DNA of 62,068 nt from a virus: positions 1 through 62,068 of the IMG/VR virus record IMGVR_UViG_3300037222_000092, one strand, 5' to 3'. Below, one piece after another: positions 1 through 62,068 of the stretch; the stretch's first letter is position 1; each line of letters starts with the position of its first letter. Below the pieces are notes generated by a model. That model was not told the DNA's origin and searched no databases. It saw only the letters and a list, made by a program, of their open reading frames with translations. Made by a program: the position numbers and the translations under genes.

Positions 1-66
1 CTGCTGACCTTCAAGCAGTGGAAAGATATTGGCAAGCGGATGAAAGGCTATTTCTTGGCTAGACAT
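1..66 (-). CDS. ParB-like protein, N-terminal copy in terminal repeat
   Basis: Codes for the first 22 residues of the protein described at 60979-62007. The start codon is the complement of 64-66. It is partial only because the circular genome was cut inside this gene, and should not be counted as a second gene. Confidence 0.9.
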   Translation of the reverse strand, partial: MSSQEIAFHPLANIFPLLEGQQ

Positions 67-126
67 CGTTTTCCTCCATTGAACGAAAAAAAATAATTAC
101 GGAATCAGCGGATATGCGTGCGCGAT
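1..126. repeat. Terminal redundancy, left copy
   Basis: These bases are identical to 61942-62067; the match ends at base 127 (c here, a at 62068). The repeat lies inside and just upstream of the ParB-like gene, and joining the ends gives a continuous minus-strand operon. A repeat this long is what a long-k-mer assembler leaves on a circular or circularly permuted molecule, so I read it as closure rather than a packaged direct terminal repeat. Confidence 0.92.
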
Positions 127-219
127 CCCCAACCGGTCGCGGGCCCCAAAGGTATAGAGTTTCAGACCCCCCACCCCCCTATCCATCCTTTCGATCATCG
201 CCGACCATCAACACACCCA
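67..219. other. Intergenic region, possible cos location
   Basis: This 153-bp gap separates the HNH gene from the ParB-like gene. It holds an A-run (86-93), a GC-rich stretch at 133-147 and a C-rich tract at 167-179. In many HK97-like phages an HNH protein works with the terminase and the cos site lies close to the HNH/TerS genes. No cohesive-end sequence can be identified by reading, so cos here is only a suggestion. The AGG-type ribosome binding site of the ParB-like gene lies just upstream of its start (complement of about 71-75). Confidence 0.25.
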
Positions 220-534
220 TCAACCATACGACCTTGCTCCCTTCTCTGGATGCCTGCGGCCGTGGCAGTCAGCACATAGCGTGCGCAGATTGGATAGGTC
301 GTCCGCGCCTTTGGCTGTACGCTCGATGATGTGATCAGCGATGAGGCTGGTGCCTGCGCCTCGCATGGGTGTCGTGCAGTCAGGCGACGAGCACATGAAG
401 CCATCACGAAGTAGCACTTGATCACGGATCCGGCGCCACGCCTGCGTGCCATAGAAAGGATCGTGACTCTCCGCTCGCTTGCTTGCTGCAGGCTTCCATC
501 CATTAGGTCGGAACGGTGGCGGACGGATAGGCAT
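220..534 (-). CDS. HNH endonuclease (packaging-associated type)
   Basis: 104 residues. Two cysteine pairs (C48/C53 and C87/C90) surround an HNH core: D67-H68 in 'ADHI', N82 in 'LSNLRTLC' and H91 in 'CADCHGRRH'. This is the small single-domain HNH type found beside terminase genes in HK97-like cos phages, where the protein assists cos cleavage with the large terminase. The start ATG lies one base past the NusG-like stop. Read around the circle, only the ParB-like gene and a tiny ORF separate it from TerS. The family assignment is firm; the packaging role is inferred from context. Confidence 0.88.
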   Translation of the reverse strand: MPIRPPPFRPNGWKPAASKRAESHDPFYGTQAWRRIRDQVLLRDGFMCSSPDCTTPMRGAGTSLIADHIIERTAKGADDLSNLRTLCADCHGRRHPEKGARSYG

Positions 535-535
535 G

Positions 536-1060
536 TCATGCCACCACTGCTATCTCAGACTCATGCACCTCAACCGGAACCTTGCGACAGAACATGTCTA
601 GCATCACACTCACACGTCCCTTGCCATTCAATCGTTCGATAGGTCCAAGGAAGCCTGAATATGGTCCGTCGATCACCCTCACATCCTGACCCTTGCGATA
701 GGTACTGCGCTGCTTAGGAGGCAGCGCTAACTCATCAACCTTCGCATCGATCACGTTGATTGCCGCCTGTGGGATGCTGGCAGGCCTACCGTTCACTCTC
801 AGAAACTCGCGCACGCCTGAAACGTCGCGCACGAGATCCCATCGTTCGTTGCCGAAGTTAAAGCCGACAAAGATATAGCCAGGGAATAACGGACGCTTGA
901 CCAATCGACGCTTGCTGCGACCAGCCCATATTGATTTCGTGAACGTCGGCAGATTGCAGAGAAAGCCATAGCGCAGGATGCCGACCTTGGCCTTGGTCTC
1001 GCAACTCGGCTCGGTGAGAGCGATGTACCAGCCCACGTTGATGGTCGTGCGGTCAAGCAT
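536..1060 (-). CDS. NusG-like transcription elongation/antitermination factor
   Basis: 174 residues with a NusG N-terminal (NGN) domain over about residues 8-105: 'GWYIALTEPSCETKAK' at the start and 'FPGYIFVGF' later. A KOW segment follows at about 120-155 ('KGQDVRVIDGPYSGFLG'). The length matches bacterial NusG/RfaH. It has an AAGG ribosome binding site about 8 bases upstream of its ATG. It is near the end of the early operon, directly before the HNH, ParB-like and late genes. That position fits a specialised NusG paralogue that carries RNA polymerase past terminators into the late operon, like lambda Q in role but unrelated in fold. The fold is well supported; the late-gene role is inferred. 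Confidence 0.88.
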   Translation of the reverse strand: MLDRTTINVGWYIALTEPSCETKAKVGILRYGFLCNLPTFTKSIWAGRSKRRLVKRPLFPGYIFVGFNFGNERWDLVRDVSGVREFLRVNGRPASIPQAAINVIDAKVDELALPPKQRSTYRKGQDVRVIDGPYSGFLGPIERLNGKGRVSVMLDMFCRKVPVEVHESEIAVVA

Positions 1061-1096
1061 GAATTCACCTTGTTTTTGCGAATTGATAAAACTATC

Positions 1097-1558
1097 TCAC
1101 CCGGCGCGACGTAGACCTTCTGGTGGTAATCCGAAGGCACGGCGCACCTCTGCTACCTGCGCATTAGCGCGCTCCTGTTCCTCTGGCGTCCGCGGCCTTT
1201 CGATCGGAGGCGGCAATCGATTAGTGACCTGTTCTCGCTCTCGCGCACGATCATCTAGTTCCGAAAATACTTGCGCCATCATATGCAATGTCGGCCGATC
1301 GGACCGTTTAGGAATTTCAAACGCCGCCTTTTGCATGATCTCTGGCGCATGCTCAGAAAACATAGCAATAGTCGCCGCCAAAAACGCTTCAGGATCACCC
1401 ACGTCCTGCGGAGGTAATAAACCGAACAACCGATCCACTGCCATCGCCGCCTGTTTCTGCTGCGCCGTCATCAAGACCGGCTTTGAGCTTGGCGCGTGCT
1501 CGTCTGAAACCGTCTCGAGATTGTTTCCAATCTTCAGCAACGGGAGTTTTTGCAGCAT
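1097..1558 (-). CDS. Hypothetical protein, overlaps replication gene
   Basis: 153 residues, not recognised. The C-terminal half is charged and helical ('DDRAREREQVTNRLPPPIER'). A good GGAG site lies 8 bases before the ATG at 1558, so I keep this start although it overlaps the 3' end of the replication gene by 164 bases in another frame. An internal ATG at 1471 would cut the overlap to 77 bases but has no visible ribosome binding site. Its place after a replication initiator is where helicase-loader-type partners often sit; no such motif (for example a Walker box) is present. Confidence 0.7.
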   Translation of the reverse strand: MLQKLPLLKIGNNLETVSDEHAPSSKPVLMTAQQKQAAMAVDRLFGLLPPQDVGDPEAFLAATIAMFSEHAPEIMQKAAFEIPKRSDRPTLHMMAQVFSELDDRAREREQVTNRLPPPIERPRTPEEQERANAQVAEVRRAFGLPPEGLRRAG

Positions 1559-2309
1559 TGAGAGGCTCCATATTTTGTGATGCGATCACTGGCGGAATCG
1601 GAAGATGCGGCTCGGCTGCGAGTTCATGCTCGCGCTGAATAGGCTGTGCTAAATACTTGAAGGAGTAAGGAACCTTAAAATTCCTGCGCGCGCGCACTTT
1701 GGCGGCGGCGATACGAACCAGTTCTGGGCGCCATCCAGAGTTTAAACCAGCCTGCAGCCACATCGGTGCGCCGAACCAACCTGGCGGGATGAAAGCTATT
1801 TCGATACCGAAGGTCAGCATAATTTCGTCGGCTAGTTTGAAAGCTTTCTCGGAAATATAATTTTCCTCGCGCGCGCGCGCGCCCGACTCAGCACCAACAA
1901 CTGATTCTGAATCTGTAGTTAGATTCTTTCCTATTTGAGTCGGAGGTGACCCAGTTGCTGACTCGGTTTGCTCTGCCACGCTCTGGAATTTGTCGTAATT
2001 ACAAATGGTTACTCGGGTAACGCCTGACTCGGTTACTGACTCGATCATCGACTCGGTTACTAGGCGCGAAAGAAAACGCTGGACCCTCGCGAGGGACCAT
2101 TGCCAGCGTTTGGCAAGAAAACGATGCGAATAGGCGAACTGACCTCGTGATAATTCCACAGCAAAATTTCCGACGCGCCGGTTCCGCGATCTTTTAACCG
2201 CAGTCCCAATCATCCACATCCACGCTTCGCGCGCGGTAAATGGCTCGTCCGGAAACACTGGATGTTCGAACACACCTTTATCGATGATGAAGGTTCCGAA
2301 GTCGCTCAT
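1395..2309 (-). CDS. Replication initiation protein (DnaD/O-like)
   Basis: 304 residues. The N-terminus looks like phage replisome organisers: 'GTFIIDKGVFEHPVF', 'FTAREAWMWMIG' and a winged-helix segment at about 65-110 ('LAKRWQWSLARVQRFLSRL'). The middle is low complexity and corresponds to an iteron-like GANTC-rich DNA stretch (see 1885-2054). The last 60 residues are basic. Phages often carry their origin inside the initiator gene, as in lambda O, which fits. The ATG overlaps the stop of the upstream gene (ATGA). The role is inferred from family resemblance and internal repeats. Confidence 0.75.
   Translation of the reverse strand: MSDFGTFIIDKGVFEHPVFPDEPFTAREAWMWMIGTAVKRSRNRRVGNFAVELSRGQFAYSHRFLAKRWQWSLARVQRFLSRLVTESMIESVTESGVTRVTICNYDKFQSVAEQTESATGSPPTQIGKNLTTDSESVVGAESGARAREENYISEKAFKLADEIMLTFGIEIAFIPPGWFGAPMWLQAGLNSGWRPELVRIAAAKVRARRNFKVPYSFKYLAQPIQREHELAAEPHLPIPPVIASQNMEPLNAAKTPVAEDWKQSRDGFRRARAKLKAGLDDGAAETGGDGSGSVVRFITSAGRG
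1835..2060. other. Candidate replication origin: GANTC iteron cluster plus AT-rich stretch
   Basis: Nine GANTC sites start at 1885, 1903, 1909, 1922, 1937, 1960, 2026, 2038 and 2050, that is nine in 170 bp against about 0.7 expected by chance. Several sit in a repeated GACTCGGTT(A/T) context; GACTCGGTTAC occurs at 2026 and 2050. An AT-rich stretch (about 1835-1866) and an alternating CG run (about 1869-1882) adjoin them. Direct repeats next to an AT-rich segment inside an initiator gene is the lambdoid origin layout. GANTC is the CcrM methylation target in alphaproteobacteria. Origin function is inferred. Confidence 0.5.
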
Positions 2310-2857
2310 GGGGCGATTTCCTCTTCGGCACCAGGCTCGTAAATTTTACCGGTCTTAGATGGTGGCCACAGCCACGGTAATTGGGCGCCGTAAAGATCAC
2401 CGCGCGTCTCGGTGATCTGCCGCCTTGACACGCTCGGCAATGATTCCTCGAAAAACTCAGACCATGCTGTAAGTTGTCTCCGATCGCTGATGAAAGGCCA
2501 TTCCTTGCGTGGCGGCAATTCCGCAAACGCACGCACTGCGGTAGTCTCCGCTTCAGGCGGAAGATAAATTTGTCCGCTGCCGTAATGCTGCGGACGAACG
2601 GCCCCGGCTATTTCACGCAAGTTGCAATAGGCGATGGCGCGCGAATCATTGGATGCTATTAATCCGCCAACAGTTTTTACAGGCGCCGCGGGCGACTGCT
2701 CGTCTCCGACATCGCGCACTTCGCGGACAAGAGATTTTACAATCTCGCGGACAAGCGTTTTGCGGGCTCTCTCTTGTGTCTGCAGGTTGAAAAACTTCGG
2801 ATGCTCGGCAATTACCGAGGCAACAGCGCAGTCAATGACATCCCCGAGAGCGCTCAT
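2306..2857 (-). CDS. Hypothetical early protein
   Basis: 183 residues from the ATG at 2857, which overlaps the stop of the upstream gene as ATGA; an ORF extends further upstream but this coupled start is preferred. The sequence is 'MSALGDVIDCAVASVIAEH...', with a helical N-terminal half and a proline-rich C-terminus. No known domain is recognised. It is translationally coupled to the replication gene downstream, so a role in replication or its control is possible. Confidence 0.75.
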   Translation of the reverse strand: MSALGDVIDCAVASVIAEHPKFFNLQTQERARKTLVREIVKSLVREVRDVGDEQSPAAPVKTVGGLIASNDSRAIAYCNLREIAGAVRPQHYGSGQIYLPPEAETTAVRAFAELPPRKEWPFISDRRQLTAWSEFFEESLPSVSRRQITETRGDLYGAQLPWLWPPSKTGKIYEPGAEEEIAP

Positions 2858-3072
2858 GCTGCAATGCACTCCGGCGTCCGATCGCAGATCACCCGTTCGC
2901 CATCGCGGAAGAATTCCAACCAAGGATATTCGCTCGGCTCATGGCGGGTGACTTTTGTGATTCCGCAAATCGAGCAGGTTGTTTCGGTCTTGTATTGGAA
3001 TCGAGTGGGATCACCCCACTTGTGACGGCCGGGTTTTCCGATTGGATTGATGATGGTGGCGGTGTCGGTCAT
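2854..3072 (-). CDS. Small zinc-ribbon-like protein
   Basis: 72 residues. It has a CxxC pair ('CSICGITKV') and two further cysteines near the C-terminus ('ICDRTPEC'), suggesting one zinc site. It overlaps the methyltransferase stop upstream and the next gene downstream by 4 bases each, so it is part of a tightly coupled cassette. Proteins of this size and pattern are common in Rhizobiales prophages; function unknown. Confidence 0.7.
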   Translation of the reverse strand: MTDTATIINPIGKPGRHKWGDPTRFQYKTETTCSICGITKVTRHEPSEYPWLEFFRDGERVICDRTPECIAA

Positions 3073-4451
3073 GCAAACAATGGCCCATGGTCGACCGGTT
3101 TATCTTTATGTCTTGCTTTGATGCTTTCGCGTCCGCGTTCATCTGGGCCAGAGAGGCACAACGCCATGCGGCGGCGAATGTCGGATTGATATTCTTCCTC
3201 GCGCTCGATCAGCACAGCGTTAAAGCCTTCGCGCCATGCGGCTTCGCCCGTGGTGCCCGTGCCAGCAAAACAATCGAGAACGATTCCCTTCGGAGGTGTC
3301 ACCAGCCGCACAAGGTATTGCATTAGGTCGAGGGGTTTTACGGTCGGGTGCTTTGAACCCAATCTGTCGTCCGCGTCAGCCTTGCTCGTGTAAAAGAATC
3401 GAGCGGCGGAACCGGAATCACCAAATCCGCAGGGAACGCCGCGTCGGCTTTCGTCAGCCCCGACAAACTGAACGGTTGGGTTGCCCGTACTTGTAGAATT
3501 TCCGCCTGCGCTCTTCCCAGTTTCGGCAGGAAACGCCCCTACCACTTCCTCACTTCCATCATGGATGACGTTGGCGGGCCAGCGGCCGAGTCCAGGAATT
3601 GGTTTTGCGAACGTGCCGTTAAGTCCATCCCCATATATAAATGCGCCTGCGCCTGCGCCTGCGCCTGCGCATCCGCCATCCACGCCGACGCGGCACCCAT
3701 CTATATTCAGCGCACCCGTTCCCCATTTAAGGACGTTGGCTGCTACTGTTGATTCAGACAGAGGCTTACGGGCGAGGACGATAGGTTCACATGCTGGTTT
3801 TAGAGCGGTGCCCCAGCCTTGCCATTGGCGGGCTGCATCGGTTGCGGGAGCGGTTTCGCTTGCTTGTAATTCAACCTTTTCCCTGTCGTGTTTCCACGGC
3901 CGATCCCATCCTTCGTGTTCGCCCTGAAAATTATTCGGACGCCGGTTGATCATTGGTTTTCCATCTGGTGATCGCTTCGGCCCTATAACCTCCCGCTCTG
4001 CTCCCGCAGATCTATCAATCCCCTTGCTCACATCATGAGATTTCGGAAATCCAGATCCATAGAGCCATTGGATTTGATCGCGGATTTCAAATCCCGCATC
4101 TTCGATTGCACACGCCATACGGTGATACGTGCGAGTGCCGCCAAACGCGATTAGATGAGCGCCTGGCTTGAGAACACGATAGACCGCAGCCCAAGTCTCA
4201 GGACGGAATGCTATGTCGCCACCATCCCATTGTTTGCCCATGAAGCCGGATGATGCGCGGGCATAGGCACCCGTCTTGCCAACTTTGCAGGGCGCAGCGT
4301 TGTCAGCACCAAATCGTTTAACGATGCTGGTTAGGTGATAGGGCGGATCACAGACGCCGGAGTCGACCGAGTTTTCCTCAAGGCAAGGCAATACGTCCAT
4401 GCAATCACCTGCATGGAGCATCACCCTTCCGTTGAGAAAGGATTCGGACAT
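3069..4451 (-). CDS. DNA methyltransferase (amino-group, beta-type order)
   Basis: 460 residues. Catalytic motif IV is D35-P-P-Y and the SAM-binding motif I, 'CFAGTGTTGEAA', lies near residue 410, so the order is motif IV before motif I as in beta-class N6-adenine/N4-cytosine methyltransferases. The DPPY form favours N6-adenine. The middle region presumably holds target recognition and contains an Ala-Gly run encoded by a hexamer repeat (3642-3670). No partner restriction enzyme is adjacent. Likely uses are protection from host restriction or regulation; it does not look like CcrM in length or sequence, so GANTC specificity is not claimed. Confidence 0.9.
   Translation of the reverse strand: MSESFLNGRVMLHAGDCMDVLPCLEENSVDSGVCDPPYHLTSIVKRFGADNAAPCKVGKTGAYARASSGFMGKQWDGGDIAFRPETWAAVYRVLKPGAHLIAFGGTRTYHRMACAIEDAGFEIRDQIQWLYGSGFPKSHDVSKGIDRSAGAEREVIGPKRSPDGKPMINRRPNNFQGEHEGWDRPWKHDREKVELQASETAPATDAARQWQGWGTALKPACEPIVLARKPLSESTVAANVLKWGTGALNIDGCRVGVDGGCAGAGAGAGAFIYGDGLNGTFAKPIPGLGRWPANVIHDGSEEVVGAFPAETGKSAGGNSTSTGNPTVQFVGADESRRGVPCGFGDSGSAARFFYTSKADADDRLGSKHPTVKPLDLMQYLVRLVTPPKGIVLDCFAGTGTTGEAAWREGFNAVLIEREEEYQSDIRRRMALCLSGPDERGRESIKARHKDKPVDHGPLFA
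3642..3670. repeat. TGCGCC hexanucleotide repeat inside methyltransferase gene
   Basis: About four and a half tandem copies of TGCGCC, coding for an alternating Ala-Gly stretch. Because the unit is six bases, copy-number change would lengthen or shorten the protein without shifting the frame. Confidence 0.8.
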
Positions 4452-4834
4452 TACGAGGTTGCCCTCGCAATTGCCGCATCGCCCAACGGAGTGCCGACCA
4501 GCATCCCGAGCGCCGCCATATAAGTTTCAACGATGGCTTCTTGCTCTGCCCGCTCATCCGCATCTTGCCTGCGCAGGCGAATGATGGTGCGGATGGCTTT
4601 AACGTCGTAACCGTTGCCTTTTATCTCGGCGTAAAGTTCCTTTATGTCTGTCGATGTGACTTGCTTATCGTCTTCCAATCTCTCGATGCGCTCGACATAG
4701 GCTTTGAGTTGATCCTTAGCGAAGCGGGTTGACGCGCCAGCGCGCGAGTTGTGACCTATCGTATCGGCGGCGCGCTGCAGGTCTTCGGTCGTCGTTTTGA
4801 CCGTTTGACCGCCGCCCGAAACTGTCATGTCCAT
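4451..4834 (-). CDS. GapR-like nucleoid protein (DUF2312)
   Basis: 127 residues from the ATG at 4834 (TAATG overlap with the upstream stop). The core 'LKAYVERIERLEDDKQ', 'YAEIKGNGYDVKAIRTIIRL' and 'RAEQEAIVETYMAALGM' is the DUF2312/GapR signature. In Caulobacter GapR is an essential coiled-coil protein that clamps overtwisted DNA ahead of replication forks. The length is close to the usual about 90 residues plus N- and C-terminal tails. The neighbours are a methyltransferase and, a few genes upstream, GcrA. The family call is strong; whether it helps phage replication or competes with host GapR is unknown. Confidence 0.9.
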   Translation of the reverse strand: MDMTVSGGGQTVKTTTEDLQRAADTIGHNSRAGASTRFAKDQLKAYVERIERLEDDKQVTSTDIKELYAEIKGNGYDVKAIRTIIRLRRQDADERAEQEAIVETYMAALGMLVGTPLGDAAIARATS

Positions 4835-5139
4835 TAGATTAACCCCTTGTTTTTGGCCAACCATTCCGGAATGTTTATGGTGACAACCGGCAACACCACG
4901 CGCTGACCGTCTTTCTTGACTGACGGGACTTTCTTGCCGCTCGCATTCATTTGGATCTGCGATTTCCGCAGCCACACCGCGCGGGCTTCCTCTCCGGTAT
5001 CGGAAACCTGCACGGCTTTTCCGGTGTCGTAATGCAGCACCATTTCCAATTCGACTTTGTCGTGTTGCGCGGGCAGTTCGCCGTTGCGTGACGTGTCCGC
5101 ATCGTCACCGCCCATAAGATCGAAGAGATCGCGGCTCAT
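4834..5139 (-). CDS. Hypothetical early protein
   Basis: 101 residues, beginning 'MSRDLFDLMGGDDAD'. A compact beta-rich centre ('VVLPVVTINIPEWLAKNKGL') ends the protein. It overlaps its neighbours by 1-4 bases on both sides. Not recognised; short proteins of this pattern recur next to DUF2312 genes in Rhizobiales phages as far as I recall, but no function can be assigned. Confidence 0.75.
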   Translation of the reverse strand: MSRDLFDLMGGDDADTSRNGELPAQHDKVELEMVLHYDTGKAVQVSDTGEEARAVWLRKSQIQMNASGKKVPSVKKDGQRVVLPVVTINIPEWLAKNKGLI

Positions 5140-5351
5140 GCGACCTTCTCCTTTATGAGTGCCGCAAGTTCCTTCGCGTGAAATCCCTGGCGAGGCCGCA
5201 TGATGTTAGGCAACTCACCCTCATCCTTCGCCGCAGTCCAGATGGCCTGAATGTGCCGCGGGCGCATGCGCAGAACCAACGCAAGATCGGCCGTCGTTTG
5301 CGGCCAGAAGAATGCGGCGATGATGGTGGAGTTTGAGACCTGTTTTGTCAT
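5136..5351 (-). CDS. Small putative HTH protein
   Basis: 71 residues from the ATG at 5351; the longer upstream ORF would overlap the next gene entirely. 'TTADLALVLRMRPRHIQAIWTA' resembles a helix-turn-helix, and the C-terminus is basic. The start overlaps the upstream stop as TGATG. It may bind DNA; the evidence is weak. Confidence 0.6.
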   Translation of the reverse strand: MTKQVSNSTIIAAFFWPQTTADLALVLRMRPRHIQAIWTAAKDEGELPNIMRPRQGFHAKELAALIKEKVA

Positions 5352-5566
5352 CACATCCCCAGCGGTTCTTTGTCGCGATAGTTGGTGAACCGATCCGGAT
5401 ATCTCGCTGGCGTATTTATCCAAGCGCCATCGCCGATGACCTCGGGATGTTCGCTGATCGGGCCAAGCGTGAGAACGTAGCGTTTTTGCCGCGCATGGTG
5501 CGAATAGGAGACGACGGCGATCACCAGCGCGATCACAAAAACGACGATGGCAAATCTTAAAATCAT
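5351..5566 (-). CDS. Small single-pass membrane protein
   Basis: 71 residues with one N-terminal hydrophobic segment (residues 2-20, 'ILRFAIVVFVIALVIAVVS') followed by a polar tail, so probably membrane anchored. It is coupled to both neighbours by short overlaps. Unknown function. Confidence 0.65.
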   Translation of the reverse strand: MILRFAIVVFVIALVIAVVSYSHHARQKRYVLTLGPISEHPEVIGDGAWINTPARYPDRFTNYRDKEPLGM

Positions 5567-6204
5567 TCCGCCGCCTCCATTTTCGACTTATCGAAGCAAG
5601 GCAGATACCGACGGCAGCGATCAAGAAACATCGCCTTTGCTTGCGTCCAATGTTGCGGAACAATGACATCCGGTAACGGGTGGGTATTGCGATACTGATC
5701 CCAATTCGGATGCGGCGTGTTGCGCATCAAATCGCGCCATTCTGTCACGAACATGATTTCGTCGTAGGCTTTGACCGCCGTGCGGATTGAAGACGGGGCC
5801 GGCCACGCGAGCCCTGCCGCTTCATGAATTGCCGCATCAAAGCGATCAGTGAGCAGCGCGAAGGTGCCGAGAATTTCTTCTGCCAATACGCCGAATTCAG
5901 CCTGTGCGATTTCCGCGATGGCTTTTTTCTTCGGAGTGGTGTCATCCTTCAGTGCAAATTCAGGGCAGTCATGCATCAGAAAATAACCAGCAAGCTCACG
6001 GCTTCCGGTGTCGGTAAATGCCGCATCAGATCCAACGACAGAATGCTGGCCGACCGAATAAGCAAAGCCTCGCGTGGCACCATTATATCTGTTCTCCTTC
6101 GCCAGATGCTCGGCCACCACATCGAAGTCGATATCCTCTGCTCTTGGCGCGGTGAGATCGATGCCCTTGCCATTGGAAAGAGTTAGGATGGTTGCGGCGG
6201 TCAT
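5563..6204 (-). CDS. HD-superfamily phosphohydrolase (nucleotidase-like)
   Basis: 213 residues from the ATG at 6204 (ATGA overlap with gcrA stop). The metal-binding pattern is visible: H in 'YSVGQHSVVGS', then 'MHDCPEF' (HD pair), then an Asp further on in 'KAYDEIMFV'. This arrangement is that of the YfbR-like 5'-deoxynucleotidase/HD hydrolases common in phages, which hydrolyse nucleoside monophosphates. Role: nucleotide pool management during replication, inferred. Confidence 0.8.
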   Translation of the reverse strand: MTAATILTLSNGKGIDLTAPRAEDIDFDVVAEHLAKENRYNGATRGFAYSVGQHSVVGSDAAFTDTGSRELAGYFLMHDCPEFALKDDTTPKKKAIAEIAQAEFGVLAEEILGTFALLTDRFDAAIHEAAGLAWPAPSSIRTAVKAYDEIMFVTEWRDLMRNTPHPNWDQYRNTHPLPDVIVPQHWTQAKAMFLDRCRRYLPCFDKSKMEAAE

Positions 6205-6704
6205 TCTGCGGCCTGCATATATTTCGGCCGCGAAACCAATGGGATATATGCCATGGCACAATGTCGAGGGCAGTAGACCTCAAAATATGAATCCGCTGTT
6301 TGTTCTCCGCAAAACTTCAGAGCATCAAGATCTCGCGGATCACCCAGCGGCCAGTGGCAAATCTTGTCGCTGAGTTGCTTATGTGAAACCGCGACGGCGG
6401 ATTGATCGGGTGGTAGATCGACGATCTCCACAGCGGCAAACTGTTCGCGTATGTCGGCGGCTGCAGCCTCGCGTTTTAGGCGACCAGCGTTTGATCTGTC
6501 CATCCGCGCGGCGCGCGATTTGATTCGCTGGGCTCTGCCTTTTCCCCATTGCTCATTGTGTGGGGTACACAATCCAAGGCGGAATAGTTTGCCCGATACG
6601 GCCCCTTTCGTCATGCCGGTAGCTTCCACGATTTTCGGAACGACCTCGCCGTCGCCGTGCATCTTTTTGAGTGTCGCAACACGCTCGTCTGTCCATCCGC
6701 TCAT
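6201..6704 (-). CDS. gcrA: GcrA-family cell-cycle regulator
   Basis: 167 residues. The N-terminal HTH 'WTDERVATLKKMH...MTKGAVSGKLFRLGL' and the C-terminal 'CHWPLGDPRDLDALKFCG...YCPRHCAMAYIP' are the two hallmark blocks of GcrA. In Caulobacter and relatives GcrA binds sigma70 and activates promoters at CcrM-methylated GANTC sites. The length matches the family. It lies in the early operon together with a GapR-like gene and a GANTC-rich putative origin. The family call is strong. It could redirect host S-phase transcription or activate phage promoters; this is inference. Confidence 0.92.
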   Translation of the reverse strand: MSGWTDERVATLKKMHGDGEVVPKIVEATGMTKGAVSGKLFRLGLCTPHNEQWGKGRAQRIKSRAARMDRSNAGRLKREAAAADIREQFAAVEIVDLPPDQSAVAVSHKQLSDKICHWPLGDPRDLDALKFCGEQTADSYFEVYCPRHCAMAYIPLVSRPKYMQAAE

Positions 6705-6706
6705 GA

Positions 6707-7000
6707 TTACAACCTGGTCTTATGGGGTTTAGATTTTGCTGGTGGTCGTGCATTGGCAGGCCGCTTCGGCGCCTTCGGCTTGCGCGCGGCGCTGCCATGG
6801 ACATCAATATCGGCACGTAATGGGGGCTTTGCACCAATGTAGAAAGGCGGATGCTTTAAAGGATCAAACGCCGGGGTTGGCCATTTTTCCCCTTCGTCGG
6901 CACGGTTGAGACTATCCCAGACCGGCCTAGGTGCAGGCGTCTCGCGATCGAGACAGGAATCATTGCTCGCACCGATTAACCATCGCCATAATTTGCGCAT
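6707..7000 (-). CDS. Hypothetical basic proline-rich protein
   Basis: 97 residues. The C-terminal third is rich in Lys, Pro, Arg and Ala ('ARKPKAPKRPANARPPAK'), typical of a flexible nucleic-acid-binding tail. Two bases separate it from gcrA. Unknown function. Confidence 0.65.
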   Translation of the reverse strand: MRKLWRWLIGASNDSCLDRETPAPRPVWDSLNRADEGEKWPTPAFDPLKHPPFYIGAKPPLRADIDVHGSAARKPKAPKRPANARPPAKSKPHKTRL

Positions 7001-7113
7001 GCGGTTTCACCTGTGACGGCAGCGAAGTCGGGCATCGGCCCCACTGCCGTCTTGGAGGATCAGAGTTTTGGTGAACGCAACGCTTACAAAGCTACAAACA
7101 AAAACCGAAACGA

Positions 7114-7692
7114 TTACTCAGCAGAAGCCACCCGACTACCGTTCGGATTGACGATGACGTATCCGGAGATCGAGCGAACGTGTTCTCTGGTTAACCCGCG
7201 ACCGGAATTCCCGTCATGCACCAGCCAATTTGATCCGCCGATATAGCTGAGCAAGATCATGACGTGGTGATTGCGCGCTGCTGCCATTCTTGGCGCCGGC
7301 GCCGTCCGCGGAAACTTCCTGATCCAGTTGTAGGCAAGATTGAGATCGGGAATTATGCGTCCGAATATGAAGAGCGAGGCAGAACAACCACAATAAGCAT
7401 GCGGACATCCAGATGGCCGCCCGCCGATTACCGAGCCGCCATCGCCCTCGAACCGCGCGTAATGGCCGCGCACGCGTGAGCGAGGCATAATGTGGCGGCG
7501 AATGTGATGATGAGAGTAATAATGATGATGGCGATATCCGCGCGCTTCCGCTGGCGCTGCAGCGTAAATCATACCGAGCCAAATAAAGACTGTCGCCAGT
7601 GCGGCAATCGCAATCTGCTTAAACCATTGCCGTCGCAGATAGCGAGTGGTTGCGGCGGACTGAAATAGTCTCGATGTAGGCGTCATAGTCAT
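7114..7692 (-). CDS. Exported protein with His-rich region
   Basis: 192 residues from the ATG at 7692, which has AAAGGA upstream. A hydrophobic segment at about 26-50 ends in 'AAAPAEARG', a likely Sec signal or anchor. A His/Arg-rich linker ('YRHHHYYSHHHIRRH') follows. The C-terminal domain has 'HVMILLSYIGGSNWLVHDGNSG' and 'RSISGYVIVNP', a pattern I associate with a conserved exported family in Bradyrhizobium whose cysteine/histidine layout recalls cell-wall hydrolases. Function is uncertain. An exported protein in an early operon could alter the envelope against superinfection. Confidence 0.7.
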   Translation of the reverse strand: MTMTPTSRLFQSAATTRYLRRQWFKQIAIAALATVFIWLGMIYAAAPAEARGYRHHHYYSHHHIRRHIMPRSRVRGHYARFEGDGGSVIGGRPSGCPHAYCGCSASLFIFGRIIPDLNLAYNWIRKFPRTAPAPRMAAARNHHVMILLSYIGGSNWLVHDGNSGRGLTREHVRSISGYVIVNPNGSRVASAE

Positions 7693-7739
7693 CGGAGATG
7701 TTCCTTTCGTCTCAGGTGAAGGTGGCGTCGAAAGCACAG

Positions 7740-7979
7740 TTACAAATCGAGACTGCTGTAGAATTCTTCGGCCGACTTATGCTCGATCGCTGCAAGGCCC
7801 CATACGATCAGAGCCTCAGCCATGCCCTCGACTGAGGATTCAGCCCTTGCTGCTGCAGCGCAAAGCCTGTTCATGATCGCGCGCTGGAGGTGGATTTCCA
7901 TTGTGACCGGAACGTCGCTAACCGGCTTCGGCGCGTTCATCGCGCGGATCAACGGAAGGGTGATGATCTGGGCGGTCAT
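7740..7979 (-). CDS. Hypothetical small protein
   Basis: 79 residues. 'VTMEIHLQRAIMNRLCAAAARAESSVEGMAEALIVWGL' resembles a ribbon-helix-helix or short helical dimer segment, but no clear motif is complete. Its start overlaps the upstream stop by 4 bases. Possibly a small DNA-binding protein. Confidence 0.6.
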   Translation of the reverse strand: MTAQIITLPLIRAMNAPKPVSDVPVTMEIHLQRAIMNRLCAAAARAESSVEGMAEALIVWGLAAIEHKSAEEFYSSLDL

Positions 7980-8233
7980 GCCGCCCTCTGAATAGGTGGC
8001 GGGGTGGACTCGCTTCGGTCCTGCACCCCGCCGGCGTCTGTTGAACAGCCGACGCCTAAGCCAATGCCATTGCGGTCGCGGGCGTATGCTAAATAGGCGG
8101 CAGATTTTGCTACCGCTTCCGGGCGCGACGTTGAGGCATCGGATTTGAATTGATGTGACGGATCCCGCTCAAACGGGCAGCCGTAATAAGCGCAGTAGTC
8201 TTGATGCAGACAGGGAGGGGTGCAGAGGGTCAT
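7976..8233 (-). CDS. Hypothetical Cys-rich protein
   Basis: 85 residues with five N-terminal cysteines ('CTPPCLHQDYCAYYGCPF'), which could coordinate a metal, and a disordered C-terminus. Overlaps both neighbours by 4 bases. Unknown. Confidence 0.6.
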   Translation of the reverse strand: MTLCTPPCLHQDYCAYYGCPFERDPSHQFKSDASTSRPEAVAKSAAYLAYARDRNGIGLGVGCSTDAGGVQDRSESTPPPIQRAA

Positions 8234-8595
8234 TTCGAACCCTCCGTTGGCTTCTTTTCGGCATCAATTGCCCCGATTTCCGAACGCTCGAAACGGAGAA
8301 GCTTGCCGTTGTCATAAATTCCAGCGATTGGTCCCCATCCCTTCCGCGGGCCATCATCAATCGTTCCGCAAAAACCATTCAAAACGCCCAACATCCCGAT
8401 ACGGAAGGTGTTCGGCGCAATGAAAGTGTAACCAGAGCGCTCGCCACCGGCCGCAACTTGAACACTCGGATGATCAGCAAGCGTTTTATTGCAGGGCACG
8501 CGGATGCAAAGCAATTCTGCCAAGGCGTAGGGATCAATTTCGACGAGTGAATTGAGGAAGGTAATCAGATCGTCAGTATCCTCGCGGATGCTCAT
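8230..8595 (-). CDS. Hypothetical early protein
   Basis: 121 residues. The N-terminus is helical ('TDDLITFLNSLVEIDPYALAELL') and the C-terminal half beta-rich ('GYTFIAPNTFRIGMLGVLN'). Its start codon and AGGAG site are supplied by copy A of the junction repeat (8593-8617). Proteins starting this way are frequent in Rhizobiales phages; function unknown. Confidence 0.7.
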   Translation of the reverse strand: MSIREDTDDLITFLNSLVEIDPYALAELLCIRVPCNKTLADHPSVQVAAGGERSGYTFIAPNTFRIGMLGVLNGFCGTIDDGPRKGWGPIAGIYDNGKLLRFERSEIGAIDAEKKPTEGSK

Positions 8596-8813
8596 GCCGC
8601 GCTCCTATGAGTTGCGGGTATAGAGAAACATCGACAGATTTCGTGAATTTGAAATTGCCGATATGCGACGAATTCAGCATCCGATGCCGTCATCGCGAAT
8701 GGATAAAACTGCGCCCCTCCTTCACCGACGAAAAGATCACTCCCAATGGCGGTAGGCAATGCAGCAACTAATGGCGTCGCAGTGAGTCCCTTGATAAACT
8801 TTCGCCGGTTCAT
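8592..8813 (-). CDS. Tat-leader protein with portal-like fragment
   Basis: 73 residues. The N-terminus 'MNRRKFIKGLTATPLVAALP' has a twin-arginine signal layout. The rest ('MTASDAEFVAYRQFQIHEIC' then 'RCFSIPATH') closely resembles the portal segment just before the 'VPP' motif; compare this phage's own portal 'PPEDAQLLQTRGFHVEQMCR'. The protein stops where the portal would continue, ending in HRSAA from the junction repeat. It therefore looks like a chimera of an export leader and a portal remnant. Expression is plausible, as AGGAG lies 6 bases upstream. Function unknown. Confidence 0.65.
   Translation of the reverse strand: MNRRKFIKGLTATPLVAALPTAIGSDLFVGEGGAQFYPFAMTASDAEFVAYRQFQIHEICRCFSIPATHRSAA
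8593..8617. repeat. Gene-junction repeat, copy A
   Basis: One of three copies (A here, B 8811-8837, C 8987-9013) of a 25-27 bp sequence. On the minus strand each reads HRSAA-stop in one frame and supplies an AGGAG ribosome binding site and the start codon of the next gene. A differs from B at one position. Confidence 0.85.
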
Positions 8814-8989
8814 GCCGCGCTCCTATGAGCTGCGGCGTGTGGATTCCGACGAAGTTTTCTGACCTTTGATGGTCGCACAAAATGACTGGGCTGCGGACCA
8901 ATCGGGATACGGTGACCCAAATCGAACGCCACTTGTTTCCGAAATCGGCGCATCCTCTGAGATTCTATAAATTTGCGAAATGGACTCAC
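8810..8989 (-). CDS. Small basic protein with GTG start
   Basis: 59 residues, missed if only ATG starts are used. The GTG at 8989 follows AGGAG in junction repeat copy C, and the protein ends in AAHRSAA in copy B. It is strongly basic ('SPFRKFIESQRMRRFRKQVA'), which suggests nucleic-acid binding. Being bounded by identical junction repeats marks it as a mobile cassette. Confidence 0.55.
   Translation of the reverse strand: MSPFRKFIESQRMRRFRKQVAFDLGHRIPIGPQPSHFVRPSKVRKLRRNPHAAAHRSAA
8811..8837. repeat. Gene-junction repeat, copy B
   Basis: Matches copy C over 27 bp with one difference, which changes the start codon from GTG to ATG. It joins the small basic gene to the Tat/portal chimera gene. 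Confidence 0.85.
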
Positions 8990-9013
8990 GCCGCGCTCCT
9001 ATGAGCTGCGGCG
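8987..9013. repeat. Gene-junction repeat, copy C
   Basis: Third copy. The HRSAA frame is open upstream, but the real upstream gene (9017-9247) stops 4 bases before the repeat in another frame, so here the repeat serves only as ribosome binding site and GTG start. Confidence 0.85.
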
Positions 9014-9016
9014 GAA

Positions 9017-9247
9017 TCAAGTGAGCATTTCGGCAACGATGACTGCGATGCAAAGCGCAGATGGTTTTCGTTCACCATCAATATAAAACTGCGCCGCGCG
9101 CTCGCTGCAGTGGATCCGTTGCGCCAGATTGAGCGCTGGTTTGTCTTTCCAGAGCGCCCGAACAATTGTTCCGAATTGGTTTTTTTGGAACGGACGTTCT
9201 GTGATGACTGTGGACAAACGCGCTCGCGCCGTTGATGATTCGCCCAT
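9017..9247 (-). CDS. Putative HTH regulatory protein
   Basis: 76 residues. 'LNLAQRIHCSERAAQFYIDG' is a plausible helix-turn-helix and the protein is small and basic, like Cro/CII-type phage regulators. AGGAG lies 7 bases before its ATG. It is the second gene of the lytic operon after the Cro-like gene, with a plus-strand gene in between. Confidence 0.7.
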   Translation of the reverse strand: MGESSTARARLSTVITERPFQKNQFGTIVRALWKDKPALNLAQRIHCSERAAQFYIDGERKPSALCIAVIVAEMLT

Positions 9248-9402
9248 GAACGCACTCCTACAAACTCACAATTCGAAGATCGCGGTAACGCTTTGTTATC
9301 CGCGTTTTTCGACCAGCAATTTAGCGATGGAATTTTGCTCCCGTATCGCGTGTAAGTACCCCCAAGGGCGATGTTCAAACCGCCAACATAAGGGGGCAAC
9401 CC

Positions 9403-9699
9403 GTGACGCACTGGCTGATACCGCCGGCCGGATTGATCGAGCCGGTGCCGGCCCCGGAATTCTATACCGACGGCTGCGGCGCCATCGAGATGTTCGGATC
9501 CTGTGTGCGCCTTCACCTCTATTCCGAGCAGATGCCACTCGAGTGTATTGGAGGATTGCCGCAGAAGGTGGTGGTGGTGAAGATTGTGCGACCTATCAAG
9601 ACTTTGCCGCAGACATTGATTCAGATCACGCGATGCCTGTGGCCGGACGATCCGCCGTGCATGCGGCCGCGAGGTGGAAGGCCGACGCTGGTGCGGTAG
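9403..9699 (+). CDS. Hypothetical protein on the opposite strand
   Basis: 98 residues from a GTG at 9403 preceded by AAGGGGG, a good ribosome binding site. 'PAPEFYTDGCGAIEMFGSCV' and 'VVVVKIVRPIKTLPQTL' give a folded beta-rich protein of a type I recall as common in Bradyrhizobium genomes. It is convergent with the Cro-like gene and antisense to leftward transcription. Function unknown. Confidence 0.7.
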   Translation: MTHWLIPPAGLIEPVPAPEFYTDGCGAIEMFGSCVRLHLYSEQMPLECIGGLPQKVVVVKIVRPIKTLPQTLIQITRCLWPDDPPCMRPRGGRPTLVR

Positions 9700-9704
9700 C
9701 GGCA

Positions 9705-9917
9705 TCATTCGGCGGCCTCGGATTGCATGAAGTCGTTCGCGGTAACTTCGCCAGCCGTCACCGCAATAATTCGATCCAGGAGTCGCCGCCGCGGAAGCCG
9801 TCCATTGCGAGCTCGCAAGATAGTTGTGCGGTCGCAGCCGAGGTCGTCCTGGCGCAACCGCGCAGCCATCCCTTCATCGTCAAGACCCTCGCGGGTCATC
9901 CAATCGGCTAGTCTCAT
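9705..9917 (-). CDS. Cro-like HTH regulator
   Basis: 70 residues. 'GMAARLRQDDLGCDRTTILRARNG' is an XRE-type helix-turn-helix with the final helices 'RRLLDRIIAVTAGEVTANDF'. Its promoter overlaps the operator at 9927-9943, and the CI-like repressor is divergent from it. This is the standard lambdoid immunity layout, so it should be the first gene of the lytic operon and antagonise the repressor. Confidence 0.82.
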   Translation of the reverse strand: MRLADWMTREGLDDEGMAARLRQDDLGCDRTTILRARNGRLPRRRLLDRIIAVTAGEVTANDFMQSEAAE

Positions 9918-9924
9918 GATTCCA

Positions 9925-9953
9925 TCTGTGCGCTAGACGCACAATTAAGTCAA
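9925..9953 (-). promoter_or_regulatory. Lytic promoter with overlapping operator
   Basis: On the minus strand a TTGACT -35 (9953-9948) and a -10 hexamer CACAGA 17 bases on (9930-9925) enclose the palindrome TGTGCG-5-CGCACA (9927-9943). The same architecture recurs at 10564-10592. Repressor bound here would block transcription of the lytic operon. Confidence 0.7.
9927..9943. promoter_or_regulatory. CI-type operator O1
   Basis: A 17-bp palindrome with perfect 6-base arms, TGTGCG and CGCACA, and centre ctaga. Two more copies are at 10541-10557 and 10575-10591, and a half site TGTGCG is at 9961. Shared only by promoter regions around the immunity genes. Confidence 0.82.
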
Positions 9954-9975
9954 TAGGGTCTGTGCGTAGGGAGCT

Positions 9976-10257
9976 ATGGAAGCGGCAATAGGCTTGTTTC
10001 ATGCTGTGCGTATGGCGCAACGGCCCCGCACCTGGCGAAAAAGCTTCCTCAGAGAGTATCGGGAGGCCGCCGAGCTGTCGCTCGAATCGGTCGCCGAGCA
10101 GATGGGCCTTACCCATAGCCAGCTATCCAAGATAGAACGTGGAATTCACCCGTATAATCAACAGGTTCTTGAGGTAGCCGCCCTGGAATATGGCTGCACT
10201 GTGGCGGATTTGTTGAATAAACCGCCCCTAAAGAAGGCGATTGGCGGAAAACGCTGA
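9976..10257 (+). CDS. CI-like XRE repressor
   Basis: 93 residues with an XRE helix-turn-helix at about 33-62 ('LSLESVAEQMGLTHSQLSKI'). It is a short repressor without a LexA-type cleavage domain, so RecA-driven autocleavage is not expected. It is divergent from the Cro-like gene with operators between. An alternative start is at 10012; GGGAG lies very close to the chosen ATG. It probably binds the TGTGCG/CGCACA palindromes, maintaining lysogeny and controlling the integration operon. Confidence 0.82.
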   Translation: MEAAIGLFHAVRMAQRPRTWRKSFLREYREAAELSLESVAEQMGLTHSQLSKIERGIHPYNQQVLEVAALEYGCTVADLLNKPPLKKAIGGKR

Positions 10258-10259
10258 AA

Positions 10260-10520
10260 ATGCCGTCCGAATCAGGTCAAACTGCCATGATTTGGGGTAT
10301 TTTACTCTGGCTTGTCCTTTGCTTCATCGTGGCAGTGGCCGCAAACACCCGCAACAGGGGCGCGGGGGCGTGGTTCCTGCTTTCCTTGATCATTTCACCC
10401 CTGATAGCCGTATTGCTCCTCCTTGCCCTTCCAAGGCGAGAACCAGGGGGCATTTCGCTTTGGCGCAGAGATAAACACCCCGATGGGCCGATCCGGCTCA
10501 CGCGCGCCGACCAAAAATAA
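10260..10520 (+). CDS. Small membrane protein in immunity operon
   Basis: 86 residues with two hydrophobic segments (about 10-30 and 38-57, 'WFLLSLIISPLIAVLLLLAL') and a charged C-terminal tail. It starts two bases past the repressor stop and so is co-expressed in the lysogen. Small membrane proteins in this position often act in superinfection exclusion; that role is inference. Confidence 0.65.
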   Translation: MPSESGQTAMIWGILLWLVLCFIVAVAANTRNRGAGAWFLLSLIISPLIAVLLLLALPRREPGGISLWRRDKHPDGPIRLTRADQK

Positions 10521-10540
10521 CCTCATAAGAATAAGGCAAT

Positions 10541-10557
10541 AGTGCGCTAGACGCACT
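10541..10557. promoter_or_regulatory. CI-type operator O2
   Basis: Palindrome AGTGCG-ctaga-CGCACT, 6-base arms, with the same centre as O1. It ends 6 bases before the -35 of the next promoter. Confidence 0.8.
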
Positions 10558-10563
10558 TTCCTG

Positions 10564-10592
10564 TTGACAATGGTTGTGCGTTAGGCGCACAT
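10564..10592 (+). promoter_or_regulatory. Repressible promoter of the integration operon
   Basis: TTGACA (-35, 10564-10569), a 17-base spacer and a -10 GCACAT (10587-10592), with operator O3 (10575-10591) filling spacer and -10. It mirrors the lytic promoter at 9925-9953. Confidence 0.7.
10575..10591. promoter_or_regulatory. CI-type operator O3
   Basis: TGTGCG-ttagg-CGCACA, perfect 6-base arms. The third member of the operator set. Confidence 0.82.
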
Positions 10593-10606
10593 TCCCCACG
10601 CTGATT

Positions 10607-10622
10607 TGTTTCACGTGAAACG
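10607..10622. promoter_or_regulatory. parS: parS centromere-like site
   Basis: TGTTTCACGTGAAACG matches the widely conserved chromosomal parS consensus TGTTTCACGTGAAACA at 15 of 16 positions and contains the full 14-bp palindrome. It lies between the repressible promoter and the ATG at 10632, so bound ParB would cover the 5' end of this transcript. The sequence match is direct; recognition by host ParB or the phage ParB-like protein is inferred. Confidence 0.8.
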
Positions 10623-10631
10623 GGGGAAACC

Positions 10632-10838
10632 ATGAAAAAAATTCAGGTTCATTACCACGCGGCGGATGGCGCCCGTGGCGTCGTCAACTATTTGAGTGGA
10701 GACAACGCAGCGCTCAGTAGCACATCCAATGAGAAGGGTACGGCTCTCCGCGCTGTTTTGATGGAGAAGGCAAAGACGTTTGCCGGTGAGTGGTCGAAGG
10801 TTTTTCCCGGCGATCAATTTTTTGCAGCCGAAATATAA
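10632..10838 (+). CDS. Hypothetical protein downstream of parS
   Basis: 68 residues, 'MKKIQVHYHAADGARGVVNY', with a basic helical centre. A GGGGG ribosome binding site precedes the ATG. First gene of the operon that leads to the integrase and controlled by O2/O3. No family recognised. Confidence 0.65.
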   Translation: MKKIQVHYHAADGARGVVNYLSGDNAALSSTSNEKGTALRAVLMEKAKTFAGEWSKVFPGDQFFAAEI

Positions 10839-10849
10839 GGCCGCACAAA

Positions 10850-11005
10850 ATGTTCACACTCACAACAGCCGCATGGCTTTTCGCGATCTCGATCGCCGCC
10901 TGCTTTGGTTTTCTCTTGGGAGCAATGTTTAGAATCGGTGCCAAGGCCGATGCTGATGAGATACGAGCAAAGCCCCGTAAGCGGCGCCGAACAATCATAA
11001 GTTAG
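10850..11005 (+). CDS. Small membrane protein
   Basis: 51 residues from the ATG at 10850, with AAGG about 9 bases upstream. One transmembrane segment (about 6-26, 'TAAWLFAISIAACFGFLLGAM') is followed by a basic cytoplasmic tail ending 'KPRKRRRTIIS'. Unknown function. Confidence 0.6.
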   Translation: MFTLTTAAWLFAISIAACFGFLLGAMFRIGAKADADEIRAKPRKRRRTIIS

Positions 11006-11070
11006 CGCGGCCGGCGAAGTGAGCCGCATCTTGTTCTGATCAGCCCGACAGAATTACGCGCGGTGAAATC

Positions 11071-11151
11071 ATGAATGCGTTTATCACTGTCGCCGCGGTG
11101 ATCGCTCTGTGGGCGATACTGGCGGTTTATCTTATTCGAACGCCCGAATGA
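11071..11151 (+). CDS. 26-residue membrane peptide
   Basis: A complete ORF starting 'MNAFITVAAVIALWAILAVY', almost entirely one hydrophobic helix with a short charged end. It lies between two genes of the same operon, with GGTGA about 4 bases upstream. Very short, so coding status is tentative. Confidence 0.4.
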   Translation: MNAFITVAAVIALWAILAVYLIRTPE

Positions 11152-11201
11152 ATTCCCTCCGCGCACATCACCCCCCAACCCAGCCCATGCGCGGCGGGAT
11201 A

Positions 11202-11250
11202 GCGCCGTGGCCTTTGCCGATATCTTGTGGCCGGCGAAGCGCCACGGCGC
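11202..11250. repeat. Inverted repeat in operon leader
   Basis: Perfect 10-bp arms GCGCCGTGGC (11202-11211) and GCCACGGCGC (11241-11250) around a 29-base loop, upstream of the gene at 11292. No T-run follows, so it is not a typical terminator. It may be a regulatory hairpin or a binding site. Confidence 0.6.
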
Positions 11251-11291
11251 AGTTCTATGTCTGTGTAACCCTAGTGTGTGGAGTGTTTGTC

Positions 11292-11843
11292 ATGAGTTAT
11301 GCGTTGAAGGAATTCAGAACTGATTGGGCGGCACATCAATTGCCGCAATCGGCGCCGCTGGTGCCAGCGATCGAATATGAGCCGCCCGGCGAAGCCGAGA
11401 TCGAGCCGCTATCGACGCAGCAAAAACTTGCGTTGCTGCAAATGAGTCGGCGCATATCGCATCAGGCAATATGGCGCGCGATGAAAGAGAAATACGAAGC
11501 CGCGCCATTTACAATCTCGACCTTCCGGCAATTGCGTGAGCTCGGCTTGGCCGAACTACTCGATGGCCAGAAATATCATTCCCTCACCACCAGTGGCGCA
11601 CAGCTCTGCGATCTGATCGGCCGGCAATTGGTGCGCGATCACAAGATTCACACAGCATGGATCGGCGGTCATGTCGCCGCGTCGACGACTCTATTTTGCA
11701 CCTGCGGCTGGTCGTGCGGACTTCGGCGCGGCGACAACATGCAATTGAAAGCGGCGCGCGCGATGTCAACGCATCTGCGCACGGTTGAGGCGATGGATGG
11801 GTTGAAGACGGCGCTGGCGCCGCGAAGAACTGACGGGGCTTAA
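11292..11843 (+). CDS. Hypothetical protein with CxCG segment
   Basis: 183 residues from the ATG at 11292, with GGAG 8 bases upstream; the longer ORF upstream is rejected for lack of a ribosome binding site. 'STRLRELGLAEL'-like wHTH features are visible around 'FTISTFRQLRELGLAELLDG', and 'FCTCGWSCGL' could bind metal. The stop overlaps the methyltransferase start (TAATG), so the two are coupled and may work together. Family unknown. Confidence 0.65.
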   Translation: MSYALKEFRTDWAAHQLPQSAPLVPAIEYEPPGEAEIEPLSTQQKLALLQMSRRISHQAIWRAMKEKYEAAPFTISTFRQLRELGLAELLDGQKYHSLTTSGAQLCDLIGRQLVRDHKIHTAWIGGHVAASTTLFCTCGWSCGLRRGDNMQLKAARAMSTHLRTVEAMDGLKTALAPRRTDGA

Positions 11844-12874
11844 TGACCGTTCGGATTCTGAAAGGGAACAGCTTGGACATTCTCCGTAGCTTACCGAATG
11901 GCTCGGTACATTGCTCTGTCAGCAGTCCGCCTTATTGGCGGCAGCGTGATTATGGGATGGCCGGTCAGATTGGCCTAGAAACGACACCCGAAGAATATAT
12001 CACAAAGCTTGTAGCTATCTATCGGGAGATCAACAGAGTCCTTCGCGATGACGGCACTGCATGGATAAACATTGGCGACAAGTGGGCTTCTGGCGGCAAT
12101 GGCGGCGGCGGATCATTCATGGCCGAGCGCGGCGATGCATGGGCTCACGCAAAGCAGTCGAAGGGCTGGCGATCTCCACCCACAGGCTACAAAGATAAGG
12201 ATCTAGTCGGACTGCCTTTCATGCTCGCGTTTGCCATGCGCGCCGATGGCTGGTTCTGGAGACAATGCAACATTTGGGCGAAGCCGAATGGGATGCCGGA
12301 ATCGGTTAGCGACCGCAGCACGATCAGCCACGAATACGTCCTGCATTTTTCAAAACAGAATGACTATTGGTACGACAGCGACGCAGCTCGTACGCCCGCC
12401 GCACCGTCATTCGAAACACGGCTTGCCCAGGACGTAGATTCACAGGCCGGCAGTGACCGCGCCAACGGCGGCGCCAAAACCAACGGCACGATGAAAGCAG
12501 TCAGCCGCAAGTCTGATAAGCGGCGCGGGCACACGCGCCGTCACGCAGGTTTCAATGACCGATGGGATGCCATGGAGCGCGACGGTCAGATTGCAAATGG
12601 CGCAAACCTTCGTTCCGTTTGGTGGATATCACCGGCTCAATATCGCGGTGGCCACTACGCGGTCATGCCCGACACGCTGGCCGAGATTTGCATAACCGCT
12701 GGCTGCCCCAAGGGGGGGGTAGTCCTCGATCCTTTTGGCGGCGCCGGGACAACGGGACTTGTCGCGGATCGGCTCGGCCGCGATGCCATCCTGATCGAAC
12801 TCAATCCAGAATACGCCGAAATGGCCGAACGTCGGATCAAGGACGATGCCGGTATGTTTGCGAGTGTTGAGTAA
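11843..12874 (+). CDS. DNA methyltransferase (SPPY, probable N4-cytosine type)
   Basis: 343 residues. Motif IV is S28-P-P-Y with following Trp, typical of N4-cytosine enzymes. Motif I, 'DPFGGAGTTGLVA', lies near residue 295, and the enzyme ends 'IELNPEYAEMAERRI'. The central variable part presumably sets specificity. It is unrelated to the DPPY enzyme at 3069-4451 beyond the fold, so this phage carries two different modification enzymes. It is in the CI-controlled operon with the integrase rather than in the lytic operon. Likely to protect DNA against restriction; target unknown. Confidence 0.9.
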   Translation: MTVRILKGNSLDILRSLPNGSVHCSVSSPPYWRQRDYGMAGQIGLETTPEEYITKLVAIYREINRVLRDDGTAWINIGDKWASGGNGGGGSFMAERGDAWAHAKQSKGWRSPPTGYKDKDLVGLPFMLAFAMRADGWFWRQCNIWAKPNGMPESVSDRSTISHEYVLHFSKQNDYWYDSDAARTPAAPSFETRLAQDVDSQAGSDRANGGAKTNGTMKAVSRKSDKRRGHTRRHAGFNDRWDAMERDGQIANGANLRSVWWISPAQYRGGHYAVMPDTLAEICITAGCPKGGVVLDPFGGAGTTGLVADRLGRDAILIELNPEYAEMAERRIKDDAGMFASVE

Positions 12875-12881
12875 AAAAAGC

Positions 12882-13214
12882 ATGAGCCTTTCCTCCGTCA
12901 AACGCGCGCTGATCGAGATGGTGCAATTCGGCGCACTGTCACGCCAGGACGGCGGATGGTTTAGCTGCAATCAAACTAGGTTTTACGATTGCACTGTGAT
13001 GGCGCTGTTATCGAAACAACTGGCCATTTATTCGATCAATGAGAAATTACCGGGACGGCAGTTCGTCAGATTGAACGAAGCCGGCATCGCTCTTGCGCGC
13101 GCTATCGTCGCGGAATTGAACGGGAGAAAACAGGCGAACGAAGCCGCTGAACGGTTGCAGGCAGAGATCATGCGGCTCACGCCGACCAGTTGGGTCGTGG
13201 AGAAGGTGACGTGA
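12882..13214 (+). CDS. Hypothetical protein, possible wHTH
   Basis: 110 residues from the ATG at 12882. 'SVKRALIEMVQFGALSRQDGGW' followed by 'QFVRLNEAGIALARAIVAEL' resembles a winged helix with a following long helix. It starts 8 bases after the methyltransferase stop and may be its accessory. Unknown. Confidence 0.6.
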   Translation: MSLSSVKRALIEMVQFGALSRQDGGWFSCNQTRFYDCTVMALLSKQLAIYSINEKLPGRQFVRLNEAGIALARAIVAELNGRKQANEAAERLQAEIMRLTPTSWVVEKVT

Positions 13215-13375
13215 TAAAAATCCTACTCGACCCAAAAATTTTCAATTACCTCATTCTTTCTCTTTACGCGATCAACGCAGGTCGCTGGGCATTGTTCGGT
13301 AGCTGGGCCGATGTTTCATATTGGGCGTCCGCATTCGCCATAACAGCGACCGTCACATGGGGATATAACCATTGA
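13211..13375 (+). CDS. Small two-segment membrane protein (GTG start)
   Basis: 54 residues; GTG at 13211 overlaps the previous stop (GTGA). Two hydrophobic stretches ('FNYLILSLYAINAG' and 'YWASAFAITATVTWG'). Tightly coupled in the operon. Unknown. Confidence 0.5.
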   Translation: MIKILLDPKIFNYLILSLYAINAGRWALFGSWADVSYWASAFAITATVTWGYNH

Positions 13376-13779
13376 CCAGTCGCCGCGCAGAATTCCCCGC
13401 CAACGTTAAGCGCGAGGCTTTAGAGCGCAGCGGCGGCATTTGCGAATGCTACCTGATCCCGCATGTGTTCAAGACATTCTGCGGCGCATCGCTCGGGCCT
13501 GGAAATACGTTTTTCGAGCATGTTAACGTCGATAATTTTTCGAAGGATAACTCGCTTCGTAATTGCGCCTGCCTATCGAAAACCTGTTTCAAATACAAAA
13601 CTGCTAATTACGATCTCCCGATTATTGCCAAAGCCAAGCGCAACTTCGATGCTCACAACGGCATCGTGCGGCCCAGGCGAACGCTCCCCGGTGGCCGCGG
13701 AGACCCGTTCTACTTCACCCCCGGAAGCACACATCCGATTGATCGCAAGACCGGGTTGCCTTGGCGGGGGTCGCAATGA
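13372..13779 (+). CDS. HNH-like nuclease, divergent
   Basis: 135 residues starting with TTG overlapping the upstream stop. 'FPANVKREALERSGGICECY' and 'LRNCACLSKTCFKYKTANYD' follow the layout of phage HNH endonucleases ('A..R..G.CE.C' and 'N...LC..CH..KT..D'). One histidine ('FEHVNV') is kept, but the usual catalytic H of the CxxCH part is Phe, so activity is doubtful. It precedes the excisionase gene. Confidence 0.65.
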   Translation: MTSRRAEFPANVKREALERSGGICECYLIPHVFKTFCGASLGPGNTFFEHVNVDNFSKDNSLRNCACLSKTCFKYKTANYDLPIIAKAKRNFDAHNGIVRPRRTLPGGRGDPFYFTPGSTHPIDRKTGLPWRGSQ

Positions 13780-14210
13780 GCACCGCCGAAAACCTTAACG
13801 ATGTTGGCCTTGATATCCCGCTTCGGCTCGACGATGCTGCATCTCTATGTTTTCCGAAAGGCGGTATGACGGCCCGCGGATTAAGGCGGGAATATCAGCG
13901 TGGGAACCTTGTTATCTATCGCGTGGCGGGCAAGGATTACACCACCCGCCGCGAAATCGATCGGATGTGTGAGTTATGCCGCCTCGAGGTCAAGGCCCGC
14001 GACTCTGGCTGCGCGAAGCAAGGCGAGACCGGCGAAGCGTCGTCACTCATCCCGCCGTCTGGATCATCATCGATGGTCGATATCAGCAAAGCACGCACTG
14101 CGGCGTCGATGATCGCGGGCGAGCTGAGCAGCACCTCGCGCAATACATCGCTCGCAAGCACGTCGATAAAGCGACGCAAGGGCAACGTCATTCATCTGAA
14201 ATCCCGGTAG
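13776..14210 (+). CDS. Excisionase-like HTH protein
   Basis: 144 residues from the ATG at 13776 (ATGA overlap). The first about 70 residues ('IPLRLDDAASLCFPKGGMTA', 'LVIYRVAGKDYTTRREIDRM') resemble MerR-type excisionases: a DNA-binding helix, a wing and a basic tail. The rest overlaps the integrase N-terminus out of frame for 235 bases. Its place just before int supports an Xis role in directing excision. Confidence 0.72.
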   Translation: MSTAENLNDVGLDIPLRLDDAASLCFPKGGMTARGLRREYQRGNLVIYRVAGKDYTTRREIDRMCELCRLEVKARDSGCAKQGETGEASSLIPPSGSSSMVDISKARTAASMIAGELSSTSRNTSLASTSIKRRKGNVIHLKSR

Positions 14211-15139
14211 CCGATGTTCTTTCGGTCTATGGCCGGCACAAGGCCAAGGATCATGCGCGCCCTCATGAAAGCGGACAGCGCATGCGAGTCCTGCTGGAAT
14301 TCTTCGGCGATAAATTGCTGGCGCAGGTCAACGGTGATCTCTGCCGGCGCTATGCTGCGCAGCGATCAACCGACGCTGCAGCACGGCGCGAGCTCGAGGA
14401 TCTGCGCGCGGCCGTCAATCACTATCAGCACGAAGGACTGATGCGCGAGAAGATCGGCATTTGGCTGCCCAAACGCCGGCCGGCGCGCGAGCGCTGGTTG
14501 ATGCGCGCGGAAGCGGCGAGGCTAGTGCTCTCGGCCTGGCGCTATCGTGAACGGCAGAACGGCGAAGCGACTGATCGCCAACCACGGCGGCATGTCGCGC
14601 GCTTCATTCTGGTTGCACTCTACGCTGGCCGACGTGCGGGCGCGATCACGGAAGCGGCCTTCGCGCCAGAGCCCGGCCGCGGATGGATCGACGTCGGGCG
14701 CGGTGTCTTTTATCCCCGCTCCGGCATGGTGCAAGGCAAGAAACGCCAGCCGCCGATCATGCTGCCACGGCGCCTGGTGGCGCACCTACGGCGCTGGAAA
14801 CGCAACGGACAGCGCTATGTGATCGAATGGCAGGGCAAGCCGATCGGCCGCATGGCCAAGGCATTCCGGCATGCCGCGCGTGCAGCCGGATTCGGGAGCG
14901 ACGTCACACCCCACGTCCTGCGACACACCTCGGCCACCTGGTTGATGCAGCGCGGCGCCGATCGATGGGCGGCGGCCGGCTATCTCGGCATGTCGATGGA
15001 GACGCTGGACAGGATCTATGGCCACCACCACCCGGATTACCAGAAGACGGCATGGAGCGTGTTCGATCGGCCGGGTGGTGTACCAAAACCCAAGACCAAG
15101 ACTAAATTAAAAACGCAAAAGAGAAGGATTGTCCGATGA
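13976..15139 (+). CDS. int: Tyrosine integrase
   Basis: 387 residues. The N-terminal arm-binding region starts near 'RGQGPRLWLREARRD'. The catalytic residues are visible: Arg in 'LYAGRRAGAI', H-x-x-R in 'HVLRHTSATW', and Tyr in 'LDRIYGHHHPDY' followed by the conserved His cluster. A SAM-like core-binding domain lies at about 75-165. The conserved start near 'GPRLWLR' forces the long overlap with xis. The attP with paired arm sites lies 560 bp downstream. It integrates the phage into a host tRNA-Pro(CGG) gene. Confidence 0.93.
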   Translation: MPPRGQGPRLWLREARRDRRSVVTHPAVWIIIDGRYQQSTHCGVDDRGRAEQHLAQYIARKHVDKATQGQRHSSEIPVADVLSVYGRHKAKDHARPHESGQRMRVLLEFFGDKLLAQVNGDLCRRYAAQRSTDAAARRELEDLRAAVNHYQHEGLMREKIGIWLPKRRPARERWLMRAEAARLVLSAWRYRERQNGEATDRQPRRHVARFILVALYAGRRAGAITEAAFAPEPGRGWIDVGRGVFYPRSGMVQGKKRQPPIMLPRRLVAHLRRWKRNGQRYVIEWQGKPIGRMAKAFRHAARAAGFGSDVTPHVLRHTSATWLMQRGADRWAAAGYLGMSMETLDRIYGHHHPDYQKTAWSVFDRPGGVPKPKTKTKLKTQKRRIVR

Positions 15140-15624
15140 ACAAAAAACATCGCGGAGCTAGAAACGAAATGCTTGCGTGCGCGTATTTGCTAGGAGAAGG
15201 ATTCGAAGTATATCGTAATGTTTCAGCGCATGGAGCAATTGATCTAGTAGCTATAAAAGATAATCAAACTTATTACTTTGATGCAAAAAGTATTGCACCA
15301 AACGAAAGCGGGAATATTAACCGTCAATTTTGTTTAACAGAAGAACAACTTCGCCGTAATGTAATTCCCCTGTTTATATTTCCTGACGGATCTTGTGAAA
15401 TCTATTGGGCCGCCACAAAACTTGAAAATAATCCAAAAACATTCAGATGTGAGCGCTGCGGAAAACAGACGCCACGGACAACCGCATGGCAAAAATATTG
15501 CTCGCAAAATTGTAAGGTCAGAGCACATCATTTCAGGCACGGGTATGTCCCCAAGCGGCCACGGCAACCAGATGCAAATGCCCCAGAATTGACCGCTGAT
15601 GCGGTGAATCTAACCTATAGGTAG
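15136..15624 (+). CDS. PD-(D/E)XK nuclease with C-terminal zinc finger (moron)
   Basis: 162 residues. 'RNEMLACAYLLGEGFEVYRN' gives the E11 helix; D36 ('GAIDLVAI') and D49-A-K51 complete a PD-(D/E)XK active site as in intron-associated and restriction-like nucleases. A four-Cys finger follows ('CERCGKQ...KYCSQNCKVRA'). The gene is clearly more AT-rich than its neighbours and lies between int and attP, a typical place for late-acquired cargo. It could act in defence against other phages, but this is inference from position and fold. Confidence 0.75.
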   Translation: MNKKHRGARNEMLACAYLLGEGFEVYRNVSAHGAIDLVAIKDNQTYYFDAKSIAPNESGNINRQFCLTEEQLRRNVIPLFIFPDGSCEIYWAATKLENNPKTFRCERCGKQTPRTTAWQKYCSQNCKVRAHHFRHGYVPKRPRQPDANAPELTADAVNLTYR

Positions 15625-15655
15625 GGTGGTAGCCGCCAGATTAAAACAGCCTATG

Positions 15656-15677
15656 TATTGGCGGATGTATTGGCGGG
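15656..15677. repeat. Paired arm-type integrase sites, left of attP
   Basis: TATTGGCGGA at 15656-15665 and TATTGGCGGG at 15668-15677, spaced 12 bp start to start. The same pair with the same spacing lies on the far side of attP (15832-15853). Direct short repeats flanking the crossover are what the arm-binding domain of a tyrosine integrase recognises. Confidence 0.7.
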
Positions 15678-15701
15678 AATGGGGTCTAAATCACTTTAAG
15701 T

Positions 15702-15751
15702 TGGTCGGAGTGGCAGGATTTGAACCTGCGACCCCCTCGTCCCGAACGAGG
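15702..15751 (-). other. attP: attP core: 3' half of tRNA-Pro(CGG)
   Basis: On the minus strand this reads the anticodon arm (5-bp stem, loop TTCGGGA, anticodon CGG), variable loop, T-arm and acceptor 3' strand through CCA of a proline tRNA. The match to a tRNA stops right before the anticodon arm, so no D-arm or 5' acceptor is present and this is not a functional tRNA. Phages integrating at tRNA 3' ends carry exactly such a segment to restore the gene. It predicts attB in the host tRNA-Pro(CGG) gene. Confidence 0.9.
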
Positions 15752-15831
15752 ATCCAACGGTTGCAAACGAGCATAAACGAGCGAATCCGCTCCGCGCTAG
15801 GTCGGTTTGTTCGCCTTTTCAACCCGCGTTC

Positions 15832-15853
15832 TATTGGCGGACCGATTGGCGGA
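15832..15853. repeat. Paired arm-type integrase sites, right of attP
   Basis: TATTGGCGGA at 15832-15841 and GATTGGCGGA at 15844-15853, again 12 bp apart start to start, in the same orientation as the left pair. Confidence 0.7.
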
Positions 15854-15862
15854 AACGACTAT

Positions 15863-16057
15863 CTAGTTTGACATATCAATACTGATAAGACGATCGCAAA
15901 GCCGCGACAGCGGATACTTACGGCGCAACTTTTGCAACATCCAATCTAAAACGTGCCACGAATAGGATGGCTCATTCTTTCGCCAGCACGCTTCCGCAAC
16001 CGCTATAAACAGCCGGTGGTCAACTTCCCATTCGTTCACGCCAAAGTCTCCATTCAT
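15863..16057 (-). CDS. Hypothetical small protein
   Basis: 64 residues, last gene of a three-gene minus operon ending beside attP. Trp-rich ('SYSWHVLDWMLQKLRRKYPL'). Its start overlaps the upstream stop by 4 bases. Unknown. Confidence 0.6.
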   Translation of the reverse strand: MNGDFGVNEWEVDHRLFIAVAEACWRKNEPSYSWHVLDWMLQKLRRKYPLSRLCDRLISIDMSN

Positions 16058-16545
16058 GTTTCAGTGGCCTTGAGAATCCCGCGCATTTCTCTGAAAGTAG
16101 GCAAATCTTCGGTGCCCTTTTCGACAATCATAAAGCCTGCACGCGAGATTCTAGTGATAATAATATCTGCAGCCATATCTTTAGAAAGAGCAGTACTGGC
16201 AATTTCATCTGCGAGGTCTTCAATGACTTTTCTCAAATCCATCCTTGCGGATTTCATATTTTTAGAATTTTCAGAGGCTATGGCGTCCCACCCCTCTGGA
16301 ACTTCGGCTATCGTCTTACTAATGCCGCTAACGTTTTTCATTTTCAGTTTCTCCTGTTTCGGGTCGGTTGATGTGGGGACCTGAACCCAATCTTTGTGAG
16401 AACCAATTAGCTTTCCATCTTCGTAATTTTGAAATGCGCGCTCTTGTTCCAGCTCGCCATCATGCCAACGGAGATTTCCCGTGAATATCACCAGCGAATG
16501 TGTTCCGATCGCAAGCGTCTCGTCCATGTGAAATGCTCCATTCAT
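16054..16545 (-). CDS. Hypothetical accessory protein
   Basis: 163 residues from the ATG at 16545 (ATGA overlap). The N-terminal half is beta-rich ('GTHSLVIFTGNLRWHDGELE') and the rest is helical and Lys/Asp-rich. No known domain. It belongs to the attP-proximal accessory operon and is somewhat AT-richer than the structural genes. Confidence 0.65.
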   Translation of the reverse strand: MNGAFHMDETLAIGTHSLVIFTGNLRWHDGELEQERAFQNYEDGKLIGSHKDWVQVPTSTDPKQEKLKMKNVSGISKTIAEVPEGWDAIASENSKNMKSARMDLRKVIEDLADEIASTALSKDMAADIIITRISRAGFMIVEKGTEDLPTFREMRGILKATET

Positions 16546-17069
16546 TTTCCGGGTTCTTTTGGAACCCGCGTTTTTCCGAACCAATTATAAAGGGTCGATT
16601 GCGGGATGCCGCTCAGGGCTTCCTTTTCCCTGATACTCAGCTTGCCGTTAAACCAAATCTTCTCGGCCCTGCGCTTCTTTGCCGATCTATCGCCTGTACG
16701 GGATAGGACGCTTGCAGCCTGTGCCGCCTGCAAGTCCTCTTTCGGCCTGGGCGGGTATTGGGCATCATTGAACATCCTAGCACCGTGTCGGTCGCTGCGT
16801 AGGCCCGTGGACAGGTCTAGGATCGCCGCGCCCCGGTCGCTGATAGCTTTCTCGGCCTTGAGCCAGTCCGAGCGGTTGGGTCCGAACGTCAGCAAACCGC
16901 GTGGAACTCCTAGCAACTCACCATCGCGCATCTTGATCTTGTCGATAGTCTCGCCCTTATCCCCGCGAAAAATGGCGACGGTAACGCCATACTGCTTGCG
17001 GAGCGTGGCCTCGTCCGCCTTGTGGGCGGCATAGGCTTTGGCGATTCTAATTGCTGGTTCTTTGGTCAC
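16542..17069 (-). CDS. Putative DNA-binding protein with resolvase-like HTH
   Basis: 175 residues with a GTG start. The C-terminal 'GKLSIREKEALSGIPQSTLY' is a Hin/resolvase-type helix-turn-helix, and the middle 'DRGAAILDLSTGLRSDRHGA' recalls the end of a serine-recombinase catalytic domain. The usual catalytic serine block is not evident at the N-terminus, so recombinase activity is doubtful; a regulator is as likely. It is divergent from the operon at 17151 with an inverted repeat between, so it may autoregulate. Confidence 0.6.
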   Translation of the reverse strand: MTKEPAIRIAKAYAAHKADEATLRKQYGVTVAIFRGDKGETIDKIKMRDGELLGVPRGLLTFGPNRSDWLKAEKAISDRGAAILDLSTGLRSDRHGARMFNDAQYPPRPKEDLQAAQAASVLSRTGDRSAKKRRAEKIWFNGKLSIREKEALSGIPQSTLYNWFGKTRVPKEPGK

Positions 17070-17081
17070 GTTGTAACTGTT

Positions 17082-17130
17082 ATATGGCTATTGACACGCT
17101 GCCTTGAGCTATGTCAAGCCTATGCCATAT
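17082..17130. promoter_or_regulatory. Divergent control region with nested inverted repeats
   Basis: ATATGGC (17082-17088) pairs with GCCATAT (17124-17130), and TTGACA (17091-17096) with TGTCAA (17112-17117), both nearly centred on 17105. TTGACA-like hexamers on both strands suggest back-to-back promoters. On the plus strand TTGAGC (17104) and TATAGG (17128) are 18 bases apart. The symmetry is what a dimeric regulator, perhaps the 17069 gene product, would bind. Confidence 0.55.
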
Positions 17131-17150
17131 AGGGGTCACAGGAGAACGCC

Positions 17151-17369
17151 ATGAGCACCATCCAGCAGATTGAAGCCGCAGTACGAAGCCCCAATTTCGC
17201 CTACGGGCGGGCTGGCGATAGGCTCTTTCGGGGCATGACCATGATCTACCACCGGCACCCGGAAAGCCCATCAGGCGTCCTCCTGGAGTGCGCCGGGGAA
17301 GCGGCAATCGTTGACCCCCTGATACGCAAACACCAGCTCACGTCTGCACTCAGTCCAACCGAACGATAA
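17151..17369 (+). CDS. Hypothetical small protein
   Basis: 72 residues; AGGAG lies upstream of the ATG. 'MSTIQQIEAAVRSPNFAYGR' starts the protein. First gene of a nine-gene plus-strand accessory operon. Unknown. Confidence 0.65.
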   Translation: MSTIQQIEAAVRSPNFAYGRAGDRLFRGMTMIYHRHPESPSGVLLECAGEAAIVDPLIRKHQLTSALSPTER

Positions 17370-17377
17370 AGGCCACC

Positions 17378-17755
17378 ATGAAATTCGCCACGGATGCAGT
17401 GCTTGGAGCCTCGACGGGTCGCCTCCTGGGCGACATTGGCGGCATTTACAAGGTGACATCATTCCTGATCGGTCGCGATGCCTATACGCACGATCTGGCG
17501 TTCTACGGTCGCCAAGTGAGCGCCGCGCTCAAGGCAGCATTGCCCGACCTACCGGTGGAGAAAGATGCCGAACATATAACCGGCGAGAACTACCGCGAGT
17601 CCTTGGCAACCTGGGTCAAACAATTCGGTCCTAAGATTGACCTGCCTGACAGCCTTCGGGACTGCTTGGCCGACGACAAGAACTCGCTCGAAACCCTCAG
17701 CGAAATGGTGCCGCCAGAAAAGATCGTCGTGATCGGCACCGGAAAGTCAAAATAG
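17378..17755 (+). CDS. Conserved phage protein, DUF7736-like
   Basis: 125 residues. The N-terminus 'MKFATDAVLGASTGRLLGDI' followed by 'LIGRDAYTHDLAFYGRQVS' is the pattern of a small family found widely in phage accessory operons (as recalled; no search made). Ends in a basic tail. Function unknown. Confidence 0.65.
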   Translation: MKFATDAVLGASTGRLLGDIGGIYKVTSFLIGRDAYTHDLAFYGRQVSAALKAALPDLPVEKDAEHITGENYRESLATWVKQFGPKIDLPDSLRDCLADDKNSLETLSEMVPPEKIVVIGTGKSK

Positions 17756-17761
17756 GCCGCC

Positions 17762-18073
17762 ATGACCGACAACGTAACAGAGTTACCACGGCGCGATCTG
17801 ATCGATGAAATGAGCGGGCCAGACCGGCTTGGTTGCGATGTGACTTTAGAAGGTCGCGTCGTTCCAAAATTAGTTATGTTTGACCGCCGCCCCGGTCGCG
17901 ACGAGATTGAATTTTGTTTGGATGGCCGAGTGATGTTCGGATTTCCGGCGGCCCAAGCGTGGGATGCCGCCGCTTTTGCGTTCGCTGCAATGGCCGTTGG
18001 CGCTGGCTGTGATCCACTCAATTTTGAGCCATCACCGTTCGCTAAAAAAGTTGTCAACCTAGGAACAGAATAG
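17762..18073 (+). CDS. Hypothetical protein
   Basis: 103 residues. Beta-rich centre ('LEGRVVPKLVMFDRRPGRDE') and a small-residue helix ('AAFAFAAMAVGAGCDPL'). Spaced six bases from the upstream gene. Unknown. Confidence 0.6.
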   Translation: MTDNVTELPRRDLIDEMSGPDRLGCDVTLEGRVVPKLVMFDRRPGRDEIEFCLDGRVMFGFPAAQAWDAAAFAFAAMAVGAGCDPLNFEPSPFAKKVVNLGTE

Positions 18074-18083
18074 GCCCGGAACG

Positions 18084-18335
18084 ATGGGACGCGGCAATCG
18101 ACCTCTGACATACTCGGAAAAGAAGGCTATCTCCGATGCCGTCAATGAGATTTACGCGATCATCCGCGCCCTTCCATCCCCGCGCGATGCCGCCAAGGCC
18201 CTGGCTGGGGCACACGTCAGGCTGATGGAGGCAGACGGCGCGACCACAGACACCGTGCGCGAGAAGATGCGAGACGTTCACAATGCGGTACTTGAAAGCT
18301 GGTCGGCTCGTGCAGGCGAGCCGGTGCCGCAATAG
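18084..18335 (+). CDS. Hypothetical helical protein
   Basis: 83 residues, mostly helical ('SEKKAISDAVNEIYAIIRAL'). Co-directional with neighbours. Unknown. Confidence 0.6.
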   Translation: MGRGNRPLTYSEKKAISDAVNEIYAIIRALPSPRDAAKALAGAHVRLMEADGATTDTVREKMRDVHNAVLESWSARAGEPVPQ

Positions 18336-18351
18336 TCAGGAAAGGCCCCAA

Positions 18352-18681
18352 ATGAAACTAGATCGCAATAATAATCCTGGCGGCATGGGCAAGTACGCTC
18401 TCATAAAGCTTCGAAACTACCCGCCTTCAATTCGCGCAATTGAGCGTGCCCGCGTGGATACGGCACTTGCGATCTTGCGGGATTTCAAAATGCTCGATTA
18501 CGGCAATGTAGGAACCGAAAGCGAGTTTATGGTGATCCGCCTTAAGGATAGATACGCTCAAGAGGCCCTTTGGGCTTACGCGAACGAGGCAGACAAAGAC
18601 GATCACGAATATGCGGGCGAGATTATCGAGATGGCAAATCGCTCTGGCCCCGACTCGCCGTTCTGCAAAAGACCTGACTAG
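18352..18681 (+). CDS. Hypothetical protein
   Basis: 109 residues from the ATG at 18352, with AGGAAAGG upstream. 'KYALIKLRNYPPSIRAIERA' and 'DRYAQEALWAYANEA' give an alpha/beta character. Proteins of this kind are frequent in phage accessory operons; function unknown. Confidence 0.62.
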   Translation: MKLDRNNNPGGMGKYALIKLRNYPPSIRAIERARVDTALAILRDFKMLDYGNVGTESEFMVIRLKDRYAQEALWAYANEADKDDHEYAGEIIEMANRSGPDSPFCKRPD

Positions 18682-18697
18682 AATAGGGGGGGCATTT

Positions 18698-18853
18698 ATG
18701 ACGAAGGCAGAATTTGTAGAACGCATTCAGCCAATCATCGAGCGCGTTCAAGAATCGACGCAAGGCATTGCTGATTGGCTTGGCGAAGCTACGCCAGAAG
18801 ATGCCGCCAAAGAAATCGCGGACATTGTTCCACAATTTGCCTTTGAAGATTGA
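18698..18853 (+). CDS. Hypothetical small helical protein
   Basis: 51 residues from the ATG at 18698, preceded by GGGGGG. Acidic and helical ('AEFVERIQPIIERVQESTQG'). Unknown. Confidence 0.5.
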   Translation: MTKAEFVERIQPIIERVQESTQGIADWLGEATPEDAAKEIADIVPQFAFED

Positions 18854-18865
18854 AGAGCCGACTCA

Positions 18866-19072
18866 ATGCCAGACGTAAACGACATTGCTGATAACGAGCT
18901 GGTGAGCCGCGCTGTTCGCGACTGTCGGCGTGGACGCGGGCGTGCAAAGCTTCCCTTATGGTCTGTCGTCTCCGAACGGTTTGTACTCGGGTCCACTTAC
19001 GCAAGTCAGTTATGCCGGCGCTTCGGTCTTGATCCCGATGAAATGGTCAAGGCGAATGTGCGGGTTCGTTGA
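18866..19072 (+). CDS. Hypothetical small basic protein
   Basis: 68 residues. 'ELVSRAVRDCRRGRGRAKLP' is basic and 'STYASQLCRRFGLDPDEMVK' may form a short HTH-like pair of helices. Unknown. Confidence 0.55.
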   Translation: MPDVNDIADNELVSRAVRDCRRGRGRAKLPLWSVVSERFVLGSTYASQLCRRFGLDPDEMVKANVRVR

Positions 19073-19091
19073 ATGAGCAGGAATGCCCGCC

Positions 19092-19256
19092 ATGACAATC
19101 CTCAAAGATTTCAGCCAGGAAATAGATCAGGAAACCCGATTGGAGTTACACCGGGAGATAGATCGGCTGCGGGCGCTCCTGCAGGAAGTAGCTGCCAATA
19201 CTTTTGATGGCCCAATGCGGGCCAAGATCAACGCCGAACTAAACCGAACAAATTGA
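19092..19256 (+). CDS. Short coiled-coil protein
   Basis: 54 residues with a heptad-like charged helix ('SQEIDQETRLELHREIDRLR', then 'ALLQEV'). AGGA about 9 bases upstream. Another frame from 19074 is also open, but the coiled-coil reading looks more protein-like. Confidence 0.45.
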   Translation: MTILKDFSQEIDQETRLELHREIDRLRALLQEVAANTFDGPMRAKINAELNRTN

Positions 19257-19267
19257 GGCCCGATCCA

Positions 19268-19435
19268 ATGCTGCTACTGACAGACAATAATGTTGCTGTG
19301 GTTGTATCTGAGGCAGTCATTCGCGAGCGCGAGGGGTGTGCCAAGCTTGCGGACAAGATAGCATCTGACCACTTAGAGAGTGATGGTGAGTATTTCATTG
19401 CGCGTAAGATTGCAGACGCTATCCGAAAACAATAG
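19268..19435 (+). CDS. Hypothetical small protein
   Basis: 55 residues from the ATG at 19268. 'VREREGCAKLAD'-type sequence ('VIREREGCAKLADKIASDHL', 'FIARKIADAIRK') is a pattern common in short Rhizobiales phage proteins. Last gene of the plus-strand accessory operon. Unknown. Confidence 0.55.
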   Translation: MLLLTDNNVAVVVSEAVIREREGCAKLADKIASDHLESDGEYFIARKIADAIRKQ

Positions 19436-19448
19436 ACGCCCGCACCAT

Positions 19449-19664
19449 TCATCTATCATTATGAATATATTTCGATCCGTTATGACTCTCACAAGACCAT
19501 TGATAATTCCCGGTGTAAACGCAGGCGTCCTCACGCGGTTTCTGCGCCGGCACGCGCAGGGCATAGGCTATCGAACCCCCTAGCAGCGCTACGCAAACGA
19601 AAGAGAGAACGACGGCAATCCGCCGTAACCGCTTCGCCTTTTCCGACTTAGATCGGCGCCTCAT
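19449..19664 (-). CDS. Small exported or membrane-anchored protein
   Basis: 71 residues. A basic N-terminus ('MRRRSKSEKAKRLRRIA') precedes one hydrophobic helix ('VVLSFVCVALLGGSIAYAL') and a short periplasmic tail with two cysteines. GGAGG lies 5 bases before the ATG, a strong site. It follows the late terminator, so it needs its own promoter or readthrough. Convergent with the accessory operon. Confidence 0.6.
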   Translation of the reverse strand: MRRRSKSEKAKRLRRIAVVLSFVCVALLGGSIAYALRVPAQKPREDACVYTGNYQWSCESHNGSKYIHNDR

Positions 19665-19700
19665 GTCGCCCTCCAGTAGTAGATGCTAGATATCCGGCTG

Positions 19701-19728
19701 AAAAAAAGGGCGCCACATGGGCGCCCTT
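19701..19728 (-). terminator. Rho-independent terminator of the late operon
   Basis: Perfect 9-bp stem (19706-19714 with 19720-19728), loop of five, followed on the minus strand by seven T (complement of 19701-19707). It comes 27 bases after the stop of the last late gene, marking the end of the long leftward late transcript. Confidence 0.92.
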
Positions 19729-19754
19729 CTCATTTTCATCTTGCACGGAGTTGG

Positions 19755-20174
19755 CTATGCGGCCGGCGTCGCCGCAGCAGCGGCAGCAGCAGCCGCCGCA
19801 GCCGGAGGCGTCGGCGTATTTGCAGTGACTGCCGGAATCAGGTTCTGGACCAGAGTTGTGTTGCCCTGGATACCAGCGTCTATATTGTCGAGAGCAGCCT
19901 GGACGGCCGTGGGGTCGTTGGCGGCGACAGCGGCCTTGAGGGCGGCAACTTGAGCCGTGAGATCGGTGTTCGATGCATTGAGCGCCTGCACGCCGACGAC
20001 GACACCCTGCAGGACGGTAGTCTGCGCGGCGATGTCAGCTTGTGCTTTCGTAAAGTCAACCATGATTGTCTCCTTGATCGAGATGATTAGCTCACGTAGC
20101 TCAATCGCCCAGGGCGGAGCCGTATCCCAGGGAGAGTCGTTGTGATTAAAGTCGAAGCCGAATAGTTTTTGCAT
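19755..20174 (-). CDS. Coiled-coil protein with Ala/Pro C-terminus
   Basis: 139 residues from the ATG at 20174 with GGGAG upstream. 'FDFNHNDSPWDTAPPWAIEL' precedes a long helical part ('LNASNTDLTAQVAALKAAVA') and ends in a low-complexity Pro/Ala run coded by GC-rich repeats. Last gene before the terminator. Could be a small virion fibre or trimeric coil; no family assigned. Confidence 0.65.
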   Translation of the reverse strand: MQKLFGFDFNHNDSPWDTAPPWAIELRELIISIKETIMVDFTKAQADIAAQTTVLQGVVVGVQALNASNTDLTAQVAALKAAVAANDPTAVQAALDNIDAGIQGNTTLVQNLIPAVTANTPTPPAAAAAAAAAAATPAA

Positions 20175-20246
20175 GTCAGTGTGCTCCCTGCGGGACAATG
20201 TTTGCCGGCGGGACAGCCTCCGGGCTTGGCCTACGCGGTTACAAAA

Positions 20247-20684
20247 TTATCGCGGCGCGACCATAAACTTCACGCACGCCGTGTGAACCTTGATCGGCCA
20301 AAACTTATGCAGCGGATTGCAGTAGAAAGTTGTGTCAGTCGATGAGCATGTCTCGCCAGAAGCAATCGCCATCGGTAGAATATAAGGGATCGGAGTTGCA
20401 ATCCGATATTTTCCAGGCGGCAGATCGTTGAACTGCGTCGGAGTTGGCGGAAACACCCAAGGAAATCCTGCGGCATCAGTCATCGTTCGCTGAAAGATTC
20501 CGCTACAACCAGACCTGTAAACGATCACGTCCGACTGCAATCGGATTGCCTCGCCATGAATTGCCGGATTTGGAGAGACAATGCCATTCTCTAATATATA
20601 CGGAGGTTCGCGATCAGATGCCCATACGCCAAGAACGGCAGCAGCGATGCCGAAAAATAAAAAGATGATCGCGCTACGTATCAT
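20247..20684 (-). CDS. Membrane-anchored periplasmic protein
   Basis: 145 residues from the ATG at 20684 (GGGA upstream). One N-terminal hydrophobic helix ('IRSAIIFLFFGIAAAVLGVW') is followed by a soluble domain with five cysteines. In the lysis region, so an envelope-directed lysis or exclusion role is possible. Unknown family. Confidence 0.6.
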   Translation of the reverse strand: MIRSAIIFLFFGIAAAVLGVWASDREPPYILENGIVSPNPAIHGEAIRLQSDVIVYRSGCSGIFQRTMTDAAGFPWVFPPTPTQFNDLPPGKYRIATPIPYILPMAIASGETCSSTDTTFYCNPLHKFWPIKVHTACVKFMVAPR

Positions 20685-20752
20685 GCAAGATATCCCGGCC
20701 ATAGTCCGAAGAAGACAATCTTTTTTGGTGCAGAATATACAATTGTGAAACA

Positions 20753-21058
20753 TTATCGTCCCGCGTGACTGATCAAACCCCACAGTTTCTGCAGGGCCTC
20801 ACCGAAGGCAGCGGCACCCACGAAGATCGTGACGATCATAAACATCAACCACTTGACAAACTTACCGCCAGCCTTGGTTGCGTGGAAGAACCTTACGGCG
20901 TCGTTTAGTTCCTTGATGTCCTCTTTGCGCAAGTCCTCAAGCCACTTCCGCGTCGGCTCAGGCAATTGTCCAAACCGTTCGACTGGATCATGATAGAGAT
21001 GGGCGTAGTCATCGTCGCCATGGTCCCTATGATCTCTATGATCATTTTCGGAGACCAC
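20753..21058 (-). CDS. Tail-anchored membrane protein, lysis region
   Basis: 101 residues from a GTG at 21058. A His/Asp-rich N-terminus ('SENDHRDHRDHGDDDYAHLY') and a helical middle are followed by one C-terminal transmembrane segment ('VKWLMFMIVTIFVGAAAF'). Its place beside holin-like and endolysin genes makes a holin or accessory lysis role possible. Confidence 0.65.
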   Translation of the reverse strand: MVSENDHRDHRDHGDDDYAHLYHDPVERFGQLPEPTRKWLEDLRKEDIKELNDAVRFFHATKAGGKFVKWLMFMIVTIFVGAAAFGEALQKLWGLISHAGR

Positions 21059-21059
21059 G

Positions 21060-21473
21060 TTATGATTTCGCCGGCGTTGGTGCGTTTGCGGCAGGTGCGG
21101 CGGTCGGCGCAACCCGCGCCGATGAAACCGTAATATCTCGCAATTGCTGGGCGATGCTCTTGAGGGAGTCGGTCACGTTCGAGGAAAACTTGTCATCGTC
21201 CTTCGTGTGGTCATCAAACCGCGTGCCGACCATCGTCAGTTTGTTCACCGTGTCACCCTGCACGGTGTTCATTTTTCCGATCTGGTCCCACATCACTTTT
21301 GCATTAGCTTCGCGCGCTTTCACTTCGTCGACGTGGTTACTTTCCAAGATGCCAATCTCGTGCTGGACAAACCAGACAATGGCGATCATCAAAAACGGCA
21401 CAACCATTATCGCAACGCGCGATGTAAAGCGGCTGAAGGTACTCTCAGCGATCTTGTCGAAGGTTCCCGTCAC
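21060..21473 (-). CDS. Membrane protein with periplasmic coiled coil
   Basis: 137 residues: a transmembrane segment at about 20-37 ('VAIMVVPFLMIAIVWFV'), then a long helical region and a Pro/Ala-rich end. This i-spanin-like layout fits an inner-membrane lysis protein, but no outer-membrane lipoprotein partner was recognised. Confidence 0.6.
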   Translation of the reverse strand: MTGTFDKIAESTFSRFTSRVAIMVVPFLMIAIVWFVQHEIGILESNHVDEVKAREANAKVMWDQIGKMNTVQGDTVNKLTMVGTRFDDHTKDDDKFSSNVTDSLKSIAQQLRDITVSSARVAPTAAPAANAPTPAKS

Positions 21474-21474
21474 G

Positions 21475-22140
21475 TCACATCTCCCCGTCTGGAAGTTTGT
21501 TCATGGCGGCGTTATAGAGCGCAAAATTGTGCCAGCGGAACAAGATATCAATGTCGATAGATATCGGCGGCTCGTTGACGAATAGATGCGGCGCTCCGGC
21601 GCAATACCATTCAAGAGGCATTGTGAATGGAACATCAGTAACGCGATCGTAGTCGTCTTTTCCGCCATTAACAAAATTGTAATTCGGCACATTTGTCAGA
21701 ATATGGGCCAGATCTGAGAATCCCGGACGCGGCTCGCCCCATGTGATGCGCGCGAGCGGTGGCTTACCGCCGGCGATTGCATAGGCCGTGGCGATGGCAG
21801 CGCGGGCGGCGCCTAAACTATGCCCGCAGATGACGAACGGATCATCACCGATATAGTTCATCGCATCGGCAAGAATATCCCGCATACCGTCGTGGAAACC
21901 GGGATGCACATGGCTCGCAAGTTCCGGCACCCATATCGCCAGGGCCTCAAAATCGTGTAGCCAATCGTCGCGCGTGACCGAGCCGCGCAATATCAGATAC
22001 CAAAAGCCATCGATTTTAACGACTGCCCAACAGATCACGCCGTTTTCGCGATAGGCCCAGGAAACATCAACTGCCCCCGGCCTGCCGTATAGGCTAAACA
22101 CAAGCGCGGATGCCGATTTGATAATAGTGGTAGAGATCAC
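21475..22140 (-). CDS. Class 3 lipase-like alpha/beta hydrolase
   Basis: 221 residues. The nucleophile elbow is G106-H-S108-L-G with 'AARAAIATAYAIA' after it; the strand before ('GDDPFVICGHSLG') and later 'TWGEPRPGFSDLA' match class 3 lipases. Candidate Asp and His follow in 'DDYDRVTDVP' and 'CAGAPHLF'. No signal peptide. Among lysis genes, a lipase could attack outer-membrane or other lipids at release, similar in idea to LysB of mycobacteriophages. The enzyme class is well supported; substrate and role are inferred. Confidence 0.82.
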   Translation of the reverse strand: MISTTIIKSASALVFSLYGRPGAVDVSWAYRENGVICWAVVKIDGFWYLILRGSVTRDDWLHDFEALAIWVPELASHVHPGFHDGMRDILADAMNYIGDDPFVICGHSLGAARAAIATAYAIAGGKPPLARITWGEPRPGFSDLAHILTNVPNYNFVNGGKDDYDRVTDVPFTMPLEWYCAGAPHLFVNEPPISIDIDILFRWHNFALYNAAMNKLPDGEM

Positions 22141-22328
22141 GGGTTAGCCTCTTGCTTCATCAGTTCCGCGATCACGCTCTCACGTCCGGAATTCAGCTTG
22201 TAGATGCCGGCCACAAAATCCTCGACCGTGCCAGGTTGAAGATTGGCGGACCACAAGATGAAACGCTCCGAGACCGCCCGGTCAAAGGCGATCTCGACGG
22301 CGGCAACTGCGCGAGCCTGAAAGGTCAT
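22137..22328 (-). CDS. Hypothetical small protein
   Basis: 63 residues from the ATG at 22328 (TAATG overlap). Helical ('ARAVAAVEIAFDRAVSERFI'). Coupled to both neighbours. Unknown. Confidence 0.6.
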   Translation of the reverse strand: MTFQARAVAAVEIAFDRAVSERFILWSANLQPGTVEDFVAGIYKLNSGRESVIAELMKQEANP

Positions 22329-22894
22329 TACGGAATAAGGCCGCCGGTCGCTCCAAATGCGGCCACGCCGGTCACGATTCCGTTGATGAGCGCCAGCACG
22401 TTGGTCTTGAACATGGTCGCCGCACCGGCGCACGACGTATAGAGCGCGCCTTGGGGCGAGAGATTGTCCACCAATTCAGCCACGCTTTCGATGTCGCTGA
22501 TGGCGTGGGGATCGGGTTTTACCAAAGGGGTTTTTCCGTCGGCCCCGACCAATGAGAGTCCGGAGGCCTGCGCGTTCACGGCGATAATCGCGTTGAGGCA
22601 CTGCAGGCGAGTCTTGGATGCAGGCGTAGCCGCCGCCGTTGCCATCGCCGCGGCATAGGTAAGATCCGCTGCATTGGCTGACAGAATCGCTGCCCATATT
22701 TTCGGGCCGTCCTTGGTTATGTCGCTGGTCAGCGTCACACCGGCGATCGATGGCTTGGCTACGGTGCCCCCATGCAAATCGGTATTGATATCCTTGACGA
22801 CGTTTCCCGTAACCGCGGGGCGTCTCACTTGTGCATTGGCTGGCAACGCGAGCAACGCGAGACCGATAGCTGCAGCAAAGATCGTTCTAAACAT
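22328..22894 (-). CDS. Secreted protein of lysis region
   Basis: 188 residues from the ATG at 22894 with AAGGAG upstream. Sec signal peptide ('FRTIFAAAIGLALLALPANA', cleavage after ANA). The mature part is mixed helix with two cysteines. Function unknown; an exported partner of the lysis enzymes is possible. Confidence 0.65.
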   Translation of the reverse strand: MFRTIFAAAIGLALLALPANAQVRRPAVTGNVVKDINTDLHGGTVAKPSIAGVTLTSDITKDGPKIWAAILSANAADLTYAAAMATAAATPASKTRLQCLNAIIAVNAQASGLSLVGADGKTPLVKPDPHAISDIESVAELVDNLSPQGALYTSCAGAATMFKTNVLALINGIVTGVAAFGATGGLIP

Positions 22895-23084
22895 TGGAAT
22901 CTCCTTGGGGTGTTGCATCTCTTACCTTGTCCACCGCCGCGACGACCGCCGCGACGGCTTGATCGATATAGGCAGCCGGGACCATGCGCTGCTCCCAGGC
23001 CTGGATTAGCGTCGCCACCATGGCCTTCAGCGCGGTAGTGCCGGCCGCGATTTCGGCGGCGGTTAATTGCGGGGATGTTGTCAT
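22887..23084 (-). CDS. Hypothetical small helical protein
   Basis: 65 residues, helical and Ala-rich ('AAEIAAGTTALKAMVATLIQ'). Overlaps the secreted-protein gene by 8 bases and the holin-like gene by 4. Unknown. Confidence 0.6.
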   Translation of the reverse strand: MTTSPQLTAAEIAAGTTALKAMVATLIQAWEQRMVPAAYIDQAVAAVVAAVDKVRDATPQGDSNV

Positions 23085-23356
23085 TTTGTGATCCCTTTTG
23101 ATGGCGCAACCGGCGCGGGCACGGTTGGCCCGAGCGGAAACTGAGCCAATGCTTGTGGCGAACTGCCCGACGGGATCATGTGCAGCACGGCATTGAGCGT
23201 GCTGATTGCCCCGCCGAAAAACACACAGATTGCGACGATCTCATTTGCGACCGAAGTGCTGAAAATGGTGGTGAGCTCGGCACCGGCGCCGGCCGTGAAC
23301 ATCAGCAGCGCCGCAACAATGCTGATCCACATTCCCACGCGAGGATTGATCGTCAT
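23081..23356 (-). CDS. Holin-like membrane protein
   Basis: 91 residues with two transmembrane segments (about 8-27 and 37-60, 'EIVAICVFFGGAISTLNAVL') and a short polar C-terminus. It lies next to the endolysin gene, the usual site of a holin, which would form the membrane holes that release or activate endolysin. The call rests on topology and context. Confidence 0.7.
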   Translation of the reverse strand: MTINPRVGMWISIVAALLMFTAGAGAELTTIFSTSVANEIVAICVFFGGAISTLNAVLHMIPSGSSPQALAQFPLGPTVPAPVAPSKGITK

Positions 23357-23393
23357 TCGATTTCCTTTCGTTATTAACGGAAGAGATTCAAGA

Positions 23394-24218
23394 TTAAGGA
23401 ATCATCGCAGACTTGATTGCAGCGCGCGTGACCGGCCCGGCGATCCCATCGGAAACAAGATCGTGTTTTGCCTGGAATGAAGTCACGGCAGCTTTCGTTG
23501 CCGCACCCGCATCTCCATCGACCGCGAGATGATCTCCGAGTTTGTTCAGCGATGTTTGCAGCCAGGTGACGGAAGTGAGTTCTTCCTCTGTCATGCCGGA
23601 GCTTGCAACCTCGTTCACCGCGGCGGGAATCTCGACATGATCACCAGGATGTGCTGCCTGCATATAGGTGGCTACGTCGGCGACCAGCTCAGCCTTCACC
23701 ATATTTCTACCGGGGCAGGTCTTATGGGTAGTCACGGGATCTTCCTTATGGAAGTGAATCCCGCGGACGCCAAATTTATAGTCCACCGGATTCAAGCCAA
23801 TGCGGGCGTGCAGGATGGCGAGCATGGCAATCAGATTTGTGCGGCTGCCGTTGCCAAACGGCTCGGACTCAAATTCGCCGACCGTCTCGATGCCCCAGGT
23901 TATTGAATTCCAGGCCGGCGAATGCGTGCCGTGCTGGGTGAATGGTGTGAATAATAAAATTCCATCTGGGCAGACGAAGGCGTGTGGGCCACCTGACCAA
24001 CCCATGCCAGCGTAATAGCTCTGCAGGTTGCGGCCCCATTGTTCGGGCGTCCAATTGCCGTGCTTTTCCGGATGCGCGCGCCATTCGGCGTAATTTGAGA
24101 GGCTCGGCGCCGAGGCGTTGTGAACCACAACGAATTGAGGCTTCCAGCCGGTGAATTGCAGCGCGGCGACATGCGCGGCAAAGCCGGGCACGTCGACAAA
24201 TTTGTCGACGATAATCAT
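23394..24218 (-). CDS. Endolysin: N-acetylmuramoyl-L-alanine amidase with PG-binding domain
   Basis: 274 residues. The amidase_2 domain spans about 1-185, with zinc ligands in 'FVVVHNAS' and 'TTHKTCPGRN' and the conserved 'GIHFHKED'. A peptidoglycan-binding_1 domain follows at about 210-272 ('WLQTSLNKLG...VDGDAGAATKAAVTSFQAKH'). No signal peptide, so it depends on the holin. It cleaves the amide bond between muramic acid and the peptide stem. Confidence 0.92.
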   Translation of the reverse strand: MIIVDKFVDVPGFAAHVAALQFTGWKPQFVVVHNASAPSLSNYAEWRAHPEKHGNWTPEQWGRNLQSYYAGMGWSGGPHAFVCPDGILLFTPFTQHGTHSPAWNSITWGIETVGEFESEPFGNGSRTNLIAMLAILHARIGLNPVDYKFGVRGIHFHKEDPVTTHKTCPGRNMVKAELVADVATYMQAAHPGDHVEIPAAVNEVASSGMTEEELTSVTWLQTSLNKLGDHLAVDGDAGAATKAAVTSFQAKHDLVSDGIAGPVTRAAIKSAMIP

Positions 24219-24239
24219 GGGGCACCTTTCGCGAGATGA

Positions 24240-24809
24240 TTATTGAGAGACGGCAGGCGGAATGATGATCGCCAATGCGCGCGCATTCGCCTTATTGCAT
24301 CGGTTCATCCATCCGTGGCCATAACCGGTCTTGGTAACCGGGCTCGGCACCCAATTCGGGCTTTCGTGTTTCTTGGAAATCCAGACCGCGCCGAGTGCCA
24401 GCACCAGCGCTTTCGCATCAGCCTGCTTTGCGAGCGCAACCGTCGCGTCGTCCATTGCCCCGGTGAGCGGCCACATGCCGAGCGCGAGCTGCAGGGCGAT
24501 GATTCCGCCATGAAGACCGAGGTTCACTGCAATATCGAGTAGGCGATAATCGGGACCGCTCGGCAATTCATCAAACCGAAGCGGCGCGGCAAACATATCG
24601 GTATAGATTTGCGCCGCCGTCTCGCTCGTTATAGCTCCCACATCATCAACGGTTGCCGGAGGCAAGCCTTTTGTCTTGCGCCAGTCACTCAGGAACGTCA
24701 CCGATACGCCGTGTCGGCTTGCACCTCCTGGCTCAGATGCGCCCACATTTAGTTCCGAGCCTTCGTCCTCGTCGATGTAGGCAAGTGACGAGGGAAGATT
24801 TGCTATCAC
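24240..24809 (-). CDS. GH108-type muramidase
   Basis: 189 residues. 'DEDEGSELNVGASEPGGASR' and the following 'HGVS' carry the glutamate of the family GH108 motif; 'GYGHGWMNRC' near the C-terminus also fits. GH108 enzymes are phage lysozymes cutting the glycan strand. Together with the amidase, the phage has two peptidoglycan hydrolases of different specificity. This one could also be virion-associated, since tail genes follow. Confidence 0.82.
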   Translation of the reverse strand: MIANLPSSLAYIDEDEGSELNVGASEPGGASRHGVSVTFLSDWRKTKGLPPATVDDVGAITSETAAQIYTDMFAAPLRFDELPSGPDYRLLDIAVNLGLHGGIIALQLALGMWPLTGAMDDATVALAKQADAKALVLALGAVWISKKHESPNWVPSPVTKTGYGHGWMNRCNKANARALAIIIPPAVSQ

Positions 24810-25216
24810 GATGGGATCAAGGTTGCAGTGAGTATTGGGCCAACATAGGTGCCGACGCTGACAATCACCCAGCGGAACTGATCTCCGAAGATGCCGTCAA
24901 CGGAGGTGCTGGCCGTTAGCGCAAGGCTGCCTGGCGTCTTGTCTGTGACCTGTGGCGTCAGCTTCGACAAATTCCTGTTCTTGACGGCATTGGCTGTGGT
25001 CCAATGGAAGTTGGCCACGTCCTGCCAGGTGACACCAGAATCGAGCGAGGTCTGCAGATAGAGATCGATGGTCGTTCCGCCTGAGGCATAACCGGTCACG
25101 GATGCCTGGACGGTCAAGGCGAGCATTCCATCGAAGCGTGTCATAGGCAGACCTGTGACTGTGCCAGCGACCGTGATTGGGTTAGGCCCGAAAGTTCTGA
25201 TCTGTGGTTGCAGCAT
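24806..25216 (-). CDS. Putative virion protein
   Basis: 136 residues, beta-rich ('GTTIDLYLQTSLDSGVTWQD', 'FRWVIVSVGTYVGPILTATL'). This sandwich-like pattern is common in small phage decoration or tail-associated proteins. Overlaps the muramidase start by 4 bases and follows the tail-tip gene. Confidence 0.65.
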   Translation of the reverse strand: MLQPQIRTFGPNPITVAGTVTGLPMTRFDGMLALTVQASVTGYASGGTTIDLYLQTSLDSGVTWQDVANFHWTTANAVKNRNLSKLTPQVTDKTPGSLALTASTSVDGIFGDQFRWVIVSVGTYVGPILTATLIPS

Positions 25217-25234
25217 AGAAGCGCTCCTTGTGCG

Positions 25235-28200
25235 TTATTGCCAGACCCCGGCGACCGCGACGATGGGCTGAGTGGCGTCGCTTTCAGTAATCCAAAAGTG
25301 TTTTGATTCTGAAACTGTTACCGCCATGTCGTAGGCGCTGTAACAAAGATTAGGTGTGGTGCTGGTCGCGGCGTCAGCGCGCTCGGTCGGCGTGCCCGTA
25401 CCGGTCCATGTTCCGGTAAAAGTCGCGCTACCATCCGTGCCATATCCGGCGGCGATCAGCACTTGTCCAGCGAGCGCTCCGATAGGCCCCACATTTGCGA
25501 TAGTTGTGCTCGCATCGTAGGTGTATCCGTTGCCCGAGTAGCTTGGTACATGCGAAGACGCCACAACCTTCCAAACGCTGATCTGGATTGCCTTCGGTGA
25601 ACCGGCGATGCTGACGATGATGTCCGCAGTTGTGCCGCTCGGATAGGGTACTTCAAATAGAGCCAAGCGATAGCCGCGTCCGAACCAATCGGTCTGGTAT
25701 TGGAGGCGATTGGCTGCCACACCACCGACTGTCAATGTCGGAGTATTATTAGAATTTACCCAGCCAACTGCGACCACCACCACGCGATAGGGATCGGCCG
25801 AACCAATGGCGGTGGCAGTGAACGTTCCGGATGTGTCGCCCACCAATGACGTTTGATAGGCTACAGATGTCGTAATCGTTGCGCTGGCGTCCACCACAAT
25901 TGGATCGGCCATTTCCTGCAATAAAAGTTGCGGTGCCACGGTTGTCATGGTGGCAGTCGCAGAAGTATTATTATTATACATCAAGACCGTAATGACCGTC
26001 GATCCACCCGGACAATTGTTGACTATCTGCTTAAATGAATTTGCAAGAGTCATTCCTGTATTAGTAAAATTTGGATTATGAGGAAAACTCTTAATCAGAG
26101 TGCTATTCACGTATAACGCAATAAAGCCACCAACGGTTGTCGGAGTAGAGGAGCTTTTCAGAACGGTATTGAAATCAATCAGCAGAGAACTACCAACTCC
26201 CACCACAATCGTCGCTGAGATAATAGTGCCACCTGCACCACCATTATTCCATCCCGTTAGCGTTCTGACAACATCTGAGCTGTTAACTGTGGTGATAGTG
26301 CCGAGAAGGCCATTATCCATAGTGCGTGTGGTGATGGCACCGTCCGGTATTGCATCCGGTCGCAACGCAATCTGCGGAACTCCGTTGACTTGTTCCACCA
26401 GAAACGGCGCGAATGGATCTCCACCATCAACATCAGGAATTCTAAATTCTGTACTGTCAGCGGAAAATTGCAAGCGTGAATAGGGCACGCCGAACGAATC
26501 AATATAGGCCGCAATTTGAATTCCAGCAGAGGCAAATGAACCACCAATCGAAGCATTTACCTGCATATCAATCAGGGCCAAAGCTGATCCGGTTGGATCA
26601 ACACTCGCGATAATCTGAAATTGGCCGTTGGCGCTTAGGTTGCCGTAATTAGCGGAGACATCATATTGCAAACTAGCTAGTGTATCATTGATTGAGGCAA
26701 GAGTAGCGAGATCAAGGCTGATATTAGAAATAGCACTCGCTAATGATGCACCGACGCTGGTGGTTAGGTCAGCCACTCCCTGTAAGGCATTTGCCGCCGC
26801 ACTTGCCGCGGTCGTCACGTTCGCGTCTGTGGTGGCGAAATGAGCCGTCGCCAACATAGAAACGCTGCTTAGATCATTGCCCAACGCGAACAACTGAGCG
26901 GCGGCATCCTGAGACGCTGCGATGGTGTCGTTCAACTCCAAGGTCAATGTGGCATCAAGCGCCGCCAGGCCGACGGTGCCAGCGGGTGGAGTTGATCCTG
27001 AGACAACCTGATTGCCGACCGCCGCGCCTGTGTTGACCCATGAAGTATAGGTGGTTGTCCGTGGAGGCTTCGTTTCGACAGTGGCGCGCGCTTCATAGAT
27101 CGCGCCTGACTGAATACCTGAAATTATCAGCCCCAACCCGGTGGTTGGGTCGTCAAACCTTGCGTTCAGGACATTGCTGTCGCCCTGGATACGGTACTGG
27201 ACGAGAACCGCTGTAATTGTGGTGTCGGTGATCGCCGTCCAACTGCAGGTTAGAGCCGGCGTCGTGATGCTGCCGGGTGCGTTGATCTGGAGAGCAGCGA
27301 TCGAGAAAGAAGAGACCGTTGTCGTTAATGCGTTGAACGCTGCCAGATTAGTCGGAGACGTTCCGGAAAGCTCGTCGGCACTGGCAGTCCAATCGAATGC
27401 GGTTGATGCGATCTCGCGCAAGGTCAAGGTGATGGTCTGATCGAGATTGAGCGTCGTTATGCTGATCAGAAATGTCTTGGTAAAATTAAATCGCGCCGAG
27501 GTCCAGGTCACCCAATCGCCCGGCTCCAGAACCGAGAACTTGAACGGCAGGGTGATCGTTGCCGTCGCCTGCAAGCGCGCCAGTTTGCGGGTGATTTCCT
27601 CGACCCGCTGCGCTTGCGTTCCCGAATAGATCATCGGGAAGTCGATCGATACGGCCAATTCCTCGCCGTCCGTCGTGGCGTCCGTCGATGACACGCGCGG
27701 CGGCGAAGAGATCGAGGCCCAATTCTGCGCTGGCTCCGAATAGGTGCCGAACACCGCATTTATCAGATCGGCGCGCGATCGATGCGAAGAGTAAACTTGG
27801 CTCTGGCCGGCAACCAGATCGCTATCGGTAAAACTCAATGCGACGGTTTGCGCTACACCAGCCTGCGGCGCAAATACCCCGGCGTCTTCCAGAAGCGTTC
27901 CCGCCATTGAGCTCAGGAACGCCGTTATGGCATCGCGGTGCTGCACATTGGCGGCGACCTGCATACCGACGCGGTAGCGATTCTCGGTAGTGGTCCAGGT
28001 CAGGTTGAAGGATGCATTAATTCCTGAACCAGAAGTTGATCCTTGTACAACAGGATTACCGGCCGCAACTGTGAATTGACCGGATTGAATAATTGTTGCG
28101 TGTGTTATCTTGTTGCTGTGAGCCGTATCAATCGTATCAACGCGAACTTGGATCGGCGTTGTAAAGGTGCCGCCGGTTAGAGTTAGGACATCACCGACCG

Positions 28201-29131
28201 CATGGCCAGTTCCTGCATTGCTGATGGAAGAGATCGATGCGGCGCCGAGTCTTAATGTGATCGCGTCGTCGCACGAATTCGCCGCTGCGACATAGGCATT
28301 CTGCACCATGTCGGCGGTGCTAAGTCCCATGCCCAGCACCAGATTGCCATTGACCCAGACTCCGCGCTGATAATTGTAGAGACCAATCGCCGGGTTGGCT
28401 GTCCATTCATAGGTCGATTGGGTGCCCCATCGGTGGGCGCCAGAACCGCCAACCGTGGAATCCTTTCTTACATCGTAGCAACGTAGCCCTTTGACCACGA
28501 AAAGGAACTGCGGAATGGCGCCGGAGGAATAGACGTTGGTGTCATAGGCCAGCGTGATCGAGACGTAGCAGATTCCGGTCAGGGTATTGTTTGAACTCCA
28601 TCGCCCCGGCGGATTGGCATGCGAGACGAGGTCTGAATCGGCCGCTTGACTGTCGCTTCCATTGAAAAACCGCACCAGCATCTTCGGCGTGCCGCCGATG
28701 ACGCCGCCCGTGCGATACTCTGTGACAGGATATCCGGAGCCCCAACTAAGGCTTACCGGCGTCGATTCAATAGTAACCGGCAATCCGGCGATGTACATTC
28801 CGGCGAGGCTGTCATGCAGACCGTCGCCGACGGCATAGACCATCTGCAGATTATCGTTATTGGTTCCGTCCGCATTCCAGTAAAGCAGCGCTCCCGCTGT
28901 GGCCTGCATGCCGAACAAGGCGCTGCGCGGCAGATTTGCCCCGAACTGGACTGTGGTCTGCACGCCGCCGAGAGATGACGGAGTGCTCGGCTTCGGCGTC
29001 AATATTTTTGCGAGATAACTAAGGCCAAATGATAAAGCAACGGTGCCGGCGAGTTCAATAAGCCCGACAACAACGGGCCCAAGCTCTTCAACAAGTGCAG
29101 CACCTAAAATGAGAGGGACAATAAATGGCAT
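25235..29131 (-). CDS. Tail tip / host-specificity protein (GTA gp15 / J-like)
   Basis: 1298 residues, the last of the tail-assembly set. The N-terminus has a hydrophobic glycine-rich segment, then the 'phage tail' domain ('FKFSVLEPGDWVTWTSARFN') around residue 545, fibronectin-like Pro/Thr-rich stretches, and a helical Ala-rich stalk at about 770-850. The C-terminal 450 residues look like receptor-binding beta domains. The order of four genes (30173, 29539, 29135, 25235) mirrors gp12-gp15 of Rhodobacter gene transfer agent, supporting the assignment. Confidence 0.88.
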   Translation of the reverse strand: MPFIVPLILGAALVEELGPVVVGLIELAGTVALSFGLSYLAKILTPKPSTPSSLGGVQTTVQFGANLPRSALFGMQATAGALLYWNADGTNNDNLQMVYAVGDGLHDSLAGMYIAGLPVTIESTPVSLSWGSGYPVTEYRTGGVIGGTPKMLVRFFNGSDSQAADSDLVSHANPPGRWSSNNTLTGICYVSITLAYDTNVYSSGAIPQFLFVVKGLRCYDVRKDSTVGGSGAHRWGTQSTYEWTANPAIGLYNYQRGVWVNGNLVLGMGLSTADMVQNAYVAAANSCDDAITLRLGAASISSISNAGTGHAVGDVLTLTGGTFTTPIQVRVDTIDTAHSNKITHATIIQSGQFTVAAGNPVVQGSTSGSGINASFNLTWTTTENRYRVGMQVAANVQHRDAITAFLSSMAGTLLEDAGVFAPQAGVAQTVALSFTDSDLVAGQSQVYSSHRSRADLINAVFGTYSEPAQNWASISSPPRVSSTDATTDGEELAVSIDFPMIYSGTQAQRVEEITRKLARLQATATITLPFKFSVLEPGDWVTWTSARFNFTKTFLISITTLNLDQTITLTLREIASTAFDWTASADELSGTSPTNLAAFNALTTTVSSFSIAALQINAPGSITTPALTCSWTAITDTTITAVLVQYRIQGDSNVLNARFDDPTTGLGLIISGIQSGAIYEARATVETKPPRTTTYTSWVNTGAAVGNQVVSGSTPPAGTVGLAALDATLTLELNDTIAASQDAAAQLFALGNDLSSVSMLATAHFATTDANVTTAASAAANALQGVADLTTSVGASLASAISNISLDLATLASINDTLASLQYDVSANYGNLSANGQFQIIASVDPTGSALALIDMQVNASIGGSFASAGIQIAAYIDSFGVPYSRLQFSADSTEFRIPDVDGGDPFAPFLVEQVNGVPQIALRPDAIPDGAITTRTMDNGLLGTITTVNSSDVVRTLTGWNNGGAGGTIISATIVVGVGSSLLIDFNTVLKSSSTPTTVGGFIALYVNSTLIKSFPHNPNFTNTGMTLANSFKQIVNNCPGGSTVITVLMYNNNTSATATMTTVAPQLLLQEMADPIVVDASATITTSVAYQTSLVGDTSGTFTATAIGSADPYRVVVVAVGWVNSNNTPTLTVGGVAANRLQYQTDWFGRGYRLALFEVPYPSGTTADIIVSIAGSPKAIQISVWKVVASSHVPSYSGNGYTYDASTTIANVGPIGALAGQVLIAAGYGTDGSATFTGTWTGTGTPTERADAATSTTPNLCYSAYDMAVTVSESKHFWITESDATQPIVAVAGVWQ

Positions 29132-29134
29132 TGC

Positions 29135-29539
29135 CTAGATCCGGAATGCCCTAACGGCGGATGAACGAGATGTGAAGGTCAACCCGGACGTAGCCTTGCC
29201 GAGAATCTTCGAACCGATGCAGATCGCCGCGGCAATTTGCTCGCCCTGCTTGACCGCGACAAGATCACCGCGACTGGCAAAAGACGGGGCTATCTCATCG
29301 GGAAAATACTTCGCCAAAAAATCCCCGACGTCGCGCAGTTTTAATCCGGCAAGAATTCGCGCGATGTCCATTTCGGTACGATACGATCCGCAAAACTCAA
29401 TGCAGGGATTTTCTCCGGTTATTGCCTCGACCGCATCCATGGTCAATTCGAAGCAATCGGATACGCCCAATTCGAAGGGCAATGCGCGATGCCTATCGAT
29501 CGCGGTGGCAAGCCGCGTTTCCCAATCCGGTAATCTCAT
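29135..29539 (-). CDS. Tail-tip peptidase-like protein (GTA gp14 position, DUF6950-like)
   Basis: 134 residues. 'ELGVSDCFELTMDAVEAITG' matches the Cys-bearing helix of NlpC/P60-like folds, but the catalytic His is not obvious, so it may be a structural, inactive relative. Sits between the DUF2163-like gene and the tail tip, as GTA gp14 does. Confidence 0.75.
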   Translation of the reverse strand: MRLPDWETRLATAIDRHRALPFELGVSDCFELTMDAVEAITGENPCIEFCGSYRTEMDIARILAGLKLRDVGDFLAKYFPDEIAPSFASRGDLVAVKQGEQIAAAICIGSKILGKATSGLTFTSRSSAVRAFRI

Positions 29540-30171
29540 TAATTAACATGCACCCATTGAACACCAGATCCGTGCCCGGTCGATCCGGCATTCTGGTTGA
29601 TGCGGCCCCAGAAAATGTCCTGCACGCCAGCGGTTGCCGCCATCATAAGGCCGCCGTCGGTCGCATTGATCAATCGCTGGTCGGCATCCGAGCGCGTGCG
29701 GTATCCAGTTTTAAGATGATCGCGCGATTTCGATTCCGAATAGGCTTTAAGGACCGCTCCGCCGCCGATCTGGTCCTCGTGATCGATCTTGTCGATGTAC
29801 CCCGAATAGAATCGCTCGACCGACAACAGCGTGCGGGTATCGGGGTCGATGTAGGCACGTGATATTTTAACTGGCGCCTGGTGCCAGGTTTCGGCCTCTA
29901 TGGTTGCCAAAACGTCGGGCGACAAATCGGAATTCGGCACCGATGTCAGAGTCACCAGCAACGGCACCGATGATAGATCGGACACCCCGTCGATCTGCTG
30001 AATGTCGATCAGGCTGCCGGCACCGGTATAATCGTTACCGCTATAGGTCAGAATGCCCTGCCCTGTCCAAAACCGGTAGGTTCCGGATGGAAACGTAAAC
30101 TCCATAAGTGCCCGGCTGACCGCGCGGCCGGTCGCCAGCATGGTGATGGTGCCGGAATCGAAGGATTTCAT
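29539..30171 (-). CDS. Distal tail hub protein (DUF2163-like, GTA gp13)
   Basis: 210 residues. 'ALMEFTFPSGTYRFWTGQGI' and 'ERFYSGYIDKIDHEDQIGGG' fit the DUF2163/BR0599-type baseplate hub proteins of alphaproteobacterial phages and GTAs. Overlaps its neighbours by at most one base. Confidence 0.8.
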   Translation of the reverse strand: MKSFDSGTITMLATGRAVSRALMEFTFPSGTYRFWTGQGILTYSGNDYTGAGSLIDIQQIDGVSDLSSVPLLVTLTSVPNSDLSPDVLATIEAETWHQAPVKISRAYIDPDTRTLLSVERFYSGYIDKIDHEDQIGGGAVLKAYSESKSRDHLKTGYRTRSDADQRLINATDGGLMMAATAGVQDIFWGRINQNAGSTGHGSGVQWVHVN

Positions 30172-30172
30172 G

Positions 30173-30838
30173 TCAGACCAATTTCTGCACGGCTTCGAAC
30201 GTCACGGGCTGCGCTGACCCAGCTTGCGCCTGCGCCGAGAATGTCCCAGGCTTGATAATCATGACGCAGGTCGGCGATACCAACTGCACGCCAAGCGCTG
30301 TCGTCGCAGCGCCACTACGAACGCTTGGTTCAACGGTTACCGTCGCGGTTCCGGAGCCGTCCGCCGTCACCGCCTCGAGGATCTGATAAAGCGAGCGCTG
30401 CCCGACCGTCATCGGGATCGATATGTAATCACCGACCGAGAACTGATAGCCGGAGGGCAATGCCGAGACTGAAATTGTCGATGTCGTAGTGCTTACGACC
30501 GTCGCCGTGCCGTTGAAGGCCCCGCCGCCGTAGCGCGTCAGGTTGAGAACCGAGGCTCCGTAATAAAATGGATAGCGTTTCTCGGGATCATAACCGTAGA
30601 AGGCGTTGAGAACACCCTTGAGACTTTGGAACCACGCCTGCCAGACCGCACGATCTTTGCCGTCGATCCCCAAGAGGATCGTCTGATATTTGCAGGTCCA
30701 GAACGCGTCGGCCAATTCCATGCCGGTGAATTGCCCGCCATAGGTCGTGTTGGCAACCTGCTGCCGCGCCAGATTGAAATCGCAAGTTCCCCAGGCATCG
30801 AGGCCGGTCGGAAATGACCGCGGAAACGTGATGGTCAT
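30173..30838 (-). CDS. Distal tail protein (DUF2460-like, GTA gp12)
   Basis: 221 residues. 'VANTTYGGQFTGMELADAFW' and 'GKDRAVWQAWFQSLKGVLNA' mark a tail protein in the Dit/DUF2460 position directly after the tape measure. The C-terminal beta domain ('YISIPMTVGQRSLYQILEAV') resembles a galectin-like Dit insertion. Role: ring connecting tail tube and tip. Confidence 0.75.
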   Translation of the reverse strand: MTITFPRSFPTGLDAWGTCDFNLARQQVANTTYGGQFTGMELADAFWTCKYQTILLGIDGKDRAVWQAWFQSLKGVLNAFYGYDPEKRYPFYYGASVLNLTRYGGGAFNGTATVVSTTTSTISVSALPSGYQFSVGDYISIPMTVGQRSLYQILEAVTADGSGTATVTVEPSVRSGAATTALGVQLVSPTCVMIIKPGTFSAQAQAGSAQPVTFEAVQKLV

Positions 30839-30854
30839 TTCGATTTACCTGGGA

Positions 30855-33230
30855 TTATGCGTGCAGCCGCAGGCCGCGATTGGTGGCGTTAACGATCGAA
30901 TTGACGGCGAGACTAGGAACCTGTTTTAGCGCCGCAGACACGCCGCGCGATGCGGCCGCCTCCGCGATATCATTTACGGCCTGGTCGCCGTTGGCGCCTG
31001 AGACATCGACGGAAACGGAAATTGCAATATGCGACGACCCGGCGCCCCCGTTATATGCCGCCGTCTGCTGACGGTTGAGAATCCGTTCGCCAGGGTGCGC
31101 GATGATCGGCACCCCACCATCAGTGATCATGCCGCCGCTCGCAAAACGAGGTGCGTTCTCGAAATAGGCCAAATGCACGTAGGTCGGCGTTCCGTCAATG
31201 CCGACCATGCCGCCTGATTTGAAAGCATATGCGACATCGCCTGCACTTGCTCCAGTTGCCGCCGCATTCGAAGAGGCAAGATTAGCGGATGCTCCACCCA
31301 GGCCAAACATACCGAGGAGACCACCAAGTCCGGTGGCCCCAGCACCTCCGAAGGCCTTCGACCAAAGGTTATCGATCGCCATCTGCATTAGCTTGTCGGA
31401 AATCTTGTTCAGTGCACTTGCACCGGCCGTTTCGAACGCCTTCCATGCAGATGCTCCGGATACCAGTTGATTCTTGAAATCAACGGCAAAGCCAGAGAGC
31501 GAGTTTTGCCCCAAGGTGCTGAGATCGGAGAACGTCTTATTCAGCCGCAGCGCGTTGGCTTCGGCACTCCCAAGGGCCGTTGCAACGTCGGGATAAATAG
31601 TCTTTAGCTGATTTGCTATCTGGACATCTTCAGGTGTTAAGAAAGCCGTTTGCTGACCACGGCTAATCTCCTGTGCAATTTTCAACTTCTCATAGGATTG
31701 CGTGCTGACATCAATTGCCGCCGGCAACCGCAAGAAGGCGGCTGTTTGTTTATCTGTTAGTTCGATTCCAGACGCATCCAAGGCTTGCTTGCTGGTCATA
31801 TGCCCGCGCAAATCAGTATAGGCTGCAATTTGCTTATCCCAAGCCGCATTTTGCGCAACGGTAGCATCTTTGTCGGCAGTTTTTGCCGCATCGAGCAATT
31901 GGAATTCGGCTTTCATTCCAGCCACAACACCAGCGTTTTGCCCCATCGAAAGTGAATCGGCGGCTAATGCCCCGATGTGTTTTTCTATCGATGCTGTAGC
32001 TTTATCAAAGAGATCGCGTCCGCCGTCATTGCTATCTTCCCCAGGCAATTTGCTTGCTGGCCGCGTTGGCGGCATCGGAACATTGACAATGCGGGCGCCG
32101 GCAGCAGCCGCATTTTCCATGCCAGCAGCGATGTCGTCCCACATTTTTGCGGCGCCGGTGCCAGCAATACTGTTATCGACTAGCGCTTTGGTGCTGGCAT
32201 CAAGTGTTCCCGTCAAGGCTTGACCTGCCTTCAAGACGGCATCCATGATCACTTCTAAATCATCATTAGCTTTAATCAGCGACAAGATTGCTGTGGCTTC
32301 AGATTCCCTCGAAGTCTGGCCGGAATCCGCTGGGCTGCGGTTAATGGCACCGCTAACGGCACTAGATACGGCGGACGATAGACCTTGGGCTTTTGCGATC
32401 AGATCGTCGATGGTCGGAATCAGGCTGGCGAGTTGAGCCTTCATCCAGGTCGAGAATACCAGACTTGATTTTGTCCATTCATCCTCGAATGTTTTGGCGC
32501 GGGCTATCACCTCATCATTGATTACCAGACCAAGCTTTTCCGCTTCGCTGCGCGTGGCCGTGAAAGCCGCCGCGCCCTCGCTTAACAACGGCACCAGTTC
32601 CTTGCCGGCGCCGATCATGTCGGCCATCTTGATCTTCTGTTGCTCGCTGGCGGCGCGCGAGATCAGGTCGCGCGATATATCCCACAAGCCGTTCATATCG
32701 ATGATGAGTTTGTTTCCATCCTTAAACTTTATATTATTGGCGTCAAGCAGCTTTGAGAGATCATTCTCCTTGCGGCTTGCCTCATCGAGATTTTTTGCCA
32801 TCTCGGCAGATGATTTTGCGAAGGTGTCGCTCGACACCCCGCTCGCGCCGGCGGCGAATTGCAAGGTCTGGAAATCATGCAGATTGAGATTGGCCTGTTG
32901 TGCAGCCGCACCCATGTCGGAAAGTGCTTTATTTGTTTTCTGCACCCAATCCAAAAATACCCCGAGACCGGCCGCGCTGGCAGCGGCGCCTATGCCTACC
33001 GAAGCAAGAAACGACAACCCGCCGCCACCAGCGGCCCCCGCACCTGCAGCGCCGATCGATTTCTGTATGCCATCAAACGCCCCGGAGATCTCCCCCGCAC
33101 TACTCTTGGCCGCCGTCGAGGCCGCGTCGAAGGCATCCTTGAGGCCCTTGGTCGCCGCCGTGGTCGCATCAACACCATCCGCCACGCCGCGGATTGTGAT
33201 GGTGTTGACGATATCGCCGAGTGAAGGCAT
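30855..33230 (-). CDS. Tail tape measure protein
   Basis: 791 residues, the longest helical protein of the set, rich in Ala and coiled-coil stretches, with a hydrophobic Gly/Ala segment at about 65-95 and 'GGMITDGGVPIIAHPGERIL' near the C-terminus, a typical tape-measure motif. Length predicts a tail of roughly 120 nm at 0.15 nm per residue. It follows the frameshifted chaperone gene, as in siphoviruses. Confidence 0.92.
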   Translation of the reverse strand: MPSLGDIVNTITIRGVADGVDATTAATKGLKDAFDAASTAAKSSAGEISGAFDGIQKSIGAAGAGAAGGGGLSFLASVGIGAAASAAGLGVFLDWVQKTNKALSDMGAAAQQANLNLHDFQTLQFAAGASGVSSDTFAKSSAEMAKNLDEASRKENDLSKLLDANNIKFKDGNKLIIDMNGLWDISRDLISRAASEQQKIKMADMIGAGKELVPLLSEGAAAFTATRSEAEKLGLVINDEVIARAKTFEDEWTKSSLVFSTWMKAQLASLIPTIDDLIAKAQGLSSAVSSAVSGAINRSPADSGQTSRESEATAILSLIKANDDLEVIMDAVLKAGQALTGTLDASTKALVDNSIAGTGAAKMWDDIAAGMENAAAAGARIVNVPMPPTRPASKLPGEDSNDGGRDLFDKATASIEKHIGALAADSLSMGQNAGVVAGMKAEFQLLDAAKTADKDATVAQNAAWDKQIAAYTDLRGHMTSKQALDASGIELTDKQTAAFLRLPAAIDVSTQSYEKLKIAQEISRGQQTAFLTPEDVQIANQLKTIYPDVATALGSAEANALRLNKTFSDLSTLGQNSLSGFAVDFKNQLVSGASAWKAFETAGASALNKISDKLMQMAIDNLWSKAFGGAGATGLGGLLGMFGLGGASANLASSNAAATGASAGDVAYAFKSGGMVGIDGTPTYVHLAYFENAPRFASGGMITDGGVPIIAHPGERILNRQQTAAYNGGAGSSHIAISVSVDVSGANGDQAVNDIAEAAASRGVSAALKQVPSLAVNSIVNATNRGLRLHA

Positions 33231-33236
33231 CGCTGA

Positions 33237-33991
33237 TTATTTATCTTTGTTAGGTTTTGGAATGAGATCGAGAAACATCCGGTCGATCAAACGCACGTCT
33301 GAAACGAATTCCTCAAATTCATCAATACCGGTAATCCTATAGCGACTGGCATAAGCATCGATCGCGGTAAAGCGTATAGGCCCAAGACCGAAGCCACTTT
33401 CACGATCGCTGTTTAATTCGCAAAACGCACTATAGGAAAAACCAAACACAACAGGCAGACCAGGCGCAATGGCGTCATCTGGAATTGATTCCCCGGAATC
33501 GCGTGCCGCTTGCGCCAGCCATTCCGCATGCGGGCCGTAAGTGATGTCCCACTCGACCCGCGTTCTCAGTTTTTTATTACGGCGTCCGGCTTTTTCTTGC
33601 GCCGCATGGTAATGCTGCGCGCAGCGCTCTCGATCATGCCGCGCAGCAGGCGAGCATCCGGATTGGCGAGAATTTCCTTGGCCTTGTCAGCGGAGAACTG
33701 AATAGTGGTTGCCTCATCGTCTTCGGTTAATCCATCCCATCCAGTTAGGATAGTATCACACAAGCAAGTTAGATCGACTTCCTCATAACGCTCTGGTGGA
33801 ATGTTTGCATGTGTTCCAAATTCCGAATTAAGCTCCGTCGACATCCGCGATTGCATGCGGCGATAATCGGCATTGCCGTAGCCGCGCACGCAAACGCGAA
33901 AGGCCGGCTTGCCTTTGGCAGCCGGCGTGATCTCAACCCAATCTCCATTCTCTATCTTCTCGGAATCAACCAGCAGATCAGAAAGTTTCAC
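33237..33991 (-). CDS. Tail assembly chaperone, frameshift product (GT-like)
   Basis: The upstream 141-residue frame ends ...ATA AAA AAC TGA. The slippery heptamer A AAA AAC (complement of 33569-33575) is immediately followed by the stop. A -1 slip reads CTG AGA ACG and continues open for 110 codons to the stop at 33237, giving about 251 residues. The extension has 'WDITYGPHAEWLAQAARDSG' and the conserved-looking 'FVSDVRLIDRMFLDLIPKP'. This is the classical G/GT arrangement between tube and tape measure genes. Heptamer and frames are seen directly; frameshifting itself is inferred. Confidence 0.88.
33566..33991 (-). CDS. Tail assembly chaperone, short form (G-like)
   Basis: 141 residues, 'MKLSDLLVDSEKIENGDWVE', the unshifted product. 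It ends with a basic tail ('TMRRKKKPDAVIKN') encoded by the A-rich slippery region. The short and long forms bind the tape measure during tail assembly in lambda-like phages. Confidence 0.86.
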   Translation of the reverse strand: MKLSDLLVDSEKIENGDWVEITPAAKGKPAFRVCVRGYGNADYRRMQSRMSTELNSEFGTHANIPPERYEEVDLTCLCDTILTGWDGLTEDDEATTIQFSADKAKEILANPDARLLRGMIESAARSITMRRKKKPDAVIKN

Positions 33992-34096
33992 GATTATTCT
34001 CCCTAGTCCATTCGGGATTGCGGCGCCCGGTTTTCTTCTCCCGCACCGGGCCGCGGGTTGGACAGTACGGCTTGCGCCGCACCAAGAAGATCAAAC

Positions 34097-35560
34097 TTAA
34101 TTGGCAACCGGCAAATATGGGAAGCGGCAACAAGAAACTGTGTAGCCGAGTGTCGAATGCCGGAACGCCTGATAGCTGCCGCTGAAATACCGGTCCTGAT
34201 CCTTCCCCGGCACCGGCGCCGAGCCAGTGATCTTCAGAGCCGGAATATCGAAAACGTAGCCCTCGCGATTAAGATCAGTACGGTTGGTCTTCATCATGAT
34301 CGAGGTCTGGGTATTGGCGATTGCCGCCGCCAGCAACGCTGTGTCACCGAAATAAGCATTGATCTTGCCCGATAACGAGAGCGAGCCATTTCTGATGCCG
34401 ACCGAGCCAAGCGTCCCGATGGCCTTCTGGCCTGCTAGATTGTTGGCAAGATCGAGGCCGATATCCTGGAAGAACGACGGCCCAGCAACAAGGGTGCCAC
34501 CGACCGCCATACGCCCTACATTCGATGAGGTATTGAGAACACTGAAGGTTGGTGCCGCGATATCGGTAGCACCAGCCAGGCGCGTCGTGAGAACAGATCC
34601 CGTTGTGCCGATGAAGGCGAAGGAGCCAGCGAGAATTGACGCCGCCTTAAAATCGAGCGACCATTTGTCGAGTTGCGAGCCGGGGAAATATTCGAAAGAC
34701 GGAACGGTGATGTCCTGCTGCTGGCGTTCCAGCGTGAAGGAGCGAACCGTCGTGCCGTTCTTCAGAAAATCCCCGGTGAATATCTGCAGGGTCTTGCCGG
34801 TGCCGGCATCCGTCGTCCAACCGGAAGGCAGGTTGTCGAGAGTGACCGCGTGCGCGGCGACCGCCGTTACGCGCGCCCATGAATTCAACGCCGCCGTCGC
34901 GAACGCCAATCCTGCACTATCACCGCCGATCTTAATCCACTCGCCAACGCTAAGCCCAAGCGTGGTGAAATCGAGCGAGGTCGAGGCCAACCCGGTTGCC
35001 GTCGCCGTGATATCGGCCGATGCACCCTGGAAGCCGCATACCTGCAATTTTGCTCCGGCCAGCGGCGAAGCGTCGACCGTGAAGGTCGACGCGCCAAATA
35101 CCACGGCGGTTGCGCTCGAGCTGACGACTACTGCCAGTAACCCGTTATTTGCAGCATTTGCAAATCCTCCGGTGTTGACCAGCATACCGGCCTTAAACGG
35201 TGTGCCTAGCGGAGTTACAACGGTCGCGGTCGTGGTCGACAATGCAGAGATTTCAACGCCGGTCGTCAGCACGGTTATCAACGGATCAGATGACCATGTT
35301 CCCTGCAATGCAGCCTGGATCATGTCGTCGAAGGCCCGGAACGAAAGCTCTATCGCGGTATCGCCTGCCGATTCCGCATCGATCAGGATGAGATCGGTCG
35401 TTTGCCGATCAGCGCGGAGTTCATTGCTCGTCGTCGTCTTCGGCGTGAATGACGGCGTATTCGAGGTCACCCGCAGCGCGGTGAAGGGCGGTGTTGCCGG
35501 CGTCACACCGGGCGTGGATTCGAGCGTGTATGCGAGTGTAGTTCTGTTGGTTGAACCCAC
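34097..35560 (-). CDS. Major tail tube protein
   Basis: 487 residues from a GTG at 35560 preceded by AAGGAG. 'LAYTLESTPGVTPATPPFTA' at the start and 'ELRADRQTTDLILIDAESAG' are typical tube-protein features ('R.T..LR.DR...D'). Beta-rich, with an insertion domain at about 110-270 that is longer than in lambda gpV and may project from the tail. Confidence 0.88.
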   Translation of the reverse strand: MGSTNRTTLAYTLESTPGVTPATPPFTALRVTSNTPSFTPKTTTSNELRADRQTTDLILIDAESAGDTAIELSFRAFDDMIQAALQGTWSSDPLITVLTTGVEISALSTTTATVVTPLGTPFKAGMLVNTGGFANAANNGLLAVVVSSSATAVVFGASTFTVDASPLAGAKLQVCGFQGASADITATATGLASTSLDFTTLGLSVGEWIKIGGDSAGLAFATAALNSWARVTAVAAHAVTLDNLPSGWTTDAGTGKTLQIFTGDFLKNGTTVRSFTLERQQQDITVPSFEYFPGSQLDKWSLDFKAASILAGSFAFIGTTGSVLTTRLAGATDIAAPTFSVLNTSSNVGRMAVGGTLVAGPSFFQDIGLDLANNLAGQKAIGTLGSVGIRNGSLSLSGKINAYFGDTALLAAAIANTQTSIMMKTNRTDLNREGYVFDIPALKITGSAPVPGKDQDRYFSGSYQAFRHSTLGYTVSCCRFPYLPVAN

Positions 35561-35632
35561 GATGGCTCTCCTTGTGATGAAAGAACCGCCCAAATGGACG
35601 GATCATAGATGTCTGTGTTTTTGTGATGAGTC

Positions 35633-36073
35633 TTAAGCGAAGAGATAGAAGTAATATGGGACAACAATCGACAGCACGAAATAATTTCCAGTGTCGTTGC
35701 TATTGTCGATAAACGCAGGATTCGGTGCGAGGCACGAAACGCCTGAGAACTGCTTTGCGCGAAACAATACCCTTAATTGATCGGCCCAATCGAGACCCTG
35801 CGCGATTCCCTGTCCGCGCGGAATGGAGAGGATCAGCCGGAACGCTCCCGATTCTCGAAACGTGCGATTGCCAACGGCGGCCATTCCGACGTGAATTTCA
35901 TTGGCAACCGGATACTGCACCTCGATGAAGGACGATCCATCAGCCGGCGGTGTGCCAAGCGTATTCACACCGATGACGGGAATATCCGTCGACGTCGCAT
36001 CGATGGTGGAGACAACCGTCCACGTCGCTCCAAGACGGGACTCCACAGCATCGACAACGGCCTTGCTCGCCAT
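35633..36073 (-). CDS. Tail terminator protein (DUF4128-like)
   Basis: 146 residues. 'FRESGAFRLILSIPRGQGIA', 'LDWADQLRVLFRAKQFSGV' and 'NDTGNYFVLSIVVPYYF' match DUF4128/lambda gpU-type terminators, which cap the tail tube and join it to the head. Located between the gp10-like neck gene and the tube gene, as expected. Confidence 0.85.
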   Translation of the reverse strand: MASKAVVDAVESRLGATWTVVSTIDATSTDIPVIGVNTLGTPPADGSSFIEVQYPVANEIHVGMAAVGNRTFRESGAFRLILSIPRGQGIAQGLDWADQLRVLFRAKQFSGVSCLAPNPAFIDNSNDTGNYFVLSIVVPYYFYLFA

Positions 36074-36116
36074 GAATTATCTCGGGGTCACAATGATGGA
36101 AAGATCAGTTGGCCAA

Positions 36117-36755
36117 TCATTTTGCCGGTGCCAGAATAATGATTGCCGGCGTCAAATTAAATGCGCGACTCCCAAAATGCCGCAGCACTACTTCCTCGAA
36201 CGGCGGTGTGCGATATTCAAAATGTACGGTTGCCCAGAGCGGATCTACCAGATTAGCCGCAAGAGCGGCCACAACTTGAAACACACCATCGGGATCCTGC
36301 GGAGATCTTCCCCGTTCAATCTTCCCGGCATAGGGTTGAGTGTTCATTATAATATATTCTTCGGCCTGTTCCGGAATTTTATCATTGAGATCAAATTCAC
36401 TGCCATCCGCATAGGCAATGAAGGAGCGCTCGTATTGTCCTGGCACCGCCTTAGTTGCGTCTTTCTCAACTGGCGAATGAATGATCAATTGCTGATCGAT
36501 CCAACGAATTAAATCTCCGATCCATTGAAATCTCCAGACGACGACACTGGTGTCCTTTATCATCGATTCTGTAGTATTTTTAATGCCATCCACGGTCAAA
36601 GTAACCTTGGCGCCTTGCCGCTCGGCCTCGATCCGCGCGCGCTGTTCTATAACCCCCCGCAAGATGTAGGCGCGCCGCGCTTCATGCGACAAAGATTGTT
36701 CCAGCATCCGGTCTATATCTGAACTATTTCCACTTATTGAAGCATCGAGCGGCAT
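36117..36755 (-). CDS. HK97 gp10-like head-tail component
   Basis: 212 residues. 'NTQPYAGKIERGRSPQDPDG' and the helical N-terminus ('ARRAYILRGVIEQRARIEAE') are characteristic of gp10-like neck proteins. Longer than usual because of an insertion in the middle. It precedes the tail terminator. Confidence 0.78.
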   Translation of the reverse strand: MPLDASISGNSSDIDRMLEQSLSHEARRAYILRGVIEQRARIEAERQGAKVTLTVDGIKNTTESMIKDTSVVVWRFQWIGDLIRWIDQQLIIHSPVEKDATKAVPGQYERSFIAYADGSEFDLNDKIPEQAEEYIIMNTQPYAGKIERGRSPQDPDGVFQVVAALAANLVDPLWATVHFEYRTPPFEEVVLRHFGSRAFNLTPAIIILAPAK

Positions 36756-36764
36756 TTTCGTCTC

Positions 36765-37148
36765 TTATCCCGTGACCCGCATATTGATCCGAACCAATGT
36801 ATTTTCTACGGATTGCAAAGCCACAAAGATCACAGTGCGCAGACGATTCTCGACGATCACCTTGTCTGATCCTATCAGCGGAATTCTTGGATCCACATCG
36901 AATGGCGCCGCAAGTGGAGTAGGCAGCGCACCGGTCCACTGCGCATTATTGAGCGGCGTCGGCGAGATGATTACATGCAAATCGGTCTGATTGATTCCGG
37001 CAGCAATCTCTTGAACGGATATTGCATCGACCCTAGCCGGGCACGTCACATCGACATGACTCGCGCCAGCCTTACGCCGTAAAATTACTGTTTCAGCGGC
37101 CTGCATAAGTGCATCATCGAGCGCGGCAATACAGGCATCCGGGCTCAT
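36765..37148 (-). CDS. Hypothetical head-tail joining protein
   Basis: 127 residues. Beta-rich, ending 'VENRLRTVIFVALQSVENTL'. By position it should be a head-tail completion component, but no motif is decisive. Confidence 0.65.
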   Translation of the reverse strand: MSPDACIAALDDALMQAAETVILRRKAGASHVDVTCPARVDAISVQEIAAGINQTDLHVIISPTPLNNAQWTGALPTPLAAPFDVDPRIPLIGSDKVIVENRLRTVIFVALQSVENTLVRINMRVTG

Positions 37149-37150
37149 CC

Positions 37151-37726
37151 CTATTTCGCCTTGATCTTGATCTTGACGGTCTGATCCATCGTGCGTCCTC
37201 CAGACGTGACGATGCGGTTAGTCAGAGAATATCTCTGGCCAATCGTGCCACCAGATAGCCAGATGGCGCTGACAAGATCAGCCTTCGTGTCGCTGTTTTT
37301 TGTTATTCCGGTTGGAATAATCCACGTCGACGATGATATAGTATCGCCCTCTTCATCTAATGCGTTAGACCAATCGACATAATAATCAAGAATGTCATCT
37401 GGATCCTTGAACGGCCATGAGAGAGATCTTCCGAGATTAACGATAACGACACGAGAAGCTGGCATGAGCGCCACCGGAGCTGGAGACTCTGTCGTTCCTG
37501 TAGCTGCCTGGCCAAATGCCGGCACCGTCTCATCTTCTGAAGCGGCGATGATAGCCGCAGCAGCAGCAGTTTGACCAAATTGCGGGACCGTCTCGTTTTC
37601 TAGCGCAGAGATGATAACCGCAGTAGTCGCGGCCTGCGCGAAGTCTGGAATATTTTGTGACGCAGAGGCATTGATGCTGCCACCGCCGCCACCACTGGGT
37701 TGGTTAAATAGTAAAAGCAACGACAT
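37151..37726 (-). CDS. Phage fibre/adaptor-like protein with N-terminal repeats
   Basis: 191 residues. Three degenerate repeats of about 19-20 residues around 'FGQ(T/A)A' at the N-terminus, then a domain with 'PFKDPDDILDYYVDWSNALD' and 'WLSGGTIGQRYSLTNRIVTS'. The latter is the fold of phage fibre-tail adaptor or connector-associated proteins. Confidence 0.7.
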   Translation of the reverse strand: MSLLLLFNQPSGGGGGSINASASQNIPDFAQAATTAVIISALENETVPQFGQTAAAAAIIAASEDETVPAFGQAATGTTESPAPVALMPASRVVIVNLGRSLSWPFKDPDDILDYYVDWSNALDEEGDTISSSTWIIPTGITKNSDTKADLVSAIWLSGGTIGQRYSLTNRIVTSGGRTMDQTVKIKIKAK

Positions 37727-37836
37727 TTAATGTCCTTTGGTCGACGCTGGCGCCCGCGAGATGTTGGAATTTAGGGTACTAGCCAAGGTCGGCTGATTGC
37801 CTTAAGTTCAGGTGCTTCAATCAGGAGTTGCCAAAA

Positions 37837-38010
37837 ATGGAAAAAGACACCGATTGGAATTATTACGAGAGCTCTTTCACCACAAAACTTCTAATCGACG
37901 GATCAAGGTCATCTGGTCCTCTCATGCGACGGCAGATTAACCACGAGTGGAAATATCGCCGTATGACAAAAGAGGAAGAAACTGAATATATGTCCGGGAC
38001 AATTTGGTAA
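37837..38010 (+). CDS. Small host-like protein (plus-strand moron)
   Basis: 57 residues. AGGAG lies 9 bases before the ATG at 37837; a TTG at 37828 is less well placed. 'FTTKLLIDGSRSSGPLMRRQ' and 'WKYRRMTKEEETEYM' follow a pattern I recall from many small Bradyrhizobium proteins. It runs opposite to the whole late operon, so it is probably expressed on its own in the lysogen. Confidence 0.68.
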   Translation: MEKDTDWNYYESSFTTKLLIDGSRSSGPLMRRQINHEWKYRRMTKEEETEYMSGTIW

Positions 38011-38053
38011 CACCAGGACCGGTCCGACGCCAGTTGATGTTGTCAGTACCGAA

Positions 38054-38992
38054 TCACCCACCCATCATTGGGATGCCTGAAGATTTCACGGCTACGGTAG
38101 CTCCTGGTCCACCACTGCTACTAAGACCAGCATATCCCAAGCCAGGACCCGTCAGACCCCAGCCAATTATCGTCATATACAACCAATCAATTGGCTTAAG
38201 AGGAACGCTGCTTGATGTTGAGGGTGCAAAGCCCGTACTACCGAAGGCGTTGAAGGCGCTAGCATATGGAGTAGAACCCAAATTGTCGCCAGTATCTCCG
38301 TTAGTGTTGTTGTTCATGCTAACGATGCTGGTCGCGCCGCCATCCGAAGATAGATAGCGAGTGCCAGAGGCCGCGTTATTGCGCGTTCCACTTGCGCTAT
38401 AAGTAAAAATGTCTGCGATGTAAAAGGTGGTATTTGCGCCGGTGTTCATTTCACGGCCAAGAACTTCCGTGAACTCGTGCATCATTACACCATAGAGAGA
38501 ATATCCTCCCGTACATGTTGATCCGTCTACGCTGGTTATATCAAAACTAGCAGAGCTGCTAAATCCGCAATAACCGTCGGTAGCACTGCCAGTCCAAAAG
38601 CCAAGTGCTTTAGTAAGTGCCGAGGCAATCAAAATAGTCTCTGACCAACCAAACGGGTCTGTGGCTGGTAAATTTGTGGATGGATTAAATGCTGAAGTCT
38701 GTAGAGTATTTAACCCTGTAAATCCAGACAACGTAGTTCTGATATTAGCGTATGTTTCCGTATCGACGAAGTACATGCTCTGGCCAATATCGCCAGAGCC
38801 CATCGTTTGATTATCGACTTCGCCGTATCCACAATATATGTTGATCGTTACATCGGTTCCGTCCGAACGAAGCGTGGAAAGAGCGGTCTGAAGATCCGAA
38901 ACAACTCTTGTCCTAATAATATTCCAGGCCGCCATATTAGCATTAGTTGACCAAGATGTATCATCGTGGACTACAAGTGTCAGTGCTCCCAT
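38054..38992 (-). CDS. Zincin-type metalloprotease (NF038122-like)
   Basis: 312 residues. H172-E-F-T-E-V-L-G-R ('GVMMHEFTEVLGRE') is a zinc protease helix of the HExxE/H-VLGR kind, followed by 'FYIADIFTYSASGTRN', where an Asp may be the third ligand. The N-terminal half is mixed alpha/beta; the C-terminus has 'KPIDWLYMTIIGWGLTG'. I associate this layout with the NF038122 metalloprotease family, common in Rhizobiales. No clear signal peptide. In this context it may be virion-bound or exported with its neighbours. Confidence 0.75.
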   Translation of the reverse strand: MGALTLVVHDDTSWSTNANMAAWNIIRTRVVSDLQTALSTLRSDGTDVTINIYCGYGEVDNQTMGSGDIGQSMYFVDTETYANIRTTLSGFTGLNTLQTSAFNPSTNLPATDPFGWSETILIASALTKALGFWTGSATDGYCGFSSSASFDITSVDGSTCTGGYSLYGVMMHEFTEVLGREMNTGANTTFYIADIFTYSASGTRNNAASGTRYLSSDGGATSIVSMNNNTNGDTGDNLGSTPYASAFNAFGSTGFAPSTSSSVPLKPIDWLYMTIIGWGLTGPGLGYAGLSSSGGPGATVAVKSSGIPMMGG

Positions 38993-39186
38993 TATGATAC
39001 ACCATACAGTTGCACGTCACCTGCTAAACCGACGACTTTCTCACCATCTGAAACATCGACTTGGGCCAGTTCTTTCGTGGCATATCGGATCGCGCCAGAG
39101 GGATTATCAGCATATAGGCGAGGAGGACCGATGGAAGACAGAAGCTTCCCGGTCTGCATATTTCGGACGAGAAAAATCATGCCCAT
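38992..39186 (-). CDS. Hypothetical small protein
   Basis: 64 residues, 'GMIFLVRNMQTGKLLSSIGP'. Overlaps its neighbours by one base each. Might be a small virion or chaperone protein; unknown. Confidence 0.6.
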   Translation of the reverse strand: MGMIFLVRNMQTGKLLSSIGPPRLYADNPSGAIRYATKELAQVDVSDGEKVVGLAGDVQLYGVS

Positions 39187-39776
39187 CAGTTAAACGCCGC
39201 GTTGCAATCAAGAACAGGAGATGGAGCTGATGCTCCGGTAGCGGTTGTCGTGGCTGCGGCGCTGATGCCCGTGCCACCGATTGCAACTCCACCAACAGAT
39301 AAGGTAAACCCCCCGCTTCCACCCGGTTCAATGGGAAACGAATATACCGGCGTATCGGTTCCTACCGTCACGCTGCCAAAAGGTTTGCTGAAAACTTGCA
39401 CATAGACTTGCGATGCGCCGGAGTTGCCACACACCAGCATTCCAAGATTTCCAGCCGACGATTTTATGGCCTGTGCGCTATTTGTCAGCGCACTAAGTCT
39501 CGCAGGGCTTAACGCTGTGCTGCTGACTATCCAAGGCGACGTTCCCTGGTTTACGGCAGGGGCCGAAGGAAAGGTCACAAAGAAGGGGTTGCCGGTGACA
39601 CCGAACGCCGCGCCTGAAGCGTCCGCTGGCACCTGAAGCGGGCAAATGCCGGTGCAATTGAACGACTTCGCCGTTTGCGTCGTACCAGCAGCATCCTTGA
39701 ATGTGAAAGTGGTCTGAGCATTAGCAGTACCGATGAGGCCAACGATAAACGTCAGACTTAATAGAAGTTTTTTCAT
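39186..39776 (-). CDS. Secreted beta-rich protein
   Basis: 196 residues from the ATG at 39776. Sec signal 'MKKLLLSLTFIVGLIGTANA'. The mature domain has 'VNQGTSPWIVSS', which recurs in the protein at 48927-49820 ('VNQGTSPWVTNS'), and a C-terminal sandwich ('GSGGFTLSVGGVAIGGTGIS'). Member of the exported set lying inside the head-tail cluster. Confidence 0.68.
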   Translation of the reverse strand: MKKLLLSLTFIVGLIGTANAQTTFTFKDAAGTTQTAKSFNCTGICPLQVPADASGAAFGVTGNPFFVTFPSAPAVNQGTSPWIVSSTALSPARLSALTNSAQAIKSSAGNLGMLVCGNSGASQVYVQVFSKPFGSVTVGTDTPVYSFPIEPGGSGGFTLSVGGVAIGGTGISAAATTTATGASAPSPVLDCNAAFN

Positions 39777-39797
39777 TTGCTGCTTCACGATTAACAT

Positions 39798-42700
39798 TTA
39801 AATGCCCCACTTTGCTGTGAAATAAGCATCCAGAGCAGCGATGTCGGTCGGGCTGAGAACATCATTGACGACGACGAGCTCGGCTATCTTGCCTGGCATA
39901 GCATTTGCCCACGCCGAAGTCTTCGTCGCCACAATGCATCCTGGACTACCAAGAGTTCCGCTACCGGGAGCTACTGGAGTTCCACCGACGCCGTTGACGT
40001 AAGCCGTAAAACCAGTCGTCGGATTTGTCCCATCGTAGATAGACCCGACCCGTATCCATCCACCGGCCGTATAGCTCTGTGTTGCGACTGCGTTGTTGTG
40101 ATAAGCCGAGATCGTAGTAGAATTCTGGAATTGAATGCCAATCATCGAAGTCGGCGTGTAGTAATCGCTCGCATTGACGTAATCTATATCCGCCATCCAA
40201 CTCGCAATACGTGAGCTACTAGGAGAGCCATTCGCCAAAACGACAGCAAACATCGACATCTTGTTCGGGTTGAATATCAACCGGAACGAGTTGGAAACCA
40301 ACCCTTCCACATCAGAGTTAGTGCTAACCTGTACGACTTGTATTCCGTTCAACGAGTCCGTGACAGGCCTGGATTCGTTCTCGCCGCCGTTATAGAGCGT
40401 GTGTCCGTATAAGCTATTATCCGACCATGCCGTCACGTACCAAACACCATGCGTAGGATCGTTTACGGTAAAAAGTCCATTGTCGCCCTTGTACCAGCCG
40501 ATCAGATTTTGCAGTTTCTTCGGCGTCCAGGCTGACGCCGTTGAAGGAACGATCGCCGTGTTGCCGTCCCATGCGTGCAGATACATCATGGTCAGCGTGA
40601 AGGGCATTTCGTAGCCCCAAACGTAGCTCTCGTTTGACTGGATCGCGAACTTGTCTTGCAGCTGCAGTTCCCAGAACGACTGCGCGTAGCACCACGGCAC
40701 CATCTGCTTCGCGTAGCCGTTCGCGCCGTAGTTCGTCGTGCTCACGTTCTGCGCGATGGGAGACAAAGGCCCGTTGAGGTTGCCGACCGGGAATCCAGAG
40801 CTGCTGCAAAAGGCCCAGTACCCTGGGCTACACCAGCCGGCCGGCGTCGGAATTCCAGAATTGTAGGAGTCGTCGTGCGTACAGGCCTCGATGTGGCGCA
40901 GCCCGTGCATGGCGCTGTGTGAACGTCCAACCATGTTCGCACCTTGGCACCATTGAACGACGCTCTGCATCGCCTTTAGGTAATCGGTTCCTGTTGGAGG
41001 ATTTCCGCTCGGTACAGGATTGAGCTTCATCACGTGGACTTTGATAAGCGCGTCCCATCCGTTGAATTGCCAGGGACTTGACGCTCCTCCCCAGCCGCCC
41101 CGGAAGCAATTATCATCCGCCAGAAACTGCGAGGTGTTGACGTTGACGGTCGCGCGGTTATACCAGTACACCGACATATTAATTCCGGTGGTGGTTCCGA
41201 ACAGCGTTTGCATCCTCGCAAGAAGACCTGTCGTATAGGCCCAATTCAACTGATCCACGGTATTGATGTTTGTATTAATTAAGTTCGAAGACATGCCGCC
41301 GTCCGTCAACCACGTCTCGTAAAATGATCCCGCCGCCGACGCCGCGCCGACAAGCTTCACGTAGGAGCAGCAAGCGGAGGTGATCGCAGGCGCGCAGTGA
41401 TTATCAAGCGTGGTCATGTTCGTGGCAAACGTCGGGTCGGTCCAGACCATGTAGGTCTTCATGCCGATCTCACCGTCATAATAGGCGGTTTGGTTGGTCA
41501 GGTTTTGATAGAGGTTATAAGCCCAATTAAAGGCAGCAAGCCCGGAGTTGTAATAAGCCGTATAGGCGGCTGATGACCCGAGCCCGTACTGCGTCAGGAT
41601 ATCGCATAGATTCCACGCTGCCGAAGCGTAAAGCATCGTCGTCCAGTGGTCAGCCGCGTAGAGGAACGATGCTATGGGTCCATGCACGGATGAAGCAAAG
41701 GTCGGGTCGGTACCACAGTAAGTATCCATGGATACTGGCGCGAACGCGGTCTGCTGGGCGAAGTGACCTATGCCGTAGCCACCCGGAACTCGCCCGTCAC
41801 CGATCTGCGCTTGCGGGACGCGGTACGCCTCTAGCGCATAGATGGCCTCGTGTACAATGGCAGGCAAGATGTCAGTTGAACTGTCCCACACGGACGGGTC
41901 ACACATGGCCGAACTGAGCTGCGTCGGAGTCTGGAACGGCGTGACGCGGCCGTTCTTAGGAATATATTTAATCATACCAACGAAAGCGTTAATATTTCCC
42001 ATGTGATCAGATGCGAGGTCGTCGTTGTCGCCCGCATCTTGATGCGCCGGATGGCTACCGACCGCGCGCAGCGCGGGTGAGACAAGTCTCCCAGTCCAGT
42101 TGTAGGATCCACCGAAGTTATAAGGAATAGTAAGCGACTGGTTGTACGCTCCCGTCCCAGACAAATAGTGCGTGGGGTGGTCGCCCATGTTGTCCAGGAC
42201 CACGCCGCTCCCCTCAGATGATGCCATCGAGATAAGTGTTGACCAGTAATTCTCGTAGCCGCCGACGCCGTCGAGCTGGCACGGTCCGCGCTGGTAGGAA
42301 CCGTAGTCGAGAGCCATCCCGAGCCGGTGCTGATAAAGCCCGCGATGATAATGCGCGCATGTCAGCGCGTGCGCGGCCTCATCGATGAGGATCTCATCGC
42401 TTACGCCGTATCCTGGGATGTAGAGTTTATAGCGCCCCGGCGTCGTGAAGGACGAGTAGTCCATGCCGTAGACGTTCGTTCCGGCGCGGTTCGTCGCCTC
42501 CAGGCACTTGAAGGCCATGTTCTCGTAGCCGCCGTGTGGGCCGGGGCCGACGCCCGACGCGGCATGATCCCATGTCCCCGTCGTTAGGGCCGTGGTGTTG
42601 TTAACGGCAACCGATACCTGTGTGGCGTTGATATAGGTGACCGGGAGCGCGATGTTCGTCGCAGGATTCGAACAGCTGTTCACTGGGTCGCTGGTGTTTT

Positions 42701-43757
42701 CGAGATTACCAGCCCCGCTCATGCCGAAGCATCGCATGTGGTCGCCATTGCTGAATCCGTGCCCGCCAGCAAAGGTCAGCGTCGTCGGATTGCCTGTCGT
42801 TGAGACAGAGGTGATCTTCCAGACCTGACTCAAATCAGTCAGATCAAAACCGTGTAAATAGGCACCTCCGCCTGAGTCCACTGTGTCGATCTGATTGTAC
42901 GCCCTTCGAATTGTGATGCCGCCGACGCCACTGATACGCGCGAAGGTGGCGACCGTAGCCAGCGTCACAGCGTCGATGAGATAGAATGTCGCACCATCGC
43001 CCATGCCATAAGCCGCGAAATCGACGACGCCGTTCCCGCGCCCCGGAACGCGGCTGCATAGGTACGCGAGCTTCACCTCATCGTTCGGGCGGTGGCCTCC
43101 GTGCGAGACCTTGATGCCCCCCGCGCGGGTCACCTTGTCGTTGAACGTTAACGTCCTGTCCGGGAACGCCGCCGCGCTATGGCTGATCTTGTATGCCGTG
43201 TTTGCTACCGGAGGCGACGCCAGCTGAATGTAGGCCGTCAGCATACCGCGCTGGATGCTGAAGTTTCCGTCATAGCCGGCGCCGCAGAATTCCGTGCGCG
43301 CGGTGACCGCGCTCACCGTCAAGCCCGCACCACCCACGATCGAGTAGTTGGACGCCTGAGCGAATGCCACCCGATCTATGTAGCGCGGCGGATAGAGGTC
43401 CACAAACCTGACCGCGCTCTCATCTGGCCTTACGACCTGACAGCTTTGGCTGCTAGGGTAAGGAGTATTACCATCACGTGGGTTATTTTTGGTATGGTAT
43501 GCTCCATAAGTGTCGGTGTATGGCGTGGCAGGCGTGAAGATGTTGCCTGACTTGATCGGGTCGTCGCGCTCCATAACGCCAATAACGTCCGGTGTCTCCA
43601 TCCAGACATCATTCTGCAGCGCAGGCGAATAAATTGGCTGGAACGTAGTAGGCGCAGCTCCAGACGGTTTACCATGCCGAAACCAGGCCTCAGCTTCTCT
43701 TGGTGCAAAGGCTAACGCCGTGGCCCCTATTAACAAGTTTCTGCGGGATACGCTCAT
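39798..43757 (-). CDS. Exported GH9-family-like glycoside hydrolase with lectin domain
   Basis: 1319 residues from the ATG at 43757 (ATGA overlap). The Tat leader is 'SRRNLLIGATALAFA', cleaved near 'AEA-W'. A cellulase N-terminal Ig-like strand ('PGRYKLYIPGYGVSDEILID') lies at about 440-460. Next comes the (alpha/alpha)6 catalytic region with D-A-G-D at about 574-577 ('PAHQDAGDNDD', the GH9 base motif), a 'GANMVGRS' block, and a C-terminal acid in 'QSNESYVWGYEMPF' at about 1042. A LamG/concanavalin-like domain (about 1090-1319) closes the protein. GH9 enzymes cut beta-1,4-glucans. Substrate here could be host cellulose or exopolysaccharide. Confidence 0.75.
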   Translation of the reverse strand: MSVSRRNLLIGATALAFAPREAEAWFRHGKPSGAAPTTFQPIYSPALQNDVWMETPDVIGVMERDDPIKSGNIFTPATPYTDTYGAYHTKNNPRDGNTPYPSSQSCQVVRPDESAVRFVDLYPPRYIDRVAFAQASNYSIVGGAGLTVSAVTARTEFCGAGYDGNFSIQRGMLTAYIQLASPPVANTAYKISHSAAAFPDRTLTFNDKVTRAGGIKVSHGGHRPNDEVKLAYLCSRVPGRGNGVVDFAAYGMGDGATFYLIDAVTLATVATFARISGVGGITIRRAYNQIDTVDSGGGAYLHGFDLTDLSQVWKITSVSTTGNPTTLTFAGGHGFSNGDHMRCFGMSGAGNLENTSDPVNSCSNPATNIALPVTYINATQVSVAVNNTTALTTGTWDHAASGVGPGPHGGYENMAFKCLEATNRAGTNVYGMDYSSFTTPGRYKLYIPGYGVSDEILIDEAAHALTCAHYHRGLYQHRLGMALDYGSYQRGPCQLDGVGGYENYWSTLISMASSEGSGVVLDNMGDHPTHYLSGTGAYNQSLTIPYNFGGSYNWTGRLVSPALRAVGSHPAHQDAGDNDDLASDHMGNINAFVGMIKYIPKNGRVTPFQTPTQLSSAMCDPSVWDSSTDILPAIVHEAIYALEAYRVPQAQIGDGRVPGGYGIGHFAQQTAFAPVSMDTYCGTDPTFASSVHGPIASFLYAADHWTTMLYASAAWNLCDILTQYGLGSSAAYTAYYNSGLAAFNWAYNLYQNLTNQTAYYDGEIGMKTYMVWTDPTFATNMTTLDNHCAPAITSACCSYVKLVGAASAAGSFYETWLTDGGMSSNLINTNINTVDQLNWAYTTGLLARMQTLFGTTTGINMSVYWYNRATVNVNTSQFLADDNCFRGGWGGASSPWQFNGWDALIKVHVMKLNPVPSGNPPTGTDYLKAMQSVVQWCQGANMVGRSHSAMHGLRHIEACTHDDSYNSGIPTPAGWCSPGYWAFCSSSGFPVGNLNGPLSPIAQNVSTTNYGANGYAKQMVPWCYAQSFWELQLQDKFAIQSNESYVWGYEMPFTLTMMYLHAWDGNTAIVPSTASAWTPKKLQNLIGWYKGDNGLFTVNDPTHGVWYVTAWSDNSLYGHTLYNGGENESRPVTDSLNGIQVVQVSTNSDVEGLVSNSFRLIFNPNKMSMFAVVLANGSPSSSRIASWMADIDYVNASDYYTPTSMIGIQFQNSTTISAYHNNAVATQSYTAGGWIRVGSIYDGTNPTTGFTAYVNGVGGTPVAPGSGTLGSPGCIVATKTSAWANAMPGKIAELVVVNDVLSPTDIAALDAYFTAKWGI

Positions 43758-44770
43758 GGCAATCCCAACGCTAGGAAGCTGGTATTGCTGTTTACAGAGA
43801 AGTCGAGTGAGCCTTGAGCACCACCGCCAGCAAAAGTTGTTATCGACCGCCAACCCATCTTCATGAGCGCCGTGTATTTGCGCTCGGACAACGGATACAC
43901 AACAGTCTCTCCGGTGTTCGTCGCCGTAGTTCCATCTGAGCCAAAACTATTATCAAGACCACCGCGATGTGAGTTGGCTTTGAAGTGGATGTAGTTGTTG
44001 TGCGGATAAGCGGAATGCAAAATCTTCGGGCCTCCGTCGGCGGCAACTAAAGCGGCCGTTGCCGGATACGCGCCGACCATTGAGACTCCATTCGTAGGGT
44101 ACCCATGAACTCCCACATTCCCGTCTGTAGGATCGACGTAAGCACAATTATCCAGATAATTAAGACTATCAAGATGGGCAGTTATCGCCCCGATGCCTTC
44201 GTCATTGACGATATTAGAGCGATCCGGCGGAGGGCCGACCACCAGGAGCGGTGCCATCGCGGCGGTCGTGTACATCGATCTGATCTCCGCCCAAAGAGAG
44301 ATCATGTGGGCGGTGTATGGAGTCTGGTTACCTTCTAAGCCAGTTTCGTTGTAACCGTGGTTCCAGTCGAAGAACCAAATTCTATTGCCCGCATTTTGTG
44401 CCAGAGCTGCAGCGAGCTTCGCCTCCCAAGGATCAAGACCTACTCTGCTGCTATCGACAGCCCATCCGGCGTTGAAGGCCATCCCAGCTCGGGCGCCGTC
44501 CACTATCAGGATGTTGTACCCGGATGGGATCTTGCCGCGCTGCGATAGCAATCGACACAGCGCCAATGTTGAACCAACGCAATTTGGATTCATGCCATTG
44601 GTTAGGTTGTTGTTTAATGGCTCAGTGGCCAGCTGTATGGTGCCGTTGTCCAGGAAGTCGGCAACCTTGTTGTCGCTAACGTCTATGGACGCGTCGTAGA
44701 AGTCGCCACATCCGGCGTTGCTGTCTCCGGCTAGCCCGACGATGAGGTACGGCGGTGCGGGGACCGTCAT
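43754..44770 (-). CDS. SGNH/GDSL-type esterase
   Basis: 338 residues. The nucleophile block is G15-D16-S17-N18 in 'IVGLAGDSNAG'. The C-terminal His block is 'NYIHFKANSHRGG'; 'WFFDWNHGYNETG' lies between, as in sialate O-acetylesterase-like (CE6/DUF303) enzymes. No signal peptide is visible, unlike its neighbours. It overlaps genes on both sides by 4 bases, so it is made with the GH9-like enzyme and may remove acetyl groups from the same polysaccharide. Confidence 0.75.
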   Translation of the reverse strand: MTVPAPPYLIVGLAGDSNAGCGDFYDASIDVSDNKVADFLDNGTIQLATEPLNNNLTNGMNPNCVGSTLALCRLLSQRGKIPSGYNILIVDGARAGMAFNAGWAVDSSRVGLDPWEAKLAAALAQNAGNRIWFFDWNHGYNETGLEGNQTPYTAHMISLWAEIRSMYTTAAMAPLLVVGPPPDRSNIVNDEGIGAITAHLDSLNYLDNCAYVDPTDGNVGVHGYPTNGVSMVGAYPATAALVAADGGPKILHSAYPHNNYIHFKANSHRGGLDNSFGSDGTTATNTGETVVYPLSERKYTALMKMGWRSITTFAGGGAQGSLDFSVNSNTSFLALGLP

Positions 44771-46290
44771 ATCGTCAGCCCTATCTTGGTTCCCATGTAC
44801 GTTTCGAGATGAGCGAGGTTCGTCGGGCTGATCGATCCTGAGAGCTTGATCACCAGCTCAGCGATGTCGGCCGCAAAGAATAACGAGTTCGAGACAAGGG
44901 AAGCGTTCCCTAAAGCAAAGTTCGCGCTGGTTAGCGTACCGGGAGCACTGTAGGTGTACGTCCCGACTTGAACCCCGTTTACCCGAGCAGTCAGTTTGGT
45001 TCCGTCGTCGATAAAGGTCAGCACCTTCCAAGTGTTGTCGAAGACTCCGGTAGCTAATGTTTGGTTGTTCACAAAAATTCCGCCAGCATCGTTCCTCATG
45101 TTCGCCAGCCACGTGGACGCAGTCGTTACACCAGAGCCGATGGGGTCGAATATCTCCGATCCAGAGGTGACAAACTCCTGAAGCAAAACGCGGCTGGCGG
45201 CCGGGTTTGGCTTGACCGCCATGCAGATTGTTGATCCTGCATGAGATGTCATAGCCGCAGCTAAACCAAGCGGAGTGGCCTTCCCAAGGACATCATTGAT
45301 GCCATCGAAACTGACGCAACGCGGAGAAGTTTTGAACACTGGAACGGGGAAGTTCTGGGTTGATCGCGGAATGATGTCAGAGATCGCAGCGAGATTAAAC
45401 GCGGAACCACTCTTATCGCTCCAGTTAGCTACGTGGTCTAGATTGAAAACAACCTGGCTGGTTCCCGCCAAATACTGCCACATTGTGAATCGATCATCGG
45501 CGGCCAGCCAAAGATTAGGCGCGATGGTGGTAAGGACGTCAAATCCGGTGCTGGGCGATTGCGTCCAACCGCCCGAAGACGCAACGGCAGAGTTGTTCCC
45601 TGCCACGTCCTGATGCACGAAGTAGGCGTGGCGAGTGCCCGATGTGGTCAGTCCGAACGCAGTGGCAGCAAGGCTCGTGCTTGAAACCGGCGTCAATCCA
45701 TTTGCCAAGGCCGCGGTCCCGCCGTCGTTCTGACCGGCAACGACCTGGGCTATGGTTGGTGGCGTTGCGCTTGCGGTCACCACCCAAAATAGAGAGCCGG
45801 GACTGTCGTTCGTCGTCACCGACAAGGCGGCGTTAGTATCGTTGGTACCATTCTGTGCACCAGCGGCACTCGAAAGAGTTGGGGCTATCGTATCGATCAC
45901 TACTGTCAGTGGCGTACCGGCGATACCACCATTAACCGTCGCAGTGAATATGTGAGTGCCGTCGGCGAGCGCCGAAAGTCCCCAACTAAATGCGCCGGCG
46001 TTAGCCTCTCCGGAGGTGATAGTGTGGGTTGAAATTGTTGTGCTGCCGTCGATGAGTGCGACGACATCACCAGATTTTAGAATCTGATCGGTGTTAAGCG
46101 CGATGTTCGGAACATTATTATTGGTAATGTTGTCTGAAGGAGACGATCCGGTGTCTGAGGTTAGCGTCAACAGAGGAAATGATGAAGAAGGAGGCGGCGG
46201 GCTTCCGTGCGGCCACCATGCTTCGGCGTCCTGCGATATTGCTATCGTAGCCGCACCAGCCAATAGAAAGTTTCGTCGAGAGAACTTCAC
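44767..46290 (-). CDS. Exported Ig-like and lectin protein
   Basis: 507 residues. The Tat leader 'KFSRRNFLLAGAATIA' ends at 'DAEA-W'. Two bacterial Ig-like domains follow (about 40-130, 'LIDGSTTISTHTITSGEANA', and 130-245). A LamG/concanavalin-like domain (about 255-507) resembles the C-terminal domain of the GH9-like protein, including 'IAEL(V/I)...SPT(D/N)(I/L)A.L..Y...K.G'. Probably a carbohydrate-binding adhesin or enzyme partner. Confidence 0.72.
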   Translation of the reverse strand: MKFSRRNFLLAGAATIAISQDAEAWWPHGSPPPPSSSFPLLTLTSDTGSSPSDNITNNNVPNIALNTDQILKSGDVVALIDGSTTISTHTITSGEANAGAFSWGLSALADGTHIFTATVNGGIAGTPLTVVIDTIAPTLSSAAGAQNGTNDTNAALSVTTNDSPGSLFWVVTASATPPTIAQVVAGQNDGGTAALANGLTPVSSTSLAATAFGLTTSGTRHAYFVHQDVAGNNSAVASSGGWTQSPSTGFDVLTTIAPNLWLAADDRFTMWQYLAGTSQVVFNLDHVANWSDKSGSAFNLAAISDIIPRSTQNFPVPVFKTSPRCVSFDGINDVLGKATPLGLAAAMTSHAGSTICMAVKPNPAASRVLLQEFVTSGSEIFDPIGSGVTTASTWLANMRNDAGGIFVNNQTLATGVFDNTWKVLTFIDDGTKLTARVNGVQVGTYTYSAPGTLTSANFALGNASLVSNSLFFAADIAELVIKLSGSISPTNLAHLETYMGTKIGLTI

Positions 46291-46293
46291 GTT

Positions 46294-47232
46294 TTAGCAA
46301 CCGATGCAATGGCTTCCGCCTCCGGCTCCGCCGGTTGGCGCGTTAATGGTGATGCCAGTGTTGCTCCCCATGTCGAAGGAGTTGTTCGCGGTCACGGCGG
46401 TCGTGGTGAACGTGGTATGAAAAATTGATGCCCAGCTTATTGTCGCCGCTGTAGTGATTGCCAGATTTACGGCTTGCGCAGCACTGTCGTCAAACTGGAT
46501 CAGTCCGGTCGACGTTCCGATAGCATTTAACGTCCCGATAGTTTGCGTTGCGTTCCCTGTAATAATATATCTGGCTGGCCCGTTTAGATTTAGTGTGGCG
46601 ATGGTGCCGCCAGTATTACCAAAAGACTTAGGCGTACCGGTCGACGAGTTCATCGTAACTATGTTGTAGGTTTTACCGCCGCCGTTCCAGATACTCGATC
46701 CGTTAACACCGTTCCCGCCCCACACGATCGTCGAACTGTTTGCATTAAACGTCAGATTGGTTACGACGCTGAAGTCCCAATTAACGCCGGTCGCCACAGA
46801 TCCGCTCAGGGTCCATGTTCCGTTCCCTAGATTTAGGGTTCTGGTTCCAGTCCCCGTGCCGCTAAACTCATTGGTTAAAGTAATATTCGGGTTGCTCGTC
46901 GCAAAATCCAGCGTTCCTGTGAACGCACCCATGGTGATTGATTGGAACGTGGAATTATTTAGGGTGGAATCTGCCGTGACGGTGCCGCCGCCCGAACTGG
47001 CGTCGAAGGTGGCCTTATCGGTTGTCGCCGACGGTAAGCAAGTACAGGTCGTTCCACCACTGGTGAACGACCAATGTGTAGTGGACGAGTTGTCCCACGT
47101 TCCGGTGCCACCAATCCAATAGCAATTATTAGCCGGCGTTCCGCCTGAGCATGTAGTCGCGTTCGCAGCAGACGGCAGCGAGACGAACGCCAGCGCCAGC
47201 GCAGTGAGAGCGTAGCGAAGGAAAGATTTCAT
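46294..47232 (-). CDS. Secreted repetitive beta-structure protein
   Basis: 312 residues. Sec signal 'KSFLRYALTALALAFVSLPS' ending 'AANA'. The mature part is rich in Thr, Asn, Ser and Gly, with repeated strand-turn units ('NNCYWIGGTGTWDNSSTTHW', 'NLGNGTWTLSGSVATGVNWD'), suggesting a beta-solenoid. Four N-terminal cysteines and a C-terminal 'HCIGC' are noted. Function unknown. Confidence 0.68.
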   Translation of the reverse strand: MKSFLRYALTALALAFVSLPSAANATTCSGGTPANNCYWIGGTGTWDNSSTTHWSFTSGGTTCTCLPSATTDKATFDASSGGGTVTADSTLNNSTFQSITMGAFTGTLDFATSNPNITLTNEFSGTGTGTRTLNLGNGTWTLSGSVATGVNWDFSVVTNLTFNANSSTIVWGGNGVNGSSIWNGGGKTYNIVTMNSSTGTPKSFGNTGGTIATLNLNGPARYIITGNATQTIGTLNAIGTSTGLIQFDDSAAQAVNLAITTAATISWASIFHTTFTTTAVTANNSFDMGSNTGITINAPTGGAGGGSHCIGC

Positions 47233-47246
47233 GGCGCGGTCCTCAC

Positions 47247-47852
47247 TCAGTTTAAGTCAATGTTGACACTCATGGCGCCGGCAGTCGCCGCCGTGGTGTC
47301 GGTGAGTGCGTAGCCAGAAGTCACACAAATTGAGATGCCAGCGGAGAACGCTATACCAACCGTGTAATGAACCGAGATACCGCCAACCGAAGTCGAAGCC
47401 GGGATGGCGTATTGTTTGATGGCGTTCGTTGCGCTGTTGCATCCGTTAAATCCGGTCCCCGCGTTATAGAAACGGATGTAATTGACCGTGGCAGAATTGT
47501 TGGTGACGGTGAACCCGTAGAGGGTGCCAGCACCGTTCTTCACGACTTGATGGTTGTCGCTAGCGGTAGGCTGAAACACCGGGTATGCCGTCGCACCACC
47601 TGACGGTCCCGCCGTCGGCGTTTCAAAGAGCGGATTGGCCGCCGTACCCTTTTCAGCTCCGGTATTGTCAATCAGCACCGTGGCCGAGCAAATATCCGTC
47701 GTTTGACAGACAAATGACCAGATCGGTGCTGCTGTGCCTGGCTGCGGCAGGTTGAACGTCGTTCCTGCCCCGCCGAACACGTACATCGACGGAAAGATCA
47801 GGACCGCGAGAGCGAAAAGCCCGAAGCCCCAATGCTTGAGAAACTGTTTCAT
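47247..47852 (-). CDS. Secreted beta-sandwich protein
   Basis: 201 residues from the ATG at 47852 with GGAAA upstream. Signal or anchor 'FLKHWGFGLFALAVLIFPSM'. The C-terminal domain ('FTVTNNSATVNYIRFYNAGT', 'VGIAFSAGISICVTSGYALT') is a fold shared with the 39186 protein. Expected to form part of the exported set. Confidence 0.65.
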   Translation of the reverse strand: MKQFLKHWGFGLFALAVLIFPSMYVFGGAGTTFNLPQPGTAAPIWSFVCQTTDICSATVLIDNTGAEKGTAANPLFETPTAGPSGGATAYPVFQPTASDNHQVVKNGAGTLYGFTVTNNSATVNYIRFYNAGTGFNGCNSATNAIKQYAIPASTSVGGISVHYTVGIAFSAGISICVTSGYALTDTTAATAGAMSVNIDLN

Positions 47853-47868
47853 GGTGTGTTTTCCTTTG

Positions 47869-48084
47869 TCAGAACTGCATGGGAGACGGGATGAACGCGA
47901 CTGTGTCCGAGCAAGCCTGCGGTATTCCCGGCATAATCGCGCAGTTGCCTTGGGTGACTGGAGGAGTAACTCCACCACTGATGCTGATGTTGTAGTTGGA
48001 GTCGCGCGACTGCCAATACGTCCATGCACCCGTCGCAACGAACCATAAGCAAGTTGCGAGCAGCGCAGTGCTCAGGCTTCTCAT
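47869..48084 (-). CDS. Small secreted protein
   Basis: 71 residues with a leader 'RSLSTALLATCLWFVATGAW' and two cysteines in the mature part ('NCAIMPGIPQACSD'). Overlaps the next upstream stop by 4 bases. Unknown. Confidence 0.6.
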   Translation of the reverse strand: MRSLSTALLATCLWFVATGAWTYWQSRDSNYNISISGGVTPPVTQGNCAIMPGIPQACSDTVAFIPSPMQF

Positions 48085-48803
48085 AGTTCATACCCGAACG
48101 AATTTACATCTACCGCCGAGGCGGTTCCGTCAGCCGTAGTCGTGATGGTGATCGGAGTGTTCACCGCGATGGCCGGGATACAGGGGTTGAAACTTCGCGA
48201 GAACGTGGATCCTGCTGCGGTTGATGAGAACTGATAAGTTGCCGAGCTTGTAATCAAACCTGCAACTACTATCGGTCCCACCGTTGCCGTTCCTCCGAGA
48301 GCCGACACGTCGAAACCGCAGATGTAGGTCGTCTTGGCACTCGTTCCGGCGAGCGTGCCAACGACCGCGCCGGTTGTACCTGTGCTGTTGCCCGTGATCG
48401 GCGTAGCACCACCAGGGTATTGCCCGGTTAGGTAGCCTATGGGATTGGTCCCTGCAGGAATGGCCGCAGCGCTGTTTGTAACAAGCGTCGCCAAAGAAGA
48501 ATTTGCTGTTGTTTGATTGGCAGAAGTTGCCGCACCCGTCGGCAGTGAAATAGTACCGCTGACGTTCGTTACATTCCATGTCCCTGACTGTGCCACCAGG
48601 AACGGCGTCATGGCTGATATGCCCTGCACTGTCAGAACATTTGACTTCGCCGTTCCCGCCGTCCCAATAAGGTTGTCCAACGTCGAGACAGTGCCAGATC
48701 CTGCCGTTGGCACGCCGCTGGTGATTGTGACCGTGCTGACATTCTGCGCACAAGCCAGACTCGGAGCCAGCGCGATAAGTAGGGCTAGGATTATCTTGCG
48801 CAT
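48081..48803 (-). CDS. Secreted protein, paralogue of 48927 gene product
   Basis: 240 residues. Sec signal 'RKIILALLIALAPSLACAQN'. The C-terminal half ('YPGGATPITGNSTGTTGAVV', 'SAKTTYICGFDVSALGG', 'FNPCIPAIAVNTPITI') aligns by eye with the neighbouring protein at 48927-49820, indicating tandem duplication. Two cysteines are conserved between the copies. Confidence 0.7.
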   Translation of the reverse strand: MRKIILALLIALAPSLACAQNVSTVTITSGVPTAGSGTVSTLDNLIGTAGTAKSNVLTVQGISAMTPFLVAQSGTWNVTNVSGTISLPTGAATSANQTTANSSLATLVTNSAAAIPAGTNPIGYLTGQYPGGATPITGNSTGTTGAVVGTLAGTSAKTTYICGFDVSALGGTATVGPIVVAGLITSSATYQFSSTAAGSTFSRSFNPCIPAIAVNTPITITTTADGTASAVDVNSFGYEL

Positions 48804-48804
48804 G

Positions 48805-48930
48805 TTAAAATCCTAAAAAGTAGTAGGTCGGATGACCTGATGGGGGCGGACTGCCTCCGGTGCCGTGCCAGAACGCAAGTGCTGGAGCGGTTAGAGCAAG
48901 CGCAGCTATGAGTACGAGGACAAGTTTCAC
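48805..48930 (-). CDS. 41-residue exported peptide
   Basis: GTG start at 48930 overlapping the upstream stop (GTGA), missed by ATG-only calling in the longer ORF. A hydrophobic leader ('KLVLVLIAALALTAPALA') is followed by 'FWHGTGGSPPPSG', which resembles the post-leader 'W(F/W)xHG...P' motif of the GH9-like and Ig/lectin proteins. A mature peptide of only about 22 residues would be released. Confidence 0.55.
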   Translation of the reverse strand: MKLVLVLIAALALTAPALAFWHGTGGSPPPSGHPTYYFLGF

Positions 48931-49820
48931 AGTTGATATCCCCAGCCCTTCGACGATACATTGCCACCGGCACCTGGCGTTCCAGAGACAATGGCAATGC
49001 CAGTGTTGGTCGCACTTGCCGGGATGCACGGCGAGAATATTTGTTCGTCAACCCCGATGCCTGAAGCAAGAGGGGCAACCCACATGATCGAACTCATCGT
49101 TGCTGTGATGACGCCAGTGATCGTGTTGGTGACGGTCGCGGCTGCGGTCGCGTTAGCGCGGATCGAGTAGCCACAGATGTACGTGGTCTTTCCAACGGTG
49201 CCAGCGAGCGTTGCGGTTGTTGCCCCCGTGGTTCCGGTAGCTGACGCGGTAATCGGAACGGCCCCAGCCGGGTACTGACTAGTAGAGGTTGAATTTGTAA
49301 CCCACGGAGACGTGCCCTGATTGACTGTGCCGATAACCTTGGTCGTCTCAGCATTCAGTATTGCCGGTTGTGGTTGCCCCCCGCTAACGCCCTGCACCGT
49401 CACAATGGCGCCGGTCGGAGTTCCCGCCGTTGCCGTACCTGGGTTAAGCCCAACAACAAGTGTTGTGTCAGTCGCCGCAGGCAAGGTTGATGCCGCCTTG
49501 ACAGTCGCGACGTTGGCGCCGGCGCTGTCGACTATACCGACGCCGCCGATCGAGACCGTCGGGGCTTGGGTAGGAATTGCGCCAGTGATGCCAGCCAAGA
49601 TGGCGGCAGAATTTGCCTCGGTGACTGTGTTCGTTACAAACGCATTAACCCCAGGCACCTTCACCGCGCCGGGTGATGTGCCGTAGTTTGCCATCGCTCC
49701 TAAGATTGGGCTGGCTCCAGCGCCCCACTGTTTCACATTGACATTGCCAGTCTGTGCCCATGCAACGCTAGGCGCGAACAGCAGCGCAAGGACAACAAAC
49801 CTGATGGTATTTTTCATCAT
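48927..49820 (-). CDS. Secreted protein with paralogous C-terminal domain
   Basis: 297 residues from the ATG at 49820; GTG starts at 49826 or 49829 are possible. Sec signal 'IRFVVLALLFAPSVAWA'. A long N-terminal beta-rich part leads to 'VNQGTSPWVTNSTSTSQYPA' and a C-terminal domain shared with the 48081 product ('VGKTTYICGYSIRANATA', 'FSPCIPASATNTGIAI'). Probably an outer-surface or virion decoration protein. Confidence 0.68.
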   Translation of the reverse strand: MMKNTIRFVVLALLFAPSVAWAQTGNVNVKQWGAGASPILGAMANYGTSPGAVKVPGVNAFVTNTVTEANSAAILAGITGAIPTQAPTVSIGGVGIVDSAGANVATVKAASTLPAATDTTLVVGLNPGTATAGTPTGAIVTVQGVSGGQPQPAILNAETTKVIGTVNQGTSPWVTNSTSTSQYPAGAVPITASATGTTGATTATLAGTVGKTTYICGYSIRANATAAATVTNTITGVITATMSSIMWVAPLASGIGVDEQIFSPCIPASATNTGIAIVSGTPGAGGNVSSKGWGYQL

Positions 49821-49822
49821 GA

Positions 49823-50242
49823 TCACCACTTGATCGCTGTGAATTTGTGCCCGGTCGTGGCGCCGACTATGCTGACGGAATGGAATGGAAGCATGCCGTG
49901 TGGCGTCGTATAGCTACCCCCGCCAGCAGCGACGTTGATACTCGCTTGTCCATTCGCCAGCGCAGTAGTTGATAATGAAATCCATAAATCTTCGGTCGCG
50001 TCTGGATTGTGAACCGTGAATCCGTTTGTCGGTGTTGCGGATGCAAATAAATCCTGCGCGGTTCCGCCAGTAGTAATCGTTCCTGATCCATCCGATCCAG
50101 AGGCAGTCGAAATTATTTCGGCACCCGCGCTGGTATTTGGCACAAAGCGCTGAAGTTGCTTTGTTACCGCATCCTCAGTAATCGAATTGGTTGCTATATC
50201 AGCGCCGGAGCCCGGAGTGACCGGTACATTAGAAGTTGTCAT
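49823..50242 (-). CDS. Putative virion-associated protein
   Basis: 139 residues from the ATG at 50242. No signal peptide. 'LFASATPTNGFTVHNPDATE' and 'GGGSYTTPHGMLPFHSVSIV' are typical of small phage beta-sandwich proteins that decorate heads or fibres. First of the block after the gene at 50247. Confidence 0.62.
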   Translation of the reverse strand: MTTSNVPVTPGSGADIATNSITEDAVTKQLQRFVPNTSAGAEIISTASGSDGSGTITTGGTAQDLFASATPTNGFTVHNPDATEDLWISLSTTALANGQASINVAAGGGSYTTPHGMLPFHSVSIVGATTGHKFTAIKW

Positions 50243-50246
50243 CGGA

Positions 50247-50654
50247 TTAGGCCCCCGGCGCTGTCTTGGTGAATCCGTTGACGTTGATGGTCTGGCCGAT
50301 TGCAATCGATGGATTATCGACCGTCAGATCGCCACCACTTCCTGTGATAGTAACTGCCCCCTGTTCGTGACAAGTTGCCCCAGTCGAATCATAAATTCGG
50401 TAATGTCCGATCGTGCCTGCGGCGAGACCTGTCGTCACCAGGGATAAATTATTAAATACCTTTGCTCCCGCTGACGCAGCAGCTGCCCAATCTGATGCCA
50501 TAGCATCCTCAGCGAGTAACGTGCCCGCTTCGGCTGCGGCACAATTTGCAGGCTGTGCCCCTGTGTAAAATCGCAATTTCGCAGAAGGGCCGATCGCGGT
50601 TTCCCACGCATCGAGCATCCCGTTGCGAACGGTCGTGGAATTTTGAACGGTCAT
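50247..50654 (-). CDS. Conserved phage structural protein
   Basis: 135 residues. 'VRNGMLDAWETAIGPSAKLR' with 'FYTGAQPANCAAAEAGTLLA' is a pattern common in phage structural cassettes after the connector gene. Beta-rich C-terminus. Exact role unknown, probably virion-associated. Confidence 0.7.
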   Translation of the reverse strand: MTVQNSTTVRNGMLDAWETAIGPSAKLRFYTGAQPANCAAAEAGTLLAEDAMASDWAAAASAGAKVFNNLSLVTTGLAAGTIGHYRIYDSTGATCHEQGAVTITGSGGDLTVDNPSIAIGQTINVNGFTKTAPGA

Positions 50655-50729
50655 GGGAATGCCTCATGTTAGATTGGCGAAGCGGAATTGATCATTGCGG
50701 AATAGCGGACACCGCGACCGTGACACGCG

Positions 50730-51461
50730 TTACATCCAAACGCGATAACTCGTAAGAAGTGCTTGCACGGCCCCATTGATCGCGGCTTCCGCGCCACCGC
50801 CCATAGTCCAGCCGCGGTCTAGAATTCCCGGTACGGATTCCCGGCTAAGAAATAGATTTTGCTGTGTAAGAGATCGGAGGTGGCTGACCTGCAGCGCTAT
50901 TGCTGTTCGAATTGTTTCCGGAACATCCGTTCCATCGTCTCCGTAACCCGCAATAAACTGAACTATGACAGAGCCAGGAGTCAGCGCCGTAGACGGCCAA
51001 CTCGCACCCGTAACCAAAGACAAATCGGACGGCGCGTCCGCATTAACGATGTAGGTAGCCGGATCAAATGTCTGCGGGTTTCCATCAACGTCGAGATAAG
51101 TGACGCTCACGACCTCCTGCAGAGGCGGCAATGGAATTGCAATGCCGTGGCGTTTTTTCGACGTGTAGGGATACATCCCCCACAATTCCTGTGGGTGCGG
51201 ATACCAGACTTCCTGCGGATAAAAGCCCTTTTCCTGGTAATAATAATTTGACGTTGGAAAGCGATCGAGCACCAAGTTCCAGGTTTGCGTATTCAATGCC
51301 CGGCCGAGCCAACCATCTGGCCCATCAATCATCTGCCGTGACGCGCTGACGAGTGCATCGACCACGGTATCTGTTAGCTCAGTACCAATGTTAAGCCGCG
51401 CCCTCACTTCCGCAGTGGTCAATGGCTCGACATCCGGCGGTTCGACGAGAACGAGCGACAT
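50730..51461 (-). CDS. Head-tail connector (gp6-like)
   Basis: 243 residues. The N-terminal 'LTTAEVRARLNIGTELTDTV' and the helix bundle ending 'IRTAIALQVSHLRSLTQQNL' are the signature of HK97 gp6-like connectors that sit under the portal. An insertion rich in Tyr (about 75-105) is unusual in this family. Confidence 0.85.
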   Translation of the reverse strand: MSLVLVEPPDVEPLTTAEVRARLNIGTELTDTVVDALVSASRQMIDGPDGWLGRALNTQTWNLVLDRFPTSNYYYQEKGFYPQEVWYPHPQELWGMYPYTSKKRHGIAIPLPPLQEVVSVTYLDVDGNPQTFDPATYIVNADAPSDLSLVTGASWPSTALTPGSVIVQFIAGYGDDGTDVPETIRTAIALQVSHLRSLTQQNLFLSRESVPGILDRGWTMGGGAEAAINGAVQALLTSYRVWM

Positions 51462-51464
51462 GGA

Positions 51465-52172
51465 TCACCGCCTCCGGAATGCGAATGAACCGATGTCCTC
51501 GCGACCGATCTTGGTCTCGATGTCGCTGTGCTCTATGCAATCAAAGCCCAGTGAATTCATCACCGTAATCAAACCTGGTGCGGTAAAATACCAAACGTGT
51601 TCGTCTTTACGAAAATGCTTCGAGCCAAGCACATGATCGCAGTCATTAAAGATCGGCAGCGAGACAAAAACCCACTCTCTCACATTATCCAATAGGTGAC
51701 GGAAATCATGGATATGCTCGAGCACGTCCCATAGACTAATCGCATCAACCGGCACGAGATTCGGATCAATCAGCAGATTCTTGTCCGCCAGCCACTTCAT
51801 CGCCTTCGGACAAACGTCCCAACCGTAAGTCTTGCGACGCCCCTGGTTGCGCAATTCAACGAAGGCGCCGGATCCGATTCCGACATCGACCAGCGTTCCA
51901 CTGAAATGGCGTGCGACAAAATCAACACGCGCCCGCATCAGAGTGCGGCCGATCTCCGAATTGGCCTGGTCGGCAAAGCGGTCGAAATAGGCGGTGTTGT
52001 AGGGTGCGATTCCGGCCTCGACCGGATAGTAACCGATCCCGATATCCGGCCACCATGTCAGCCGGCGCGCTGCGATGATGTGGCGTAAAGACCGGCTCGG
52101 TTCACGAAGCCCATCCACTGTTCCGACAAATTCGTTATTTGCTTGTCGCAAAGGTGCTGCATATCCGTGCAT
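51465..52172 (-). CDS. Class I SAM-dependent methyltransferase
   Basis: 235 residues. SAM motif I is 'LVDVGIGSGAF', followed by 'DAISLWDVLEHIHDFRHLLD' (motif IV region of COG2227-type enzymes). Start ATG at 52172 has AAAGG 8 bases upstream but makes a 115-base overlap with the glycosyltransferase gene; a GTG at 52118 is an alternative. Paired with a glycosyltransferase, it probably methylates a sugar on a virion protein or host surface glycan. Small-molecule or sugar target is inferred. Confidence 0.82.
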   Translation of the reverse strand: MHGYAAPLRQANNEFVGTVDGLREPSRSLRHIIAARRLTWWPDIGIGYYPVEAGIAPYNTAYFDRFADQANSEIGRTLMRARVDFVARHFSGTLVDVGIGSGAFVELRNQGRRKTYGWDVCPKAMKWLADKNLLIDPNLVPVDAISLWDVLEHIHDFRHLLDNVREWVFVSLPIFNDCDHVLGSKHFRKDEHVWYFTAPGLITVMNSLGFDCIEHSDIETKIGREDIGSFAFRRR

Positions 52173-52951
52173 CGACAGAACCTTTCGGGCATTGCAAATC
52201 CGATGCGCGATAAATTCATGCGCGGATCGGTTATTTTCTCTGGTGCGTTATGGCCGCCATGACCGCCGAGCACGATGAACGCCTTGGTCTTGAGTGCGAT
52301 CGCGGCCGGCACGATCCAACCGACGCCGCCGACGACCACGTCCGCATCGCGAATGAGCGCGAGCAACTGGCGGACGTCGAATTCTCCGTTGACGAAAGCG
52401 GCATTGTGCGGCGGCAACTCGCCAGCGAGCCATTCCTCGCCAACCTTTAAATGAGCTACCACCACGACAGCAAAGCCACGGCTTTTCAGATCGGATGCAA
52501 TGCTCGCAATATATTCCGGTCGGGGACTTCTTGCGTCGTTCTGCCATTCCGTTCGCACAGTGACGGGGCGAATAACCGCGAGTTTTGCCTTACCAGAATC
52601 AACCGGGCTCTTGCCTAATGGCGGCAAATCCCATTTCGGCTTCGTTCCATTATATGGCAGCGATTGCTCGATCGCAGTGATAACAGAACCGTTGGCGAGT
52701 TGCATGCCTTTGTAACCGACATGCACGGTACTGATACCATACGGAGTAGGCGACCATCGGCCCGCTGGCTGCAGCAAGACATTTTGCGTTTGCGTGCGCA
52801 GTCGGCGGTCACCCTGCACAAAACGTAACGGCAAATCCTCGTAGAGTTCCGGCCACGGCGTATCTAGCCAAACGTCATGATATTGGCAGAGTGCACTAAT
52901 GAACGGCCGCGAATATATATTATCGCCAAGACCCCAGCATCCGTGGATCAA
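52058..52951 (-). CDS. Glycosyltransferase, GT9-like
   Basis: 297 residues with a TTG start overlapping the upstream stop. The N-terminal 'HGCWGLGDNIYSRPFISALC' resembles GT-B enzymes of the heptosyltransferase type ('GlGD.i...P'). The C-terminal Rossmann half has 'GFAVVVVAHLKVGEEWLAGE' and 'DADVVVGGVGWIVPAAIALK', where the nucleotide sugar binds. It lies among capsid genes with a methyltransferase. Confidence 0.78.
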   Translation of the reverse strand: MIHGCWGLGDNIYSRPFISALCQYHDVWLDTPWPELYEDLPLRFVQGDRRLRTQTQNVLLQPAGRWSPTPYGISTVHVGYKGMQLANGSVITAIEQSLPYNGTKPKWDLPPLGKSPVDSGKAKLAVIRPVTVRTEWQNDARSPRPEYIASIASDLKSRGFAVVVVAHLKVGEEWLAGELPPHNAAFVNGEFDVRQLLALIRDADVVVGGVGWIVPAAIALKTKAFIVLGGHGGHNAPEKITDPRMNLSRIGFAMPERFCRCTDMQHLCDKQITNLSEQWMGFVNRAGLYATSSQRAG

Positions 52952-53205
52952 AAGAGCGGGTTTTGGTCCAACGTCTTTTTTTTGACCTCGCGCGCCGATA
53001 AAGGGCGCTTAGGCTCCTGCGGAGCGTCTGCCTTAACTTCGACGGTCTCACCGGAATGACGGGGCAGCCGCACTGCGAGCTGAGCGCGCTCCAAATCTCG
53101 CGCCCGATCCTCAGTCGCCAGAAACTCTCGGCCAAGGTTGACATGTCCCTCAAATTGATCATTGCGCCATGAGCGCATCGCCTTCATTTTCACCAATTCC
53201 GGCAT
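52948..53205 (-). CDS. Hypothetical phage protein
   Basis: 85 residues. 'MKAMRSWRNDQFEGHVNLGR' and 'RARDLERAQLAVRL' resemble the small proteins that follow capsid genes in many phages (a beta-strand pair with an 'A..L...GL' helix). The C-terminal half is charged. Unknown. Confidence 0.65.
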   Translation of the reverse strand: MPELVKMKAMRSWRNDQFEGHVNLGREFLATEDRARDLERAQLAVRLPRHSGETVEVKADAPQEPKRPLSAREVKKKTLDQNPLF

Positions 53206-53217
53206 AAAACTGCTCTC

Positions 53218-54171
53218 CTAGAGAAGATGAAGGCGATGATCGCGCTTGGCGTTGTTGTCTTCGGCCCACCATGGCCGAATATTTGGCAATCCCCATGCAA
53301 ATTTGAAATCAGGATGGGAGGGTCCGTCAAAATTCCACATAGCGAGTGGCAGAATGTGTTCAACCTCCCAGTCGCCGTAGTTTTCGAACGTCATCCCTTC
53401 TAAAAATTGGCGCTCTAAGTGGAGCATCAATTCCTTCAGGGAATAGCCGACTAAATTCTCCCAATGGGCGCCGGCCTTGGATCCCCTCAGGCTGCGCGCG
53501 ATCGCGCTGCCAATCCTTGAATTAAGTCGCAGCTGCGGGCTGCTGGCCATCCGTCGCGATTGGTTCTTGCGCGCCTGCTCCGTCCGTTCTTCAACAACAC
53601 ATATTGTACAGAATTTCTGTAAAGCACCCTTCCGAACAATATCCCTATTGCATTTCTTACAACTAATAATGTCTCCCAAATTTGCCGTCGGTCGACCCTG
53701 CCGCTTACGGTAAATGTCGCGGTCAATTTTCAATTGGGATTGGCGGCGGCATTCAGGACAATATTTTTGTAGGCCACCGTTGCGCACGATCTGAGCCGGA
53801 CAGGTTTCACATTTTATAAAACTGCCAAGCGGGACAACCACGCCATGTGCCGCCCGTTGATGTGCCTGTTTATAGGCTTTCTTTTCGATCGCGCGGCAAT
53901 CAGAACATAATTTTTGAGCGCCCGAGCCGCGGATTACGTCAGCACCACATTTACACTGAAAGACATCGCCGCGCGTTGTGCCGCCGCGTTCGATAGTTTT
54001 ACGCTTATGCCAAGCGTTGCTAATCCGGTTGGATTGCTCTCTCTTGCACTTCGCGCAAATTTTCTGGGAATTGCTTGTCCGAACGACTGTCTTTTCACAG
54101 TCCCGGCAAACGAACCGGCGTATGGCTTGCGAAGTCGCGGCGGATTCGGCATCTTTTCGTTCAGGCATCAT
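53218..54171 (-). CDS. HNH endonuclease with four zinc-ribbon repeats (homing type)
   Basis: 317 residues. Four tandem Cys4 ribbons fill about 18-205, each near 'C..C...(I/V)VR.(G/S)..QK.C..C'. The C-terminal domain has 'GYSLKELMLHLERQFLEGMT', 'NYGDWEVEHILPLAMWNF' (HNH His) and 'WGLPNIRPWWAEDNNAKRDH'. It lies directly after the capsid gene on the same strand and is AT-richer than its neighbours. The array plus HNH suggests a free-standing homing endonuclease that cuts intron-less capsid regions of related phages; target is inferred. Confidence 0.82.
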   Translation of the reverse strand: MMPERKDAESAATSQAIRRFVCRDCEKTVVRTSNSQKICAKCKREQSNRISNAWHKRKTIERGGTTRGDVFQCKCGADVIRGSGAQKLCSDCRAIEKKAYKQAHQRAAHGVVVPLGSFIKCETCPAQIVRNGGLQKYCPECRRQSQLKIDRDIYRKRQGRPTANLGDIISCKKCNRDIVRKGALQKFCTICVVEERTEQARKNQSRRMASSPQLRLNSRIGSAIARSLRGSKAGAHWENLVGYSLKELMLHLERQFLEGMTFENYGDWEVEHILPLAMWNFDGPSHPDFKFAWGLPNIRPWWAEDNNAKRDHRLHLL

Positions 54172-54199
54172 TGATTCTCAACCAATCGGTGATGTTTAG

Positions 54200-54232
54200 A
54201 AATCCGCCGAGATCACAAGTCTCGGCGGATTT
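54200..54232. terminator. Strong hairpin after the capsid gene
   Basis: Perfect 13-bp stem (54200-54212 with 54220-54232), loop of seven. In the plus direction it is followed by cgcttttt, in the minus direction by no T-run. For the minus-strand late transcript it would be a 3'-end stabiliser or partial attenuator after the highly expressed capsid gene, separating it from the HNH gene. Confidence 0.7.
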
Positions 54233-54306
54233 CGCTTTTTATAGCCCATTCACTTTGGATCATCAAGCAGCAAGTATATTCCAAGTATTAATTGGCGATA
54301 TACTTA

Positions 54307-55563
54307 CTAAAGTGCCCCATAGATGAAGGCAGAAGGACGATAAACGGCTAGAGCAAGTCTTTCCTCTCCGCGAATACTGATCAAATTCTGAGAAAAGTTA
54401 TTTCCGTCCTCAGTACTGATCAATACCTCTATCGCTAAACGGTCGAATATTTGGGCTCCGAGCCTGAATGCTCCGGTCAGGAAGTGAGCTACGGTCATCG
54501 CGATAGTCTCGACGACTGGGAGATTCCAAAGCATCGGCTGAATGCGACCTTGCGGATCACCGACGATATATCGACCAAGCGTGTCCTTGAGCGTTTCGAT
54601 CTTCGCCCAATCCGTCGGGTGCAAGACCGTTCCCGTCGCCGGGAATAACGAGACCGCAGCCGCCTGCAGCATCGCAGCGCGAATCTTATCGATCTGCTGG
54701 GTGCTCGAAAGTGCATCGGAGAATGCGGTAGCCTGGGGAATAATTCCTAGGAGATGATTACCAGTACCGTCGCCGGTTAGGATTTCCACCTCTTCGATAT
54801 ATTCCAGGCCGTAACGTAGGCGACCGTCGATGTAGCTTTGGAGTTGCGGCGCATCGTCCAATATTTGCCGAGACGCCTTCATGATCCAGGCCAAAGTTCT
54901 GACCGGCGAACTTTTCAGATCGTATGTCAAATCGCCGGTTGGCTTCGTCGCTCCTTCCGAGACGGCCGCAGCAGTGATCGTCGGGGGGACCGTTCCGGTT
55001 TCCACCGGGTATTCGATGTTGCTTGAGATCGTCGTTCCGGGCGTCAGAAGATCCCGGATCGTCATCTTCCGCAAAGGCAGACCGACCATCGGTTCGCGCT
55101 GCGGCACGACAAGGGACGTCGCCGGCGACACACCGGAGCCAACCGTCCCGGCGGCGCTGGTGATGTTCTTGCGCTCCATGGTGACCTGCACCATGCCACG
55201 CTTGGCTTCCATCAGTTTCTTGACGGCATCGTTTTCGACGGTCATCTCGCCGATCGATTTTATGGGTTCAAAGCCGGAAGCGTTTCCGCCGCGGCGGGCC
55301 ATCTTCTGCTCGATGTCGGCGATGCGCGCGCCGGTCTTCTTTTCGAACTCGTCGTAGAGTCCAGTGACCTTCGTGTTCATCTCGGCCAGCGCCTTGTCGG
55401 CGCCGTCCTTGGTTTCCTTGGTCATCTTGCCAAGGCTTTCCATTTCGGATTTCGCCGTCTTGGACCAGTCCTTGACTTCGGCCGTGGCCTTCGTCAGCCC
55501 AGCCATGAGAGTCTTGAGTTCGACTTCGGTGTCGATCTCGTTTCCGTCTTTATCCTTAGCCAT
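54307..55563 (-). CDS. Major capsid protein, HK97 fold
   Basis: 418 residues. The first about 95 residues form a charged coiled coil (delta-domain scaffold, 'ALAEMNTKVTGLYDEFEKKT'). The mature part has the HK97 features 'REPMVGLPLRKMTIRDLLTP', 'GLEYIEEVEILTGDGTGNHL' (P-loop/E-loop region) and 'LHPTDWAKIETLKDTLGRYI'. It follows the protease gene. Cleavage probably falls near residues 95-110. Confidence 0.93.
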   Translation of the reverse strand: MAKDKDGNEIDTEVELKTLMAGLTKATAEVKDWSKTAKSEMESLGKMTKETKDGADKALAEMNTKVTGLYDEFEKKTGARIADIEQKMARRGGNASGFEPIKSIGEMTVENDAVKKLMEAKRGMVQVTMERKNITSAAGTVGSGVSPATSLVVPQREPMVGLPLRKMTIRDLLTPGTTISSNIEYPVETGTVPPTITAAAVSEGATKPTGDLTYDLKSSPVRTLAWIMKASRQILDDAPQLQSYIDGRLRYGLEYIEEVEILTGDGTGNHLLGIIPQATAFSDALSSTQQIDKIRAAMLQAAAVSLFPATGTVLHPTDWAKIETLKDTLGRYIVGDPQGRIQPMLWNLPVVETIAMTVAHFLTGAFRLGAQIFDRLAIEVLISTEDGNNFSQNLISIRGEERLALAVYRPSAFIYGAL

Positions 55564-55599
55564 GATCGTTAACCTCGTTTGTCTGCACGCCTTGGCGTG

Positions 55600-56574
55600 T
55601 CAGAATTTGGGGAGGGAAAAATCAGCCAAGTTTAAGCTGAGCTCGTCCAGAGCCGCTTTCTTGCTGACATGCGTCGCCTGGTTGCTTCCCTCATCCCGAG
55701 GTAGCGATCCGAACAAGCGAACGGCGACTTCGCTGGCTCGAGCGCGAGAAAGATCGAACTCATCCCTGAGTTTCTTTTCGATCTCGCGAATTGTCATTCC
55801 TGATTTTGAATAGCCGGTCATGCCGGCCGGGACGCGATCACCGGTCAATGCCTGGTGGGCGTCCTGCATGTGACTCATCAACACGGCGTCGTGTTTGGAT
55901 GAGTTGTAAGAGCTCATCGTGCCCATGCCATTGGCCATCGATTTGTCGTGCATGTCCATCGCAGCGCAGAGTGCGGTGATCGCGGCCTCGACGTCAGCCT
56001 CGAACGGGTCTTCGTTCGGATCATTTCCATCGCCGTCGGGGGCGTCCTTGAGATGCATGCGGAAGGCCGACTTGATCTCCTGAATGCGCGCCGCGCTGTT
56101 GCTCGGATCCCGCACGATATCGACCGAGTGCAGCTTGAGCTCAGTGAGCGTGCGCCGCGGTTCGCCCTGCTTCTTGCCCATGCGGGCGCCGCCGGCGGGG
56201 ACCGCATAAGCAATCGACAAGCCGCTGAGCGCGCCATCCTTCATCAGCCCCGCAATGCGGCGGCCGTGGTCGGTGTCGAGCGCGGAAATTTTGCCTTTGA
56301 CACGCAGGCCGCGGTCATCGGATTTTACCTCGGTCCAAACGCCAACCGGGAGTGGATCTCCGCCGGTGTAGGCCGAATGTTCAACATACATGCCGGGCAT
56401 AGTACCCTTGACCGCATGCTCGGCGAGCGTCGTGTCATAGGCGCCCTTGACGATTACATCCTTGTGCGAATCGAGAATGTCGTAGACCGAGCCGTAGCCC
56501 TCAAATACGCCGGGCTGACTTTCACCAACAAACTTGAATTCTGTCGGCGCGACGAAAATCTCAAGATTGCGCAT
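55600..56574 (-). CDS. Prohead protease, S78 family
   Basis: 324 residues from the ATG at 56574; the longer ORF would run far into the portal gene. 'FEGYGSVYDILDSHKDVIVK', the His in 'GMYVEHSAYTGG' and the Ser in 'GALSGLSIAYAVP' give the HK97 protease catalytic pair. The C-terminal 150 residues are an extension that may include a scaffold-like region. It removes capsid delta domains during maturation. Confidence 0.9.
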   Translation of the reverse strand: MRNLEIFVAPTEFKFVGESQPGVFEGYGSVYDILDSHKDVIVKGAYDTTLAEHAVKGTMPGMYVEHSAYTGGDPLPVGVWTEVKSDDRGLRVKGKISALDTDHGRRIAGLMKDGALSGLSIAYAVPAGGARMGKKQGEPRRTLTELKLHSVDIVRDPSNSAARIQEIKSAFRMHLKDAPDGDGNDPNEDPFEADVEAAITALCAAMDMHDKSMANGMGTMSSYNSSKHDAVLMSHMQDAHQALTGDRVPAGMTGYSKSGMTIREIEKKLRDEFDLSRARASEVAVRLFGSLPRDEGSNQATHVSKKAALDELSLNLADFSLPKF

Positions 56575-57979
56575 TGGTTGCTCCGGTGTCTGTCGTATCG
56601 TCGAAGGTTGCCGCTGCCTCGTCGGCGAGATCGGCGGCAGTCGGCGCAGCAGGCGATGCATTTGGATCGAGCGGCTTCGGCGCGCGTCCGCGGACGAATT
56701 CTCCCAGCAATTTGATCGGAAGCATGTTCGACATAATCATCAAATCGTTGCCTTCTGGATCAGGCGGATCGTTTTCCAGCGCACGAATTTCGTTCGGGGT
56801 CTTCAGACCGAATGCAATTTGCGTCTTGTAGAGCGCGGCGCGGATTGAACTGTCGGCGCGCAGAATGCCGTCGACATTGAATTCCGGGTAATAGGCAATG
56901 GCTTCCTGCGGCAGCATCAGGGATTTCATGATGGCCTGTTCGATGCGTTCCAAATGAGGGCGCAGCGAATACATCAGGAACCACAAATTCATCTGCTCAA
57001 GACCGGTTCCCCATGCGGTCGATTTTTCGGTGTGGCCGATCATCGGCGGCGGCACCATGAACCAGCGGCACATCTGCTCGACGTGGAATCCGCGGGTCTG
57101 TAGGAGCTGCGCGTCTTCGGGCGGAAGAGAAACTGCTGTATTAAGTTTCCACGCTCCTTCCAGCAGAGGAACGCCGCCGGTTTGCATGGCACCGGAAAAG
57201 CGCTCGATCATCGCATTGGCTTGAGTGCGCTGTGTGTCGGTTAGATAAGTCGGCGCTTCCATGATTGCGCTTGGGCGCATGCCATTACGGAAGAATGAAC
57301 CGGCCGCTTTCTCGGCCGCCATTGCACTTGCTAGACCCTGACGTGCTTGTGATATCGGCGCGATGCCGACCAGGCCGTCGAGCGAAAACCCCTTGATATG
57401 CAGAACCTGAAATTCTTGTAGAGTGGCAATAAATCCCTGGAACGAATAATGATAGGTCAATGAACCGTCTGTATGTCGGCGCACCGTGACGCGGTCCGGC
57501 CGCATCGGCGTGATTGCGACAATTGGATTGTCCGGCCCAGGCTGACTGGCAACATCACCCTCATCGTTGCGGCGGATGATGGCCCCGTATGAATTACCCC
57601 ACAGCAGAATGGCCGCGACTGTACAGGTCCAGAATTCCACCGCCGTCATATCGGCATTCGGCCGATCGTGTAGCAGCCTATAAAGAGGATGCGTGTCGTC
57701 GACTACGCCTTGGCCGTCTTTGTTCCGCTTGTAGATGAAAAGTGGCAGCGTGGCGATCGTTTCCGCTATCAACCGAACGCATGCCCAAACAACATCGAGC
57801 TGCAGTGAGGAATCGACGGTGACGACTTCGCCAGCGTGTGTCGGCCCGCTCGAAAAGAAATGGTAGAGCCGCGGATCGGTAAGGCCAAGACCGCGCGCGA
57901 GAATAGAAACATTCTTGAGCGCAACATTTGTCAGGGTTGGCCCTAACAGGGCCACAGTCGCCTTCGAGATCATACCCAT
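56561..57979 (-). CDS. Portal protein, HK97 type
   Basis: 472 residues. 'RLIAETIATLPLFIYKRNKD', 'MTAVEFWTCTVAAILLWGNS' and 'PPEDAQLLQTRGFHVEQMCR' plus 'VPPPMIG' are standard HK97 portal blocks. It forms the dodecameric DNA channel. The last 14 bases overlap the protease gene. A fragment resembling its 'DAQLLQTRGFHVEQMCR' block occurs in the Tat-leader gene at 8592. Confidence 0.93.
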   Translation of the reverse strand: MGMISKATVALLGPTLTNVALKNVSILARGLGLTDPRLYHFFSSGPTHAGEVVTVDSSLQLDVVWACVRLIAETIATLPLFIYKRNKDGQGVVDDTHPLYRLLHDRPNADMTAVEFWTCTVAAILLWGNSYGAIIRRNDEGDVASQPGPDNPIVAITPMRPDRVTVRRHTDGSLTYHYSFQGFIATLQEFQVLHIKGFSLDGLVGIAPISQARQGLASAMAAEKAAGSFFRNGMRPSAIMEAPTYLTDTQRTQANAMIERFSGAMQTGGVPLLEGAWKLNTAVSLPPEDAQLLQTRGFHVEQMCRWFMVPPPMIGHTEKSTAWGTGLEQMNLWFLMYSLRPHLERIEQAIMKSLMLPQEAIAYYPEFNVDGILRADSSIRAALYKTQIAFGLKTPNEIRALENDPPDPEGNDLMIMSNMLPIKLLGEFVRGRAPKPLDPNASPAAPTAADLADEAAATFDDTTDTGATNAQS

Positions 57980-58006
57980 AAGGCGAAAACCTTTATCGCG
58001 GCGGAA

Positions 58007-59662
58007 TTATTTGGCGTTTACGGCGGCCAACCCAGAGATGACAGGAGCTTTAAGAAAACTATCGAGCCCGCCATTGGGCTTGGTCGCGTTCATCAAGCCG
58101 ACGGCCATGACACCAGCCACCACGCCGTCGATCTTTTCAGCGGCGCGCTCCTTGTCTGGTTTGATGTTGCCGGCCGGATCCTTGCGATAGGTGGCGTTGC
58201 CGAACATCCATTCCAGAACAGGGTGATTGCCGTGCTCGAGCTTGCCGGAAGTAAATAGTTTTTCCATTTCCGCCGACGCCTCGGCCATCGAGCCGTAACC
58301 CTGGCGGAATTCCTTGCAGGGCAAACCCTCTTCCTGCAGATGAATGGCGACTTGCATCGCGCGCCAAGGATCGTAACCGATCATCGTGCAGCCGAACGCA
58401 GTCGCATCCTCGCAGATTTGATGCTCGATGAAATCGTAATCGGTAACATTTCCCGGCGTGGTCTTTAGCGCGCCTTCCGCAACCCATCGCTTATATGGAG
58501 TGCGCGGTGAATCGCGCTCGGCAACCGTGCTTTCCGGAAGCCAGAATCGCGGGATCAACGTCACACGACCTTTCTCATCTTCCGGCGGGAACGCCCAGAC
58601 CGCGGCAGTGATGTCCGACGTAGAACCCAGATCGAGACCGAGATAGGCTTTGCGTCCACCGCCCATGAAACGCTGCGGCAGTGCCTTCCAATAAATCTTA
58701 TCGGTTGGTGCCGCCGTATTCTCCGACCAACGGTGCATCGGAAACCAACGCTTCGCCTGCTCCACCCAGATATTGAGATGATACCGCTTGAAGTCGTTTT
58801 CCATGCGCGGGCTTTGGATTGCCCGCTTGCACTCGGACTCGAGAAATTCACGCTTCAGCGAGATTCCGAGATTTGGGTTTGCCTTTGCCCACACATCGGG
58901 CGAGGTCCAATCGCAATCCTTGTCTGCCTCATAGATGAAAACGTAGGTTTCTGGGTCAAGCGAAGGGTCTTCCAGAATCCGCTTTGACGTTTCGTAAAGA
59001 TCGAAGCCGTAAGTCTTTATTTCGCCCGCGGTCGAGATGGTCAGATCAAGCGGTTGGCGCCGAGCACCCATTCCCTGAATTAAAAAGGTGTGGAGTTTGC
59101 CGTCGCGCCAGGCGTGTGCTTCGTCGCCGATATTGGCGTGCGGCGAAAGACCGTGCTTGCCGTAAGCCTCACCAGAGAGGGGGCGAAACCCCGCCATAAG
59201 TGCGGGGCAAAATAAACCGGTCTTAGTTACCTCGTAGAGATTTGAAAGCGGCTCAGACAACGCAACCATGCGCGCGGCGATATCGAACACGACGGAGGCT
59301 TGTGCCTTGTCGAGTGCATGCGAGTAAACCTGTGCGCCAGCCTCGCCGTCCCCAACCGTCAGCAAGTGTCCGACGCCAGCGGCCCAAGTCGACTTCGAAT
59401 TTTTGCGAGGCATCCAACCACGCACAAAACGATAACGGCGCGATCCGTCCTTGCGCCGGCGCCAACCGAATATCTGCCGGGTGTGAAAAGCCTCCCACGG
59501 ACTCAGGTGGAAAGTCTTTCCGGCCCATTCAGCATCGACGAAAGAGAGAAACCGTGGAAAAAAACCGACCGCCGCGTCCGCCTTGGCTTTGTCGAAGTAG
59601 TAGGGGCTGCGGGGGGCTTTGACTTTTTTCGGTTCTACCAGAACGGAACTGATCGACATCAC
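58007..59662 (-). CDS. Terminase large subunit
   Basis: 551 residues. The ATPase has a Walker-A-like 'GWMPRKNSKSTWAAGV' and a Walker B with DEAH ('ANIGDEAHAW'). The nuclease domain begins at 'YLGLDLGSTSDITAAVWAF' (first acidic residue), with further acids in 'MIGYDPWRA' and 'EKIDGVVAGVMA'. This is the Terminase_1/HK97 type that translocates and cuts DNA. Confidence 0.94.
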   Translation of the reverse strand: MMSISSVLVEPKKVKAPRSPYYFDKAKADAAVGFFPRFLSFVDAEWAGKTFHLSPWEAFHTRQIFGWRRRKDGSRRYRFVRGWMPRKNSKSTWAAGVGHLLTVGDGEAGAQVYSHALDKAQASVVFDIAARMVALSEPLSNLYEVTKTGLFCPALMAGFRPLSGEAYGKHGLSPHANIGDEAHAWRDGKLHTFLIQGMGARRQPLDLTISTAGEIKTYGFDLYETSKRILEDPSLDPETYVFIYEADKDCDWTSPDVWAKANPNLGISLKREFLESECKRAIQSPRMENDFKRYHLNIWVEQAKRWFPMHRWSENTAAPTDKIYWKALPQRFMGGGRKAYLGLDLGSTSDITAAVWAFPPEDEKGRVTLIPRFWLPESTVAERDSPRTPYKRWVAEGALKTTPGNVTDYDFIEHQICEDATAFGCTMIGYDPWRAMQVAIHLQEEGLPCKEFRQGYGSMAEASAEMEKLFTSGKLEHGNHPVLEWMFGNATYRKDPAGNIKPDKERAAEKIDGVVAGVMAVGLMNATKPNGGLDSFLKAPVISGLAAVNAK

Positions 59663-59668
59663 ATTCGA

Positions 59669-60271
59669 TCAATTTAATTTGCCGGCGTTCTGCAGATAGC
59701 CGAGTGGCGATAGTGGTGGGGCCTCCGGTGCTACACCATCCGGCATTTCCGACGCAGGCTTATCGTCCGGGTGAGGTGGCTCTTCCCCAAAGAATCCACC
59801 CATCGCCGCCGGCATCGCCGCTAGGCCGCGGAGAATATTTTGCCTTGCCGCAGGATTGAGCCCGAGCCGATCTTCAAGTGACTGCAGAACGCGCTCGAGA
59901 TCGAGCATGTCCTTGAACATCGGATGCCGCGCCAGGCGCTCGCCATGGTTCGACGCGATCTTGTACCAGGTCGCTTTGCCGTCGAGCTGTTCCTTGCAAC
60001 CAACCCATCGGTGAACGTAGGAAGCCCAGCGACCATAAGCGGTTATATCGACCGGGCGCGCGATGCGACGCTGCAGATAGTCTTCGATGATCTTTGTGAA
60101 GATCGCCTTCTCGCGATCGTGCGTCAGAAATTCCGGCGGCAATACCACGGCGAGCGCAGGACGCGCGCGCGAATCTTCCTTACCGGCATCGTTCAACGCC
60201 AGTTTTCGTTTGCCTGGATTTCCTTTAAGCGCCTTCACCGCATCCGGTTGGGCGTGACGACCACGTGACAT
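59669..60271 (-). CDS. Terminase small subunit, P27 family
   Basis: 200 residues. 'RGRHAQPDAVKALKGNPGKR' is the P27-type N-terminus, and the helical middle ('EKAIFTKIIEDYLQRRIARP') and 'ASYVHRWVGCKEQLDGK' fit as well. It recognises the packaging site. There is no clear Shine-Dalgarno before the ATG; several hairpins lie in the leader. First structural gene of the late operon. Confidence 0.85.
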   Translation of the reverse strand: MSRGRHAQPDAVKALKGNPGKRKLALNDAGKEDSRARPALAVVLPPEFLTHDREKAIFTKIIEDYLQRRIARPVDITAYGRWASYVHRWVGCKEQLDGKATWYKIASNHGERLARHPMFKDMLDLERVLQSLEDRLGLNPAARQNILRGLAAMPAAMGGFFGEEPPHPDDKPASEMPDGVAPEAPPLSPLGYLQNAGKLN

Positions 60272-60293
60272 TTATTCGATTCATGAAAAGGGA

Positions 60294-60349
60294 CCGCTCG
60301 AAAGCATGGTGCGCGACGAGCGGCCCAAGTTTGTGTTCCGGGAGGAACG
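60294..60349. promoter_or_regulatory. Structured leader of the late operon
   Basis: Two hairpins upstream of TerS: CCGCTCG (60294-60300) with CGAGCGG (60317-60323), and GTTCC with GGAAC around GGGA, about 60334-60347. Transcribed from the minus strand they form the 5' region after the terminator at 60411-60440. They could be recognised by an antitermination complex; no promoter hexamers stand out. Confidence 0.45.
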
Positions 60350-60410
60350 CTCAATGAGGAGCAGAGCAAGACCCAAGGATCACGGGCCGAGCTCCTACCT
60401 TTAGAAACGA

Positions 60411-60440
60411 AAAAACCGGACGCAATTAAGCGCCCGGTTT
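60411..60440 (-). terminator. Terminator between early/ParB block and TerS
   Basis: Stem AAACCGG(60413-60419)/CCGGTTT(60434-60440) extended by CGC/GCG, with a short AT-rich loop. The minus-strand transcript continues into a T-run (complement of 60409-60415). Polymerase arriving from the ParB-like gene or the 28-residue ORF would stop here unless antiterminated, which is where the NusG-like protein could act. Confidence 0.78.
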
Positions 60441-60462
60441 TCTGTTCGGTTCTCCAAGCCAC

Positions 60463-60549
60463 CTACCGCGGCTGATTGGGCTCGTTCGGTTTGTTCGGAG
60501 GATTCGGTTCGTTCGGCTTGTTCGGGGGATTCGGATCGCTATGGAGCAT
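60463..60549 (-). CDS. 28-residue Pro/Asn repeat peptide
   Basis: Start ATG at 60549 with AAGGAGAG upstream, a strong site. The peptide is a repeat of PNPPNKPNE units and ends right before the terminator. Its good ribosome binding site and short length suggest a leader-type peptide or a small structural peptide. Too short to judge by coding statistics. Confidence 0.5.
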   Translation of the reverse strand: MLHSDPNPPNKPNEPNPPNKPNEPNQPR

Positions 60550-60978
60550 GTCGCACTCTCCTTGTTTGACGGGGCGGATAACAGATCAACAGTAATGTCT
60601 GCTGAATGTTCCAAGCCTCTACTATTAGAACGGCAAAGCCCGGCGCGATGGCCGGGCTTGCAGATCGGATATCCGACAAGGAAGTGTGCGTAGCTAGAGC
60701 AAATCTCCGCGGTTGCGAAGATTTTGCCCCATGTAGCGGGATATTCTCTCGGCTCCCCGCCGCTGTATCGTGCTTTGATCTCCATTGAGACCCGCCCGAC
60801 GCAACCTCAGAATGGGATTCTGGACGCCTGATTAAGGCACAGATTCGGTCATGCCCGTCAAGCATATACTATTGCTTGTGGGTATCAGCCGGCCGGATGG
60901 CCAGAAACCCCTATAAAACGGCCTAAAATGCGGCAGGGTGTCTGGTCCAGCAATTTTAACGGCCGACATCAATCACCT
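60550..60978. other. 429-bp gap between ParB-like gene and leader peptide
   Basis: No convincing gene. The ORFs here are antisense or low quality. A perfect 9-bp hairpin (60636-60644 with 60651-60659) is present with no long T-run. An inverted AAGCA/TGCTT pair lies at about 60861-60878 next to TATACT. Possible contents are a late promoter or the cos site; none can be identified by reading. Confidence 0.4.
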
Positions 60979-62007
60979 CTATTTGGTCGCGCTGCGTTTT
61001 TGGGTACGTTTTCGACGAACGTCATCAACTATTTTTGCAAAGGAATTCTCGTTAAGCACGCTGCGAATCTTGGCTGACTGTTCGGCATTTGCAACATGGC
61101 CGGACGCGGCGAGCAATATATCGACGACGATAAGAAGTCTTTCCGATAGTTCCGGCACCTCGCCGATTGTTATATTCCCGATAGAACGGCCGTCGCCGAT
61201 CTTGATGTGATCAAAAATTGCCGATTTAGTCTCAGCTCCAGCGGCGCGCTCAATTCTGCGCTTGTTCAATCTTCTTTCCTTAACCCGTTTCCCCATAACG
61301 CTTACGGAAGCCGCCCCACCGGATTTCAGTATTTTATCCTGCTGTTCTTTAGGCAGAACAGAGAATTCCTTTCCAGCCGATACCGACGCTGTGCCCGATT
61401 GAACCGCAGCTATCAATCCTGGTGAGCCGTTGCGCAAAACATGCTTAGCATCCCGAATTGTCGGTATGCTGACATTCATCAATGTCGCAGCAGTTTCGAT
61501 ATCCATGCCAAAACCATCGCCGATGTGAGCGCGGCGCTTTCCTTTTCCCTGCCCAACGCCAACCTCGGACAATCGATTCTCAGCAGGGTATTTCGCTTGT
61601 TTTGCAGGCCGGTCTGGGTTTTTCAGCGGCAAGAGTAACCTACCGGCTTTGTCGCGAGCACCCGCCTTGCGCGGCCGACCCCTGCCATCGTTGTTTATTC
61701 CGAAATCAGATATTTGAGCGGCGATCAACGCGCGCTGGCTGGCATCCAAATGCCGGCGCCGAAGATTCTTGCTGATGACGAAGGCGAGCGCATCCTTCCC
61801 ATCGTAAGTTTTGAATCTTGTCGCGACCTGGGCGGCATAGCAGGCGTTAAAGCGGTTTCTTCCGTCTAAGATTGCACCGTCATAAAGAATGATTGGCTCG
61901 CGCAGTCCGTGAATGCGGATATCTTCAACGAGTTCACGAAACTGCTGACCTTCAAGCAGTGGAAAGATATTGGCAAGCGGATGAAAGGCTATTTCTTGGC
62001 TAGACAT
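60979..62007 (-). CDS. ParB/RepB-like DNA-binding protein
   Basis: 342 residues. The ParB N-terminal domain covers about 1-100: 'EGQQFRELVEDIRIHGLREP', 'ILDGRNRFNACYAA' (the GxRR-type nucleotide motif appears as GRNR) and 'NLRRRHLDASQRALIAAQI'. An HTH region follows at about 170-215 ('IETAATLMNVSIPTIRDAKH'), and the C-terminus is basic. No ParA partner gene is seen nearby. The gene spans the circle junction. It may bind the parS-like site at 10607 or a site of its own; some phage ParB-like proteins act as regulators or in packaging. Confidence 0.85.
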   Translation of the reverse strand: MSSQEIAFHPLANIFPLLEGQQFRELVEDIRIHGLREPIILYDGAILDGRNRFNACYAAQVATRFKTYDGKDALAFVISKNLRRRHLDASQRALIAAQISDFGINNDGRGRPRKAGARDKAGRLLLPLKNPDRPAKQAKYPAENRLSEVGVGQGKGKRRAHIGDGFGMDIETAATLMNVSIPTIRDAKHVLRNGSPGLIAAVQSGTASVSAGKEFSVLPKEQQDKILKSGGAASVSVMGKRVKERRLNKRRIERAAGAETKSAIFDHIKIGDGRSIGNITIGEVPELSERLLIVVDILLAASGHVANAEQSAKIRSVLNENSFAKIVDDVRRKRTQKRSATK

Positions 62008-62067
62008 CGTTTTCCTCCATTGAACGAAAAAAAATAATTACGGAATCAGCGGATATGCGTGCGCGAT
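61942..62067. repeat. Terminal redundancy, right copy
   Basis: Exact duplicate of bases 1-126. Removing one copy gives the circular length of 61,941 bp. Confidence 0.92.
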
Positions 62068-62068
62068 A

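Follow-up and report, generated by a model that had tools for sequence, protein, structure and literature searches.

The window, a 62,068-nt stretch of a virus record, carries an HK97/D3-type cluster of head genes on the minus strand (Table 1). Within this cluster, 11 co-directional minus-strand genes (B11 to B1) lie between the phrog_442 adaptor and the gp77-like and neck genes at positions 38054-50654, and the block rich in exported products that an earlier note had described amid the head-tail genes is thus real. The protein encoded at 37151 passed as gp77-type with a PF23148 match of 87.9 bits against a cut-off of 27. Elsewhere in the window, a match to the Phage integrase family (phrog_1) at 13976-15139 suggests a temperate phage. 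Between capsid and adaptor genes (51465-52951) lie two genes that recur there in many relatives, one for a methyltransferase (phrog_6564) and a conserved one of phrog_6804, a family without assigned function, judged glycosyltransferase-like by eye. Positions 53218-54171 encode an HNH-type protein whose N-terminus has four tandem zinc-ribbon-like CxxC repeats, and two phrog_67-type DNA methyltransferases are found on opposite strands (3069-4451 and 11843-12874). Near the endolysin genes, positions 21475-22918 comprise an esterase/lipase-like gene and another protein with a Sec leader (22328-22918).

Table 1. Head-tail genes of the window and genes of the inserted block, with the matches or sequence features on which each assignment is based (leaders and cleavage sites are predicted; slashes mark cleavage).
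Feature	Position	Strand	Basis or features
TerL	58007-59662	-	name from position and sequence
Portal	56561	-	name from position and sequence
Protease	55600	-	name from position and sequence
Major capsid	54307	-	46% to phage D3
Head-tail adaptor (upstream boundary of insertion site)	50730..51461	-	phrog_442, E=9e-24
B11, small virion structural protein	50247..50654	-	phrog_3758, E=3e-26; leaderless
B10, function not known	49823..50305	-	phrog_22789; leaderless
B9	48927..49829	-	Sec leader (MKNTIRFVVLALLFAPSVAWA/QT, ATG 49817); QGTSPWV-type stem; C-terminal knob with conserved Cys pair; 2 Cys
B9 knob domain	48930..49274	-	eight-stranded jelly roll; C34 and C83 invariant in alignment A3
B8	48081..48803	-	Sec leader (MRKIILALLIALAPSLACA/QN); knob family of B9 (42-43%); 2 Cys
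B7	47247..47852	-	Sec leader from internal ATG (MKQFLKHWGFGLFALAVLIFPSMYVFGGA/G); second knob family with conserved Cys pair; 4 Cys
B6	46294..47232	-	Sec leader (..PSAANA/TTC); CYWIGGTGTWD repeat; beta-rich; 6 Cys
B5	44767..46290	-	Tat leader (SRRNFLLAG..DAEA/WWPHGSP); Big_13 Ig module and LamG/ConA-like module; 2 Cys
B5 mature N-terminal tag	46201..46218	-	WWPHGS
B4, SGNH-like	43754..44770	-	GDSN motif only; leaderless; 4-nt overlaps with B5 and B3
B3	39798..43757	-	1319 aa; ATG 43757, overlapping B4 stop by 4 nt; Tat leader (SRRNLLIGA..EAEA/WFRHGKP); CelD_N-like fragment; 21 Cys
B3 mature N-terminal tag	43668..43685	-	WFRHGK
B2	39186..39797	-	Sec leader (MKKLLLSLTFIVGLIGTANA/QT); 4 Cys
B1, metalloprotease	38054..38992	-	NF038122 family (HEFTEVLGRE); leaderless
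gp77-like fibre-tail adaptor (downstream block boundary)	37151..37726	-	PF23148, E=7e-25; PDB 8jou_D, E=9e-5
Neck	36117	-	
Terminator	35633	-	
Tube	34097	-	
Tape measure	30855	-	name from position and sequence
Tail fibre	25235	-	

Export leaders were predicted with a rule-based scorer made for this analysis (not SignalP), which tested every start for a charged n-region, a hydrophobic core and an AXA-type site, or for an SRRxFL-type motif in the case of Tat. By these rules, 7 of the 11 block genes encode a leader, five of the Sec type (B2, B6, B7, B8 and B9) and two of the Tat type (SRRNFL in B5, SRRNLL in B3), with those of B7 and B3 depending on internal ATG starts. This is fewer than the at least eight Sec or Tat products counted previously: leaders are recognised in seven products and are absent from the metalloprotease (38054), the SGNH-like protein (43754) and the adaptor-proximal genes 49823 and 50247. 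Comparison with the rest of the cluster gave 7 of 12 products with a leader in the block and 0 of 26 among other head-tail and packaging products (Fisher p=6e-5). On direct reading, none of the seven leaders has a lipobox ([LVI][ASTVI][GAS]C) at the cleavage position. Loss of a B1 leader by frameshift was considered and rejected, given that the upstream frames hold nothing leader-like. One viral locus encodes a Tat-leader protein that is a weak relative of leaderless B1 (L005:13605-14495; 24% over 120 aa).

The functional assignments previously made within the block fared unevenly. The metalloprotease stands, with B1 matching NF038122 at 85.4 bits against a curated cut-off of 80, and so do the lectin and Ig modules of B5, which exceeds the Pfam cut-offs for Big_13 (31.4 bits) and for Laminin_G_3 (32.3 bits against 27.6) and thus passed as LamG/ConA-like. 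The GH9-like glycosidase proposed for B3 failed every test run: the only trace is a CelD_N fragment below the Pfam cut-off (19.1 bits against 24.6), the core gave zero matches in Pfam at E<=5 and zero in PDB (phmmer) at E<=10, and its single-sequence AF2 model was unusable (pLDDT 31). A LamG-like module at the C-terminus of B3 is sub-threshold. Likewise, the SGNH esterase comes down to the GDSN motif of B4, for which none of the SGNH/GDSL family profiles sought gave a match.

To place the block in its family, we compared 40 loci related via the capsid protein, each with at least 6 kb downstream. By the criterion of at least two leader genes at the site, the block is absent from 39 of them. In L051 (capsid 77%, adaptor 74%), the gap between adaptor and neck genes is 0.8 kb versus 14 kb in the window. 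The sole locus with at least two leader genes (L013, capsid 82% identical) has three other ones immediately past the adaptor, one of them twin-arginine. That most relatives lack the block and that L013 carries different leader genes points to an insertion hot spot. Scans of viral contigs with B3, B6 and the neck gene yielded zero relatives.

The C-terminal parts of B9 and B8 define a knob domain of about 115 aa that is carried by 84 IMG/VR contigs. We kept 80 of these, with 38 clusters at 85% identity complete enough for leader scoring, and 37 of the 38 have a leader, the exception (L161) scoring slightly under the threshold. Around the knob genes, leaders are scarce in the background: 6% of the genes on the same strand at more than 4 kb have one, and 2% of those on the opposite strand. 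Exported genes are more frequent within 4 kb (37/186) than beyond (12/199; p=5e-5). Each of the two cysteines of the domain is kept in 39 of 40 aligned members. The family of B7 is unrelated to that of B9 and B8, but every one of its 13 loci in viral contigs encodes a leader, and the cysteines occupy identical positions in all of them, counting one member (L194) whose leader score of 4.23 is under the cut-off of 4.7. Upstream, the knob genes are flanked by several terminase, portal and adaptor families and downstream by major head and tail families, which argues for a cassette common to phages that differ in their head and packaging genes. Exported relatives of B6 are present in two loci, L003 and L010. 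The latter has a tandem exported B6-like pair (L010:11466-13636) with a nearly identical C-terminal tail (CILGGWLLWRDMPEHLNDNFPAWLEK) in both proteins, and in the former TerL (L003:3383-6004) is split by an intein-like segment of Hint/homing-endonuclease appearance (from about GPGKAQPHDTRIYTP to VTHNTTVEAW).

Sequence searches beyond these contigs gave no relatives of the knobs. The B9 knob profile, scanned against 84,980 species genomes, gave 28 pattern matches and zero relatives; at the E-values applied, none of 50,697 phage records matched B9, B7 or a family member from L142; and the knob matched nothing in PHROGs beyond chance level. The profile's only match to PDB sequences, LuxQ, was rejected as chance. 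Both families thus appear to be virus-specific, found only in viral contigs of the collections searched, and they seem to reveal a group of exported phage adhesins that is for the most part unannotated.

In an AlphaFold2 monomer model (pLDDT 96), the B9 knob folds into an eight-stranded jelly roll. By structure, it best matches a protein of a T7-like Curvibacter phage, P26059B_0041 (TM 0.90, 31% identity; identified by its length of 126 aa and its sequence), which has the same fold and an SGNH-like protein encoded three genes off. Unlike B9, this protein is encoded near lysis genes and has neither a leader nor the Cys pair, and it is a single leaderless case. The Bd2133 fibre tip is a weak neighbor of the B9 knob in PDB (E=5e-3, TM about 0.5, monomer model). 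Bd2133 recalls the mosaic adhesive trimer (MAT) fibres of Bdellovibrio, exported fibre-like adhesins with leaders from a cellular predator that reach up to about 1000 aa and have a conserved beta-rich domain of ~130 aa directly behind the leader (PMC10769870). A signal peptide on a fibre-like protein is common to both systems, but the cassette described here is virus-encoded, has smaller proteins and is part of a presumably late phage operon.

Paired cysteines accompany the leaders well beyond the window. Cysteines are denser in the mature exported proteins of 38 representative loci (1.64 per 100 aa) than in the other proteins (0.89), and an even number of Cys is found in 68 of 80 exported versus 102 of 248 non-exported proteins. 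The excess persists when the knob family is left out (44 even, 9 odd; p=6e-7), though the p-values for Cys parity are inflated by the relatedness of the loci. The simplest reading of leaders coupled to paired cysteines is that the leaders work and deliver the proteins to an oxidising compartment for folding. Alternatively, the block could encode ordinary cytoplasmic virion proteins with hydrophobic N-termini that are not used as leaders, as the position between head and neck genes and the leaderless knob homologue of the T7-like phage might suggest. We regard this as very improbable in view of the leaders kept together with paired cysteines in both knob families, the two canonical Tat motifs and the excess of even Cys counts. 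Export is well supported at the level of sequence: the leaders are kept even in distant relatives, and paired cysteines go with them. The idea of a secreted polysaccharide-degrading set thus gains support as to secretion and overstates degradation, as no glycosidase fold is confirmed in the window.

What the exported proteins handle is suggested by their domains and those of their counterparts in relatives. Among 62 exported neighbors of knob genes, GH5, GDSL lipase, BNR, CBM5/12, He_PIG, glycine-rich and S74 chaperone domains occur once each, and most proteins have no family. A 677-aa leader protein (L161:12740-14770) whose C-terminus resembles the S74 endosialidase chaperone may be the single S74 match. 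With LamG, Ig and jelly-roll knob modules in the window and GH5, BNR, CBM5/12 and GDSL domains in exported genes of relatives, a role in glycan handling is plausible. Taken together, we lean modestly towards a late-expressed, exported glycan-handling cassette that was inserted at a hot spot between adaptor and neck genes and whose products are freely secreted.

Secreted hydrolases could also be products of auxiliary metabolic genes and break down environmental polymers to nourish the infected cell. Soil viral glycoside hydrolases of proven activity are known and have been reported as single metabolic genes (PMC6786970, PMC9485262). The resemblance lies in polysaccharide-active genes of soil viral contigs, including an exported GH5-type protein in a relative (L001/L090), but the cassette is multi-gene, consists mostly of small, non-enzymatic and virus-specific knob proteins, and has mature N-terminal tags (see below). 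No glycoside hydrolase is confirmed in the window, and the absence of the knob family from the scanned cellular genomes argues against a borrowed host pathway, making this explanation quite unlikely.

T5 Llp is a receptor-blocking lipoprotein whose gene adjoins the gene of the receptor-binding protein. Like Llp, the proteins of the cassette are phage-encoded and exported, and their leaders and glycan-type folds, together with the integrase in the genome, could fit a function in surface masking or lysogenic conversion, with adhesins exported during infection or lysogeny that cover the host surface and occlude its receptors. We consider this doubtful. Unlike Llp, the cassette has no lipobox in any of its seven leaders and is located in a head-neck insert, its large Tat proteins would be unusual for such a role, and the B9 knob is found in none of the scanned species genomes, in contrast to what is typical of conversion genes of prophages. 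Matches to promoters do not exceed chance (13 found versus 11.8 expected), nor do those to terminators, so that production in the lysogen gains no support.

Anchor-like features lie directly behind the leaders. In relatives, a second leader gene often overlaps the knob gene (start within 130 nt in 15 of 34), and the typical mature N-terminus of its product is (F/Y/G)WQSRDSNYN. A DNA pattern for WQSRDSNYN detected 14 viral contigs, two of which (L172 and L176) hold copies of the same short frame of 75 codons. In all 14, the motif is at or a few residues from the predicted cleavage site and a knob gene lies upstream (that of L169 being read in the contig of L131), while the protein bodies fall into several groups without mutual matches. 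The sole match in cellular genomes, a 21-aa non-leader frame in SAR86, was judged to be chance. A second tag, W[FWTP]xHG, starts large exported proteins of relatives and appears as W[FW]xHG in B3 (WFRHGKP) and B5 (WWPHGSP). Near the cleavage site, the two tags together are found in 36 of 272 leader proteins versus 0.2% of internal windows, a statistic that is descriptive only because the regular expression was fitted after examples had been seen.

Modular tail fibres and depolymerases are known to carry a short conserved N-terminal anchor on interchangeable bodies. The tag proteins similarly combine a conserved short N-terminus with swapped bodies, but their tag, unlike the fibre anchor, directly follows a cleavable leader. 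The main rival to free secretion is therefore that exported appendages, folded in the periplasm with disulfides, dock via knob/stem and tag on the head or neck of released virions at lysis, and particles would thereby gain periplasm-matured adhesins and depolymerases. Such docking is suggested, against free secretion, by the constant pair of knob and tag genes and by the unrelated bodies behind the (F)WQSRDSNYN tag. It would also fit the location of the block next to the gp77-like fibre-tail adaptor in the head-neck module, and two exported neighbors with domains of fibre-chaperone (S74) and phage-tip (glycine-rich) type. However, no tailed phage is known to us that loads appendages from the periplasm, the binding partner of the tag could instead be the knob protein or the cell surface, and the window encodes no WQSRDSNYN protein, so that we hold docking to be possible though rather unlikely. 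An equally tentative extension is a virus-specific two-component export system in which a disulfide-locked knob/stem protein is joined by a partner whose mature N-terminal tag, (F)WQSRDSNYN or WxxHG, docks interchangeable enzyme or lectin bodies, with assembly outside the cytoplasm and attachment to released virions or to the surface of the dying cell.

In the preferred reading of a freely secreted cassette, orientation and position suggest that the proteins of the block would be made late, together with the structural proteins. The products of B2, B3 and B5 to B9 would then pass to the periplasm and form disulfides, with B7, B8 and B9 and probably also B2 and B6 acting as jelly-roll adhesins. 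Alongside B3 and B5 as Tat-exported lectin or enzyme proteins, these adhesins would target glycans of the producing cell's envelope, capsule or matrix. The outcome would be a loosened matrix, and fewer progeny would re-adsorb to debris when the cell lyses. Against this reading, lysis would free cytoplasmic enzymes anyway, and export would seem needless unless disulfides, action before lysis or toxicity in the cytoplasm matter.

Late phage proteins are commonly assumed to remain in the cytoplasm until lysis. Phages with these families, in contrast, seem to produce exported tools of their own for binding and cutting sugars, and no exported adhesin/enzyme cassette of this kind is described in the literature searched, whose coverage leaves out most subscription journals and preprints. 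The families sit among the head genes of phages with differing terminase and head families and are accompanied by proteins with tagged mature N-termini. With them, one could test directly whether phages already affect the host matrix ahead of lysis or complete the appendages of their virions outside the cytoplasm, and the tags provide a simple handle to find further exported phage proteins. If the two-component reading were true, tailed phages would be dressed with appendages matured in the periplasm.
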